Both the position numbers and the translations under genes were made by a program. From positions 1 through 45,052 of the forward strand of contig CAJAVE010000138.1 in assembly GCA_903945325.1 (NCBI GenBank): DNA of 45,052 nt, written 5' to 3'. The notes under the pieces are model-generated. The model worked only from the letters and a program-made list of their open reading frames with translations. It had not been told where the DNA came from and did no database searches. Origin of the DNA: an uncultured beta proteobacterium. GTDB lineage: Bacteria; Pseudomonadota; Gammaproteobacteria; Burkholderiales; Burkholderiaceae_C. This document shows, piece by piece, positions 1 to 45,052 of the stretch; position 1 is the first letter of the stretch, and each line of letters opens with the position of its first letter.

Positions 1-453
1 GATGCCTGGGCCGCCTTTGCGGGGAATTTTTTCACCGGCTGCAACATCGATCACATAAATCGTGAGGTCAGAGAGTTCGGGGCTGAAGGTGGCCGCCAAA
101 TTGTCGCCGCCACTTTCAATGAAAACGATATCGGCGTTTGGGAAATCGACCAACATGCGGTCAATGGCTTCCAAGTTGATGGACGCATCTTCGCGGATGG
201 CGGTGTGCGGGCAGCCGCCGGTCTCCACGCCCATGATGCGCTCGGCCGGTAGCGCGCCGCTGACGGTCAGCAGGCGCTGGTCTTCCTTGGTGTAGATGTC
301 GTTGGTGATGGCCACCAGGTCGTAGGTGTCGCGCATGGCCTTGCACAGCATTTCCAGCAGCGTGGTCTTGCCGGATCCAACAGGCCCACCAATGCCCACG
401 CGCAGGGGGGGCAGGTTCTTGGTGCGGTTGGCGATGTGGTGCAGTGTGGACAT
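1..453 (-). CDS. ureG: Urease accessory GTPase UreG (partial, 3' end beyond window)
   Basis: UreG is the SIMIBI-class GTPase that drives nickel delivery into apo-urease with UreD/UreF/UreE in the cytoplasm. The visible 151 codons begin MSTLHH and show the P-loop GPVGSGKT at about residues 22-29. The metal-binding signature [13 protein letters not shown] follows, then FIESGGDN and the start of the [17 protein letters not shown] segment, all typical of UreG. The family is about 200-215 residues, so roughly the last quarter lies off the left edge. It is the last urease gene on this strand, 47 bp after ureF, and that spacer carries a short dispersed repeat. Identity is certain; only the 3' end is missing. 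Confidence 0.96.
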
Positions 454-461
454 GGTGTTTA

Positions 462-500
462 CTATAAAAAAGAGAGCTTCTTGCGCAATAACTACGGGGC
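462..500 (+). repeat. Short dispersed repeat between ureF and ureG (copy A)
   Basis: The segment starts ctataaaaaagagag (462-476) and is followed by ttgcgcaata (481-490). Both blocks recur, in the same order and with nearly the same spacing, on the minus strand at 38759-38731 inside the uraD/allC fusion gene. This kind of A-rich start followed by ttgcgc resembles intergenic repeats I recall from Comamonadaceae genomes, though that family link is from memory. Here it fills the ureF-ureG spacer and stops at the ureF stop codon, since the UreF C-terminus YSRLFRS is normal. Confidence 0.5.
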
Positions 501-1178
501 CTAGGACCTGAAAAGCCTTGAATATTGGACTTCATGCTGGGCGCTCAGAATGGCCAGCATGGGAGAAAAAGCCTGGCGGTCGTCGTCGCCCCGTGACAGC
601 GCGTGGTCAATCGCTGCCGGAATTTCAGCGGTGAGCGCGGACAGGATGCGCTGGCCCGCGCTTTGGCCCAGCGGCACCGACTTGATGGCCGCCTGCACCA
701 TGTTTTCGGCCCAGCCAAAGGCGTAAGCCAGTAGACACTCGCGCAGCGGCGCCCCTGTGCTGCTGGCGGCCAGCGCATAGGCAATGGGGTAGGTGGGTTC
801 CTGGCCGGCCAGCACGGCGATCTGGGCCGGCGTGGCTGTTGTGTGGTTGCGCAGCCAGTCCAGCAGGCTCTTGCCCATCTGTTCGGTCTGTGCGCGCAGT
901 TCGCTGCTCTCGCGGGTCTGCAGCACCCAGGCGTTGAAGGCGGCAATGCGTGCCTCATCGTCGGAGCGCCAGGCCGCAATGGCCTGGGCCACGGCGGGCA
1001 GGTCAGAGCGGGCCAGGCTCAAATGCAGTTGATCCACCAGCCACGCCGATGCTTCGCTTTCTGTAGCGGCTCGCGCAGTATCCACGGCGGTTTCGAGGCA
1101 TTCTGAGTATGAAAACCCGCCAATGGGCAGGGCCGGCGAGGCCAGCCACATCAGCTGCATCAGGCTGGAGTCAAGCAT
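501..1178 (-). CDS. ureF: Urease accessory protein UreF
   Basis: UreF is the all-helical accessory protein that bridges UreD and UreG in the nickel-insertion complex and acts as a gate for GTP hydrolysis. The 225-residue product has the family hallmarks: an N-terminal [18 protein letters not shown] segment (about residues 13-30), the central [22 protein letters not shown] stretch split over residues 152-173, and the C-terminal [13 protein letters not shown]. Length is normal for UreF (220-235). It starts 11 bp after the ureE stop and precedes ureG, the standard EFG order, so it is almost certainly co-transcribed with them. No defect seen. Confidence 0.95.
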
Positions 1179-1189
1179 GCGTGCGGGTG

Positions 1190-1813
1190 TCAGTGGTCGT
1201 GCTTGCAGCCGGGGCCGTGCACGTGGGGTGTGGCAGGGGCAGCTGCGATGGGAATGGACGAAAGTTTGGATGTGGCTGGGGGATGCGCGTGTCCATGGTC
1301 ATAGTCGCCGTGGTCGTGGTCGCCATGGCTGTGGCCATGTCCTCCATGTGCATGTCCGCCTGTGGCGTACGCACCGTTCTCAGGTTCAAACGCCTCGTCC
1401 ACCGCGTTAACGATCAGGTGCATGGCGCGCAGCATGTCGGCCAGCACATGGTCGGGCTCGATCTTCAGGTGGTCGGGCTTGAGCTCGATGGGCACATGGC
1501 GGTTGCCCAGGTGGTAGGCGGCGCGGATCAGGTCGTAGGGCGTGCCATGGTTGCTGCAGTGGGTGATCTTCAGCACCGCCTGCGGCGCGGCAATCACCTT
1601 GACCAGCGAGCCGTCTTCGGCCACCAGCACATCGCCACCGCGCACCACGGTGCCGCGTGGCAGGAACACGCCCAGGTGGCGGCCCGCGGAGTCGGCTGCG
1701 TCAAAGCGGCTTTTCTGGCGCACGTCCCAGTCGAGTTCGACGTGAGAAGCGCGCTTGAGCAGCACGGGGGCCAAGCCCTGGCCGTGCGCAATCAATTTGG
1801 ATACCTGAATCAT
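1190..1813 (-). CDS. ureE: Urease nickel metallochaperone UreE
   Basis: UreE binds Ni2+ and hands it to the UreDFG-urease complex. The 207-residue protein starts at [11 protein letters not shown]. This start is preferred over the upstream ATG at 1837 because AAGGAA lies about six bases before it and the family begins here. It has the peptide-binding N-domain, the Ni-binding C-domain with GNRHVPIEL and DHVLADML, and a long His-rich tail (about residues 165-207) that alternates His with Gly/Asp and ends in [11 protein letters not shown]. This tail can hold many extra nickel ions, as in Klebsiella UreE. It lies only 10 bp after the serine hydrolase gene rather than after ureC, so it probably depends on read-through of that gene. 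Confidence 0.95.
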
Positions 1814-1823
1814 GTGTGTTTCC

Positions 1824-3077
1824 TTACCAGTTTCCATACCGGGCCACTATGCCCCGCCACAGGGCGCTGCGCTCGGCTCCCATGTGGGCGCCGCTGGCAT
1901 CCCCCGATGCGTCCTTGGCGACCGCCATATGGACGACCACCAGTTTGAGATCAGGGTCCACCATGATGGCTTGCCCATAGATTCCAAACAATGCAAAGCG
2001 ACGGTGCGTGCCGGGCAGCAGCCAGGTCTGCAGGCCGTAGCCGGAATAGGTGGAGCCCTTGTTTTGCATGACTCCGGGGCGGAACATTTCGGGTTGAAGG
2101 CTGGCGTCGGTCATGCGCAGCAGGTAGTCGCGCGGCACGATGGAGCGGCCATCGCGCTGGCCGTCGTTGGCCATGAGCCAGCCCAGGCGCGCATAGTCCT
2201 GCACGGTGGCGTTGAAGTTGCCCGCAGCCATTTCGACCGCTTCGTTCGCATAGGTGAGCCAGGTGGCGCGTGACTCAGCCCCCATGGGCTTCCAGATGGT
2301 GTCGCTGACGTACTGGCACAGCGTCTGCCCCGTTGCCGCGCGCAGCACCAGACCCAGCATTTGCGTCTCTGCGCTGGCGTAGTTGAAGCGGGTGCCCTGT
2401 GGCGCCACCCGTTCGGTAATCACTTTGGCGGCAGCGATAACGCCCTGTTGGCGTGCGGCCAGGTTGAATCGGGCCAGGTCGTCCCGGCCGGAATAGTCTT
2501 CTACAAATTGCGCGCCCGAGGCCATGCGCAGCAGGTTGATGATTTTGGTTTGCCCATAGACCGTGCCCGCGAGCCGGGGCTCGTAGCTTTCAGCCGTGTC
2601 TTCCAGTGAGCGGATCTGGCCGGACTCCAGAGCCTTGCCAATGGCCAGTGCCACGATGGTCTTGGCCATGGAGTTGGACAGCAGGCGGGCGTCAGGCTTG
2701 CGGTCGTAGCCGCTGCGCTGCGCCACGATCTGCCCGTCTTTCAAGATCAGCAGCGCCGTCGCCCGCTGGCGCTGCATGTAGTCATCCAGCGTCAGTGCCT
2801 TGCCGTCGAACTGGTAACGAAACGGTGGCTCACTGCTGGCCCGGGGCAGCGGCAGCGGCGTGGTGGATGGTTCGACCACACAGTGCGCCGACAAGCTGTC
2901 CATGGCGCTGAAGGAGCCGACCCGGTAGGGCTCCGTAAAGGCCTGCCCCAGTCTGGGGGCGACCGGATACCCGCCAGCCTTGCCCAACAGGTCTTCGTCG
3001 GGGGATGCGTGAGCCATCGCGGCCCACAGGCAAGCGATCAGCAGAACTGTAATGGGCGCGGGTTTTGGATTAATCAT
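1824..3077 (-). CDS. Exported serine hydrolase of the class C beta-lactamase family
   Basis: The 417-residue protein begins with a signal peptide (hydrophobic residues 8-20, likely cleaved after AHA). It carries the serine beta-lactamase-like signature: S136-M-A-K139 as the SxxK nucleophile motif and Y233-A-S as the YxN-type motif. Members act as esterases, D-amino peptidases or 6-aminohexanoate-dimer hydrolase-like enzymes, and substrate cannot be told from sequence. It is inserted between ureC and ureE on the urease strand and ends 10 bp before ureE, so it is now part of that transcript. Its start faces the antitoxin gene across an 88-bp spacer. No role in urea metabolism is evident. Family call is firm, function open. 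Confidence 0.8.
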   Translation of the reverse strand: MINPKPAPITVLLIACLWAAMAHASPDEDLLGKAGGYPVAPRLGQAFTEPYRVGSFSAMDSLSAHCVVEPSTTPLPLPRASSEPPFRYQFDGKALTLDDYMQRQRATALLILKDGQIVAQRSGYDRKPDARLLSNSMAKTIVALAIGKALESGQIRSLEDTAESYEPRLAGTVYGQTKIINLLRMASGAQFVEDYSGRDDLARFNLAARQQGVIAAAKVITERVAPQGTRFNYASAETQMLGLVLRAATGQTLCQYVSDTIWKPMGAESRATWLTYANEAVEMAAGNFNATVQDYARLGWLMANDGQRDGRSIVPRDYLLRMTDASLQPEMFRPGVMQNKGSTYSGYGLQTWLLPGTHRRFALFGIYGQAIMVDPDLKLVVVHMAVAKDASGDASGAHMGAERSALWRGIVARYGNW

Positions 3078-3144
3078 GGGGTGAGTGTGGAGTGCAAACC
3101 AGGGACTAGTGGCAAGGCTTGATGGCCGGTGGAATACTGGTTAA

Positions 3145-3160
3145 TATAACAAACGTTATA
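3145..3160. promoter_or_regulatory. Inverted repeat, likely operator/promoter of the toxin-antitoxin pair
   Basis: A perfect dyad TATAAC-AAAC-GTTATA sits in the divergent spacer, 6 bp before the first antitoxin ATG (3166) and 18 bp before the second (3178). TATAAC also reads as a -10 hexamer, and a second TATAAC lies at 3157-3162. AbrB/MazE-type antitoxins usually repress their own operon through such a dyad, so this is the obvious autoregulatory site. The same spacer must also hold the promoter of the leftward serine hydrolase gene. Confidence 0.5.
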
Positions 3161-3165
3161 ACTTC

Positions 3166-3402
3166 ATGGTGCTTGCGATGTCTGCTCTCAAATTGACCCA
3201 GATCGGCAATTCGGTTGGTGTGATTCTGCCTAAAGAGGTGCTGTCGCGCCTTAAGCTGGAGAAGGGTGACACGTTGTTCATGAGCGAAGTGGCCAATGGT
3301 TTCATGCTGTCCACCTACGATCCCGAATTTGAAGCGCAAATGACGGCAGCACGACTCGTCATGAAAAAGCGCCGTGCAGTTTTGCATGAGTTGGCCAAAT
3401 GA
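3166..3402 (+). CDS. AbrB/MazE-family antitoxin
   Basis: A 78-residue protein with the swapped-hairpin AbrB/MazE DNA-binding fold at its N-terminus: LKLTQIGNSVGVILPKEVL, then LEKGDTLF. This is the antitoxin half of a type II toxin-antitoxin pair. The N-domain should bind the dyad at 3145-3160 and the charged C-terminal tail (about residues 50-78) should bind the Doc toxin. Two ATG codons are possible. The second (3178, MSALKL) matches where the fold normally starts, and neither has a clear Shine-Dalgarno sequence. The stop overlaps the toxin start by 4 bp (ATGA), showing translational coupling. The pair lies antisense to the urease operon. Confidence 0.85.
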   Translation: MVLAMSALKLTQIGNSVGVILPKEVLSRLKLEKGDTLFMSEVANGFMLSTYDPEFEAQMTAARLVMKKRRAVLHELAK

Positions 3403-3797
3403 CTTTGTCCAAAACCCACTGGAAATGGATTGCCACCGAGGTTCTCTATGCGGTGCATGAAGAGCAATTGGCGGAGCATGGCGGGTTGGCGGGGTTGCGT
3501 GATGCCAATGCCCTGGAGTCCGCAGTCGCGCGTGCTGAGCAGCTTGCCCACTACGGTGAGCCTGACGCGGCTGACCTCGCTGCCGCATATGGTTTTGGCA
3601 TTGCTCGCAACCACCCGTTTTCCGATGGAAACAAGCGCACTGCATTTGTGGCGGTTGAACTGTTCTTGGCGCTCAATGGTTTTGAGTTGGTGGCGTCGGA
3701 CGCGGATTGCGTGACCACGATGCTGGAGCTTGCTGCGGGTGACCTGGCGGAGAACGCTTTCGCCGAATGGATTCGCACCCACACTCAGCCTCTTTGA
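3399..3797 (+). CDS. doc: Death-on-curing (Doc/Fic-fold) toxin
   Basis: Doc is a Fic-fold kinase that phosphorylates elongation factor EF-Tu and stops translation until neutralised. The 132-residue product has the Doc active-site loop HPFSDGNKRTA at about residues 66-76, with the catalytic His, Asp and the GNKR of Doc rather than the GNGR of AMP-transferring Fic proteins. It also shows the family's N-terminal VLYAVHEEQLAEHGG and GLRDANALESAVARA. Nothing suggests inactivation. The usual partner is Phd, but AbrB-like partners also occur and one is encoded just upstream with a 4-bp overlap. The gene ends 13 bp from the end of ureC, facing it, with no visible terminator between them. Confidence 0.9.
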   Translation: MTLSKTHWKWIATEVLYAVHEEQLAEHGGLAGLRDANALESAVARAEQLAHYGEPDAADLAAAYGFGIARNHPFSDGNKRTAFVAVELFLALNGFELVASDADCVTTMLELAAGDLAENAFAEWIRTHTQPL

Positions 3798-3810
3798 AGT
3801 TGGGACGCTA

Positions 3811-5529
3811 TCAAAACAAAAAGTACCGCTGCGCCATCGGCAAGCTGATGGCCGGCTCGCAAGTCAGCAATTGCCCATCCGCCCGCACGGAGTAGGTCTG
3901 CGCGTCAATCTCCATGGTCGGCAGGTAGCTGTTGTGCACCATGTGCTGTTTGCGGATGGAGCGGATGTTGCGCACCGCGCTCACATTTTTTGACAACCCA
4001 AAGCGTTCCTTGATTCCCGCGTTTTGTCCCGCCTGCGACACGAAGGTGATGGAACCTTTGGCCAGCGCGCCGCCAAAGGCGCCAAACATGGGCCGGTAGT
4101 GCACCGGCTGCGGCGTCGGGATGCTGGCATTGGGGTCGCCCATGGCCGCCATGGCGATGAAGCCGCCCTTGAGGATGAGCGCGGGCTTGACGCCAAAGAA
4201 GGCCGGCTTCCACACCACCAGATCAGCCCACTTGCCCACCTCGATGGAGCCCACCTCGTGGCTGATGCCATGTGCAATCGCCGGGTTGATGGTGTATTTG
4301 GCGATATAGCGTTTGGCGCGGAAGTTGTCATTGCGTATGCTGTCTTCTGGCAGCGAGCCGCGCTGAGATTTCATCTTGTCGGCGGTTTGCCAGGTGCGGA
4401 TGATGACTTCGCCCACCCGGCCCATGGCCTGGCTGTCGCTGCTCATCATGCTGATGGCGCCCAGGTCGTGCAGGATGTCCTCTGCGGCAATGGTTTCCTT
4501 GCGGATGCGGCTCTCGGCAAAGGCCAGGTCTTCGGCAATGCCTGCGTCCAGATGGTGGCAGACCATCAGCATGTCCACATGCTCATCCAGCGTGTTCACG
4601 GTGTAGGGCATGGTGGGGTTGGTGGAACTGGGCAAGAAGTTCGCCTGTCCCACCACGCGCAGGATGTCGGGTGCATGTCCGCCGCCTGCGCCTTCGGTGT
4701 GGAAGGCGCACAGGCTGCGGCCCTTCGTGGCGGCAATGGTGTTCTCCACAAAACCGGATTCGTTCAACGTGTCAGAGTGAATGGCCACCTGCACGTCGGC
4801 CTCGTCGGCCACATCCAGACAGTTGCTGATAGCCGCTGGCGTGGTGCCCCAGTCCTCGTGCAGCTTCAGGCCAATGACGCCTGCGTTGACCTGCTCGTGC
4901 AAGGCAGCCGGTAGCGATGCATTGCCCTTGCCCAGAAAGCCCAGGTTCATGGGGAAGGCGTCTGCCGCCTGCAGCATGCGTTCGATGTTCCATGGCCCGG
5001 GCGTGCAGGTCGTGGCAAAGGTGCCGGTGGCAGGGCCGGTGCCACCGCCCAGCATCGTGGTTACGCCGCTGGCCAGGGCCTCCTCGATCTGCTGCGGGCA
5101 GATGAAATGGATGTGGCTGTCGATGCCGCCTGCGGTGACGATGTTGCCTTCGCAGCTGATGACCTCGGTGCCGGGGCCAATGATGATGTCCACGCCCGGC
5201 TGCGTGTCGGGGTTGCCGGCCTTGCCGATGGCGACGATGCGCCCGCCCTTGAGTCCAATGTCGGCCTTGACGATACCCCAGTGGTCCAGGATCAGCGCGT
5301 TGGTCATCACGCAGTCGACCGCTCCTTCGGCGCGCGTTCTTTGCGACTGCGCCATGCCGTCGCGGATGGTCTTGCCGCCACCAAACTTCACTTCTTCGCC
5401 GTAGCTGCCAGCAAGCAGGGTGTAGTCCTTCTCGACCTCGATCAGCAGACCGGTGTCTGCCAGTCGCACCCGGTCACCGACCGTGGGGCCAAATATTTCC
5501 GCGTAGGCGCGGCGTCCAATGGTTGCCAT
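3811..5529 (-). CDS. ureC: Urease alpha subunit UreC
   Basis: The catalytic subunit hydrolyses urea to ammonia and carbamate at a dinickel centre. All active-site residues appear present: H139-I-H141, the carbamylated Lys in GLKLHEDWG (K222), H251, H277 and H285 in the [12 protein letters not shown] stretch, the flap CHH at 324-326, and Asp365 in SSDSQAMG. The 572-residue length and the C-terminal QRYFLF are standard. It starts 2 bp after ureB, giving the canonical A-B-C order. Downstream the normal neighbour ureE is displaced by about 2 kb. Fully intact. Confidence 0.98.
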
Positions 5530-5531
5530 AT

Positions 5532-5861
5532 TCAGAGTTTCCCTTCGACGCTGGTGTCGACCGGTCCATTCACAAGGCCGCGAAAGCCGTAGACGATGCG
5601 GTCACCGGCCAGATCGACCAGTTCCACCGTGCGCTGTTGTCCCGGCTCGAAGCGCACGGCCGAGCCCGATGCAATGTTCAAGCGCATGCCCTGTGCCGCC
5701 GCGCGGTCAAAGCCCAGCGCGCCATTGGTTTCGGCAAAGTGGTAGTGCGAGCCAACCTGGATGGGCCGGTCGGCCGTATTTTGCACAACCACCGTCAGCG
5801 TGCGCCGCCTGGTGTTAAGGGCGTGTTCGCCGCCATCCGTGATGATTTCACCGGGGATCAT
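5532..5861 (-). CDS. ureB: Urease beta subunit UreB
   Basis: This small structural subunit of the (ABC)3 urease trimer is 109 residues long, normal for the separate beta subunit. It starts MIPGEI and has the family motifs [11 protein letters not shown] (about residues 38-48), LGFDR and the [18 protein letters not shown] segment. It lies 15 bp after ureA and 2 bp before ureC, so it is translated as part of the same transcript. No anomalies. Confidence 0.97.
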
Positions 5862-5876
5862 GGTGCCAGTCTCCTG

Positions 5877-6179
<303 letters not shown>

Positions 6180-6300
6180 GGCGCTCGGTCTGGTTGACGG
6201 TGTCTCGGCATTATTCAGCAATATCCGTGCCTCGCATGGTTGTTGCATACGCCAAATGCCAGATGTAGCTTTGCGCCCGCAGCGCGACATCACTATTGCT

Positions 6301-9300
6301 ATGGCATGGAATCTGCACCATGGTGGTGTGCTCACCGAACCCGATTTTCCGCCCCAGCCTGAAGCGCCTCCGCAACGCGTGGTGAAAATCCGGCGCGACT
6401 ACAACAACTGGGTGGCCAGCGAGACCATGGAAGACTACGCCCTGCGCTACACGCCGCAGCGGTTTCGCAAGTGGTCGGAGTGGCGGGTGGCCAACACCGC
6501 GTTTGGCGCAGCGTCGTTTCTGGTGTTGGAGGCCGTGGGTGCCACGCTGCTGGTGCAATACGGCTTTGTGAATGCCTTCTGGGCGATTCTGGTCACCGGG
6601 TTGGTGATCTTTCTGGCGGGGCTGCCCATCAGCGTGTACGCCTCGCGCTATGGGCTGGACATGGACCTGCTGACCCGGGGCGCGGGTTTTGGCTACATCG
6701 GCTCGACCATCACCTCGTTGATCTACGCATCCTTCACCTTCATATTCTTCGCGTTGGAGGCGGCCATCATGGCCTACGCGCTGGAGTTGGCGCTGGACAT
6801 ACCGCCCGCATGGGGCTACCTGATCTGTGCGCTGGTGGTGGTACCGCTGGTCACGCACGGGGTGTCGGTCATCAGTCGCCTGCAAATTTGGACCCAGCCG
6901 CTGTGGTTGGTGATGCTGGTGGTGCCATTTGTGTTCGTATTGGTGCGCAACCCGACGGCCTTTACGGGTATTTCGCACTACGGCGGTGAATTTGGGGTGG
7001 GTGGCGTGTTTGATGTGCACTTGTTTGGTGCTGCGCTGACCGTGGGTATTGCGCTCATCACCCAGATGGGCGAACAGGCGGATTACCTGCGTTTTATGCC
7101 AGAGCAAACCGCGCAGAACCGCAAACGCTGGTGGCTGTGTGTGCTGCTGGGCGGCCCGGGCTGGGTGGTGCTGGGCGTGGCCAAGATGCTGGGGGGTGCC
7201 TTGCTGGCCTACCTGGCCATTAGCCACAGCGTACCCACGGACCGCGCGGTGGACCCCAACCAGATGTACCTGGCGGCCTATGAATATGTGTTCCCGTCGC
7301 TGCAATGGGCGGTGGCGGCTACCGCGGTGTTTGTGGTGGTGTCGCAGCTCAAGATCAACGTCACCAATGCCTATGCCGGCTCGCTGGCCTGGAGCAACTT
7401 CTTTTCGCGCCTGACCCACAGCCACCCGGGGCGCGTGGTGTGGGTGCTGTTCAACACGCTGATTGCCTTCATGCTGATGGAGATGAATGTGTTCCAGGCG
7501 CTGGGTGATGTGCTGGGGCTGTACTCCAACATCGCCATTGCCTGGATCATGACCGTGGTGGCCGACTTGGTCATCAACAAGCCGCTGGGCCTGAGTCCCA
7601 AGGGTATCGAGTTCAAGCGGGCGCACCTGTACGACATCAACCCGGTAGGCGTGGGCTCCATGGCGCTGGCCTCGGCACTGTCGGTGGCGGCGTATCTGGG
7701 GACCTTTGGCGCGGACGTGAAGGCGTTTTCTGCGGTGGTGGCGCTGGTGACGGCTTTTGTTGCGGCCCCAGCTCTCGCGTGGGCTACCAAGGGCCGGTAC
7801 TACATCGCCAGAGGAAGCTCCGGGAGCCTGGGCGGTACAGCGTTTTGCGCAGGTCAAGGAGGAGACCGCGCAGCGGGCGGGGCTGAAATCCGCGGCTCCG
7901 AGCCTGCCAGCGCAGGCTTGGACGGATTGAAGAGCCGTAGCCTCTGGCTGAGGCACGACCACGGAGCAAAACGCTGTACCGCCCAGGCTCCAGCGCCAGC
8001 CGAATCGCCGACCGTTCAGCGGTGTGTGATCTGCGAGCGCGAATACGAAGGCCCCGACATGGCCCACTGCCCCGCCTACCGCGGCGCCATCTGCTCGCTG
8101 TGCTGCACGCTCGATGCGCGCTGTGGCGACCTGTGCAAGCCCCAGGCAGCGCTGTCCGCGCAGTGGTCGGTTGCCTTGCGCTGGTTGCTACCCAAACGGG
8201 TCTGGCCGTACCTGGACACCGGCCTGGGCCACTTCATCCTGCTCATGCTCATCATCGTGCCACTGCTGGCCACGGTTTTTGGCATGTTTTACCGGCAGGA
8301 ACTCTCCAGCTTGACCGAGGCGACCGGTGGCCAGCGCGCGCTGGAAGAGGCGCTTCGCTCGGGCTTCTTCAAAGCCTATATGGCATTGCTGCTGCTGGGC
8401 GGCATCGTGGCCTGGTGGCTGGTGCTGGCGCACAAAAGCCGCCAGGTGGCGCAGGAAGAGTCCAACCGCCAGACCCACTTGCTGGTGCAGGAAATTGAAT
8501 CGCACCGCCAGACCGATGAGGCCCTGCAGACCGCCACCGCCGCGGCGGAGCGCGCCAAGCTGCAGGCCGAGCAGGCCAACCACGCCAAGAGCCGATACAT
8601 CAGCGCCATCAGCCACGAGTTGCGCACGCCGCTCAACAGCATACTGGGTTATGCGCAGTTGATGGGGGAAGACACATCCATCCCGGCGCACCGCAAGCAG
8701 GCGGTCAGCGTCATCAAGCGCGGTGGCGAGCATTTGCTGTCGCTGATTGAGGGCACGCTGGACATGGCCCACATCGAGTCGGGCAAGCTCACGCTCAATG
8801 TCAAGCCCATGCAGTTTGCCAATGGCATGCACGAGATTGCCAGTCTGTTCGAACTGCAAGCCGCCGCCAAAGGGCTTGCTTTCAATTTTGAAGTGCAGGG
8901 CGCCATGCCCGAATGGGTGCGGGCCGACGAGAAGCGGGTGCGCCAGATCATCATCAACCTGCTGGGCAATGCCATCAAGTTCACCCAGCAGGGCAGCGTC
9001 ACCTTCAGGCTGCGCTATGCGCGCGAGATGGCGCAGGTGGAGGTGCACGACACCGGGCCCGGCATGCTTGCGACTGAGCTGGAACACATCTTCGACCCCT
9101 TTGCCCGCGCCGCCAGCGTGGGCGTTGGCGCGACCGGGTCCGGCCTGGGGCTCACCATCGCCAAGATGCTGACGGACTTGATGGGCGGTGAACTCACGGC
9201 CACCAGTCAGCTGGGGCAGGGCTCGGTGTTCCGGGTGCGCTTGTTTCTGCCCGAATTGCACGACCAGCCAGGGCAGTCGCGGCAACGGATGGCACCGCTG

Positions 9301-9990
9301 GTGCGCAAGCCGCGCGTGGGCTATGTGGGAACGCGTCGCAAGATTCTGGTGGTGGACAACGAGGAGGCGGATCGCGAGTTGCTGGTCAGCCTGCTGGAGC
9401 CGCTGGGTTTTGTGCTGCGCGTGGCAGCCAGTGGCCATGATGCACTGGATCTGCTGGCTGCGGGTTACGACCCTGATGTGGTATTGCTCGACCTGGCGAT
9501 GCCTGGCATCGATGGCTGGGAGACGCTGCGCCGCATCCGTGCACTGGCGGGGCGACAGCCGCAGGTGGCCATCGTTTCTGCCAATGCGTTTGAGCGGGGT
9601 GTGGACAACACACTGGGTATTGCGAGCGAAGACTTTATCGTCAAGCCGGTGCGCCACACCGAGCTACTGGACTGGCTGGAACGCAAGCTGGAGTTGACAT
9701 GGCTGGAGGCTCCTGTCATCCCTGTGGTCGCACCCGTTGCACGCCTTGCACCCGTTAGCGATTCCGCACCCAATGGCGTTGCGCCACCCGAAACTGACTT
9801 GCTGGCACTGCAGGAGCTGGTGCGCCTGGGCTTCTATCGGGGCATTAACAACAAGCTCGACGCCATCCTGGCAGCACACCCGGCCTGTGCCGGTTACGTG
9901 GAAACCATGCGCATCTTGGCCCGACAATTTCAGTTTGAGGCCATGCTGACCCAACTGCAAAAAGAACTGGATGGCAACCATGCCCGCTGA
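6301..9990 (+). CDS. NCS1-permease / Cys-cluster / hybrid histidine kinase fusion
   Basis: A 1229-residue multidomain membrane sensor, counted from ATG 6301. The frame is open from 6088, but the earlier part overlaps ureA. Domains: (a) about residues 55-497, a full NCS1 (Transp_cyt_pur: purine, cytosine, allantoin, hydantoin) permease with about 12 hydrophobic segments. (b) 508-564, a low-similarity linker encoded by a palindromic DNA element. (c) 575-612, a cluster of Cys (575, 578, 590, 598, 601, 602, 608, 612) that looks like a zinc- or redox-binding knuckle. (d) Two more membrane helices, about 645-667 and 690-712, then a coiled coil. (e) HisKA with SHELRTPLN (H772). (f) HATPase with NLLGNAIKF (N886) and [10 protein letters not shown]. 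(g) A receiver with DLAMPG (D1064) and VKPVR. (h) A helical tail. The permease part may transport, sense or both, much as the SLC5-like domain of CbrA does. It is divergent from ureA and overlaps its response regulator gene. The ligand is inferred, from context, to be a purine or ureide. Confidence 0.88.
7823..7991. repeat. Structured palindromic element inserted in frame in the sensor gene
   Basis: Two perfect 26-bp inverted arms (7823-7848 and 7966-7991) enclose 117 bp. Inside lie two further hairpins. The first has stem 7897-7907 with 7912-7922 (11 pairs, one G-U, loop cagc), extended by AATCCG/CGGATT at 7887-7892 and 7923-7928. The second is GCCTC-tggct-GAGGC at 7940-7954. The whole has a cloverleaf-like fold. 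It is read through in frame, giving a Gly/Ser/Ala/Arg-rich linker between the permease and the Cys cluster. It looks like an inserted mobile palindromic repeat, comparable in principle to Rickettsia palindromic elements. No other copy was noticed in this window. Confidence 0.75.
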
Positions 9991-10990
9991 CGCCCTAACC
10001 GACCCCACTGCGGTGCACGGCGCCTGGCACGGTACCCTGGACCGTGCCAACAGCGATGTGGTGCTGATCGTGGACGACGTGCCCGACAACCTTGCCGTGT
10101 TGCACGACGCACTGGACGAATCCGGTTACACCGTGCTGGTGGCCACGTCGGGGGAGACTGCGCTGCAGCGCGCCGCGCAGGCCGTGCCCGACATCATCCT
10201 GCTCGACGCCATGATGCCTGGCATGGACGGCTTTGAAGTGGCGCGTCGCCTGAAAGCACTGGCGCAGACGGCGCACATACCCATCGTCTTCATGACCGGT
10301 CTGACCGAGACCGAATACCTGGTGGCGGCGCTGGAGTCTGGCGGTGTGGACTACGTCACCAAACCCATTCGACCGAAGGAGGTGCTGGCCCGCATGCAAG
10401 TGCACCTGCGCGGCGCGCGCGAGCGCCGACAGACCCGCAACGCGCTGGACGCCTTTGGTTACGCCACCATCATGGTGCGAGCCAGCGACGGTGCGTTGAT
10501 GTGGCAAACCCCGTTGGCGCGTGAGTTGCTGGAGCGCTATTGCGGCACCCAGGCGCCCACCACGCCCGAGCCGGTGCTGACATGGCTGCGCCGTGGCTTG
10601 GCACAACTGGCGCAGGGAGAGCCGCCCAAGCTCTCCATCGAGCGTGGCGCCACGCGCCTGACCTTTCGCCTGCACCAGCAGACCGGCGACAGCGACGCCA
10701 GCGCCGAAAACGGCGACTGGCTGATCGTGATGCGCGAGGTGTCCGACACCGCCGTCATCGAGGCCATGAGCCTGTCCTTCAAACTCACCGCCAAAGAGGC
10801 CGAGGTGCTGTACTGGGTGGTCAAGGGCAAGACCAACAAGGACATTGGCGACATTCTGGGCAGCAGCCCCATGACGGTGAAGAAGCACCTGGAGCGCATC
10901 TTTGTGAAGATGGGCGTGGAGACTCGCACCGCCGCCGCCGGCATGGCCATGACGCGCATACGGCAATTGCATCCACAGTTTGAGGGGTAG
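9971..10990 (+). CDS. Response regulator, receiver plus LuxR-type HTH
   Basis: A 339-residue response regulator. The N-terminal receiver has the acidic pair D35-D36, the phospho-acceptor D79 in LLDAMMPGMDG, T109 in FMTG and K131 in VTKPIRP. A middle region (about 155-265) lacks recognisable motifs and may be PAS-like. The C-terminal LuxR/FixJ-type helix-turn-helix (about 270-325) has LTAKEAEVL, KGKTNKDIGDILG and TVKKHLERIF. It overlaps the 3' end of the sensor kinase gene by 20 bp (or 11 bp if ATG 9980 is used), so kinase and regulator form one two-component system. Likely targets are the neighbouring urease, urt or purine genes, which is inference. A possible terminator follows the stop. Confidence 0.9.
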   Translation: MATMPADALTDPTAVHGAWHGTLDRANSDVVLIVDDVPDNLAVLHDALDESGYTVLVATSGETALQRAAQAVPDIILLDAMMPGMDGFEVARRLKALAQTAHIPIVFMTGLTETEYLVAALESGGVDYVTKPIRPKEVLARMQVHLRGARERRQTRNALDAFGYATIMVRASDGALMWQTPLARELLERYCGTQAPTTPEPVLTWLRRGLAQLAQGEPPKLSIERGATRLTFRLHQQTGDSDASAENGDWLIVMREVSDTAVIEAMSLSFKLTAKEAEVLYWVVKGKTNKDIGDILGSSPMTVKKHLERIFVKMGVETRTAAAGMAMTRIRQLHPQFEG

Positions 10991-11020
10991 TTGCAGGCAC
11001 CAGACAACCCAATTTTTTTT
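10985..11020 (+). terminator. Possible Rho-independent terminator after the response regulator
   Basis: An imperfect stem (GTTG at 10990-10993 with CAAC at 11005-11008, extendable by G-C pairs around a bulge) overlaps the stop codon. It is followed by a run of eight T at 11013-11020. The stem is weak but the T-run is clear, so this could end the sensor/regulator transcript before the Sel1 gene. Confidence 0.35.
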
Positions 11021-11123
11021 CGCGCGCTGTGAGCCCTTTGGTTGCAAAACTCTCCGTATAGCCATTAGACGTCCGATTTCGCCGTGGACGACGCTTTACG
11101 CAGGGCGACTCATGGAGGGATCA

Positions 11124-13121
11124 ATGCAGAAAATTCTTTGGAAACAATGCCGTGTGGCCGGTGTTTGTGTGGCGCTGTTGGTCAGTGCGCTGCCCGCTCG
11201 AGCCGGTCTTTTTGACGACTTGCTGGAAAAAGGGGCGGAGCTGGTCAAGGGGGTGGGTAGTGTGCTGAACCAGGGGCCTAGCGAAGAGACCTTGCTGGCA
11301 CAAACCCCAGAGCAGCAAGACCAATCATTCATGGCTTTGCAAGAAGAAAAAGAATTCGACAAGCTGGTCAAACTCGCCACCGCGCTGCATGCCAAGGGCT
11401 CGGCAGCGGGCACGCATTTTCTCGGGCGTGCGTATCTTGACGGCAAAGGCATCGCACAAGACAAGGACAAGGGTTACAGCCTGATCAAGCAGGCGGCGCA
11501 GATGGGCGACATGCGCGCTCAGACAACACTGGCCGTGTTGTTTTTCCAGGGCAAGAAAGACGTCATGCCCGACAGCGCGCTGGGAATGCAGTATCTGACG
11601 GCCAGTGCCGAAAAATATGACGGGTCTGCCGAGTTGCTCGCACAGGTCTATGCCGAGGGCAAAAACGGCATTCCCAAAGACCGAGCCAAGGCACTGGACG
11701 TTTATAAAAACCACAAGTGGACCAACTCCACGCGCTGGCAAGCCAAGATCAAGCAGCTTGAGGCCCAGTTGCAGGCTATTCCGACCGTACCGGACTTTTT
11801 GGCACAAACCCCGCAGCAACAAGACACCTCGCTTGCGAACTTGTTGGCGCAAAACGACTACGCCATCGTGATGGAGCTGGCAAGTGCTGCAGCGGACACC
11901 GGGTCGCCTACCGGCAAGCTGTACCAAGCAATGGCTTACCTTTCGGGCAACGGAGCGGTGGTGAACAAGCCCAAAGGCCTGGCACTGCTCACTCAAGCGG
12001 CGGATGCCGGCGCAGCCCGCGCGCAGTTGCAGTTGGGCCGTCTTTTGATAACCGACCAAGATACCAGTGTGCGCAATGTTCCTGTGGGCATGGCGTATCT
12101 GGGGCGCTGTGTGCTTGAGTTTGGCGAAGCTGCCATGCTGTTGGCCGCAATCCACGAGAAAGGGGAGCACGGCCAGCCGGTTGACAAAGCCAAAGCACTG
12201 TCGGTGTACCAATTGGTCAGAGAACCGCAATATGCCAGCCAGGCGAAAACCAGGATCGCAGCGCTGGAATACGAGCTTAAGCCCGTCCCCACGGTGGACG
12301 ATCTGCTGGCCATGCCGACCGATAAGCAGTACAAGGAGCTCAGTGAGTTAAGGAGCAAGAAAAAATACGCTGAGGTGCTGAGTTTGGCGCAGGCGCTGCA
12401 TGAAAAGGGCGCATTTCCTGGTACCTTTTTTGTGGGATCGGCTCACTGGTTTGGCCGAGGCACGGTGGTCAATGAGCCTCTGGGCGCCGAGTATCTGGCC
12501 AAGGCTGCGGACGGCGGTATCCACGCGGCAGAGATGAATGCCGGGCGTGGTTTTCTGTTTGGCAAGTGGGGTTTTGCGCTGGACGAGGCACGTGGTCTGA
12601 AATACCTGCAGGCTTGCTACAAGTACTTTAACGATTGCGCCTATGACATAGCCCGTGCCCACGAAAACGGCATGGGCGGATTGCCCAAAGACAAAGCCAA
12701 AGCGCTTGCTATCTATAGAAACTACGGCTGGGCGTCCGATTTTGAGAACAACGCCATCATCGCCAAAAAAATCAAAGAACTCGATCCCAAACCACCGCAT
12801 GAAGATGTGTTCATCAAAGTCATGGAGGCCGCCAAAAGCGTTGGCGTGCGGGTGTCCAATGTGGGTACCTCCGGCAATGGCTACTTTGGCAGCGGCGTGT
12901 TGATGGTCAATGGCAGCATCAAGGTCGAATTTGAAACCGGGCTGGAAATTTATGACGGCATGAAGCCCAAACTGTGGATGACTTTTGCCTCCAGCGACCG
13001 ACGCGTGCATGACCCGTTGCGCAAGCGCATGATCGCGGCCTTGCGCGGCCAATTTGGCAGCTTCGACAGCACGTTTGACAGAAACAGCACCGTGTTCAAC
13101 CCGGACTGGGTCAACCTGTGA
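11124..13121 (+). CDS. Secreted Sel1-repeat protein
   Basis: A 665-residue protein built from Sel1-like (SLR/TPR-type) helical repeats, recognisable by recurring LGRAYLDGKGIAQDKDKGY-like units and GxxG-x-DxAKAL patterns in three blocks. Each block is preceded by a similar spacer (FLAQTPQQQ, LLAMPTDKQ). The start at 11124 is chosen because GGAGG lies 5 bases upstream and it opens a clean signal peptide (MQKILWKQCR, hydrophobic stretch, cleavage after ARA). The last 80 residues, after PPHEDVF, are a different, probably beta-rich domain. Sel1 proteins usually act as protein-interaction scaffolds; the partner is unknown. Its stop overlaps the GTG start of the next Sel1 gene, so the two are coupled. 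Confidence 0.82.
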   Translation: MQKILWKQCRVAGVCVALLVSALPARAGLFDDLLEKGAELVKGVGSVLNQGPSEETLLAQTPEQQDQSFMALQEEKEFDKLVKLATALHAKGSAAGTHFLGRAYLDGKGIAQDKDKGYSLIKQAAQMGDMRAQTTLAVLFFQGKKDVMPDSALGMQYLTASAEKYDGSAELLAQVYAEGKNGIPKDRAKALDVYKNHKWTNSTRWQAKIKQLEAQLQAIPTVPDFLAQTPQQQDTSLANLLAQNDYAIVMELASAAADTGSPTGKLYQAMAYLSGNGAVVNKPKGLALLTQAADAGAARAQLQLGRLLITDQDTSVRNVPVGMAYLGRCVLEFGEAAMLLAAIHEKGEHGQPVDKAKALSVYQLVREPQYASQAKTRIAALEYELKPVPTVDDLLAMPTDKQYKELSELRSKKKYAEVLSLAQALHEKGAFPGTFFVGSAHWFGRGTVVNEPLGAEYLAKAADGGIHAAEMNAGRGFLFGKWGFALDEARGLKYLQACYKYFNDCAYDIARAHENGMGGLPKDKAKALAIYRNYGWASDFENNAIIAKKIKELDPKPPHEDVFIKVMEAAKSVGVRVSNVGTSGNGYFGSGVLMVNGSIKVEFETGLEIYDGMKPKLWMTFASSDRRVHDPLRKRMIAALRGQFGSFDSTFDRNSTVFNPDWVNL

Positions 13122-14773
13122 CACCGGCGCGCAACACCTTTGCCCTGAGCGCTTTGTGGCTGGCCTGCGCCAGCAGCCATGCCTGGAATGCAGCCGATGA
13201 CGAGCGCAACCGCCAGCGCGGTATGGCCCAAATGCGCGCCAACGCAGCCCAGTTTGAGCAGAACAGTGCGCGCAATTTGCAAAATGCGCAGCGCGATTGG
13301 GCGCGCAACAGCGCCTCCGCACGGGTTGGCTCGTCCAGCAGCTACCAAAGCAGCAGTTCGCCACCCGCTTACAACGCCGTAGGTCAATTGGGTGACACGC
13401 TGCGCAGTATTGGCGACCGCATGAACAAGCCTGAGGTTTTGAGCATCAAGCTCAAAGCCGAGACAGATGTCGATGTGCTGGAGCGTTTCAAAGCCGCAGC
13501 ACAGGAGGGCAATTCGGTCTCTTCCGTGTGGGTGGGCCAGATGTATTACTCGGGCTACGGCACCCAGCGTGACGATGTACAGGCCGCCCAGTGGTTCAAG
13601 AAGGCCGCGGCGCAGGGCAACCCTGATGGGGCCTATCACTACGGCTACATGCGGATGTACGGGCATGGCGTGGCGGTTGACCCGGCGGACGCGGTGAGTT
13701 GGTTCAAACGCGCGGCGGACGGGGGCAGCGCAAGGGGCGAGTTGAGCTATGCCACCGCTTTAATTTCTGGCAGTGGCATCGCCCGTAACGAAGCTCTGGC
13801 CGTACCCCTGATGAAAAGCCTGGTGGCGCGCAACATGCAGTTCAGCAGCGACCCCGATATCAAAGAGTCACAGGCACTGATGGCCGGTTTGCTGGGGGAT
13901 TTTTACCGCAGTGGAACCGGGGTGGGCAAGGACATGGTGGAGGCGGTCCGCTGGTACTCACTGGCGGCTGAGCGTGGCGACCGGTTTGCGGCGCGTGACC
14001 TGGCAAAAATGTATTACCAGGGGGACGGCGTCGGCAAAGACTTCAAGCAGTTTTTGGCCTGGACCGCCAAGGCCGCCGAACTGGGCCACCCCGAGGCGCA
14101 GGCCAATCTGGGGCTGATGCTGGTGCAGGGCAAAGACCTGCCAAAAGACGAGTCAACTGGCGTGAAGCTGGTGCAAAGCGCCGCCGCGCAAGGCGATGGT
14201 TTTGCGTGGTCGCTGGTGGGTAATTTTCACCAGGATGGTCGGTTGGTCAAAAGTCCATCCAAAGCGGCCGAGGCCTATCGCCAGTCCGTGGCCAAAGGCT
14301 ATCCGCAGGCGCGTTTCTACCTTACCCCGGCTTTGCTGCGAACGGCCCGCATTGCACCGGATGCCAGCGCGCTGGCGCAGGACCAGAAGGATGCGCAATC
14401 CGGCAATGTGGAGGCCATGTTGCGTGTGGCGGATCGTTACGCAGACGGTATTGGCACCGCAGAAAATCTGGCGCAAGCCCTGGTTTGGTACGAGAAAGCA
14501 GCCAGCCACGGCCATGCGGTCGCCCGAGGCATGCAGGGGTTGCTCCTGGTGACCGGCCAGGCGGGCACCAAAGATGTCAAAAAAGGGATTGAGCTGACCG
14601 AGGGTGCTGCAGCGGCTGGCGATGCAGGGGCCTTGTTCACCATGGGCCAGCTGTACTCCAATGGCTTTTTTGGGGAAAGCAATGCAAAGGCACAGGCCAT
14701 TGGGTGGCACAAAAAGGCCCTGGCCGCAGGCCATGCAGGCGCTGAAGAGGCGCTCTCCAGCCTATTGCCATAG
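13118..14773 (+). CDS. Second secreted Sel1-repeat protein
   Basis: A 551-residue Sel1-repeat protein starting with GTG that overlaps the previous stop (GTGA). It begins with a signal peptide ending near SSHA, then a Gln/Asn/Arg-rich helical stretch and a Ser-rich linker (about residues 20-85). Many classic Sel1 repeats follow from about residue 115 on, for example VWVGQMYYSGYGTQRDD, QAAQWFKKAAAQGN and KMYYQGDGVGKDFKQ. Repeats continue to the C-terminus. It is translationally coupled to the upstream Sel1 gene and likely works in the same envelope complex. The gene next to it on the other strand is convergent. Confidence 0.85.
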   Translation: MTPARNTFALSALWLACASSHAWNAADDERNRQRGMAQMRANAAQFEQNSARNLQNAQRDWARNSASARVGSSSSYQSSSSPPAYNAVGQLGDTLRSIGDRMNKPEVLSIKLKAETDVDVLERFKAAAQEGNSVSSVWVGQMYYSGYGTQRDDVQAAQWFKKAAAQGNPDGAYHYGYMRMYGHGVAVDPADAVSWFKRAADGGSARGELSYATALISGSGIARNEALAVPLMKSLVARNMQFSSDPDIKESQALMAGLLGDFYRSGTGVGKDMVEAVRWYSLAAERGDRFAARDLAKMYYQGDGVGKDFKQFLAWTAKAAELGHPEAQANLGLMLVQGKDLPKDESTGVKLVQSAAAQGDGFAWSLVGNFHQDGRLVKSPSKAAEAYRQSVAKGYPQARFYLTPALLRTARIAPDASALAQDQKDAQSGNVEAMLRVADRYADGIGTAENLAQALVWYEKAASHGHAVARGMQGLLLVTGQAGTKDVKKGIELTEGAAAAGDAGALFTMGQLYSNGFFGESNAKAQAIGWHKKALAAGHAGAEEALSSLLP

Positions 14774-14781
14774 GCCTCTCG

Positions 14782-14806
14782 CGCCACCGTCGCGTGGCGG
14801 TTTCCT
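14782..14806. terminator. Hairpin between convergent genes
   Basis: The stem CGCCAC/GTGGCG (14782-14787 with 14794-14799, loop CGTCGC) lies in the 31-bp gap between the plus-strand Sel1 gene and the minus-strand secreted-protein gene. It is followed on the plus strand by a short T-rich run (14801-14810). It may serve as a terminator for the Sel1 pair; the T-run is weak. Confidence 0.45.
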
Positions 14807-15800
14807 AATTCTTCTTCAGGCCCTGCGCCAATACTTCGGCCACCATTTTCAAGTCCGTAGAGACCATCTCGCGGTAGTTATCGGCAACGGTCACTTCGAA
14901 ATTGCTGATGGAGCCGGAGGAGCCTCCGGCAATCGCATTGAATATCAGCAGCGCGGTTTGGCCGCCGCTTCGACCCACATCCACTACTTTGGAGCCGATC
15001 TGGCTTGGCAAAACCACTTCCTGGCGAAACTGGAATTGCTTGATGGAGCCGTCGTCACCCATCACCATGAACATGCTTTGTGGCGAAAGGGATAGCTTCA
15101 CTCCGTGCGCCACTTCGGCGCTGCGATAGCTGCCTGAGTTCGCCAGTTTTGCGAACCCAATAATCAAATTGGCGTGAATGGTGGTTGCGCCCAGCGCTTT
15201 GGCCAGCGCAGCGCCTTTGCTGTAGCCGGTCATGGTGAAAGTGTCTGCCGTCCCCTTGCTGAGGATGGTCGTGCCACTGTTATTTGCCATGGCTTTGACC
15301 ATTGCGCCAGACTCCTGTGGGCCGACGGTTTCTTCAACCAGCTTGCGAAATTCTTCATTGGCCAGAACTTTGTCCTGTCCGATCACAGAGTAGCCGCGTG
15401 CTGCCAATGCCGTTGCGAAATTGGTCGCGAAGTCGTCGGCCACCGCCTGCATGGTTTCTGGCGTAAGGCCAAGCAATTTGTAGTTGACGTCCACTGTGGC
15501 ACCCTTGTTGCCACTGGTGGAGCTGGCACTGGTATCGGTGATGAACTTCAGCATGACGGTGGCCATGGCGAGTGGTCGCACGGGGCCCTCATAGGGCTTG
15601 TTTTGGTCCCTCGCCATCATGTTTTCATTCAGAAAGAGGGTGCTGAATGCAGTGGCACGGTCCGTTGTGGCTTCCAGAATGATGGGCTGGGGCGCCTTGT
15701 CGAAGAGGCCGGCATGGGCTTGTGAAGCAAGCAGAAGGCAGGCCGCAATGAGCACCCGCCCCTGCTTAGGCATTTTGATTTCAGTCGTTCGGGTACGCAT
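14805..15800 (-). CDS. Secreted protein of unknown function
   Basis: A 331-residue protein starting MRTRTTEIK. The start is chosen because GGAG sits 8-9 bases upstream; the frame is open to 15872. It has a signal peptide with cleavage after QAHA, so the mature protein begins GLFDKAPQP. Motif-like features include two Gly/Ser-rich hydrophobic stretches (GYSKGAALAKALGATTIHA and a short GGSSGS loop near 280-300) and an alternating pattern suggesting beta structure. I do not recognise the family. It lies 151 bp downstream of the Ser/Thr kinase gene on the same strand and converges on the Sel1 pair, so an envelope role connected with the kinase is plausible but unproven. Confidence 0.7.
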   Translation of the reverse strand: MRTRTTEIKMPKQGRVLIAACLLLASQAHAGLFDKAPQPIILEATTDRATAFSTLFLNENMMARDQNKPYEGPVRPLAMATVMLKFITDTSASSTSGNKGATVDVNYKLLGLTPETMQAVADDFATNFATALAARGYSVIGQDKVLANEEFRKLVEETVGPQESGAMVKAMANNSGTTILSKGTADTFTMTGYSKGAALAKALGATTIHANLIIGFAKLANSGSYRSAEVAHGVKLSLSPQSMFMVMGDDGSIKQFQFRQEVVLPSQIGSKVVDVGRSGGQTALLIFNAIAGGSSGSISNFEVTVADNYREMVSTDLKMVAEVLAQGLKKN

Positions 15801-15951
15801 GGTTGTATCTCCAAAAAAGACAAAGGTGACGGGTGTGGCCCGAAAGGGACACGGACGCTGCGGCTCACGCAAACCATGAACCTCACTTGGTGATACGGCG
15901 ATCTACGAAGCCAAAAGGCTCAAACCGACAAAAAATACTGAACTGGCAGCT

Positions 15952-18606
15952 TTAGCTCAGTGTTTGCATCCAGGCGCGATGTTCTCCGGCCAGGGGCGCA
16001 ATTGCAGCGGCTGCATCCAGGGCCGAGCGCGCGCGACTCTTCCACTCGGTGACGTCCACACCTTTGGAGGCTTCTGCCATCGCCATGGCCAGTTGGGCCT
16101 GAACCAGGTAGCCTGCACGTTGCTGGTAGGCGTTGTGGGGCGGGGGCTGGTACGCACGGAAGGCTGCGCTAGCGGTGGCGCGGGCACCTTGCTGCAGTCC
16201 CAGGGCTTGCATGGCCTGCGCACGCTCAGCCTGCATCCACGCGACGCCACGCAAGGCTTCCTGGTTGGTCGACGCGGTCGCCGCCATTCTTTGCCAATAG
16301 GAAAGAGCCATTTCCAGCACGGGCAAAGCCGCAGCGGGTTGACCGGCGCGGCGTAGGGCGCGGCCGTGGTGGGTAGCGAGCAGGGGCGCCCTTCGCGTCC
16401 AGTTGTTGTCAACGGTTGCGGCATGCTCCGCTTGCAGTTGCCGGTTCAAGTCCCAGGCTGCTGTTGTGGCTGCCAACGCGGCGTCATGGCGCTGCAGGCG
16501 CAACAAAATGCGCCCCAAGTTGGTGGACTCGGTGACCAGTGCATCGCGGTATTCGACGTCCTGAGGCAAGGCCTTGACCGAGGCATGGCGCGCTGCCATG
16601 GCCAGTTCCGCGGCCCTTAAAGCGGGCTCCAGAGCATCGCGTGCCTCGTGCACGATAGCGGTCTGGCCATCGACGGAGCCCAGCAAATACGTGATCTCCG
16701 GGTCGGGGTGCAGGGTGTCCAATTCCATCAACTCTGTACGCGCGGCCTTTAGTTCTGCCAACGCTTCGTCAGGGCGGTCCAGGTGCAGCATGCCCGGCTT
16801 GTAGAGCAGTTGGCTGAGGAAATGGCGGGACCGGGCCCGCTCCACGCGCAAGGCGATGGTTGCGTCGTCGCGCTTTTCACGTTCAGACAGGGCGATGCCG
16901 CGGCCCATCAAGGGCCCCACTTCAGTCATGGTTTGAAGGGCCTCTTGTGCTTGACCATTGGCGCGCTGTAAGCGGGCGCGGGTACCCAATGCACGCCAGT
17001 ACCAGATCAGGAAATTGGCGTCGGGCAGTTTTTCTTCCATGACGCTTCGCGCCAACTCCAGCGCACGGTCGGCATGGCGCTGGCCCGCCTCGGCGCGGTT
17101 CAGTGCAGCCGAGTTTTCATTGAATTCCACATCGGCGAGCCTTGCGTAGGCCTGTGCAGCATCGGCAATCAGGTCCGGGTCGTCTCCACTGGTTGCGACC
17201 AGTTTGTCCAGCACGCTCGTTAATTGCTTGAGCAAGTCCGCCTTGATGGCCATGCCGCCGGGGACGTAGGTCACCGCATCGCCAAACCGGAACACCGCTT
17301 CACGCGTGAGCACCTTGATGCTGGCAAGGCGGCTTCGTGCCTGATTCGCCTGCCAGGTGGATACCGCAATGCCGAGCACCAGCGATGCCAATAGGCCAGC
17401 GGCAAGAGCGGTCACCAGTCGATGCCTTCGAATGAGCTTGGTGGTCAGGTAGGTCAGTGTCGGCGTGCGCGCGCTCACCGGCATGCCGTTCAGGTAGTTG
17501 CGGATGTCTTGCGCCAGCGCCTCGACACTGGAGTAGCGGCGTTCCACGGATTTCTCCAGCGCCATGAGCAAAATATTGTCCAGGTCGCCTTTCAGGTGCT
17601 TGCGTGTGGCCAGCCAATGGGGGTCAGTCACCAGGTCCGGGCTCAGGTTGCTGGGCCGGGTGGGCTCTTCCTCCAGCACGCTGCGCGCCATCTCGGCGGG
17701 AGTGGTCGCGTTGCGCCCGGTTGGGCGCAGGCCGGTGAGCATTTGGTACAGCAGTACCCCCAGCGAGTAGATGTCGGTTGCCGTGTTGATTGCATCCCCT
17801 CGCACTTGTTCCGGGCTGGCGTACTGCGGGGTGAAGGGCCGGTGCGTGCCCAGCGTTGTGTCCTGCAGCGAGTCTGCGGCTGCCGCGAGCGGGTCCAGGG
17901 CTTTGGCGATACCGAAGTCAAGCAGTTTGACTTGACCCTGTAGCGTGACCAGCACATTGCCGGGTTTGAGGTCGCGGTGCACCACCAGGTTTTTGTGGGC
18001 ATATGCCACGGCATCGGCGAGTTGCAGAAAAAACGCCAGCCGCTGTTCGATGGGCAGACCGGTAGAGGCTTCGTCAATCGGGCGGCCATCCACATACTCC
18101 ATGACGAAATACGGCAGGCCGTCTGCGCTGAGCCCCGCGTCCAGCAGGGTGGCAATGTGTGGGTGGTTCAGGCGCGCCAGGGCTTGGCGTTCCAACGAAA
18201 AACGCTGCAAGATGGCAGCACTGTCCAGCCCGCGCTTGAGTATTTTGAGCGCTGCCCGGCCGATGTAGTTGCCATCGGCGCGGGTGGCTTCAAAGACGTC
18301 ACCCATGCCCCCAGCACCCAGCGGGCGCACAATTTGCCAAGGCCCTAGCCGGTCGCCAATGCGGTCTGACCCATCGGGCAATGCCAGGGAGGCTACCTGG
18401 TCCAAAAGAGCGGCTGCCTTCGTGTGGCCTGCGTCTTGCTCCAGATCAAAGGCCAGCAAGGAGCGGACTTCGGAGCGGACGGATTCATCGACCTCTGCAG
18501 CAGCAATGAATACCTCTCTTTCAGAAGCGCTCAGCGGCGAGGCGTGTTCATAAAGATGCTTGGCCAGCGCCCAGGATTGTGGAGAAAGAGGGGGCTTGTT
18601 GGGCAT
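15952..18606 (-). CDS. Transmembrane PknB-type Ser/Thr protein kinase with TPR-like C-domain
   Basis: An 884-residue Hanks-type kinase. An N-terminal helical region (1-85) precedes the kinase domain (about 88-375): glycine loop GAGGMGDV at 98-105, catalytic Lys121 in AALK, HRDLKPGN at 210-217, DFG at 230-232 and SPEQ at 264-267. All catalytic residues are intact. One membrane helix follows (about 397-418). The remaining 460 residues are helical with TPR-like periodicity, probably periplasmic. The start is 32 bp from the divergent ECF sigma factor gene. Kinases of this type paired with ECF43-like sigma factors are known to switch the sigma factor on by phosphorylation (PknT/EcfP in Vibrio, PknS/EcfK in Xanthomonas), so the same is inferred here. 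Confidence 0.9.
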   Translation of the reverse strand: MPNKPPLSPQSWALAKHLYEHASPLSASEREVFIAAAEVDESVRSEVRSLLAFDLEQDAGHTKAAALLDQVASLALPDGSDRIGDRLGPWQIVRPLGAGGMGDVFEATRADGNYIGRAALKILKRGLDSAAILQRFSLERQALARLNHPHIATLLDAGLSADGLPYFVMEYVDGRPIDEASTGLPIEQRLAFFLQLADAVAYAHKNLVVHRDLKPGNVLVTLQGQVKLLDFGIAKALDPLAAAADSLQDTTLGTHRPFTPQYASPEQVRGDAINTATDIYSLGVLLYQMLTGLRPTGRNATTPAEMARSVLEEEPTRPSNLSPDLVTDPHWLATRKHLKGDLDNILLMALEKSVERRYSSVEALAQDIRNYLNGMPVSARTPTLTYLTTKLIRRHRLVTALAAGLLASLVLGIAVSTWQANQARSRLASIKVLTREAVFRFGDAVTYVPGGMAIKADLLKQLTSVLDKLVATSGDDPDLIADAAQAYARLADVEFNENSAALNRAEAGQRHADRALELARSVMEEKLPDANFLIWYWRALGTRARLQRANGQAQEALQTMTEVGPLMGRGIALSEREKRDDATIALRVERARSRHFLSQLLYKPGMLHLDRPDEALAELKAARTELMELDTLHPDPEITYLLGSVDGQTAIVHEARDALEPALRAAELAMAARHASVKALPQDVEYRDALVTESTNLGRILLRLQRHDAALAATTAAWDLNRQLQAEHAATVDNNWTRRAPLLATHHGRALRRAGQPAAALPVLEMALSYWQRMAATASTNQEALRGVAWMQAERAQAMQALGLQQGARATASAAFRAYQPPPHNAYQQRAGYLVQAQLAMAMAEASKGVDVTEWKSRARSALDAAAAIAPLAGEHRAWMQTLS

Positions 18607-18638
18607 AGCCTTGATTCTGGCATGGTAAGGTTGCTCCC

Positions 18639-19214
18639 ATGACTGACCCGCTTCACGACATCACCGGTTGGCTCGCTTCCGCGGGCCAGCAGGGTGCCCC
18701 GCATGGCGCAGAAGTAGGTAAAGAGTTGTTTCAGTGGTTGTACGACGATTTGCTGCGCATGGCACGCGGCCAAATGCGCAAAGAGCATGCCGCCCACACC
18801 CTGAGTGCCACGGCGCTGACCCATGAAGCCTGGTTTCGAATGAACGAGCAAACGCGCACCCAGTGGGCGAACAGGTCCCATTTTCTGGCAGTGGCATCCA
18901 CCGTGATGCGAAGAATTTTGGTGCACCATGCGGTGGCCAAGCAAGCGCAAAAACGCGATGCCGACCTGGTGTCGCTGACGTTGGCCGAGCACCAGCCCTC
19001 CGAGGCAATCGGCAACGACCTGGTTTCCGTGCATGAGGCCTTGCTGGCGTTTGAGGCGATAGACCCCCGTGCCGCCCGGGTGGTGGAGCTGAAGTTTTTT
19101 GGTGGAATGGAAAACACAGAAATTGCCGAGGCACTGGACATTTCTCTCGCCACTGTCAAACGCGAGTGGAGCGTTGCGCGCGCATGGTTGCTACGCGAAT
19201 TGAGCGTTGGTTAG
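18639..19214 (+). CDS. ECF-type sigma factor (ECF43/TIGR02999-like)
   Basis: A 191-residue extracytoplasmic-function sigma factor. Region 2 spans about 25-100 with LYDDLLRMARGQMRKE, ALTHEAWFRM and a NRSHFLAVASTVMRRILV segment. Region 4 spans about 135-188 with VVELKFFGGMENTEIAEAL and SLATVKREWSVARAWL. These match the group often found beside Hanks-type kinases. No anti-sigma factor gene is adjacent. Instead the divergent kinase gene starts 32 bp away, suggesting activation by phosphorylation of a Thr in region 2 (T54, T58 or T61 are candidates; inference). Probable targets are the envelope genes nearby. Confidence 0.88.
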   Translation: MTDPLHDITGWLASAGQQGAPHGAEVGKELFQWLYDDLLRMARGQMRKEHAAHTLSATALTHEAWFRMNEQTRTQWANRSHFLAVASTVMRRILVHHAVAKQAQKRDADLVSLTLAEHQPSEAIGNDLVSVHEALLAFEAIDPRAARVVELKFFGGMENTEIAEALDISLATVKREWSVARAWLLRELSVG

Positions 19215-20336
19215 TCAGTGTCGCCGCACCGGGACGCGCAAATCATCCAGATAGTCGCGTGCAATGTTGAGGCTGGAGCACACACCCAGGTCTTTGCGAT
19301 GCTCAACCAACCACTTGCGGGCGTGGGTTTGCCCCAGGTCGTGCAGCGTGCGAATCAAGTTGGCTTCGGTGGAGATTTTGGTAGTGGCGCCCATCTGCTC
19401 CAGTACCTCGCCACCGTCTATGCGGTGCATCAACACGTCTTTGTAATGGGCGGGGTCCAGCTTGCCTTCGGCCAGCAGACGCTTGACGAAATCGATGGCT
19501 CGCATTTCGGCGATGAGCGCGGAGTTGAACGTGATTTCGTTCAACCGGTCCATGATGTCGATCGCGTTGGTAGGCAACAAGTCGCGTTTGATGGGGTTGA
19601 TTTGCACCAGCAGAATGTCGCGGCTTTCGCACTTGTAAATCAAGGGGTGGATGGCCGGATTGCCCGAGTAGCCACCGTCCCAATAGTGTTCGCCCTCAAT
19701 TTCAACCGCCCGAAACATCATGGGCAGACAGGCGGACGCCATGACTGCATCGGCCGTGAGGCGCTTGCCCGAAAAAATCTCGGCCTTGCCTGTGGTCACT
19801 CGGGTTGCAACGACAAAAACCTTGAGGTCCCTGAGCTGCGCCAGCCGTTCAAAATCGATCTGGCGTTCGACAAAGGTTTTCAGCGGATTGAGGTCCAGCG
19901 GATTCATCTGGTAGGGCGACATGGAGCCCGACCAGGCACGGGTCATGGCATCGGCCCATTGCCCACTGGTCGAGTGGTGACCACCGGCCAAACCCAGCAG
20001 CATGTCAAACGGTGCACGCTGGGCCTGCCCGATGGCGCCCATGTTCACAATGCCGTTCCAGAAATTTGCCAGCGACTCGCGTGCCGCTTCCCGCGGGTCG
20101 GACTGTGGCTTGCCAATGCACTGTGCAAAGCCATGCGCCAATGCCACAGCGTTCATGGCCCCAGCGCTGGTGCCGCTGATGCCTTCAATGTCGATCTGGC
20201 GGTCCTGCAGCAACACATCAAGCACGCCCCAGGTAAATGCGCCATGGGAGCCACCGCCTTGCAAGCCCAGGTTAATGCGGTGCCGGGTTGCGCGGGCGTG
20301 GGCAGTGGACGGATCGGGAGCAGTGGTGGGGTTCAT
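19215..20336 (-). CDS. Patatin-like phospholipase
   Basis: A 373-residue patatin-family acyl hydrolase with the glycine-rich oxyanion hole QGGGSHGAF (26-34), the nucleophile elbow GTSAG (S57) and the catalytic dyad Asp in YWDGGYSGNP (D220). No signal peptide is seen, so it is probably cytoplasmic or peripheral at the membrane, hydrolysing phospholipid or storage-polymer esters. It ends immediately beside the ECF sigma factor stop (convergent, no gap). On its own strand it follows the haemerythrin-like gene by 18 bp, so it may be the last gene of that operon, but its role there is not obvious. Confidence 0.88.
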   Translation of the reverse strand: MNPTTAPDPSTAHARATRHRINLGLQGGGSHGAFTWGVLDVLLQDRQIDIEGISGTSAGAMNAVALAHGFAQCIGKPQSDPREAARESLANFWNGIVNMGAIGQAQRAPFDMLLGLAGGHHSTSGQWADAMTRAWSGSMSPYQMNPLDLNPLKTFVERQIDFERLAQLRDLKVFVVATRVTTGKAEIFSGKRLTADAVMASACLPMMFRAVEIEGEHYWDGGYSGNPAIHPLIYKCESRDILLVQINPIKRDLLPTNAIDIMDRLNEITFNSALIAEMRAIDFVKRLLAEGKLDPAHYKDVLMHRIDGGEVLEQMGATTKISTEANLIRTLHDLGQTHARKWLVEHRKDLGVCSSLNIARDYLDDLRVPVRRH

Positions 20337-20354
20337 GCGCAGAGCTTAGCAGCC

Positions 20355-20759
20355 TCAGGTGATTGACCGCTCCGTTAAGAACGCACGGTACTTTTTGCTG
20401 GAGCCCACGATATGCCCGATCCACCACAGAGCCAGGAATCGCTGGAGTTCGACCGGCTCAAAGTTCTCCGTCGTGATGATCTCGTTGGCCAGGTAGTCAA
20501 ACTCGTCGCTCTCGTTCTGATGCTCTTCAACCAGGGGGTAACCGCACTGTGTAAGCAGCGCCTCCTCGGCGGCAAAGTGCTCACGCGCCTGGACCATGAG
20601 TGCGGCAAAGGTGTCGTTGAACTGCTGGTTGCTTTGTGCGCCCGCGTCTGCAATGCAGTCGGCCAGCGTATTGCATTGCGCCAGGATGGCCTGGTGCTGA
20701 CGGTCCAGTGCGTCGGAGCCCACGCTGTAGTCAGCATTCCATTGGATTCGGTTCGGCAT
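20355..20759 (-). CDS. Bacteriohaemerythrin-like protein with two altered iron ligands
   Basis: A 134-residue four-helix bundle protein of the bacteriohaemerythrin family, which carries O2 on a di-iron site with ligands of pattern H, HxxxE, HxxxH and HxxxxD. Seen here: H22 in DRQHQAI, H61/E65 in HFAAEE, H80 in YPLVEEH and H116 in GHIVGSSKKY. The second His of HxxxH is Ser84 and the Asp of HxxxxD is Ser121. Two of seven usual ligands are therefore absent, and a normal di-iron O2 site is unlikely. The fold-defining aromatic and Lys-Lys-Tyr residues are kept. It lies downstream of the Fe-S/NrfD/cytochrome genes, so a redox, NO or metal-sensing role is possible. Confidence 0.85.
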   Translation of the reverse strand: MPNRIQWNADYSVGSDALDRQHQAILAQCNTLADCIADAGAQSNQQFNDTFAALMVQAREHFAAEEALLTQCGYPLVEEHQNESDEFDYLANEIITTENFEPVELQRFLALWWIGHIVGSSKKYRAFLTERSIT

Positions 20760-20789
20760 GGTGTGTGTCTTTGTCCGGGGCGCGGTTGG

Positions 20790-21257
20790 TTAGAAGCCCA
20801 GTGACTCCACGACGGCCACCAGGTCGGCAAAGCTGACCGCGTCGAGCTTGGCCGCCAGCGCGACTTTGTCCAGCCCAGCACAATCAAACTTGGTCAGGGT
20901 GACTTCAAAGGGCAATTCTTCAATCTCCAGAGGCGACATGAACCCGATGTGGCAGATGTGCGCGAGGCACAGGCGCTCAGGCTCACTGAGTTCCAGGCCG
21001 TGGCGCTTAAGGATTTCCAGGTAGCGCTCGGCGGTGCGGTTCAGTTTGCCGCTGATCTCCAGCGTGTTCTTTTGCCCTTCCGCCAGGATGGCCAGCGGTG
21101 GGCCGAAAAAGACGTTGGTCTTTCCGACGTTTCGTGTCTTCTCTGTTGCACTCAGGGCGGGGGCAATCCAGCTGGGGTCGCCCCGCTCCCCCAAAGGCTT
21201 GCGCGTCATATCCGGGCCGACAGGCCCATCGGTTCCGTCAGTGCTGGGCAACGCCAT
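20790..21257 (-). CDS. Conserved-looking protein of unknown function
   Basis: A 155-residue acidic-to-neutral soluble protein with no signal peptide and no recognised domain. The N-terminal 40 residues are Gly/Pro-rich and likely disordered. From about residue 50 it is helical, with ERYLEILKRHGLELSEPER, then CLAHICH at about residues 97-103, a CxxxxCH-like run that is not a haem motif. The start at 21257 overlaps the cytochrome stop by 20 bp; ATG 21209 is an alternative and neither has a strong ribosome site. Its position between a multihaem cytochrome and a haemerythrin-like gene suggests a part in the same redox module. Function not known. Confidence 0.65.
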   Translation of the reverse strand: MALPSTDGTDGPVGPDMTRKPLGERGDPSWIAPALSATEKTRNVGKTNVFFGPPLAILAEGQKNTLEISGKLNRTAERYLEILKRHGLELSEPERLCLAHICHIGFMSPLEIEELPFEVTLTKFDCAGLDKVALAAKLDAVSFADLVAVVESLGF

Positions 21258-22032
21258 GGAGCAGTTCGTGTTTGGCGTCTTTCATGCCCTTGGGTAGCTG
21301 TGGCGGGGTTTCAGGCGCAATCTGGATGAAGCCCCGGTTGCGCACGCCGTCCTGCACGTTGTGCGGGTTGTGGCATTCGGTGCAAGTGAACCAGCGCTTC
21401 TTGCCGGTGCTGGCCCACTCGCCAATGCGCTTGCCATGAATGCCATCCCGCCAGTCGCGCATTTTGTCGCCGTGGCATTTGCCGCAGAGCAATTGGGGCT
21501 GGTCAAAGCTGACGGGGTCACCAAAGTTGTCCACCAGTTTGTTGCGCTGGGTGGTGTGGTGGCAATCCATGCACCAGATGCGCTCCCGACCGTGCTGCAG
21601 GTTCTGCAGGTCGGGCACCATGGCTGCCATGGTCGGTATGGGGGTCGGCTTCTTGCTCGTTGGCAACTTGGGCGGATTGAATTTGGGACCCACACCGTTA
21701 TGACATGCCACGCCGCACATCGGCATCAGTGCCAGCTTTTCAGAGCGCGGCTTGACCACGGCGTGACCTGGAGGAATCTTTTCCAATAGTGGCATGTTGC
21801 CCATGGGTACTGTGCCGTCAAACGGGTCACCCCACCACAGCACTGCACCGGTCTTGGGTGAACACTTCACATTGGGCCAACCGGGCTGCAGGTCTCGCTT
21901 GACCACTTCGGAAGCGCCTTTGCGACTTTCAAAGCAGGTGGTTTCGGCGTCTGGCGTCGCCTGGGCAAAGGCTGAAGACGCAAGGCTGCAAGAAAAGGCC
22001 AAGAGCATGGCGCTGAAGGTAATTTTTTTCAT
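21238..22032 (-). CDS. Periplasmic multihaem cytochrome c (four haem motifs)
   Basis: A 264-residue exported cytochrome with a signal peptide (MKKITFSAML to SSAFA) and four haem-attachment motifs: C106-GVA-C110-H, C154-MD-C157-H, C183-GK-C186-H and C217-TE-C220-H. The first is CX3CH rather than CX2CH. Many further His residues could act as distal ligands. The start at 22032 is chosen over 22074 because it opens the signal peptide. With the upstream NrfD-type membrane protein and Tat-exported Fe-S protein it forms a quinone/periplasm electron-transfer set recalling DsrJ-O-P, but no molybdopterin or other catalytic subunit is encoded here. Co-transcribed, 10 bp after the NrfD gene. Confidence 0.85.
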   Translation of the reverse strand: MKKITFSAMLLAFSCSLASSAFAQATPDAETTCFESRKGASEVVKRDLQPGWPNVKCSPKTGAVLWWGDPFDGTVPMGNMPLLEKIPPGHAVVKPRSEKLALMPMCGVACHNGVGPKFNPPKLPTSKKPTPIPTMAAMVPDLQNLQHGRERIWCMDCHHTTQRNKLVDNFGDPVSFDQPQLLCGKCHGDKMRDWRDGIHGKRIGEWASTGKKRWFTCTECHNPHNVQDGVRNRGFIQIAPETPPQLPKGMKDAKHELLHGVAQH

Positions 22033-22042
22033 GATGTGTACC

Positions 22043-23281
22043 TCACCGTGATGCGCTGGTGGTCGTGTGAGCAACGTATTTGATTTCGCCCATCAAAATG
22101 CCGATGGCACCCTTGAGCAAAATCGTCAGGATGAAGAATCCCATGGCCCAATTGCCCAGGCTCATCACCACCTCAATGAAGGTGGGGTAGTACTCGGTCA
22201 CTTCGCCAATCGGGGTGGGGATGAAGCCGGGAACGATCAGGCCCATGCCCTTTTCGATCCAGATGCCGACAAATGCGAGCACGCAGGCGATGGGCAGCAG
22301 TTTGTAATTGGTGCGCACGCTGGGGATCAGGAACATCACGAAGGCGATGACCATGAAAGCCAGTGAACTCCAGAACCATGGCACCAGTGCAGTCAGGCCA
22401 TGCAGGCCGAACATCAGGTAATACAGGCCGTTGGCATGCTCGGTCCGTGCATACAGTTCGACCACGATTTCAGACATGGTCAGGAACAGCGCAAGGCCCA
22501 GGCACCAGGTGACGATGGTCGACAGCAGATTGATGGCGCTGTCCTGGATCCACATCTTGGTGTTCTTGCGGATGTACATGAAGGCCAGGATGATCAGACA
22601 CGGCCCTGCCGCGAACGCCGTGGTGATGAAGCGGATCGGCATCATGCTGTGGTACCACATGGGGCGTGCCGGCATCGTGGATATCAAAAAGGCTGTGACG
22701 GTGTGGATACTCAACGCCCAGACGATAGAGGTGTACACCAGCGGCATGAAGTACTTGTTGTTCACCTGGGTGCCGGTGTACTTCGCATACAGGTAGTAAA
22801 AACCGCACATGAAATTGAGTACCAGATACCCGTTGAGCGCCAGTACGTCCCACGCAAGCATGGAGCCCGGCATGTTGAAAATGCCAATAAAGGGCAACAT
22901 GTGCCACAGCCGGTCAGGGCGACCCATGTGGGCAAAGACGAACAGCATAACCATGATCACGGCTGAAATCGCCAGCATTTCGCCCAGCACCGTCACTTCA
23001 TGCATGGCCTTGTGGTGGTACACGTAAGCCGGGAAGACAATGGTCACCGCACCGGCGGCCACGCCCACCAGAAACACCAGATTGGCGAAGTACAGGCCGT
23101 CGTGGATCTGGCTGGTCATGCCGGTGACGATCAGGCCCTCGGTGTTTTGCAGATAGAAGGCGTACAGTGCCCCCGCGCTCAGCAGGGCCAGAAAGCCCAT
23201 CCATGCGTAGAACTTGGTCCCGCCCTTGAGTACGTAGCGGGTGTAGTCGGTGGTGAATTGAATCAGTTTTTCCACAATCAT
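22043..23281 (-). CDS. NrfD/PsrC/DsrP-family integral membrane protein
   Basis: A roughly 412-residue polytopic protein with about 10 hydrophobic segments, of the NrfD/PsrC family that exchanges electrons between menaquinol or ubiquinol and a partner Fe-S protein. Typical features include the VFPAYVYHHKAMHEVTVLGE region and GFYYLYAKYTGTQVNNKYF. The start is uncertain. ATG 23281 has GAGGAG only one base away, while the in-frame GTG at 23275 has ideal spacing to it. It follows the Fe-S gene by 5 bp. DsrP is the closest analogue in size. The gene set is complete for electron transfer but lacks a known terminal enzyme. Confidence 0.88.
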   Translation of the reverse strand: MIVEKLIQFTTDYTRYVLKGGTKFYAWMGFLALLSAGALYAFYLQNTEGLIVTGMTSQIHDGLYFANLVFLVGVAAGAVTIVFPAYVYHHKAMHEVTVLGEMLAISAVIMVMLFVFAHMGRPDRLWHMLPFIGIFNMPGSMLAWDVLALNGYLVLNFMCGFYYLYAKYTGTQVNNKYFMPLVYTSIVWALSIHTVTAFLISTMPARPMWYHSMMPIRFITTAFAAGPCLIILAFMYIRKNTKMWIQDSAINLLSTIVTWCLGLALFLTMSEIVVELYARTEHANGLYYLMFGLHGLTALVPWFWSSLAFMVIAFVMFLIPSVRTNYKLLPIACVLAFVGIWIEKGMGLIVPGFIPTPIGEVTEYYPTFIEVVMSLGNWAMGFFILTILLKGAIGILMGEIKYVAHTTTSASR

Positions 23282-23286
23282 GCTCC

Positions 23287-24378
23287 TCAATCGTAGAAGT
23301 AAAAAAACTTCGGAAACGTGTTGAGTTCGGCTTTGAGTCGAAACACGTTTTTGCGGGCCAGAATCAGGCTCACCTCACTTTCGGGGTCAAGCAAATTGCC
23401 GAACTTGCGCGCGCCCACCGGGCAAACTTCAACGCATGCCGGGTACCGCCCCTGGCGTGTGCGTTGCAGACACCAGTGGCACTTTTCAACCACGCCCCTC
23501 ATGCGTGGGCGGTTACCCATGTAGTGTGTGACCGGGTTCATTTCTTCCTTGGGAAGGATAGGGGTGGTCAGGTTGATGCGCCTTGCCCAGTAGGGGCAGG
23601 CGCCCATGCACATGCGACAGCCAATGCACCAGTTGTAGTCAATCACCACCGGGCCATCGGCCTCCCGGTAAGTTGTTCGCACCGGGCATACCTTGACGCA
23701 GGGTGGCTTCTCGCACTGCATGCAGGCGATTGGCATGTAGTTAGCATCCTTTTCCGGAACGGCTTCGGGTTCATAGTGGTACTGGCCCTCCAGAACCTGG
23801 CCAGCCGGTGTGTAAGCATTGCCACCGACCTGAATGCCGAGGCCTTCCGGGTAGCCCTGATTCATCTTGTCCCCCGAAAACCCCCCGCGTTCCATCCGGA
23901 GCACCTGTATCCATTCGATGCGCTGGCCGGGTTCTTCTCCGCGGGTCTGGTTGTTTTCTTCGACGCAGGCCTTGACGCAACGGCGGCAACCGATGCATTT
24001 GCGGATGTTCAGGGCATACCCCATCAGTACGCCTGGCAAAGCCTCGGTGGTGTCGACCGTCACTTTTTTTCCGTATTGCGCCGAATAGCGTCGCTCCAGT
24101 CGTGCGCGTGACTCTGCCTTTTCTTCAGGGCTCATCAGCCGGTAATTCTTCTGGAAGTGCTCGGCCCATTCGACGGTGGCTTTCGGATCGTCGGTCTGCG
24201 CCATCAGCGCAGCCGCGCCCATCAGCGAGGACACGCTGACCACACCAGTAGCCGCCAAAAAGTTGCGGCGTGACGTGGGCGGGGATGACGCGAACGGCAC
24301 TGCTGGCTCGGGGCACGCCGAACAGGGAGGCGTTGCGTCCGGGTTTGAATCAGGCGTCGGGCTATTGTTCGAATTCAC
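23287..24378 (-). CDS. Tat-exported 4Fe-4S ferredoxin-type electron-transfer protein
   Basis: A 363-residue periplasmic Fe-S protein of the NrfC/HybA/DsrO type. The GTG start at 24378 is used because GGAG lies 8 bases upstream. An in-frame ATG at 24504 exists, but the FNR-like box lies inside that extension. The N-terminus has a Tat signal TSRRNFLAATG (about 36-46), placing it outside the inner membrane. Cysteine clusters follow: CIGCRRCVKAC, CMQCEKPPCVKVCP, CIGCRMCMGACP and CHWC...CVEVCP, enough for four [4Fe-4S] clusters. It is the first gene of the minus-strand run continuing to the NrfD protein and cytochrome, and should pass electrons between them. Confidence 0.9.
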   Translation of the reverse strand: MNSNNSPTPDSNPDATPPCSACPEPAVPFASSPPTSRRNFLAATGVVSVSSLMGAAALMAQTDDPKATVEWAEHFQKNYRLMSPEEKAESRARLERRYSAQYGKKVTVDTTEALPGVLMGYALNIRKCIGCRRCVKACVEENNQTRGEEPGQRIEWIQVLRMERGGFSGDKMNQGYPEGLGIQVGGNAYTPAGQVLEGQYHYEPEAVPEKDANYMPIACMQCEKPPCVKVCPVRTTYREADGPVVIDYNWCIGCRMCMGACPYWARRINLTTPILPKEEMNPVTHYMGNRPRMRGVVEKCHWCLQRTRQGRYPACVEVCPVGARKFGNLLDPESEVSLILARKNVFRLKAELNTFPKFFYFYD

Positions 24379-24447
24379 GGTGGTTCTCCAGTTGTGGGGC
24401 ACGGCAAAGCATTGGCGGCCATGGTAGAACCCAGCGCAAATTGTGGT

Positions 24448-24461
24448 GTGATATGGATCAA
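24448..24461 (-). promoter_or_regulatory. FNR/Anr-like box upstream of the Fe-S/NrfD/cytochrome operon
   Basis: On the minus strand the site reads TTGAT-CCAT-ATCAC, nine of ten matches to the FNR consensus TTGAT-N4-ATCAA. Its centre lies about 77 bp before the GTG start at 24378. A plausible -10 hexamer TACCAT (24426-24421) sits where a class II FNR promoter would have it, with the box centred near -41.5. This implies induction under low oxygen, in keeping with the encoded redox proteins. Confidence 0.55.
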
Positions 24462-24577
24462 CTTTGCACCGATTTTCGGTGAGTGAACTCTGTAAAACCC
24501 GCAACAGTTGCTGACAAGTCTCGCAAATTTTTCCTGGCAGAGGTGCTTGTAATGACTGTGTAAGAACTACAGCGCAA

Positions 24578-26440
24578 CTAGCTCAGTTGCCGAAAATACA
24601 CCGCGTCAAAAGCATCGCGTTGAATGTCTTCCAGCGTGGGTGAATGCCCCGCCCATAGCACCAGTACCTGGCCTGGCAGGTCCAATGTGCGCTCCAGCCT
24701 GCGGCACAGGATGTAGCGGTCCGCATCGTTCATGTCCGGTAGTTCCGTGAACAGCAGGTAACTCCTAAGGTAGGCAAATTCATGGATTGTTTTGCGCACC
24801 AGCCACGCCCGCAACACGGGTTTGCAGCGGGCTATGGTGGACTGGAATTCAGCCTTCTCGAAATCATTGAGGTCATGGTGCGCAATGGATTGGAAGTAAG
24901 GTGAATCCGACAACGCTGCCCGTGCACGCTCTTCGTAATCATTGGCCTGCTTGAGCCGCTCGCGCCATACCTTAAGTGACTTTTCATCGAGCAGGCCTAT
25001 GGCTACCTGCTTCTCCAGCATCTGCACCGCAGTGCGGCAGGCCCACCTGCGGTGGGTAGCGCTGAGTTCAAACAATTGGCCAAGACAGTCCAGGCGCGCA
25101 GCATGCTCGCTCTCGGGCAGACAAAGCGCCAGTCCGCGCAGTGCGCCTGCATGGCCCGGGCTGATCTGCAGAGCGCGTTCGTACAGGGATTGCACTTCGG
25201 CCTGCGGTTCTAGGCGACGGCGCAGGTCGCCCAGTTGGGTCATCTCATCCCCGTTGTTGCGATTGATGCTGGCGGTCAGCGTGCGGATGCCAGCTTGCAC
25301 GCGGCTGAGGTAGGCATGGTGCAACTCCCAGTTACTGGCATTGTCGCGGCACCATTGTTTGTCGAAGTGTGCCAGCCATTTGGAGCTTCCTTTGCCCAGC
25401 AGGCTTAGTGCCGGGCGCGTTGACCATGCGGGCAAATGCTTGTTGACATTGAGTGCCTCCAGTCGATCACGCAACACCGGATGGGTGTCGTCTTCATCGC
25501 TGAGCTGAATGAGTGCCTGGCGCAAAGACGGATGTGCGAAATCGTCTTGTATGGGTTGTGCCAGCAACGTGTGCATGGCATTGAAAGGGCCAATCGGTTG
25601 CGGGCTGGTCGCGGCCGCGTTCCAGTGCAAGGGCCAGAATGCGGTATTGAGCCAATCCTCTTTAATGGCGATCTCAGTCAAAGCAGCGCCCGCTACTTCA
25701 CGGCCCAAAAGCTGGCCCGCTATGCGGTCTGCCTCAAACTCGTCTTGGCGGGCCATGGCAAACGTCTTGGCCAAAAAGCGCGGAGAGTACCAGCGCAAAA
25801 AGGCCTGCGTGGCTACAGCCATTGGCCCACTTTCATTGCGCATGCCGTGCTCGAGTTTCATCCAACTCAGGCGCGTGCGGTAAATCCACGCGGCAAATTG
25901 CCCGTGGTTGCGACGGAGGTGGCCGTATTCGTGCGCGGTGACGGCCAGAAAACGCGGTCGGTCCAAGGCCATCAGCAGAGGCAGGCCAATGGTCAGGTAG
26001 TTGGTCGCACCCCCGAAAAGACCGTATCTCGGTATCTGGCTGATGCTCGCGTTAAAGCTGTCATCCAGCAGCACATGGTGAATGGGTGGTCCCTTGATTT
26101 TCTTGCGAATGCGTGCCAGCGCGGTAAACAAGCTGGGTGCATCGGCCGCAGTAATGGTGACACCTGCGGGTGCATCCAGATGCAGCCACATTGCACGCAG
26201 ACTAGTCCAAAGCAAGCCAACGGCTGTAATCAGCAGTGCAATGTGATAGGCCTTCATTCGTCCTTGGCCCACAGCACAAACGGTCCAGACCAGCATTGAG
26301 ACCGCGATGAAAACGCAGCCCACTACCAAAAGGTAGCCCAATGCCGCAAAGCCGGCCACACCGCGACGGTAGCCTTGGCTGTCGTCGGCACTGGCCTGCT
26401 CGCCGATACGTACCAAGTGAATGAAATCTGCTCGTTTCAC
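24578..26440 (-). CDS. Membrane-bound M48-family metallopeptidase
   Basis: A 620-residue protein with two N-terminal membrane helices (about 31-55 and 66-82) followed by an M48 (HtpX/Ste24-type) zinc protease domain. The zinc motif HEYGH is at 170-174 and the third ligand Glu is probably in RQDEFEADRIAGQ (about 228-240). The C-terminal half is helical with TPR-like segments (for example ALQISPGHAGALRGLALCLP). Similar M48-TPR proteins act in membrane protein quality control. It is transcribed away from urtA and has no evident functional link to its neighbours. A 198-bp spacer separates it from the Fe-S operon start. Confidence 0.85.
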   Translation of the reverse strand: MKRADFIHLVRIGEQASADDSQGYRRGVAGFAALGYLLVVGCVFIAVSMLVWTVCAVGQGRMKAYHIALLITAVGLLWTSLRAMWLHLDAPAGVTITAADAPSLFTALARIRKKIKGPPIHHVLLDDSFNASISQIPRYGLFGGATNYLTIGLPLLMALDRPRFLAVTAHEYGHLRRNHGQFAAWIYRTRLSWMKLEHGMRNESGPMAVATQAFLRWYSPRFLAKTFAMARQDEFEADRIAGQLLGREVAGAALTEIAIKEDWLNTAFWPLHWNAAATSPQPIGPFNAMHTLLAQPIQDDFAHPSLRQALIQLSDEDDTHPVLRDRLEALNVNKHLPAWSTRPALSLLGKGSSKWLAHFDKQWCRDNASNWELHHAYLSRVQAGIRTLTASINRNNGDEMTQLGDLRRRLEPQAEVQSLYERALQISPGHAGALRGLALCLPESEHAARLDCLGQLFELSATHRRWACRTAVQMLEKQVAIGLLDEKSLKVWRERLKQANDYEERARAALSDSPYFQSIAHHDLNDFEKAEFQSTIARCKPVLRAWLVRKTIHEFAYLRSYLLFTELPDMNDADRYILCRRLERTLDLPGQVLVLWAGHSPTLEDIQRDAFDAVYFRQLS

Positions 26441-26474
26441 GGGGCTACCAATTCAATATTGGGCGCCATCTTAG

Positions 26475-26507
26475 CTGCTCACGGAGCAGAGTACGCCACT
26501 CGGCGTA
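26475..26507. promoter_or_regulatory. Two adjacent dyads upstream of urtA
   Basis: CTGCTC-acg-GAGCAG (26475-26480 and 26484-26489) is followed 2 bp later by TACGCC-actc-GGCGTA (26492-26497 and 26502-26507). Both are perfect 6-bp arms in the 179-bp divergent spacer between the M48 peptidase and urtA. They could be regulator sites for the urea transporter or hairpins in the leader. I could not assign a regulator, and no convincing sigma-54/NtrC site was seen. Confidence 0.35.
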
Positions 26508-26619
26508 TTTCACATCCCCCTGTCCTTCCCTAAAGTCAAGCCATCGTTGCGCAAAATCTGTCTGAGTGGGCGGTTCGCGCAGCGAAGCTGGTTTTCTTTA
26601 ACTTCGGAAGGTCACATCC

Positions 26620-27891
26620 ATGCAACGCACCAATTCACGTCGATTTACGCTGAAGGCACTCACTGCTGCCGTCGCTCTCACCACGCTGTCCGCCGTGCCA
26701 GCGTTTGCCGCCGACACCATCAAGGTCGGCATTTTGCACAGCCTCTCGGGCACCATGGCCATTTCGGAAACCGTGTTGAAAGACACCGTACTCATGGCCA
26801 TTGATGAAATCAACGCCAAGGGCGGCGTGCTGGGCAAAAAGCTCGAACCCGTGGTGGTGGACCCCGCCTCCAACTGGCCGCTGTTCGCCGAAAAGACCAA
26901 GCAGTTGCTGGGCCAGGACAAGGTCTCGGTGATCTTCGGCTGCTGGACTTCGGTCTCGCGCAAGTCGGTGTTGCCCGTCGTGGAAGAAATGAACGGTCTG
27001 TTGTTCTACCCCGTGCAGTACGAGGGTGAAGAGCTGTCCAAGAACGTGTTCTACACCGGTGCTGCACCGAATCAGCAAGCCATTCCGGCCGTCGATTATT
27101 TGATGAGCAAAGAAGGCGGCGGCGCCAAGCGTTGGGTCCTGCTGGGAACCGACTATGTCTACCCCCGCACCACCAACAAGATCCTGCGCGCCTACCTGAA
27201 GAGCAAGGGCGTTGCCGACAAGGACATCGACGAAAAGTACACACCGTTTGGTCACTCCGATTACCAGACCATCGTGGCTGACGTGAAGAAGTTTGCCGCC
27301 GGTGGCAAGACTGCCGTGGTGTCCACCATCAATGGTGACTCCAACGTGCCGTTCTACAAAGAGCTGGGCAATGCCGGCTTGAAGGCCAAGGACGTGCCCG
27401 TCGTCGCCTTCTCCGTGGGTGAAGAAGAGCTGCGCGGTGTTGACACCAAGCCGCTGGTGGGCCACTTGGCTGCATGGAATTACTTCATGAGCATCAAGAA
27501 CCCCGACAACACGGCCTTCATCAAGAAGTGGTCGGATTACGCCAAGGCCAAGAAGCTGCCCGGCTCCGACAAGCCTTTGACCAACGACCCGATGGAAGCC
27601 ACCTACATCGGTATCAACATGTGGAAGCAGGCGGTGGAAAAGGCCAAATCCACCGATACCGACAAGGTCATCGCTGCGATGGCCGGCCAGACCTTCAAGG
27701 CACCCAGCGGCATCGTGAGCAAGATGGATGAAAAGAACCACCATTTGCACAAGTCGGTGTTCATCGGCGAAGTGAAGGCCGACGGCCAGTTCAACGTGGT
27801 GTGGAAGACACCTGGTCCTGTGAAGGCCAAGCCATGGTCTCCGTTCATCGAAGGCAATGACAAGAAGCCTGACGAGCCCGTCGCGAAATAG
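26620..27891 (+). CDS. urtA: Urea ABC transporter substrate-binding protein UrtA
   Basis: The periplasmic urea-binding protein of the Urt ABC importer. The 423-residue precursor has a signal peptide (QRTNSRRFTLKALTAAV, cleavage after PAFA) and the mature start DTIKVGILHSLSGTMAISE. Family-typical segments follow: FGCWTSVSRKSVLPVVEE, GLLFYPVQYEGEE, TGAAPNQQAIPA and GTDYVYPRTTN. This bilobed fold also binds short-chain amides. GGAAGG lies about 8 bases upstream of the start. It is the first gene of urtABCDE, and an 80-bp gap with a possible mRNA hairpin follows. Confidence 0.97.
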   Translation: MQRTNSRRFTLKALTAAVALTTLSAVPAFAADTIKVGILHSLSGTMAISETVLKDTVLMAIDEINAKGGVLGKKLEPVVVDPASNWPLFAEKTKQLLGQDKVSVIFGCWTSVSRKSVLPVVEEMNGLLFYPVQYEGEELSKNVFYTGAAPNQQAIPAVDYLMSKEGGGAKRWVLLGTDYVYPRTTNKILRAYLKSKGVADKDIDEKYTPFGHSDYQTIVADVKKFAAGGKTAVVSTINGDSNVPFYKELGNAGLKAKDVPVVAFSVGEEELRGVDTKPLVGHLAAWNYFMSIKNPDNTAFIKKWSDYAKAKKLPGSDKPLTNDPMEATYIGINMWKQAVEKAKSTDTDKVIAAMAGQTFKAPSGIVSKMDEKNHHLHKSVFIGEVKADGQFNVVWKTPGPVKAKPWSPFIEGNDKKPDEPVAK

Positions 27892-27916
27892 GGCGAAAAG
27901 CAGGGAGGGGTAGGCT

Positions 27917-27939
27917 GCCATCGCTGATGAGGCGACGGC
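27917..27939 (+). other. Possible mRNA hairpin between urtA and urtB
   Basis: GCCATCGC (27917-27924) can pair with GCGACGGC (27932-27939) with one A-C mismatch and a 7-base loop. Such intercistronic stems often protect the abundant binding-protein message in ABC operons. There is no T-run, so it is not a full terminator. Confidence 0.25.
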
Positions 27940-27971
27940 GGCCTTATACAAGACAACGGAGAAACTGGCGG

Positions 27972-29552
27972 ATGCCAAAAAGACTACACCAGTTGCTGCT
28001 GGCGGTGCTGCTCTGCGGCACGGCACATGCCTACGCACTCACACCGGACCAGGCCAAAGCCATTGCCATCGGCGAAGGGGATGCACGTATCGAAGCGCTG
28101 CGCGCGGCAGTAGCCGACGCTGACGACAAGACCGTGCAGTTCATCCAGGCATTGTCCGATGACGCTGTGAAGGTGGTGGCAGGCGTCCCCGTGATTGTGC
28201 GGAATGGTAAAGCCGTCGATCCGGTCAGCGGCACTGAAACCGCTCTACCCGACACGGCAGACGACGTGATGAACAACAACCGCATGCGCGGTGAAATCGA
28301 TACGGCCATGGCATCGCTCAACTTGCTGTCAGCGGATGCAGCCGTGCGACGCGACGCAGTCAAGACACTGCAAGGCGAAGTGGACGAGAGCAAGCTGCCT
28401 TTGATCGACAAGGCATTTGCGCAGGAGACGGTACCTGACATCAAGGACCGATTGGGCCTGCTGCGCGCAGCAGCGCTCCTGACTAGCACCGACAAAGCTA
28501 AACGACTGGACGCGGCCAAGTTGTTGGCAGAGAGTTCACAGGCTGCAACCAAGACGTTGCTGATCGAACGCGTGCCACTGGAAACTGATGCGCAAGTCAA
28601 GGCAGCGCTGCAATTCAGTCTCAGCAAAGTCGAAGCACGTTTGGCGTGGGGTGATCGGCTGGGCGCCATCTTCAGTGGTATCAGCCTGGGCAGCATCCTG
28701 TTGCTGGTAGCGCTGGGCCTGGCCATTACCTACGGACTGATGGGAGTTATCAACATGGCCCATGGTGAGTTGATGATGATTGGTGCCTACGCCACCTATG
28801 TGGTTCAGGGCCTGTTCCAGAAATATCTTCCCGGTGCTTTTGACTGGTACCTGCTAGCCTCGGTACCTGTGGCATTTATGGCGTCGGCCCTGGTAGGCGC
28901 GGCGCTGGAGCGCAGCGTGATCCGTTTCCTTTATGGCCGCCCGCTGGAGACTCTGCTGGCTACCTGGGGTATCAGCCTGATGCTGATGCAGGCGGTGCGC
29001 ACGCTGTTTGGCGCGCAGAACGTGGGTGTGGAAAACCCCAGCTGGATGAGTGGTGGCGTGCAGGTCATGGGTAATTTGTCCCTGCCCTACAACCGCCTCG
29101 TGATCGTGGGCTTCGCGCTGGCTGTACTGGGCGGCGTGGCCTTCCTGATCAGCAAGACGCGTCTGGGTCTGTTCGTGCGTGGTGTCACGCAGAACCGGCC
29201 GATTGCCAGTTGCATGGGCGTCAATACAGCCCGCATCGACACCTATGCCTTCGCACTGGGCTCAGGCATTGCCGGGTTGGCCGGCTGTGCGCTCAGCCAG
29301 GTCGGAAATGTGGGTCCGGATTTGGGTCAGGGCTACATCGTGGACTCGTTTATGGTGGTCGTGCTGGGTGGCGTCGGACAGCTCGCGGGTACCGTCTACG
29401 CTGCATTGGGCCTGGGCGTGCTGAACAAGTTCCTGGAAGGCTGGACCGGTGCCGTACTGGCCAAAATTGCGGTGCTGGTTTTCATCATCATCTTCATTCA
29501 AAAAAGACCTCAAGGTATTTTTGCCATGAAGGGCCGGAGTGCAGAAGCATGA
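27972..29552 (+). CDS. urtB: Urea ABC transporter permease UrtB
   Basis: One of two membrane subunits of the urea importer. The 526-residue protein starts MPKRLHQLLL at 27972, the start that opens a signal-like helix. It has the long N-terminal extension seen in proteobacterial UrtB (about 1-215, helical, HEAT-like, probably periplasmic). A LivH-type permease domain then begins near GDRLGAIFSGISLGSILLL, with GLAITYGLMGVINMAHGELM and GVNTARIDTYAFALGSGIAG. The stop overlaps the urtC start (ATGA). Confidence 0.95.
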   Translation: MPKRLHQLLLAVLLCGTAHAYALTPDQAKAIAIGEGDARIEALRAAVADADDKTVQFIQALSDDAVKVVAGVPVIVRNGKAVDPVSGTETALPDTADDVMNNNRMRGEIDTAMASLNLLSADAAVRRDAVKTLQGEVDESKLPLIDKAFAQETVPDIKDRLGLLRAAALLTSTDKAKRLDAAKLLAESSQAATKTLLIERVPLETDAQVKAALQFSLSKVEARLAWGDRLGAIFSGISLGSILLLVALGLAITYGLMGVINMAHGELMMIGAYATYVVQGLFQKYLPGAFDWYLLASVPVAFMASALVGAALERSVIRFLYGRPLETLLATWGISLMLMQAVRTLFGAQNVGVENPSWMSGGVQVMGNLSLPYNRLVIVGFALAVLGGVAFLISKTRLGLFVRGVTQNRPIASCMGVNTARIDTYAFALGSGIAGLAGCALSQVGNVGPDLGQGYIVDSFMVVVLGGVGQLAGTVYAALGLGVLNKFLEGWTGAVLAKIAVLVFIIIFIQKRPQGIFAMKGRSAEA

Positions 29553-30652
29553 GCACCTTGATACTTCCCACGAGAGCACCGCTCCTGACGCGCTCCGGCT
29601 GGAGCGCCTGGCTGGCTGCCCTGATCGTGTTGTGCGCCGTGGTGCCGCTGCTGAACCTGGTGGTGCCGGCTGGCAGCGCGTTCCACCTGAGCGACTTTGC
29701 CGTCGCGCTGGTCGCAAAGATCATGTGCTACGCCATCTGCGCGCTGGCCATGGATTTGATCTGGGGCTACACCGGCATCCTGTCGCTGGGTCACGGTCTG
29801 TTCTTTGCGCTGGGTGGTTACGCCATGGGCATGTACCTGATGCGCCAGATCGGCACCGACGGCAACTACAAGAGCAATCTGCCGGACTTCATGGTGTTCC
29901 TGGACTGGAAAGAGCTACCCTGGCACTGGACGTTCAGCGACAGCTTTGTGGCCACGCTGTTTCTGGTGGTGGCGGTGCCGGGCCTGGTGGCCTTTGTGTT
30001 TGGCTACTTTGCCTTCCGTTCGCGCATCAAGGGGGTGTACTTTTCCATCATCACGCAGGCTATGACCTTTGCTGCGATGCTGCTGTTCTTCCGCAATGAA
30101 ACCGGCTTTGGAGGCAACAACGGTTTTACCGATTTCAAGCGCCTGCTGGACATTCCTATCGCGACACCTAGCATGCGCATGGTGCTTTTTGTGCTGACCT
30201 CGGTCACCTTGCTGCTGTTCTTTTTGCTGGGGCGATGGCTGGTGAATGCCAAGTTTGGCCGAGTGCTGCAAGCCGTGCGGGATGCAGAGACGCGGGTAAT
30301 GTTCTCGGGCTACAACCCCATTGGCTACAAACTGACCATTTGGACGCTGTCGGCCATGATGTGTGGTGTCGCGGGAGCCTTGTATGTGCCGCAGGTGGGC
30401 ATCATCAACCCGAGTGAAATGAGCCCGGCCAATTCCATCGAGATCGCGATTTGGGCAGCCGTGGGGGGGCGGGCCACGTTGATAGGTCCCATCGTGGGTG
30501 CGTTCATTGTGAATGGCGCCAAAAGCTGGTTGACCGTCACCTACCCCGAGTTCTGGCTGTACTTTCTGGGCGCGCTATTCATTGGGGTCACGCTGTACCT
30601 CCCCGATGGGGTGGTGGGTTTGGTCAAGAAACTCAAGAGGGGCAAGGCATGA
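29549..30652 (+). CDS. urtC: Urea ABC transporter permease UrtC
   Basis: The second membrane subunit, LivM-type, 367 residues. The start at 29549 overlaps the urtB stop by 4 bp; the longer open frame upstream is antifunctional overlap with urtB and is rejected. Typical motifs: MDLIWGYTGILSLGHGLFFALGGYAMGMY (in two parts, about 62-90), FRNETGFGGNNGFTDFK, and the C-terminal NSIEIAIWAAVGGRATLIGP. The stop overlaps the urtD start (ATGA), so these genes are translationally coupled. Confidence 0.95.
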   Translation: MSTLILPTRAPLLTRSGWSAWLAALIVLCAVVPLLNLVVPAGSAFHLSDFAVALVAKIMCYAICALAMDLIWGYTGILSLGHGLFFALGGYAMGMYLMRQIGTDGNYKSNLPDFMVFLDWKELPWHWTFSDSFVATLFLVVAVPGLVAFVFGYFAFRSRIKGVYFSIITQAMTFAAMLLFFRNETGFGGNNGFTDFKRLLDIPIATPSMRMVLFVLTSVTLLLFFLLGRWLVNAKFGRVLQAVRDAETRVMFSGYNPIGYKLTIWTLSAMMCGVAGALYVPQVGIINPSEMSPANSIEIAIWAAVGGRATLIGPIVGAFIVNGAKSWLTVTYPEFWLYFLGALFIGVTLYLPDGVVGLVKKLKRGKA

Positions 30653-31530
30653 CCCCTGAACTGATGGAACAAGGCGCCAAGCGCGTCGAAGTCCATGCTG
30701 CCGCGCTCGCTGCACGCACTGGGCAAACCGAGTCCGGTGGGCGCTCGGCGGGCATCGGACGTGTGGTGAAAGACCGCGAGGTTGACATCACCCATGGACG
30801 TATCCTCTACCTGGAAGACGTGAACGTCAGCTTCGATGGTTTTAAGGCCATCAACGGCTTGTCGCTGGACATTGCACCGGGGGAGTTGCGCTGCATCATC
30901 GGCCCCAACGGCGCGGGCAAGACCACGATGATGGACATCATCACTGGCAAGACGCGGCCCAATAGCGGAACCGTGTTCTTTGGCAGCACTATAGACCTGC
31001 TGCGTTATACCGAGCCCGAGATCGCGCAACTGGGCATTGGCCGGAAGTTCCAGAAGCCTACGGTGTTCGAACAGCTCACGGTGTTCGAAAACCTTGAACT
31101 GGCGCTGCACACCAACAAGGGAGTGAAGTCGTCGATGTTCTTCAGGCTGGATTCAGCCCAGGGCGACCGACTGGCCGAGGTATTGCACACCATTCATCTG
31201 GCCGACAGCATAGGCCGTCTGGCGGGCAATCTGAGCCATGGCCAGAAGCAATGGCTGGAGATTGGCATGTTGTTGATGCAGGAGCCCAAGCTTCTGTTGC
31301 TGGACGAGCCGGTGGCGGGCATGACCGATGAAGAAACCGAGCGCACGGCGGAGCTGTTCCTGTCGCTCAAAGGCAAGCACTCGCTGATGGTGGTCGAGCA
31401 TGACATGAGCTTTATCCGCACCATCAGCGAGATCGTCACCGTTCTGTGCGATGGTGCGGTACTGGCACAGGGCACACTGGATCAGGTGCAGTCCGATGAA
31501 CGCGTGATCGAGGTGTACTTGGGACGATGA
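30649..31530 (+). CDS. urtD: Urea ABC transporter ATPase UrtD
   Basis: A 293-residue ABC ATPase (LivG type) energising urea import. A 50-residue N-terminal extension precedes the nucleotide-binding domain. Walker A is GPNGAGKTT (about 85-93), the Q-loop region is KFQKPTVFEQ, the signature NLSHGQKQWLEIG, Walker B LLLLDEPVAGM and the switch His in VVEHDMSF. The signature is LSHGQ, common in UrtD. Start codon overlaps the urtC stop and its own stop overlaps urtE, completing a chain of 4-bp couplings. Confidence 0.95.
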   Translation: MTPELMEQGAKRVEVHAAALAARTGQTESGGRSAGIGRVVKDREVDITHGRILYLEDVNVSFDGFKAINGLSLDIAPGELRCIIGPNGAGKTTMMDIITGKTRPNSGTVFFGSTIDLLRYTEPEIAQLGIGRKFQKPTVFEQLTVFENLELALHTNKGVKSSMFFRLDSAQGDRLAEVLHTIHLADSIGRLAGNLSHGQKQWLEIGMLLMQEPKLLLLDEPVAGMTDEETERTAELFLSLKGKHSLMVVEHDMSFIRTISEIVTVLCDGAVLAQGTLDQVQSDERVIEVYLGR

Positions 31531-32225
31531 CCATGCTTTCAGTTAAAAACATCAACCAGTACTACGGCGGCTCGCACATTCTGCGGGACGTGAACATCGA
31601 AGCGCAACTGGGCAAAGTCACCGTCATCCTGGGGCGCAACGGTGTGGGCAAGACCACACTGCTCAAGTCGATGATGGGGCTGGTGCCCATCAAGACCGGT
31701 TCCATTGAACTGGGCGGCAAGGCCATCCACCAATCCACGCCTTACGAACGTGCGCGAGCCGGTATGGGCTTCGTACCGCAGGGCCGCGAGATCTTTGGCC
31801 GCCTGACGGTGGAAGAGAACTTGTTGATGGGACTGGCCTACAAGAGTGCCAGCACGCCCATTCCACCGGAACTTTTTGAGCTGTTCCCGGTGCTCAAGCA
31901 AATGCTGGGTCGCCGGGGTGGCGACCTTTCGGGTGGCCAGCAACAGCAGTTGACCATTGCCCGCGCGCTGGCCGCCAAGCCGCGCGTGCTGATTCTGGAT
32001 GAACCCACGGAGGGTATTCAACCCAGCATCATCAAGGACATTGGCCGCGTCATCCGCATGCTGGCGGATCGGGGTGATATGGCTATCGTGCTGGTGGAAC
32101 AGTATTACGACTTTGCCCAGGAACTGGCTGACCAGTATGTGGTAATGGAGCGCGGTGCTGTAGTCGCCAACGGGCTTGGCAAGGACATGGAAGCCAACGG
32201 TGTGCGCAAGCTCGTCGCGATCTAG
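31527..32225 (+). CDS. urtE: Urea ABC transporter ATPase UrtE
   Basis: A 232-residue LivF-type ATPase, partner of UrtD. It begins MTMLSVKNINQYYGGSHIL and shows Walker A GRNGVGKTTLL, Q-loop MGFVPQGREIFG, signature LSGGQQQQL, Walker B VLILDEPTEGI and the switch His position replaced by Gln in VLVEQYYDF, as is usual in UrtE/LivF. It is the last urt gene, and its stop codon TAG is interleaved with the CTA (stop) of the convergent response regulator gene, leaving no room for a terminator between them. Confidence 0.95.
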   Translation: MTMLSVKNINQYYGGSHILRDVNIEAQLGKVTVILGRNGVGKTTLLKSMMGLVPIKTGSIELGGKAIHQSTPYERARAGMGFVPQGREIFGRLTVEENLLMGLAYKSASTPIPPELFELFPVLKQMLGRRGGDLSGGQQQQLTIARALAAKPRVLILDEPTEGIQPSIIKDIGRVIRMLADRGDMAIVLVEQYYDFAQELADQYVVMERGAVVANGLGKDMEANGVRKLVAI

Positions 32226-33907
32226 CCGATTTGACTGGGCGGTGCCATCGACCGGTCGGCTGACTTGGCACTCGACGGGGTGCCGGTGCGCAACACAAGA
32301 CCACCGGCTTGGCGTTTTTGTTCGCCCAGAGACGCTTTGACGTTGTGCAAACCGAAATTCGCACGAAGCTCCCGCAATCCGGAACGTAGCGTGTCCGCAT
32401 CCTGAATTTTTGCTGCATGCTTGAGCAGTACCTGGTGCGCGTTGTCAATCAAGCGCGCGTTCAGAGTTTCCTTTCCGTGCAGGATCAGGTTTTTGACGGC
32501 AGCGGTAGGATTGCCGGACATGCTCAATGCCATTGCCGTCTCAGCCATCTCCAGAACTTTGGTTTGTGACGACCGCATGCACTCCGCATAGGGGACGTGT
32601 GCCACTGCACTGGCTGCCAGCAGTTCGGTCTGTGAACGGTTGCTGCAAAAGCGCAGTCCGATCGTCTCGACTACGGATTCCACATCCTCTAGTTGGATGG
32701 CTTTGTGTGCCAGTTGGGCCATGAGTGCCAGTACGTTGCTGGCGGACTCAAAGTCAAACTCACTGGTGCTGACGGTCTTGGCCAGACGTCGCACGGCATC
32801 GACCGACTGTGCAAACTGGTGCTGCTGGATCAGATTGAGGGCAACGACGATGTCGGACAGTCGTTTGATGCGTGCGTTGTCCGGGTTTCTGTCGATCAGG
32901 CGCAAAAAGTCGTCGTGGCAGCGCTGTAGGCCTTTGCGGTCCCCATTTTCCAGCCGTGTGAAGGCTAGAAGGACCAGGGTCTGGCAATCGAACATTTTGG
33001 ACTCAAGCCCCAGGCGCGTGGTCTTGTCCAGCAGTTTTTCGGCCTCGGCATGGTCGCCCGAGTAGTAGGTCATCATCGCCAAATTCTGCAAGCGACTGAC
33101 CGAAGCTGGTGTCAGGACGGATGCCATCTTGTAGGTCTCAAGCGCCTTGTCGAATCGCCCCAGCTCAAACTGGGCACGGCCCATGACGTCGTAGGCATCA
33201 CTGAAGTTGGGGTCGGCGCTGATCAGATTTTCCAATGTGCTGGTGGCTTGCGTAATTTGCCCTGCGTCCAGTTGTGCGCGAGCAACACCGAGCTTGGCCC
33301 AAGGCAAGGTCTTTGCCGCGACCACAGCTTGGTAAAGCTTCTGAGCATCCCCTGGGCGACCAATGCGTAACAGCAACTCCGCACCGACGCGTGCGGCATA
33401 CAGCCAGAACAGGCCTTTTGAGTCAAACCGCTCCATGCACAAGCGCGACGCAGTCTCGAAATCTTCTGCTTCTATGGCGGTAAAAATACCTTGAAGCGAC
33501 ACCTTGCGAACGCGTGCGGCGCGGAGCCGCTCGCCCAAGTGGGCCGCTTTGTGTGGCTTGAGCAAATAGCCGTCCAGTGCCGACTCGGCCGCCTCCGCAA
33601 CTTTGGCGTATGTTGCTTCGCCGGTAATCATGATGAAGATGGTAGAGAACGGCAGCAGCTGGTTGCGCCGCAAATCATCGAGCAGGTCTTGCCCGGAACT
33701 GGCTTCGTTCGAGAAGTGCAGCTCGCACAGCACAAAATCGAAGGTCCGGAATTCCAGTTGGCGCCTTGCATCCATGGCACGAGCCGCTTGCACCACCGTA
33801 CCCACCCCAAAGTCTCGCAGCTGCGCCACCAGGATCGACCGTGAAGTTGGGTTGCCGTCCACTACCAGGGCAGTGCACAGCGATAAATCGTCATCAAATG
33901 TAGCCAT
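32222..33907 (-). CDS. TPR-containing response regulator with altered phospho-acceptor
   Basis: A 561-residue protein. The N-terminal receiver domain (about 10-125) keeps VVDGNP at the first acidic site, an IMITGE segment and K108 in LLKPHK, but the phospho-acceptor Asp is Glu62 (FDFVLCELHF), which may mimic a permanently phosphorylated state. The rest is helical TPR repeats (about 180-400, for example AQFELGRFDKALETYKMASVLTP in part) with a further helical C-domain. No DNA-binding or enzymatic output is seen, so it probably acts by protein contacts. It sits between urtE (convergent) and ureD. The spacer at 33908-33991 includes a short stretch like the dispersed repeats. Confidence 0.82.
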   Translation of the reverse strand: MATFDDDLSLCTALVVDGNPTSRSILVAQLRDFGVGTVVQAARAMDARRQLEFRTFDFVLCELHFSNEASSGQDLLDDLRRNQLLPFSTIFIMITGEATYAKVAEAAESALDGYLLKPHKAAHLGERLRAARVRKVSLQGIFTAIEAEDFETASRLCMERFDSKGLFWLYAARVGAELLLRIGRPGDAQKLYQAVVAAKTLPWAKLGVARAQLDAGQITQATSTLENLISADPNFSDAYDVMGRAQFELGRFDKALETYKMASVLTPASVSRLQNLAMMTYYSGDHAEAEKLLDKTTRLGLESKMFDCQTLVLLAFTRLENGDRKGLQRCHDDFLRLIDRNPDNARIKRLSDIVVALNLIQQHQFAQSVDAVRRLAKTVSTSEFDFESASNVLALMAQLAHKAIQLEDVESVVETIGLRFCSNRSQTELLAASAVAHVPYAECMRSSQTKVLEMAETAMALSMSGNPTAAVKNLILHGKETLNARLIDNAHQVLLKHAAKIQDADTLRSGLRELRANFGLHNVKASLGEQKRQAGGLVLRTGTPSSAKSADRSMAPPSQIG

Positions 33908-33991
33908 CAGATTGGCACGTGCTGCTCCATATCGTTCGAGTTATCACCAGAATTGCGCAGTCTAGGCGACGTTGTTATCAAAATAGTAGCA

Positions 33992-34822
33992 CTACATGGA
34001 CCAAATTCGTGGACTGGACGGTTCTTTTGCCCACATTTGAAAGCGCCAGGTGTTGCGCACCATGCGCAACAGTTCCACCATAGGCTCCACCATCGGGGCC
34101 AGGGCACGCACTACGACAACTTGGGCGTGGGGGCTGGTGGCACCTGTGGTGGAGCCTAACGCATGGTGCGCGATATCGGCGCGAACGGTGTCGAGTGCCA
34201 GTTGACGGCGTTCACGACTGAGCGGTGTGCCACTCGCAAAAAAAAGAGTCGCCATGCAGCGAAAGCCGCCCATCCCAGCAGGGCTGTCAAGCAACCGGGT
34301 GTCACTTGCGTCCACTGTTCCGCGCTCCAGCCAGATGTCGGTCATCTCGATATGCTGCCGCAAAGAACCCAGCACAAAGGGCTGGTTGGCGTGGGGCAGG
34401 CCCAGGGCGGTGATGTCCCAGCCCATCAGTTCAGCGCCCGGAGCCAGGTCCAACTTGAGGTGGTTTTCAGCGATGCAGCCGCTGTAGCAAATGCTCTCCA
34501 GTGGCAGCCACTCCAAGCGCGCATTCTGGTCAAGCCGCAGGTGGGTGTTTTGCCGGGCAGGTGGTCCATCCGAGCGGTAGAAGCGGGTGGCACCCGGGGT
34601 TGTGATCAGTCCGTGTGCACCTGCCTGTGCGTGTACCTTGATATCCAGCGTGTCGCCTCCCACCAAACCACCAGGAGGGTGCACCAGCACGTTGTGGCAG
34701 ATGGCATCACCCTCAGGATACAGGCTCTGCAGGATGCGCAGCGGCCCGCTGTGTGTGTGGCGCGCAACGGTGCGCCCGGCTTCAAAACTGTAGTCCAGCG
34801 CAAGTTGTGCATGCCATGACAT
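33992..34822 (-). CDS. ureD: Urease accessory protein UreD
   Basis: UreD (UreH in some species) binds apo-urease and forms the nickel tunnel complex with UreF and UreG. The 276-residue product has the family segments ARHTHSGPLRILQSLYPEG, VHPPGGLVGGDTLDI, TTPGATRFYRSDG, LEWLPLESICYSG and MGWDITALGLP. Length is normal. It normally precedes ureA; here it is the last gene of the purine operon, 32 bp after the permease gene, and separated from ureA by about 27.8 kb on the same strand. It is the only ureD in the window, so urease maturation depends on this distant copy unless another exists elsewhere. Confidence 0.95.
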   Translation of the reverse strand: MSWHAQLALDYSFEAGRTVARHTHSGPLRILQSLYPEGDAICHNVLVHPPGGLVGGDTLDIKVHAQAGAHGLITTPGATRFYRSDGPPARQNTHLRLDQNARLEWLPLESICYSGCIAENHLKLDLAPGAELMGWDITALGLPHANQPFVLGSLRQHIEMTDIWLERGTVDASDTRLLDSPAGMGGFRCMATLFFASGTPLSRERRQLALDTVRADIAHHALGSTTGATSPHAQVVVVRALAPMVEPMVELLRMVRNTWRFQMWAKEPSSPRIWSM

Positions 34823-34854
34823 GGGTTCGTGGGGTCCCGGCTTTTGCTGCGCGG

Positions 34855-36342
34855 TTAGTGCGCGTCGGCCTGCTTGGCAGCGGCGATGGCAGCGCTGGCA
34901 TCGCCCTTGCTGCCATTGAAGTACAGGTTCATCAATACGGCGGTGATGGATGCCAGCAAAATGCCCGACTCAATCAGGGGATGGATGTTGTGTGGCATCC
35001 ACTGTTTGAAGTTGGGGGCGATCAACGGAATCATGCCGATACCCAGCGAGATAGCGACGATCAGCGCATTGAAACGATTGCCCTTGAAGTCCACGCCCGC
35101 CAGGATGCGAATGCCGGTGGCAGCCACCATGCCGAACATCACCAGCCCGGCGCCGCCCAGCACCACCGTGGGCAAGGACTCGACCAGCGCCGCCATCTTG
35201 GGCAGCAGGCCCAGTACGATCAGGATGATGCCGCCTGCCACGCAGACAAAGCGGCTGCGCACGCCGGTCAGCGCCACCAGGCCGACGTTTTGCGAAAAGC
35301 TGGTGTAGGGGAACGTGTTGAACAGGCCGCCAATCAGAGTGCCCAGACCATCGGTGCGCAAGCCACGCGCCAGGTCAGGTTGCGAGACGCTCTTGCCCGT
35401 CATCTCACCCAACGCCAGAAACATGCCGGTGGATTCAATCATCACCACGATCATGACCAGGGACATGGTGAGAATCAACACCGGGTCAAACACCGGCATG
35501 CCGAATTGCAGCGGCAGCACCAGCGCAAACCATTCGGCCTTGGCGACCTTGTCAAAGTTCATCAGCCCCATGGCGGTAGCCACGCCGCCGCCGATCACGA
35601 TTCCCAACAGCACCGAGATGTTGGACAAGAAACCTTTGGCAAATTTGGAGATCAGCAGGATGGACGCCAGCACCAGCGCCGCGATGCCCACGCCGCCCAG
35701 GTCGGCATACTTCGGATTGGGGACCGATCCCACCAGGGCAAGGCCCTTGGGCACCGGCGCCAAAGTGGAACCCGGCGCAGCCGCGGCCGCGGCGGCATCG
35801 GCCAGCCATTTGGCATGGTCCGGGTTGACGATACTCGGCGCCGTGGGGCCAAACGGATTGCCAAAAATCCAGTTGATGCCGATGCGCATCAGGCTGATGC
35901 CAATCACGGCGATGATGGTACCGGTGACCACCGGTGGAAAGAAACGCAGCATGCGACTGACCGCTGGCGCTATCAGGATGGCAACGAGCCCTGAGCCAAT
36001 GATGGAGCCGAAGATCAGTTGCGCACCGGCCGTTCCCGGGTTGGAATTGGCCATGGCGACCATGGGCGCGACCGACGCAAAGGTGACGCCCATCATGACC
36101 GGCAGCTTGATGCCGAACCATTGTGTGGCCCCCAGCGACTGGATCAGCGTCACAACGCCACAGCAAAACAGGTCGGCCGAGATCAGCATGGCGACCTGCT
36201 CGGGACTGAGCTTGAGGGCGCGCCCCACAATCAGTGGCACGGCTACCGCACCGGCGTACATGACCAGCACATGCTGCAGGCCCAGGGCCGCGAGCTTGCC
36301 GCCGGGCAAACGCTCGTCAACGGGGTGAATGGAATCCGTCAT
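34855..36342 (-). CDS. NCS2 (NAT) xanthine/urate permease
   Basis: A 495-residue nucleobase:cation symporter-2 protein with about 14 hydrophobic segments. It starts with the family's GLQHVLVMYAGAVAVPLIVG and carries the NAT signature QNVGLVALTG before VRSRFV. Residues such as the TTP-type FPYTSFSQN segment and the TM8 stretch SLVMIVVMIESTGMF favour the urate/xanthine branch (UacT, XanQ) over uracil (UraA). Exact substrate is inferred mainly from its place between ring-opening enzyme genes and ureD. It would bring urate or xanthine into the cell for this pathway. It follows the M20 gene by 75 bp. Confidence 0.9.
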   Translation of the reverse strand: MTDSIHPVDERLPGGKLAALGLQHVLVMYAGAVAVPLIVGRALKLSPEQVAMLISADLFCCGVVTLIQSLGATQWFGIKLPVMMGVTFASVAPMVAMANSNPGTAGAQLIFGSIIGSGLVAILIAPAVSRMLRFFPPVVTGTIIAVIGISLMRIGINWIFGNPFGPTAPSIVNPDHAKWLADAAAAAAAPGSTLAPVPKGLALVGSVPNPKYADLGGVGIAALVLASILLISKFAKGFLSNISVLLGIVIGGGVATAMGLMNFDKVAKAEWFALVLPLQFGMPVFDPVLILTMSLVMIVVMIESTGMFLALGEMTGKSVSQPDLARGLRTDGLGTLIGGLFNTFPYTSFSQNVGLVALTGVRSRFVCVAGGIILIVLGLLPKMAALVESLPTVVLGGAGLVMFGMVAATGIRILAGVDFKGNRFNALIVAISLGIGMIPLIAPNFKQWMPHNIHPLIESGILLASITAVLMNLYFNGSKGDASAAIAAAKQADAH

Positions 36343-36417
36343 CTTTCAGTCTCCTCGTAGCCTTTTTAAGGCGGTTTTTAGTAAAAAGAGGTCCATTGCG
36401 GGACTAGCCCGACTTGC

Positions 36418-37641
36418 TCAACCCAGCAAATCACGCAGCGTGCGCGCAATCACCTTGGTGGCACGCCGCAGGTCTTGCAACTCCAGCCGCTCGTCCGCCC
36501 GCTTGGCGTGTGACTCCAGTACCGTGCGGGGCCCGGCGCCATAGATCACACCGGGAATGCCGGCTTCGCAAAACAGGCGCACATCGGTGTACAGCGGCGT
36601 TCCCAAGGCCGGTATGGGTTCTCCAAACACCTGTTCGCCGTGCTTCTGAATGGCGTCGACCAGCGGCCGGTTCCCCGGCAGGGGCTGCAAGGCGCGTGCC
36701 AACAGGATGCGCTTGATGTCGACCGTGATGCCCGGCAGGCCGGCTGCGGTGTCTGCAATGAGCGTGCGCAGGGCGGCTTCCACTTCGGTGGGGTTCTCCT
36801 CCGGGATCATGCGCCGGTCCAGCTTGAAGCTGACCCGCCCGGGCACCACATTGGTGTTGGTGCCGCCCTCAATGGTGCCGATGTTCAGGTAGGGGTGGGT
36901 GATGCCAACCACCTTGGACGTGATTCCCTGGTAAACCGTGTTCTGCTCGTAGAGGGCGGTGAGGATGCGGTTCGCAGCCTGCAGCGCGTCCACGCCCGAT
37001 GCCGGAATGGCCGCATGCGCCATCTTGCCGTGCACCGTGACTTCCATCTGCAGGCAGCCGTTATGGGCGGTGACGACCTGGTAGCTGAACCCTGCAGCAA
37101 TCATCAAGTCAGGGTGGATGATTTTGTGTGCCAGCAGCCACGCCGGGCCAACCTCGCCACCAAACTCCTCGTCGTACGTGAACAGCAACTCCACGCTGCC
37201 GTGCGTCGGTTTGGCCACGGCCTCGAGCGCGCGCACGGCAAAGGCGTAGGTGGAGAAATCGCACTTGCTCACGGCGGACGCGCGGCCGTAGATCTTGCCG
37301 TCTTCGATTTCGCCGCCATAGGGGTCCCGGGTCCAGCCCTCGCCTGGTGGCACCACGTCGCCGTGGGCGTTGAGCAGCACGGTGGTGCCTGCGCCATAGG
37401 AGCGGCGTACCACCAGGTTGGTAATGGTCTCCAACCCGGCGGCATGCACTTCGGCCTGCGGCACGGCATGCTTTTCCACGGCAAAACCAAATCCTTCGAG
37501 CAGCTCTGCTGCGCGGTCTGCGTGGGGTGCATTGTTGCCGGGCGGTGTGTCGGTGGGTACGCGGATCAGTTCCTGCAGAAAGCGCACTTGCTCGTCAAAG
37601 TGGGCATCGATCCAGGCGTCGAGTTGTTCGTAGGTGTTCAT
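36418..37641 (-). CDS. M20-family metallohydrolase (ArgE/DapE type)
   Basis: A 407-residue dizinc amidohydrolase. The first metal motif is NAHGDVVPPGEGW (about 91-103), the second the acidic pair EE in FTYDEEFGGEVGP (about 157), and later ligands include the C-terminal ESHAKRADERL. The dimerisation lid domain lies between. ArgE/DapE proteins remove acyl groups from amino acids. In this operon a ureide-related job such as hydrolysis of ureidoglycolate or ureidoglycine is conceivable, because those steps are otherwise missing, but sequence alone does not show it. It lies 34 bp after the uraD/allC gene. Confidence 0.82.
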   Translation of the reverse strand: MNTYEQLDAWIDAHFDEQVRFLQELIRVPTDTPPGNNAPHADRAAELLEGFGFAVEKHAVPQAEVHAAGLETITNLVVRRSYGAGTTVLLNAHGDVVPPGEGWTRDPYGGEIEDGKIYGRASAVSKCDFSTYAFAVRALEAVAKPTHGSVELLFTYDEEFGGEVGPAWLLAHKIIHPDLMIAAGFSYQVVTAHNGCLQMEVTVHGKMAHAAIPASGVDALQAANRILTALYEQNTVYQGITSKVVGITHPYLNIGTIEGGTNTNVVPGRVSFKLDRRMIPEENPTEVEAALRTLIADTAAGLPGITVDIKRILLARALQPLPGNRPLVDAIQKHGEQVFGEPIPALGTPLYTDVRLFCEAGIPGVIYGAGPRTVLESHAKRADERLELQDLRRATKVIARTLRDLLG

Positions 37642-37675
37642 GGTGGGCGGCGTGATGGAAAGAGGGCAGGGCGAA

Positions 37676-39487
37676 CTAGGCCGCAGTGGTCTGCGCGAGA
37701 CCGTTGAGCAGATGCATAAAGGCGTCTACGGCCAATTGCATGTCGTCGCTGGTGGTGGATTCCAGCGGGTTGTGGCTGATGCCGGAGTTCTGGCCGCGCA
37801 CAAACAGCATGGCCTGTGGCATGGTCTCGTGCAGCTTCATCGCGTCGTGGCCCGCGCCACTGGGCATGCGGTGCAGGGGCACGCCCAGCGCCTGCACGGC
37901 GCTCTCCCAGCGGGCCTGCCACGCGGGCGCGCTGGGTGCGGCGCTGACACGCATGGTTTCCGCCAGGTCCAGGTGTGTGCGACGGCGTTCGCAGATCGCG
38001 CGTGCTGCCTGCACCACGTCGTCGGCCAGCCGGTCGCGCTGCGCGTCGTTCGGCGCGCGCAGGTCCAGCGAAAACTGGCAGCGCCCGGGCACCACGTTGA
38101 TTGAGCCGTTGGGAACCTGCAGCATGCCCACGGTACCGACCAAATCGCTGTCCTGTGCGGCGCGTTGCTCCACATACAGGATGAGCTCCGCAACCGCAGC
38201 TGCGGCGTCGCGGCGCCTGCCCATCGGTGTGGTCCCGGCGTGGCTGGCCATGCCAAGCACCTCGCCCACATAGCGCACGGAGGCGTTGATGGAGGTGACG
38301 ATGCCCAGGGGGATGTCCAGCTCGTTCAGCACCGGTCCCTGTTCGATATGGACCTCGACAAAGCCCTGGTAGTCGTTCGCGTTGCGTTTCAGACTGGGAA
38401 TGTCGTCCACGCTGAGTCCCGCGTGCTGCATGGCGGCGCGCATGGAGATGCCATCCGCATCCACCTGGTCCAGCCAGGCGGGATTGAAGTCGCCGGTCAG
38501 CGCGCCCGAGCCCAGAAAGGTGGCCTTGTAGCGCTGGCCTTCTTCCTCGGCAAAGGCGACGATCTCCAGATCAAATGGCAGGCGCTTGCCGGCGCTGGAG
38601 AGCGCCTGCACGCAGGCCAGCGGCACGTAGATGCCCAGCCGGCCGTCGTACTTGCCACCGTTGCGCACCGTGTCGTAGTGGCTTCCGGTGAGAAGAGTTC
38701 TTGACGAAACAGGCCCCTGGCCCTCGTCGGTATTGCGCAAGTCACTCTCTTTTTTATAGCGACCCACCACATTGCCAACGGCGTCGATGTGCACGGTGTC
38801 GCAGCCCGCCTGCAGCATGTCCATGCTGATGCGTTGCGCACAGGCCCGGTGTGCGTCGGTCAGGTAGGTGACGGTGAGCTGGCCCTGCTCGGCATAGCCG
38901 GCGTCGGCGTGCTGGGCCAGTGCCTCCTGCCAGTCCCAGACCCGATTGCCCAACTCTGGCGTGAAGCCAAACAGGTCGTTCAGGCGAATCTCGGCGATGC
39001 GGTGGATGTTGCGGATGCACTCCTGGCGCTCAAAGTCGGGGTGACCGTGCAGGCGGCGCGCAAAGGTGGCGATGATCTCGGCTTTGGACAGGCCCGTGCC
39101 GCGCGGCCCGCGCACCGCCAGGATGAAGGGAAAACCAAAGCGTGCGTTGTAGGCCGCGTTGAGTGACTGAATCTTTTCAAACTCGTCGGGCGTGCAGTGT
39201 GTCAGGCCCGCCTTGCTCTGCTCGTTGGTGGATTCCGCGGTCAGGCTCTTGCTCACCATGGCCTTGCCGGCCAGTTCGGGGTGGGCGCGGATCAGGGCCA
39301 ACTGCGACTCGACGCCCGCACTGGCCAGCACCTGCACCATGGCATGTTTGAGCTGGGCCAGGCTGCCAAATGGCCGCCCGGCCAGTGCAGCGCGGGCAAT
39401 CCACGGCGAGTGCTCGTACAAACCGGCCAGCATCAGAGTGGCGTCATCGAGCGAGGCCTGGTTGAGTTGATCAAGGGTCAATGCCAT
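37676..39487 (-). CDS. Fusion of OHCU decarboxylase (UraD) and allantoate amidohydrolase
   Basis: A 603-residue bifunctional enzyme of purine breakdown. Residues 1-165 are UraD, which decarboxylates 2-oxo-4-hydroxy-4-carboxy-5-ureidoimidazoline to S-allantoin: RAHPELAGK, ESTNEQSKAGL, NARFGFPFILAVRG. Residues about 185-603 are an M20 allantoate amidohydrolase: GSHYDTVRNGGKYDG, FAEEEGQRYKATFLGSGAL, EVHIEQGPVL and SGISHNPLE carry the metal ligands. Products are ureidoglycine, ammonia and CO2. About 18 extra residues (about 245-263, KKESDLRNTDEG onward) fall just before the metal loop and come from a dispersed repeat inserted in frame. UraD and AAH fusions are known in this bacterial group. It starts 6 bp after puuE. 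Confidence 0.93.
   Translation of the reverse strand: MALTLDQLNQASLDDATLMLAGLYEHSPWIARAALAGRPFGSLAQLKHAMVQVLASAGVESQLALIRAHPELAGKAMVSKSLTAESTNEQSKAGLTHCTPDEFEKIQSLNAAYNARFGFPFILAVRGPRGTGLSKAEIIATFARRLHGHPDFERQECIRNIHRIAEIRLNDLFGFTPELGNRVWDWQEALAQHADAGYAEQGQLTVTYLTDAHRACAQRISMDMLQAGCDTVHIDAVGNVVGRYKKESDLRNTDEGQGPVSSRTLLTGSHYDTVRNGGKYDGRLGIYVPLACVQALSSAGKRLPFDLEIVAFAEEEGQRYKATFLGSGALTGDFNPAWLDQVDADGISMRAAMQHAGLSVDDIPSLKRNANDYQGFVEVHIEQGPVLNELDIPLGIVTSINASVRYVGEVLGMASHAGTTPMGRRRDAAAAVAELILYVEQRAAQDSDLVGTVGMLQVPNGSINVVPGRCQFSLDLRAPNDAQRDRLADDVVQAARAICERRRTHLDLAETMRVSAAPSAPAWQARWESAVQALGVPLHRMPSGAGHDAMKLHETMPQAMLFVRGQNSGISHNPLESTTSDDMQLAVDAFMHLLNGLAQTTAA
38731..38759 (-). repeat. Dispersed repeat inserted in frame in the uraD/allC gene (copy B)
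   Basis: On the minus strand ctataaaaaagagag (38759-38745) and ttgcgcaata (38740-38731) match the repeat at 462-490 in the ureF-ureG spacer. 29 of the first 34 positions agree, counting by eye. The matching region is translated here as part of an extra loop, and weaker similarity continues to about 38710. Confidence 0.55.
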
Positions 39488-39493
39488 GGCGGT

Positions 39494-40444
39494 CTATTCA
39501 GTAAAGGGGTGGGTGGCTTTCCAGTGCCGGGCAATGTCCACGCGGCGGCATACCCACACCTGGTCGTGGCGGGCGATGTGGTCCAGAAAGCGCTGCAGCG
39601 CGGTGATACGCCCGGGGCGGCCCAGCAGGCGGCAGTGCATGCCGATGCTCATCATGGACGGGCGGTTGTGGCCATCGGGGTTGCCCTCGGCATACAGCAC
39701 GTCAAACGTGTCCTTCAGGTACTGAAAGAACGGGTCGGCATGCGAGTAACCCTGGGGCAGGGCGAAGCGCATGTCGTTGCAGTCCAGCGTATAGGGGACG
39801 ATGAGCTGCGGCACCACGCTGCCATCGGTTTTTTGCACCTGCATCCAGAAGGGCAGGTCGTCGCCGTAATAGTCGCTGTCATATTCAAAGCCGCTGTAGT
39901 CTGCCACCAGACGGCGGGTGCGCGGACTGTCGCGGCCGGTGTACCAGCCCAGGGCCCGTTGGCCTGTGAGTTGTTCAATGGCCCGCATGCCCAATTGCAT
40001 ATGGTCCCGTTCGGTGGCCTCGTCCACGTTCTGGTAGTGGATCCAGCGCCAGCCGTGGCAGGCAATCTCGTGCCCGAGTTCGACGAACGCAGCGGTCAGC
40101 TCCGGGTGGCGCTGCAGCGCCATGCCCACGCCGAATACGGTGAGTGGCAGGCCGCGTTGTTCAAACTCGCGCAGGATGCGCCACACCCCGGCACGCGAGC
40201 CGTATTCGTAGATGCCCTCCATGCTGATGTGGCGATCCGGGTAGCTGGCCGGGTTGAACATTTCGGACAGAAATTGCTCGGAGCCGGCGTCGCCATGCAG
40301 CACGCAGTTCTCGCCCCCTTCCTCGTAGTTCAGCACAAACTGCACGGCCACGCGCGCATCGCCCGGCCACTGTGCGTGGGGCACGTTCTTGCCGTAGCCC
40401 ACCAGATCGCGGGGGTAGGGCAGGGTAGAGTCGTAGTTCTTCAT
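39494..40444 (-). CDS. puuE: Metal-independent allantoinase PuuE
   Basis: PuuE is an allantoinase of the polysaccharide-deacetylase fold that hydrolyses S-allantoin to allantoate. The 316-residue protein begins with the characteristic YPRDLVGYGKNVP and VQFVLNYEEGGE, and carries FNPASYPDRHISMEGIYEYGSR, GHEIACHGWRWIHY, GWYTGRDSPRTRRLV and GYSHADPFFQYLKD. It is shorter than, and unrelated to, the metal-dependent AllB allantoinase. Its start overlaps the gntR stop (ATGA), so regulator and enzyme are coupled. Intact and of normal length. Confidence 0.96.
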   Translation of the reverse strand: MKNYDSTLPYPRDLVGYGKNVPHAQWPGDARVAVQFVLNYEEGGENCVLHGDAGSEQFLSEMFNPASYPDRHISMEGIYEYGSRAGVWRILREFEQRGLPLTVFGVGMALQRHPELTAAFVELGHEIACHGWRWIHYQNVDEATERDHMQLGMRAIEQLTGQRALGWYTGRDSPRTRRLVADYSGFEYDSDYYGDDLPFWMQVQKTDGSVVPQLIVPYTLDCNDMRFALPQGYSHADPFFQYLKDTFDVLYAEGNPDGHNRPSMMSIGMHCRLLGRPGRITALQRFLDHIARHDQVWVCRRVDIARHWKATHPFTE

Positions 40445-41103
40445 GGTTTTGACGGTGCGGGTGCGAGGGGTGCCAGCGTCAGCGACGCCTCTACGTTGCG
40501 CAGGTGCTCGTCCATCAGAAGCAAGGCGCGTGCCTCGTCGCTGGCTTCGAGTGCCTTGACAATGGCGCGGTGCTCTTCATGGGAGTGTTCGGCGGCACCT
40601 GCGGACTGGTACATCAGGGTTATCAGCGCGCAGCGCGACAGCAAATCCATCAGCAGATGCGCCAGCACCTCGTTACCCATGAGCTGGGCCATGCGGACAT
40701 GAAAGTCACCCAGCAGCACGGTGCGGCCGGGCACATCGCCTCGCAAAACAGCAGCTTCCTCCTCGGCAATGTGGTCCTTCAACGCGTTGATTTGTTCGCC
40801 GGTGGCTTGTCGGATAAAGGCCTGCGTCATACCGGCCTCCAGCATGCGGCGAACGGCAAACACCTGTTTCGCCTCTGCGACCGAGGGAGCTGCTACGAAT
40901 GCGCCACGCGCTGGCTCCATACGGACCAGCCGGTTTTGCGAGAGCTTGAACAGTGCCTGACGGATCAGCGTGCGCGATACACCAAACTGGTCCGCCAGCG
41001 TTTGCTCGACCAACTTGGAGCCCGGTTGCAGGCGGTGCTCCACAATGGAACGGGTGAGCGTCTCGACGATGAAGCCGGTGGTGGTGGAGTCCATGCCGCG
41101 CAT
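40441..41103 (-). CDS. GntR-family (FCD) regulator of the purine operon
   Basis: A 220-residue regulator starting MRGMDSTTTG at 41103 (ATG 41094 is an alternative; neither has a good ribosome site). The longer frame to 41352 overlaps uraH and is rejected. An N-terminal winged helix (about 10-75: SIVEHRLQPGSKLVEQTLAD, FGVSRTLIRQALFKL) is followed by the all-helical FCD ligand domain with its metal-binding Asp/His set (DFHVRMAQL, HEEHRAIV). It heads the minus-strand operon, divergent to uraH, and likely represses both by binding the dyad at 41123-41134 until a purine intermediate such as allantoin or urate appears (inference). Confidence 0.9.
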   Translation of the reverse strand: MRGMDSTTTGFIVETLTRSIVEHRLQPGSKLVEQTLADQFGVSRTLIRQALFKLSQNRLVRMEPARGAFVAAPSVAEAKQVFAVRRMLEAGMTQAFIRQATGEQINALKDHIAEEEAAVLRGDVPGRTVLLGDFHVRMAQLMGNEVLAHLLMDLLSRCALITLMYQSAGAAEHSHEEHRAIVKALEASDEARALLLMDEHLRNVEASLTLAPLAPAPSKP

Positions 41104-41122
41104 GATAGCTGCAATCCAAAAT

Positions 41123-41134
41123 AGTGTATACACT
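41123..41134. promoter_or_regulatory. Palindromic operator between gntR and uraH
   Basis: A perfect 12-bp palindrome AGTGTATACACT sits in the 70-bp spacer between the divergent gntR and uraH starts. Palindromes centred on GTATAC are typical binding sites for FCD-type GntR regulators, so this is very likely the autoregulatory site controlling both directions. Only one full copy was seen. Confidence 0.6.
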
Positions 41135-41173
41135 TTGCCAAAACCCACTGAAAACCACGCAAAGGAAACCCAC

Positions 41174-41527
41174 ATGGGCTTGAGCACACACGTACTGGAC
41201 ACCATGCACGGCACACCGGCAGCGGGCATGCGGGTAGCGCTGTACACCACGCAGGGCGAGCAGGCCACGCTAGTCAAATCATTCACGCTGAACCAGGACG
41301 GGCGCAACCCCGATGGCATGCTGTACGACCACGCCAATCTGAAGGTGGGCACATACCGCCTGGAGTTCGATGTGGCGGCTTACTTCAAGGCCCGGGGAGT
41401 TGATTTACCAGAGCCCAATTTTCTGAACCGGGTGAATCTGGACTTTGGCGTGGCACATGCCGACCAGCACTACCACGTGCCACTGCTGGTCAGCCCTTGG
41501 AGCTACTCCACCTACAGGGGCTCTTGA
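41174..41527 (+). CDS. uraH: 5-hydroxyisourate hydrolase
   Basis: A 117-residue transthyretin-like enzyme that hydrolyses 5-hydroxyisourate to OHCU, the substrate of UraD. The start at 41174 has AAAGGA 8 bases upstream and gives the standard N-terminus GLSTHVLDTMHGTPA with the catalytic His. The longer frame from 40970 overlaps gntR. The C-terminal signature YSTYRGS is intact, and the central NQDGRNPDGML region is normal. It is the only plus-strand gene of the purine set. The enzyme that makes its substrate (urate oxidase) is not encoded in this window. Confidence 0.95.
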   Translation: MGLSTHVLDTMHGTPAAGMRVALYTTQGEQATLVKSFTLNQDGRNPDGMLYDHANLKVGTYRLEFDVAAYFKARGVDLPEPNFLNRVNLDFGVAHADQHYHVPLLVSPWSYSTYRGS

Positions 41528-41559
41528 TCGGCAAGGGATTAGTCGGTCATTTCCAGCAC

Positions 41560-41935
41560 CAGTCGTCAGTGCGGCACGCATGGCCAGCCACATCAGCAGT
41601 TCCACACCTTGCGTGCCGGTCTTGTCGACCAGTTCGTGGATGCTGAACTGGGTCGCCCACTCGGGGTTGGTCAGCAGGTTGTCCATGAACTGCAGGTCGA
41701 ATTCCTTGTCGATCCGCGTGTTCATGATGTGCCAGGACAGGTCGACCTCTCCCTTGAGCGGCTCCAGTGACGGAATGTCACAGCCTTCGTCCGAGTTCAC
41801 ATATTGCGGCGCAGCGCCTACGGCAAAGGTGGGCATCTTGTCCAGGAAGAAGTTCAGACCGTGGTCGTTGCAGAAGATAACCATCATATCGGGCGTCTTC
41901 TCACCCAACCACTGGCGAATCGGACTTGAGAGTAG
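41560..41935 (-). pseudogene. Internally deleted ligB-type extradiol dioxygenase remnant
   Basis: The minus-strand frame gives SSPIRQWLGEKTPDMMVIF, then CNDHGLNFFLDKMPTFAVGA, then EVDLSWHIM. These match the N-terminal part of class III protocatechuate 4,5-dioxygenase beta subunits (LigB). It then jumps directly to RIDKEFDLQFMDNLL and GVELLMWLAMRAAL, which belong near the C-terminus. About 100-110 residues between (junction near 41725) are missing, as are the true N-terminus and the last residues. It lies between uraH and iclR. This is a decayed copy and cannot make a working enzyme. Coordinates of the ends are approximate. Confidence 0.8.
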
Positions 41936-41954
41936 CCTATGCCCCAAAGCCAAA

Positions 41955-42740
41955 CTAGAGCAGCGGACGCAGCTCTCTTGCTGCCTCAAACAGCAGCGGC
42001 AACATATCCCGCTGCATCGCCAGCGGTGATAGTCTGCTTTGCGAAGCCACCACGTTCAGCGCCGCTACCGTCACGCCGCTGGTATTGCGCAGCGGAACGG
42101 CTAGCGCATGGACTCCGAGTTCGTGTTCTTCGCTGGACAGACAAAAGTCTTCCTTGCGAACTTTGTCAATCAGCGCGCGAAACAGTTTGGGGTCTGTGGT
42201 GGTCAGTGGCGTCATGCGCGCCAGATTGCGCCCTTTCATCCAGGCGCTAAAGGCGCCACGGGTCTTGGCGGCCAGTAGTACCCGACCGGTGGACGTGGCA
42301 TGCGACGGTAGACGGGCACCGGTGTGCAGGCCATAGGCTATGACGCGGCCAGTGCCGGTCGCCGACGAATGGCGGTCATTGCCGCTGCGCGCCACGATGA
42401 CCACCTCATCGGCGTCCAGCACCACGGCCGAAAACGACTCCTGCGCCTGCACCGCCAGCCGGTTTAGCGTGGGTTGTATCGCACGTGGCAGGCGGGCCGA
42501 TGCCAGGTAACTTCCAGAGAAACGCAGTACTTTGCTGGAGAGCCAAAAATAACTGCCATCGGTCTCCAGATAGCCCAGATGCGCCAGCGTGAGCAGGTGG
42601 CGCCGGGCGGCAGCACGGGTGATGCCTGCCCGCTCGGCTGCCAGTGTGGCGTTCAGGCGCTGGCGTTCGGTGTCAAAACTCTCCAGCACCGCCATGCCCT
42701 TGGCCATACCTTCTATGAAGTCTGCTTTGGCAATGGTCAT
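41955..42740 (-). CDS. IclR-family regulator (PcaU/PobR type)
   Basis: A 261-residue IclR-type regulator. The start MTIAKADFIEGMAKG at 42740 has GGAAC upstream and fits the family; the frame is open to 42776. The N-terminal winged helix (about 8-70: LESFDTERQRLNATLAAERAGITRAAARRHLLTLAHLG in parts) precedes the ligand domain (about 85-255) with AVVLDADEVVIVARS, LPSHATSTGRVLLA and LGVHALAVPLRN. This subgroup controls 4-hydroxybenzoate and protocatechuate genes and is divergent from pobA, 135 bp away. It most likely activates pobA in response to 4-hydroxybenzoate (inference). Confidence 0.9.
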   Translation of the reverse strand: MTIAKADFIEGMAKGMAVLESFDTERQRLNATLAAERAGITRAAARRHLLTLAHLGYLETDGSYFWLSSKVLRFSGSYLASARLPRAIQPTLNRLAVQAQESFSAVVLDADEVVIVARSGNDRHSSATGTGRVIAYGLHTGARLPSHATSTGRVLLAAKTRGAFSAWMKGRNLARMTPLTTTDPKLFRALIDKVRKEDFCLSSEEHELGVHALAVPLRNTSGVTVAALNVVASQSRLSPLAMQRDMLPLLFEAARELRPLL

Positions 42741-42767
42741 CAAACAAGTTCCAATTGCTGCGCGACT

Positions 42768-42796
42768 ATCGCACAATCAGTGCAATCATCGCACAA
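42768..42796. promoter_or_regulatory. Direct repeats in the iclR-pobA spacer, likely IclR sites
   Basis: ATCGCACAA occurs twice, at 42768-42776 and 42788-42796, 20 bp apart, that is about two helical turns. Just before the first copy, TGCGCGA-cta-TCGCACA (42759-42775) is a near-perfect dyad. PobR/PcaU-type regulators bind such repeated or palindromic sites between their own gene and the target. A -35/-10 pair TTGGAA-16-TAAGCT (42814-42841) may be the pobA promoter. Confidence 0.45.
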
Positions 42797-42800
42797 ATGA

Positions 42801-44072
<1,272 letters not shown>

Positions 44073-44110
44073 TCAGGCAATGCATCGTTGGGGCGGCGCG
44101 CCGCCGGGCC

Positions 44111-44179
44111 ATGGGGCTGCACCTGACGGATGCCGAGCGCAAGACGCTGCTGCAGTTGCTGAAGAAAGTCTACAAGTAA
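44111..44179 (+). pseudogene. Possible C-terminal remnant of a MarR-type regulator
   Basis: A short reading frame ends in GLHLTDAERKTLLQLLKKVYK, which resembles the last helix of MarR-family regulators (LT/S-x-E-R-x-x-L-x-x-L-L-x-K). Nothing upstream in this frame resembles the rest of the family, and the segment starts only about 40 bp after pobA. It is probably a leftover from a deletion between pobA and boxB. Evidence is thin. Confidence 0.3.
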
Positions 44180-44217
44180 GCGGTTAATCGACTGTCTGAC
44201 AATAATAGGCAAAATAG

Positions 44218-44303
44218 TGCATAAAACATTTATAGAAGATCAAATATACAAATAATACACAGCATAAAAATGCATTTTTGTTTTGTGTAAGCAAAATATT
44301 GCA
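44218..44303. promoter_or_regulatory. AT-rich leader with TGCA boxes upstream of boxB
   Basis: This spacer is far richer in A/T than its surroundings. It contains three TGCA boxes: 44218-44221 and 44300-44303, each in TGCATAAAA, and 44271-44274 inside a 14-bp perfect palindrome AAAAATGCATTTTT (44266-44279). TGCA repeats are the known recognition element of BzdR/BoxR-type regulators, which repress benzoyl-CoA pathway genes until benzoyl-CoA binds. This is therefore a good candidate for BoxR control of boxB. Confidence 0.5.
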
Positions 44304-44342
44304 TAAAATGGGCAGACCATTCCACCCCAAGCAGGAGACACC

Positions 44343-45052
44343 ATGAGCGAACCCACCGAACTTGTTGAAGACATCGCCGCCATCCAGAGCAACGCATTTG
44401 TTGCCGTCAGCTACGACGACCTGATTCCCAACAACGTGGACTTGTCGTCCGACAAACAGCTGCAGCGCGCACTGGAGACCTGGCAACCTGCTTACCTGGA
44501 CTGGTGGAAAGACATGGGCCCGGATGGTTTTCAGAATGCCGACGTCTACCTGCGTACGGCCGTGGGCGTGGACCCCAGCGGCTGGGCCAAGTTTGGCCAC
44601 GTCAAGATGCCCGAGTATCGCTGGGGCATTCTGCTGGCGCCCAAGGAGGAAGGCCGCACCATCCCCTGTGGCCGCCACAAGGGCGAGCCCGCCTGGCAGG
44701 AAGTACCGGGCGAATACCGCTCGCTGCTGCGCCGCCTGATCGTGGTACAGGGCGATACAGAACCGGCCTCGGTGGAGCAGCAACGTTTTCTCGGTGCCAC
44801 CGCGCCCAGCCTGTATGACATGCGCAACCTGTTCCAGGTGAACGTGGAAGAAGGGCGCCACCTGTGGGCCATGGTGTATTTGCTGGTCAAGTACTTTGGC
44901 CGAGATGGCCGTGAAGAAGCACAAGCCTTGCTGGAGCGCCGCAGCGGCCAGCAGGACAACCCGCGCATCCTGGGTGCCTTCAACGAGCGCACGCCCGACT
45001 GGCTGAGCTTCTTCATGTTCACCTACTTCACCGACCGCGACGGCAAGATGCA
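44343..45052 (+). CDS. boxB: Benzoyl-CoA 2,3-epoxidase subunit BoxB (partial, runs off window)
   Basis: BoxB is the diiron oxygenase that epoxidises benzoyl-CoA in the aerobic hybrid (box) pathway of benzoate use. The 236 visible residues show the family sequence: IPNNVDLSSDKQLQRALE, WQPAYLDWWKDMGPDGF, YRWGIL, GDTEPASVEQQR, FQVNVEEGRHLWAMVYLL (a diiron ligand helix) and NERTPDWLSFFMFTYFTDRDG. The start has AGGAG 7 bases upstream. The family is about 470-480 residues, so about half is outside the window. The gene is expected to be followed by boxA or boxC. Confidence 0.96.
   Translation, partial: MSEPTELVEDIAAIQSNAFVAVSYDDLIPNNVDLSSDKQLQRALETWQPAYLDWWKDMGPDGFQNADVYLRTAVGVDPSGWAKFGHVKMPEYRWGILLAPKEEGRTIPCGRHKGEPAWQEVPGEYRSLLRRLIVVQGDTEPASVEQQRFLGATAPSLYDMRNLFQVNVEEGRHLWAMVYLLVKYFGRDGREEAQALLERRSGQQDNPRILGAFNERTPDWLSFFMFTYFTDRDGKM

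Follow-up and report, generated by a model that had tools for sequence, protein, structure and literature searches.

Results and Discussion

What does a histidine kinase sense when its N-terminal part resembles a transporter, and which genes does it control? One gene in the 45,052-nucleotide contig analyzed here (the window) raises this question. It lies divergent from ureA (5877..6179, reverse strand; the product, MELTPREK..., clusters with the urease gamma reference). Coordinates refer to the forward strand of the window unless stated otherwise, with palindromic sites given without strand. Computation shows the architecture and the family, the linkage to other genes, the palindrome, and that the palindrome co-occurs with the kinase.

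One reading frame encodes a hybrid histidine kinase

A sequence-only reading of this DNA had described a single frame joining a permease, a cysteine cluster, two extra membrane helices, a hybrid histidine kinase, and a receiver, overlapped by a cognate LuxR regulator. This layout was borne out. The gene (6301..9990) is an open frame of 1,229 amino acids counted from ATG 6301, and its same-genus orthologues, L022 and L023 (79% and 78% identity over query residues 16 to 1227), are each one intact protein. A frameshift splitting the gene, a risk raised earlier, is therefore unlikely, as is a chimera. GTG 6328 is probably the start rather than ATG 6301, since a sigma54-type promoter-like site (6302-6316) abuts that ATG and the orthologues align poorly before about residue 27.

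Strong Pfam matches identified the HisKA dimerization and phospho-acceptor domain (residues 762 to 828, 8584..8784; PF00512, E 4e-16), the HATPase_c domain (residues 876 to 983, 8926..9249; PF02518, E 2e-25), and the receiver domain (residues 1015 to 1125, 9343..9675; PF00072, E 7e-20) that together define a hybrid histidine kinase; the C-terminal tail (9718..9987) had no Pfam match at E ≤ 0.01. The regulator gene (9971..10990) shares 20 bp with the kinase gene, starting ahead of the kinase stop at 9990, and carries the receiver and GerE helix-turn-helix (Pfam) of a LuxR/NarL response regulator. A match to this LuxR-type regulator was present at 68 of the 72 family loci in our phylum sample, and the stretch between receiver and regulator showed no phosphotransfer domain.

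Two other identities were considered and rejected. An NCBIfam match of the kinase part to the NahK/ErcS family, among the best 25 of 153 matches, had raised ErcS/PedS1 of alcohol-oxidation clusters, which we set aside because the available text describes PedS1 as a soluble hybrid kinase, yet a table in the same paper predicts a membrane location (PMC12997753). EmaS/MxtR, described in the available text with 13 transmembrane segments and a PAS domain (PMC9603970), MxtR being of the CrbS type, was kept as an analogue only.

The permease domain is derived from NCS1 transporters

The N-terminal domain (residues 29 to 505, 6385..7815) had been called a complete NCS1 purine/allantoin-type permease. 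Its kinship to NCS1 stands, as a remote homology: a fold search with the AF2 model returned the NCS1 fold, and hhalign against an 11-sequence NCS1 profile gave full-length homology at E 2.3e-17. The purine/allantoin assignment does not. Neither the kinase protein nor nine family members matched Pfam PF02133 (Transp_cyt_pur) at E ≤ 1, the window's own genome held no PF02133 match at E ≤ 10, and residues 29 to 505 had no NCBIfam match at E ≤ 0.01. Overall, the permease sequence found nothing convincing in Pfam, PDB, and NCBIfam, two of these comparisons covering the best 25 of 153 and the best 60 of 287 matches. Among kinase-less relatives, L166, with a permease 48% identical, does match PF02133 (31.8 bits, cut-off 23.5); the permease of L155 does not.

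In CodB, according to the available text, Trp108 and Phe204 form the nucleobase sandwich and Thr278 and Thr279 are the Na2 threonines (PMC9379551). The equivalent positions here are Phe149 (Phe in 61 and Leu in 7 of 68 aligned sequences), Leu252, Lys351, and Ile352. Thus, unlike the NCS1 transporters CodB and Mhp1, the domain lacks a PF02133 match and has replaced both stacking aromatics and both sodium-ligand threonines, and we therefore class it as NCS1-derived rather than as an NCS1 transporter. Lys351 (7351..7353), which occupies the place of the Na2 sodium ligand Thr278, is invariant in all 68 aligned sequences, as are E153, N353, T355, and N356. Because kinase-less relatives have this lysine too, it marks the permease clade and not signaling. 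Across ten full-length orthologues of clade A, identity is 87 to 95% in the permease and 68 to 93% in the kinase core, the pattern predicted for a permease that serves as specific input.

Urea and amide genes are the recurrent neighbors

Of 397 genomes sampled from the phylum, 65 contain the family. Within about 9 kb on each side of a locus (about 20 kb for the urt genes of the window), 68 of the 72 family loci, window counted, had urea/amide genes: urt at 60, fmdA at 40, amiE at 20, and urease at 17. Paraburkholderia kururiensis LMG 19447 (L097) is one strain with the urt-fmd arrangement. The same thresholds gave 69 of 80 loci in a second set and 8 of 16 regions, window counted, in a class sample. 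Reference neighbors were identified by NCBIfam as UrtA, UrtB, UrtC, UrtE, formamidase, FmdB, UreA, UreC, UreG, and aliphatic amidase. The previously suggested tie to nitrogen release is supported as recurrent.

The loci without a urea/amide gene were L202, L221, and the short contigs L249 and L264 in the phylum sample; L091, L095, L115, L116, L117, L126, L130, L133, L144, L146, and L147 in the 80-locus set; L069, L070, and the 3-kb contig L028 in a related same-genus/order set; and L153, L154, L158, L160, L161, L163, L164, and L165 in the class sample, where L154, L164, and L165 each include 5.9 kb or more of sequence on either flank. The unlinked members also include a Rhodocyclaceae set. In the class sample, urtA was absent from 4 of the 14 family genomes. 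The kinase-less relatives follow the same linkage: L166 lies within a ureD-A-B-C..G cluster, and L155 has formamidase- and AmiE-like neighbors, with the operator described below in the gap.

Since urtA is both the commonest neighbor and the commonest operator-bearing gene, the input might lie outside the permease pocket: the kinase would read UrtA, or a different periplasmic binding protein, docked on its scaffold with ligand bound, or else flux through Urt. Two results speak against this. L199, L200, L220, and L155 have urease, fmdA, or amiE and no urtA in the stretch read, and the five permease residues named above never vary in the alignment. We consider such an input unlikely, though far from negligible.

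A palindrome marks urtA in genomes with the kinase

A palindrome was found de novo (log-likelihood 832 versus 31 shuffled), with the general form TACGTCA-N2-TGACGTA. A search of the window with this form returned nothing at three mismatches; the window's clade uses TACGCC-N4-GGCGTA. In the phylum sample, 51 of 57 regions upstream of urtA carried the palindrome, compared with 0 of 32 such regions in genomes lacking the kinase family (Fisher P 2e-18). With an operator matrix whose training loci partly overlap the test loci, all 63 sites of at least 14 bits across 68 loci (1.29 Mb) fell upstream of urtA (50), fmdA (9), or the kinase (4), compared with 2 sites in shuffles.

The top-scoring site of the window, GTACGCCACTCGGCGTAT (26491..26508), lies upstream of the predicted target urtA (26620..27891; TIGR03407), which is followed by more urt genes to about 32225. 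The operator consensus occurs once in the 4.69-Mb genome, at this urtA. A putative decayed copy in the ureA-kinase gap, ATACGCCAAATGCCAGAT (6247..6264), scores 6.8 bits, which is not above chance for the window; orthologues L217, L140, L108, and L243 carry better copies at the corresponding position. The palindrome also lies upstream of the kinase-family gene at L155, whose gap is shared with a permease-amidase set, and at L161, a 5.7-kb contig with no urt gene seen. Many unlinked family members have no outstanding site near the kinase.

The ureA-kinase gap has a second kind of signal. Sigma54-type promoter-like sites face ureA (GGCACGGATATTGC, 6218..6231, reverse strand; 21 of 30 ureA-divergent gaps, 0.02 expected) and the kinase gene (TGGCATGGAATCTGC, 6302..6316; 22 of 30 such gaps, 0.9 in shuffles), and none was found on the urtA side across 82 gaps. 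This weakens urease as a direct target, because a LuxR-type regulator would not directly drive a sigma54-type promoter-like site. The paired sites suggest control of ureA and the kinase by nitrogen status.

The palindrome could belong to a different regulator, such as one for general nitrogen control, with the kinase merely adjoining. Binding of the LuxR-type protein to the palindrome is a prediction, the sigma54-type sites hint at general nitrogen control in the gap, and, in genomes with the kinase, 7 of the 8 urtA genes unlinked to it have no operator (the eighth, in G151, fits the consensus and scores 9.4, under the 12-bit threshold). Its absence from all 32 urtA upstream regions examined in kinase-free genomes and its presence upstream of the kinase-family gene at L155 and L161 are hard to square with this proposal, which we judge quite improbable.

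The linker and the remaining candidate inputs

Linker residues ~508 to 563 derive from a dispersed palindromic element of 169 bp (7823..7991) with perfect 26-bp inverted ends and a DNA hairpin z of -9.7, which has 47 matches in its own genome including itself, 3 of them near full length. Dispersed, bounded by inverted repeats, and inserted with the frame kept, it is an in-frame palindromic repeat comparable to the Rickettsia palindromic elements.

Next comes an eight-cysteine finger, C-x2-C-x11-C-x7-C-x2-CC-x5-C-x3-C (residues 575 to 612, 8023..8136; C575, C578, C590, C598, C601, C602, C608, C612), recognized from sequence, conservation, and the model. All 68 aligned sequences have the eight cysteines, and all 182 family ORFs of at least 600 aa, near-duplicates and repeated genomes counted in, space them identically. 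The cysteines may form two four-Cys metal sites, the proposed sets being C575/C578/C598/C601 and C590/C602/C608/C612. The AF2 model shows short strands then a helix (pLDDT 69 to 81), and zinc-finger (treble-clef/RING-like) profiles matched weakly. Unlike CodB and Mhp1, the kinase permease has a C-terminal Cys finger. Two long helices follow (residues ~641 to 719, 8221..8457; ~641-675 and ~679-719 in the model), predicted to lie in the membrane; Pfam reported no STAC domain after the transporter part, where the linker consists of finger and helix pair.

The cluster itself was correctly singled out by the sequence-only reading, which described it as a metal- or redox-like knuckle between permease and kinase. 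It is not a kinase-specific knuckle: the stand-alone relative L155 has all eight cysteines without a kinase. Eight cysteines within 38 residues at constant spacing might still suggest a sensor of zinc, nickel, or redox state, with the permease a mere anchor. We find this very unlikely given L155, the retention of just C-x2-C and C-x2-C in kinase-less L166, as for structural metal sites, and the recurrent urea/amide neighbors; the metal in the finger is one we infer.

Hardly credible, finally, is the earlier proposal that the NCS1-type domain binds a purine, allantoin, hydantoin, or cytosine and tunes nitrogen release, which has remote NCS1 homology and a purine-ureide operon in the same window in its favor, and against it Phe149/Leu252 at the sandwich positions, urea/amide genes near 68 of 72 phylum loci, and purine-gene homologues near 1 of the 71 others (PuuE, UraD-AllC, M20, and xanthine/uracil permease at 0, 1, 0, and 0). 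Of the conserved purine/urea gene link once anticipated, then, the urea half holds in the phylum sample, but at only half of the class regions, and the purine half fails. The purine operon of the window appears to lie nearby by chance.

Proposed mechanism

We propose that the kinase is probably an NCS1-derived transceptor for urea and/or short-chain amides, activating their uptake via the LuxR-type regulator and the palindrome. We infer the ligand, the direction of the signal, the phosphotransfer, and the regulator as the palindrome-binding protein as follows. The permease-like domain would bind the solute, and the Cys8 finger and extra helix pair would relay its conformation to the HisKA/HATPase module. 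The overlapping regulator would then receive the phosphate and act on the palindrome upstream of urtA to increase uptake of urea/amides, next to genes for formamidase, amidase, or urease. Through the sigma54-type sites, nitrogen status may set ureA and kinase expression, with the kinase adding substrate specificity.

A broader reading is tentative, and we lean slightly against it. The protein may represent a widespread new NCS1-derived clade with a C-terminal two-metal Cys8 finger, specific for urea/short-chain amides, in which some members are transporters in urease/amidase operons and most are transceptors fused to hybrid kinases, plain kinases, or a GGDEF-EAL protein. With a sodium-site lysine as in CbrA, two transporter families might have become proton-tuned nutrient receptors by the same trick.

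Comparison with known systems

CbrA, the analogue named at the outset, is well chosen: like the other SLC5-STAC histidine kinases, CrbS-MxtR and RpuS, it fuses a transporter-fold domain to a histidine kinase. CrbS/MxtR/EmaS, in the text available, also have a LuxR-type partner (PMC9603970, PMC5715377, PMC9100948), and CbrA is described with K196 in its Na2 site, resembling Lys351 in the sodium site here (PMC13022988). These kinases combine an SLC5 domain with a STAC linker and are associated with histidine, acetate, or pyruvate, whereas ours combines an NCS1-derived domain with an eight-cysteine finger and two extra helices, and is linked to urea/amide genes.

The Kuenenia ammonium transporter-histidine kinase is described as likewise a nitrogen-nutrient transporter fold turned kinase receptor (PMC5764959). 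Its fold and ligand are those of an ammonium transporter, unlike here. To our knowledge, it has no Cys finger.

A similar gene set is operon III of Ectopseudomonas guguanensis G3, whose genome figure shows urtABCDE together with genes for a hybrid histidine kinase and LuxR regulator, with fmdA adjacent by locus number (PMC13296017). The likeness is one of gene names; the figure calls the kinase just a hybrid kinase, and the available description, unlike ours, gives no permease domain, ligand, or operator (PMC13296017). Among the matches listed from the open-access literature, no permease-fused kinase for urea/amides appeared, and the gene pair was seen only in that figure (PMC13296017).

As the family occurs in 65 of 397 phylum genomes, usually beside its promoter-operator target, ligand, regulator, and regulon can be tested together. 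The family also offers a second scaffold besides SLC5 for asking how a transporter becomes a receptor, and its kinase-less relatives are flagged as proteins that may be urea/amide permeases. The urea and amide regulators UreR and AmiC/AmiR have other modes of action; a membrane receptor kinase for urea or small amides, if true, would fill a gap beside them.

The permease-kinase gene and its domains

The frame at 6301–9990 (+) is open and encodes 1,229 residues. The sequence-only reading had joined a permease to a kinase in this single frame, and we consider the joining real because whole-length orthologues from the same genus (L022 and L023) are 78–79% identical. A Pfam search placed HisKA, HATPase, and receiver domains in the product. 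The eight clustered cysteines (C575, C578, C590, C598, C601, C602, C608, and C612) are present as first described, and the cognate LuxR-type regulator gene, P0002 (REC and GerE domains; 9971–10990, +), overlaps the 3′ end of the kinase gene by 20 bp. Among ten full-length clade A orthologues, identity is 87–95% in the permease and 68–93% in the kinase core, or 87–90% and 68–80% without the closest orthologue. Orthologues diverge in the alignment ahead of residue ~27, and a sigma54-type site covers 6302–6316; together these point to the GTG at 6328 as a likelier start than the ATG at 6301.

Kinase residues ~508–563, in the linker, are coded in frame by a palindromic dispersed element of 169 bp (7823–7991) with perfect 26-bp inverted ends and a DNA hairpin z of −9.7. 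It contributes C516 and C559, both outside the conserved eight cysteines. The element has 47 BLAST matches in its own genome (a count that takes in itself and its two arms), 3 of them near full length, with 12–46 matches per genome in five same-genus genomes and none in G043. Orthologues from other species carry a shorter form at the same place in the linker, with the core in two orientations, and orthologues L058–L062 lack the element.

A widespread and modular family

Proteins with the permease-finger-helix unit are widely distributed, and the unit occurs with several partner domains. Scanning species genomes yielded at least 567 confirmed relatives, and the 80 taken for study include members from Burkholderiales, Pseudomonas, Rhodocyclales, Methylophilaceae, Bradyrhizobium, cyanobacteria, and Polyangium. 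With the window's own genome counted in each case, the family occurs in 14 of 276 class-sample genomes (E ≤ 1e-60; one of the 14 with a kinase-less form only) and 65 of 397 phylum-sample genomes (E ≤ 1e-15). The permease-finger-helix unit is fused to receiver-less kinases at L199, L200, L091, L116, L144, L117, and L087, and once to PAS-GGDEF-EAL (L164:7352–11020), a fusion that may feed cyclic-di-GMP signalling; no urea or amide gene was found within ~9 kb of it.

Kinase-less relatives also stand alone. The one at L155 (10812–12407) keeps all eight cysteines, and the one at L166 (9092–10711) keeps just two C-x2-C pairs. Because of this loss pattern, the sequences suggest two four-cysteine sites in the finger, C575/C578/C598/C601 and C590/C602/C608/C612. 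The L166 permease sits in a urease gene cluster and the L155 permease beside formamidase- and AmiE-like genes. Both belong to the clade of the kinase's permease, end in a Cys finger, and may transport urea or amides. A distant stand-alone relative, L197 (G489:C40; 29% identity, Arg replacing lysine), lies ~3 kb from a urtA-like gene.

Urea and short-chain amide genes are frequent neighbours of the kinase

The sequence-only reading suggested that the protein senses a purine, allantoin, hydantoin, or cytosine, and named the lack of a conserved link with purine/urea genes as grounds for refutation. The urea part is borne out: with all matches examined and ~9 kb read per side, 68 of 72 phylum-sample loci have urea/amide genes, comprising urea importer (urt, 60), formamidase (fmdA, 40), aliphatic amidase (amiE, 20), and urease (17) genes. 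The purine part is not, since homologues of PuuE, the xanthine/uracil permease, and the M20 peptidase occur in none of the other 71 phylum loci and homologues of the UraD-allantoate amidohydrolase fusion in one; in the window, these genes and one for a GntR-type regulator occupy 34855–41352. Four phylum loci lack urea/amide genes in the sequence read: L202 and L221, together with L249 and L264, which are short contigs.

The class sample was less clear, with a marker in 8 of 16 regions, the window counted. In five marker-less loci (L153, L158, L160, L161, and L163) one flank is shorter than 4 kb or 6 kb, and L158 lies ~10 kb from urt-linked L157; L154, L164, and L165 are marker-less despite more flanking sequence. 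By our rough estimate, a gene picked at random would have a urtA no more than 9 kb away in ~0.1% of cases. In the class sample, urtA is present in 10 of 14 family genomes versus 58 of 262 others (P = 2e-4).

We also clustered neighbours, with reference proteins named by NCBIfam, across 103 loci (the window, L028, 21 same-genus or same-order loci, and the 80 from the species-genome scan). The regulator appeared in 89, UrtA in 64, FmdA in 35, and UreA in 29; 14 loci lacked any urt/fmd/ure gene, in a count whose UrtE cluster could include other ABC ATPases. At the phylum-sample thresholds, 69 of the 80 species-scan loci have a urea/amide marker. In six loci, most of them Rhodocyclaceae-type (L095, L115, L130, L133, L146, and L147), kinase and regulator are present and urt, fmd, ami, and ure genes are absent from the surrounding ~10 kb.

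Across 185 loci scanned, two layouts predominate: the kinase is divergent from urtA in 90 and from ureA in 32. The window has the ureA-divergent layout, with urtA ~20 kb downstream. Its ureD (33992–34822) is separate from ureABC, following the urt genes and adjoining a receiver-TPR protein gene (32222–33907). Elsewhere in the window, genes for a Sel1-repeat protein, a Ser/Thr protein kinase, and an ECF-type sigma factor lie close together (13118–19214), and those for an NrfD-like membrane protein and a DsrO-like iron-sulfur protein adjoin an M48 peptidase gene (22043–26440).

A putative operator upstream of kinase-linked genes

De novo motif discovery in 82 dereplicated kinase-urtA gaps returned a palindrome, ATACGTCA-N2-TGACGTAT, found at ≤4 mismatches in 68 of the 82 gaps versus 10 of 1,640 shuffles. 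The form in the window's clade is TACGCC-N4-GGCGTA. Its copy upstream of urtA (26491–26508) is the top site of the 45 kb at 14.7 bits (best of five shuffles, 12.9), and clade sites recur at about −97 to −144 of urtA in nine loci from eight genomes (L053–L056, L129, L135, L149, L217, and L227; 9.4–17.5 bits). Several orthologues carry copies in the ureA-kinase gap, where the window's copy has decayed. In the 4.69-Mb genome, the degenerate consensus occurs once, at the window's urtA; the reversed control pattern occurs 7 times.

At ≥12 bits, the operator precedes urtA in 51 of 57 phylum-sample upstream regions, 0 of 32 in genomes without the family, and 0 of 8 for unlinked urtA genes in kinase genomes; the consensus at ≤1 mismatch gives 50 of 57, 0 of 32, and 1 of 8. 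That sole unlinked match (GTACGCCACCCGGCGTAC, 9.4 bits) is in G151, a genome of the window's family, where ~100 kb separates urtA and the kinase. Across the 1.29 Mb of 68 phylum loci, 63 sites reach ≥14 bits (2 in shuffles), and every one lies upstream of urtA (50), fmdA (9), or the kinase (4). Kinase-urtA gaps, many from the tested loci, served to train the matrix; the fmdA sites, L155, and L161 fall outside that training. Of 32 loci checked singly, mostly without urtA, L155 (in its amidase gap), L161, and L243 have strong sites near the kinase, and most of the remainder have none.

A second signal is GGCAY-N5-TTGC, which we take to be the sigma54 promoter form. It faces ureA in 21 of 30 ureA-kinase gaps (0.02 expected). 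Looser sites oriented towards the kinase occur in 22 of 30 ureA-divergent gaps (0.9 expected) and 21 of 82 kinase-urtA gaps (1.65 expected), whereas 0 of 82 have one oriented towards urtA. The window's gap of <150 bp holds sigma54-type promoter-like sites facing ureA (6218–6231) and the kinase (6302–6316), and sites of this type recur in most ureA-divergent loci.

Proposed mechanism and relation to known systems

Most likely, the permease domain acts as a receptor that retains a solute pocket. The finger and helix pair would couple ligand-driven movement to the kinase, and P0002 would then activate the urt genes. No phosphotransfer domain was seen alongside the hybrid receiver. From the promoter patterns, we infer two layers of control, in which general nitrogen limitation would act via sigma54 and substrate specificity via the kinase and regulator.

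Among the literature matches listed, nothing described a permease-fused kinase of this type for urea or amides. One genome figure shows a similar gene pair, a hybrid kinase and LuxR regulator beside urtABCDE (PMC13296017). Transporter-kinase fusions are already known as a kind (CbrA, CrbS, and the Kuenenia ammonium sensor). The window kinase is a new form among them, with urea or short-chain amides as putative ligands, and its predicted regulon is well supported for most, not all, members of the family.
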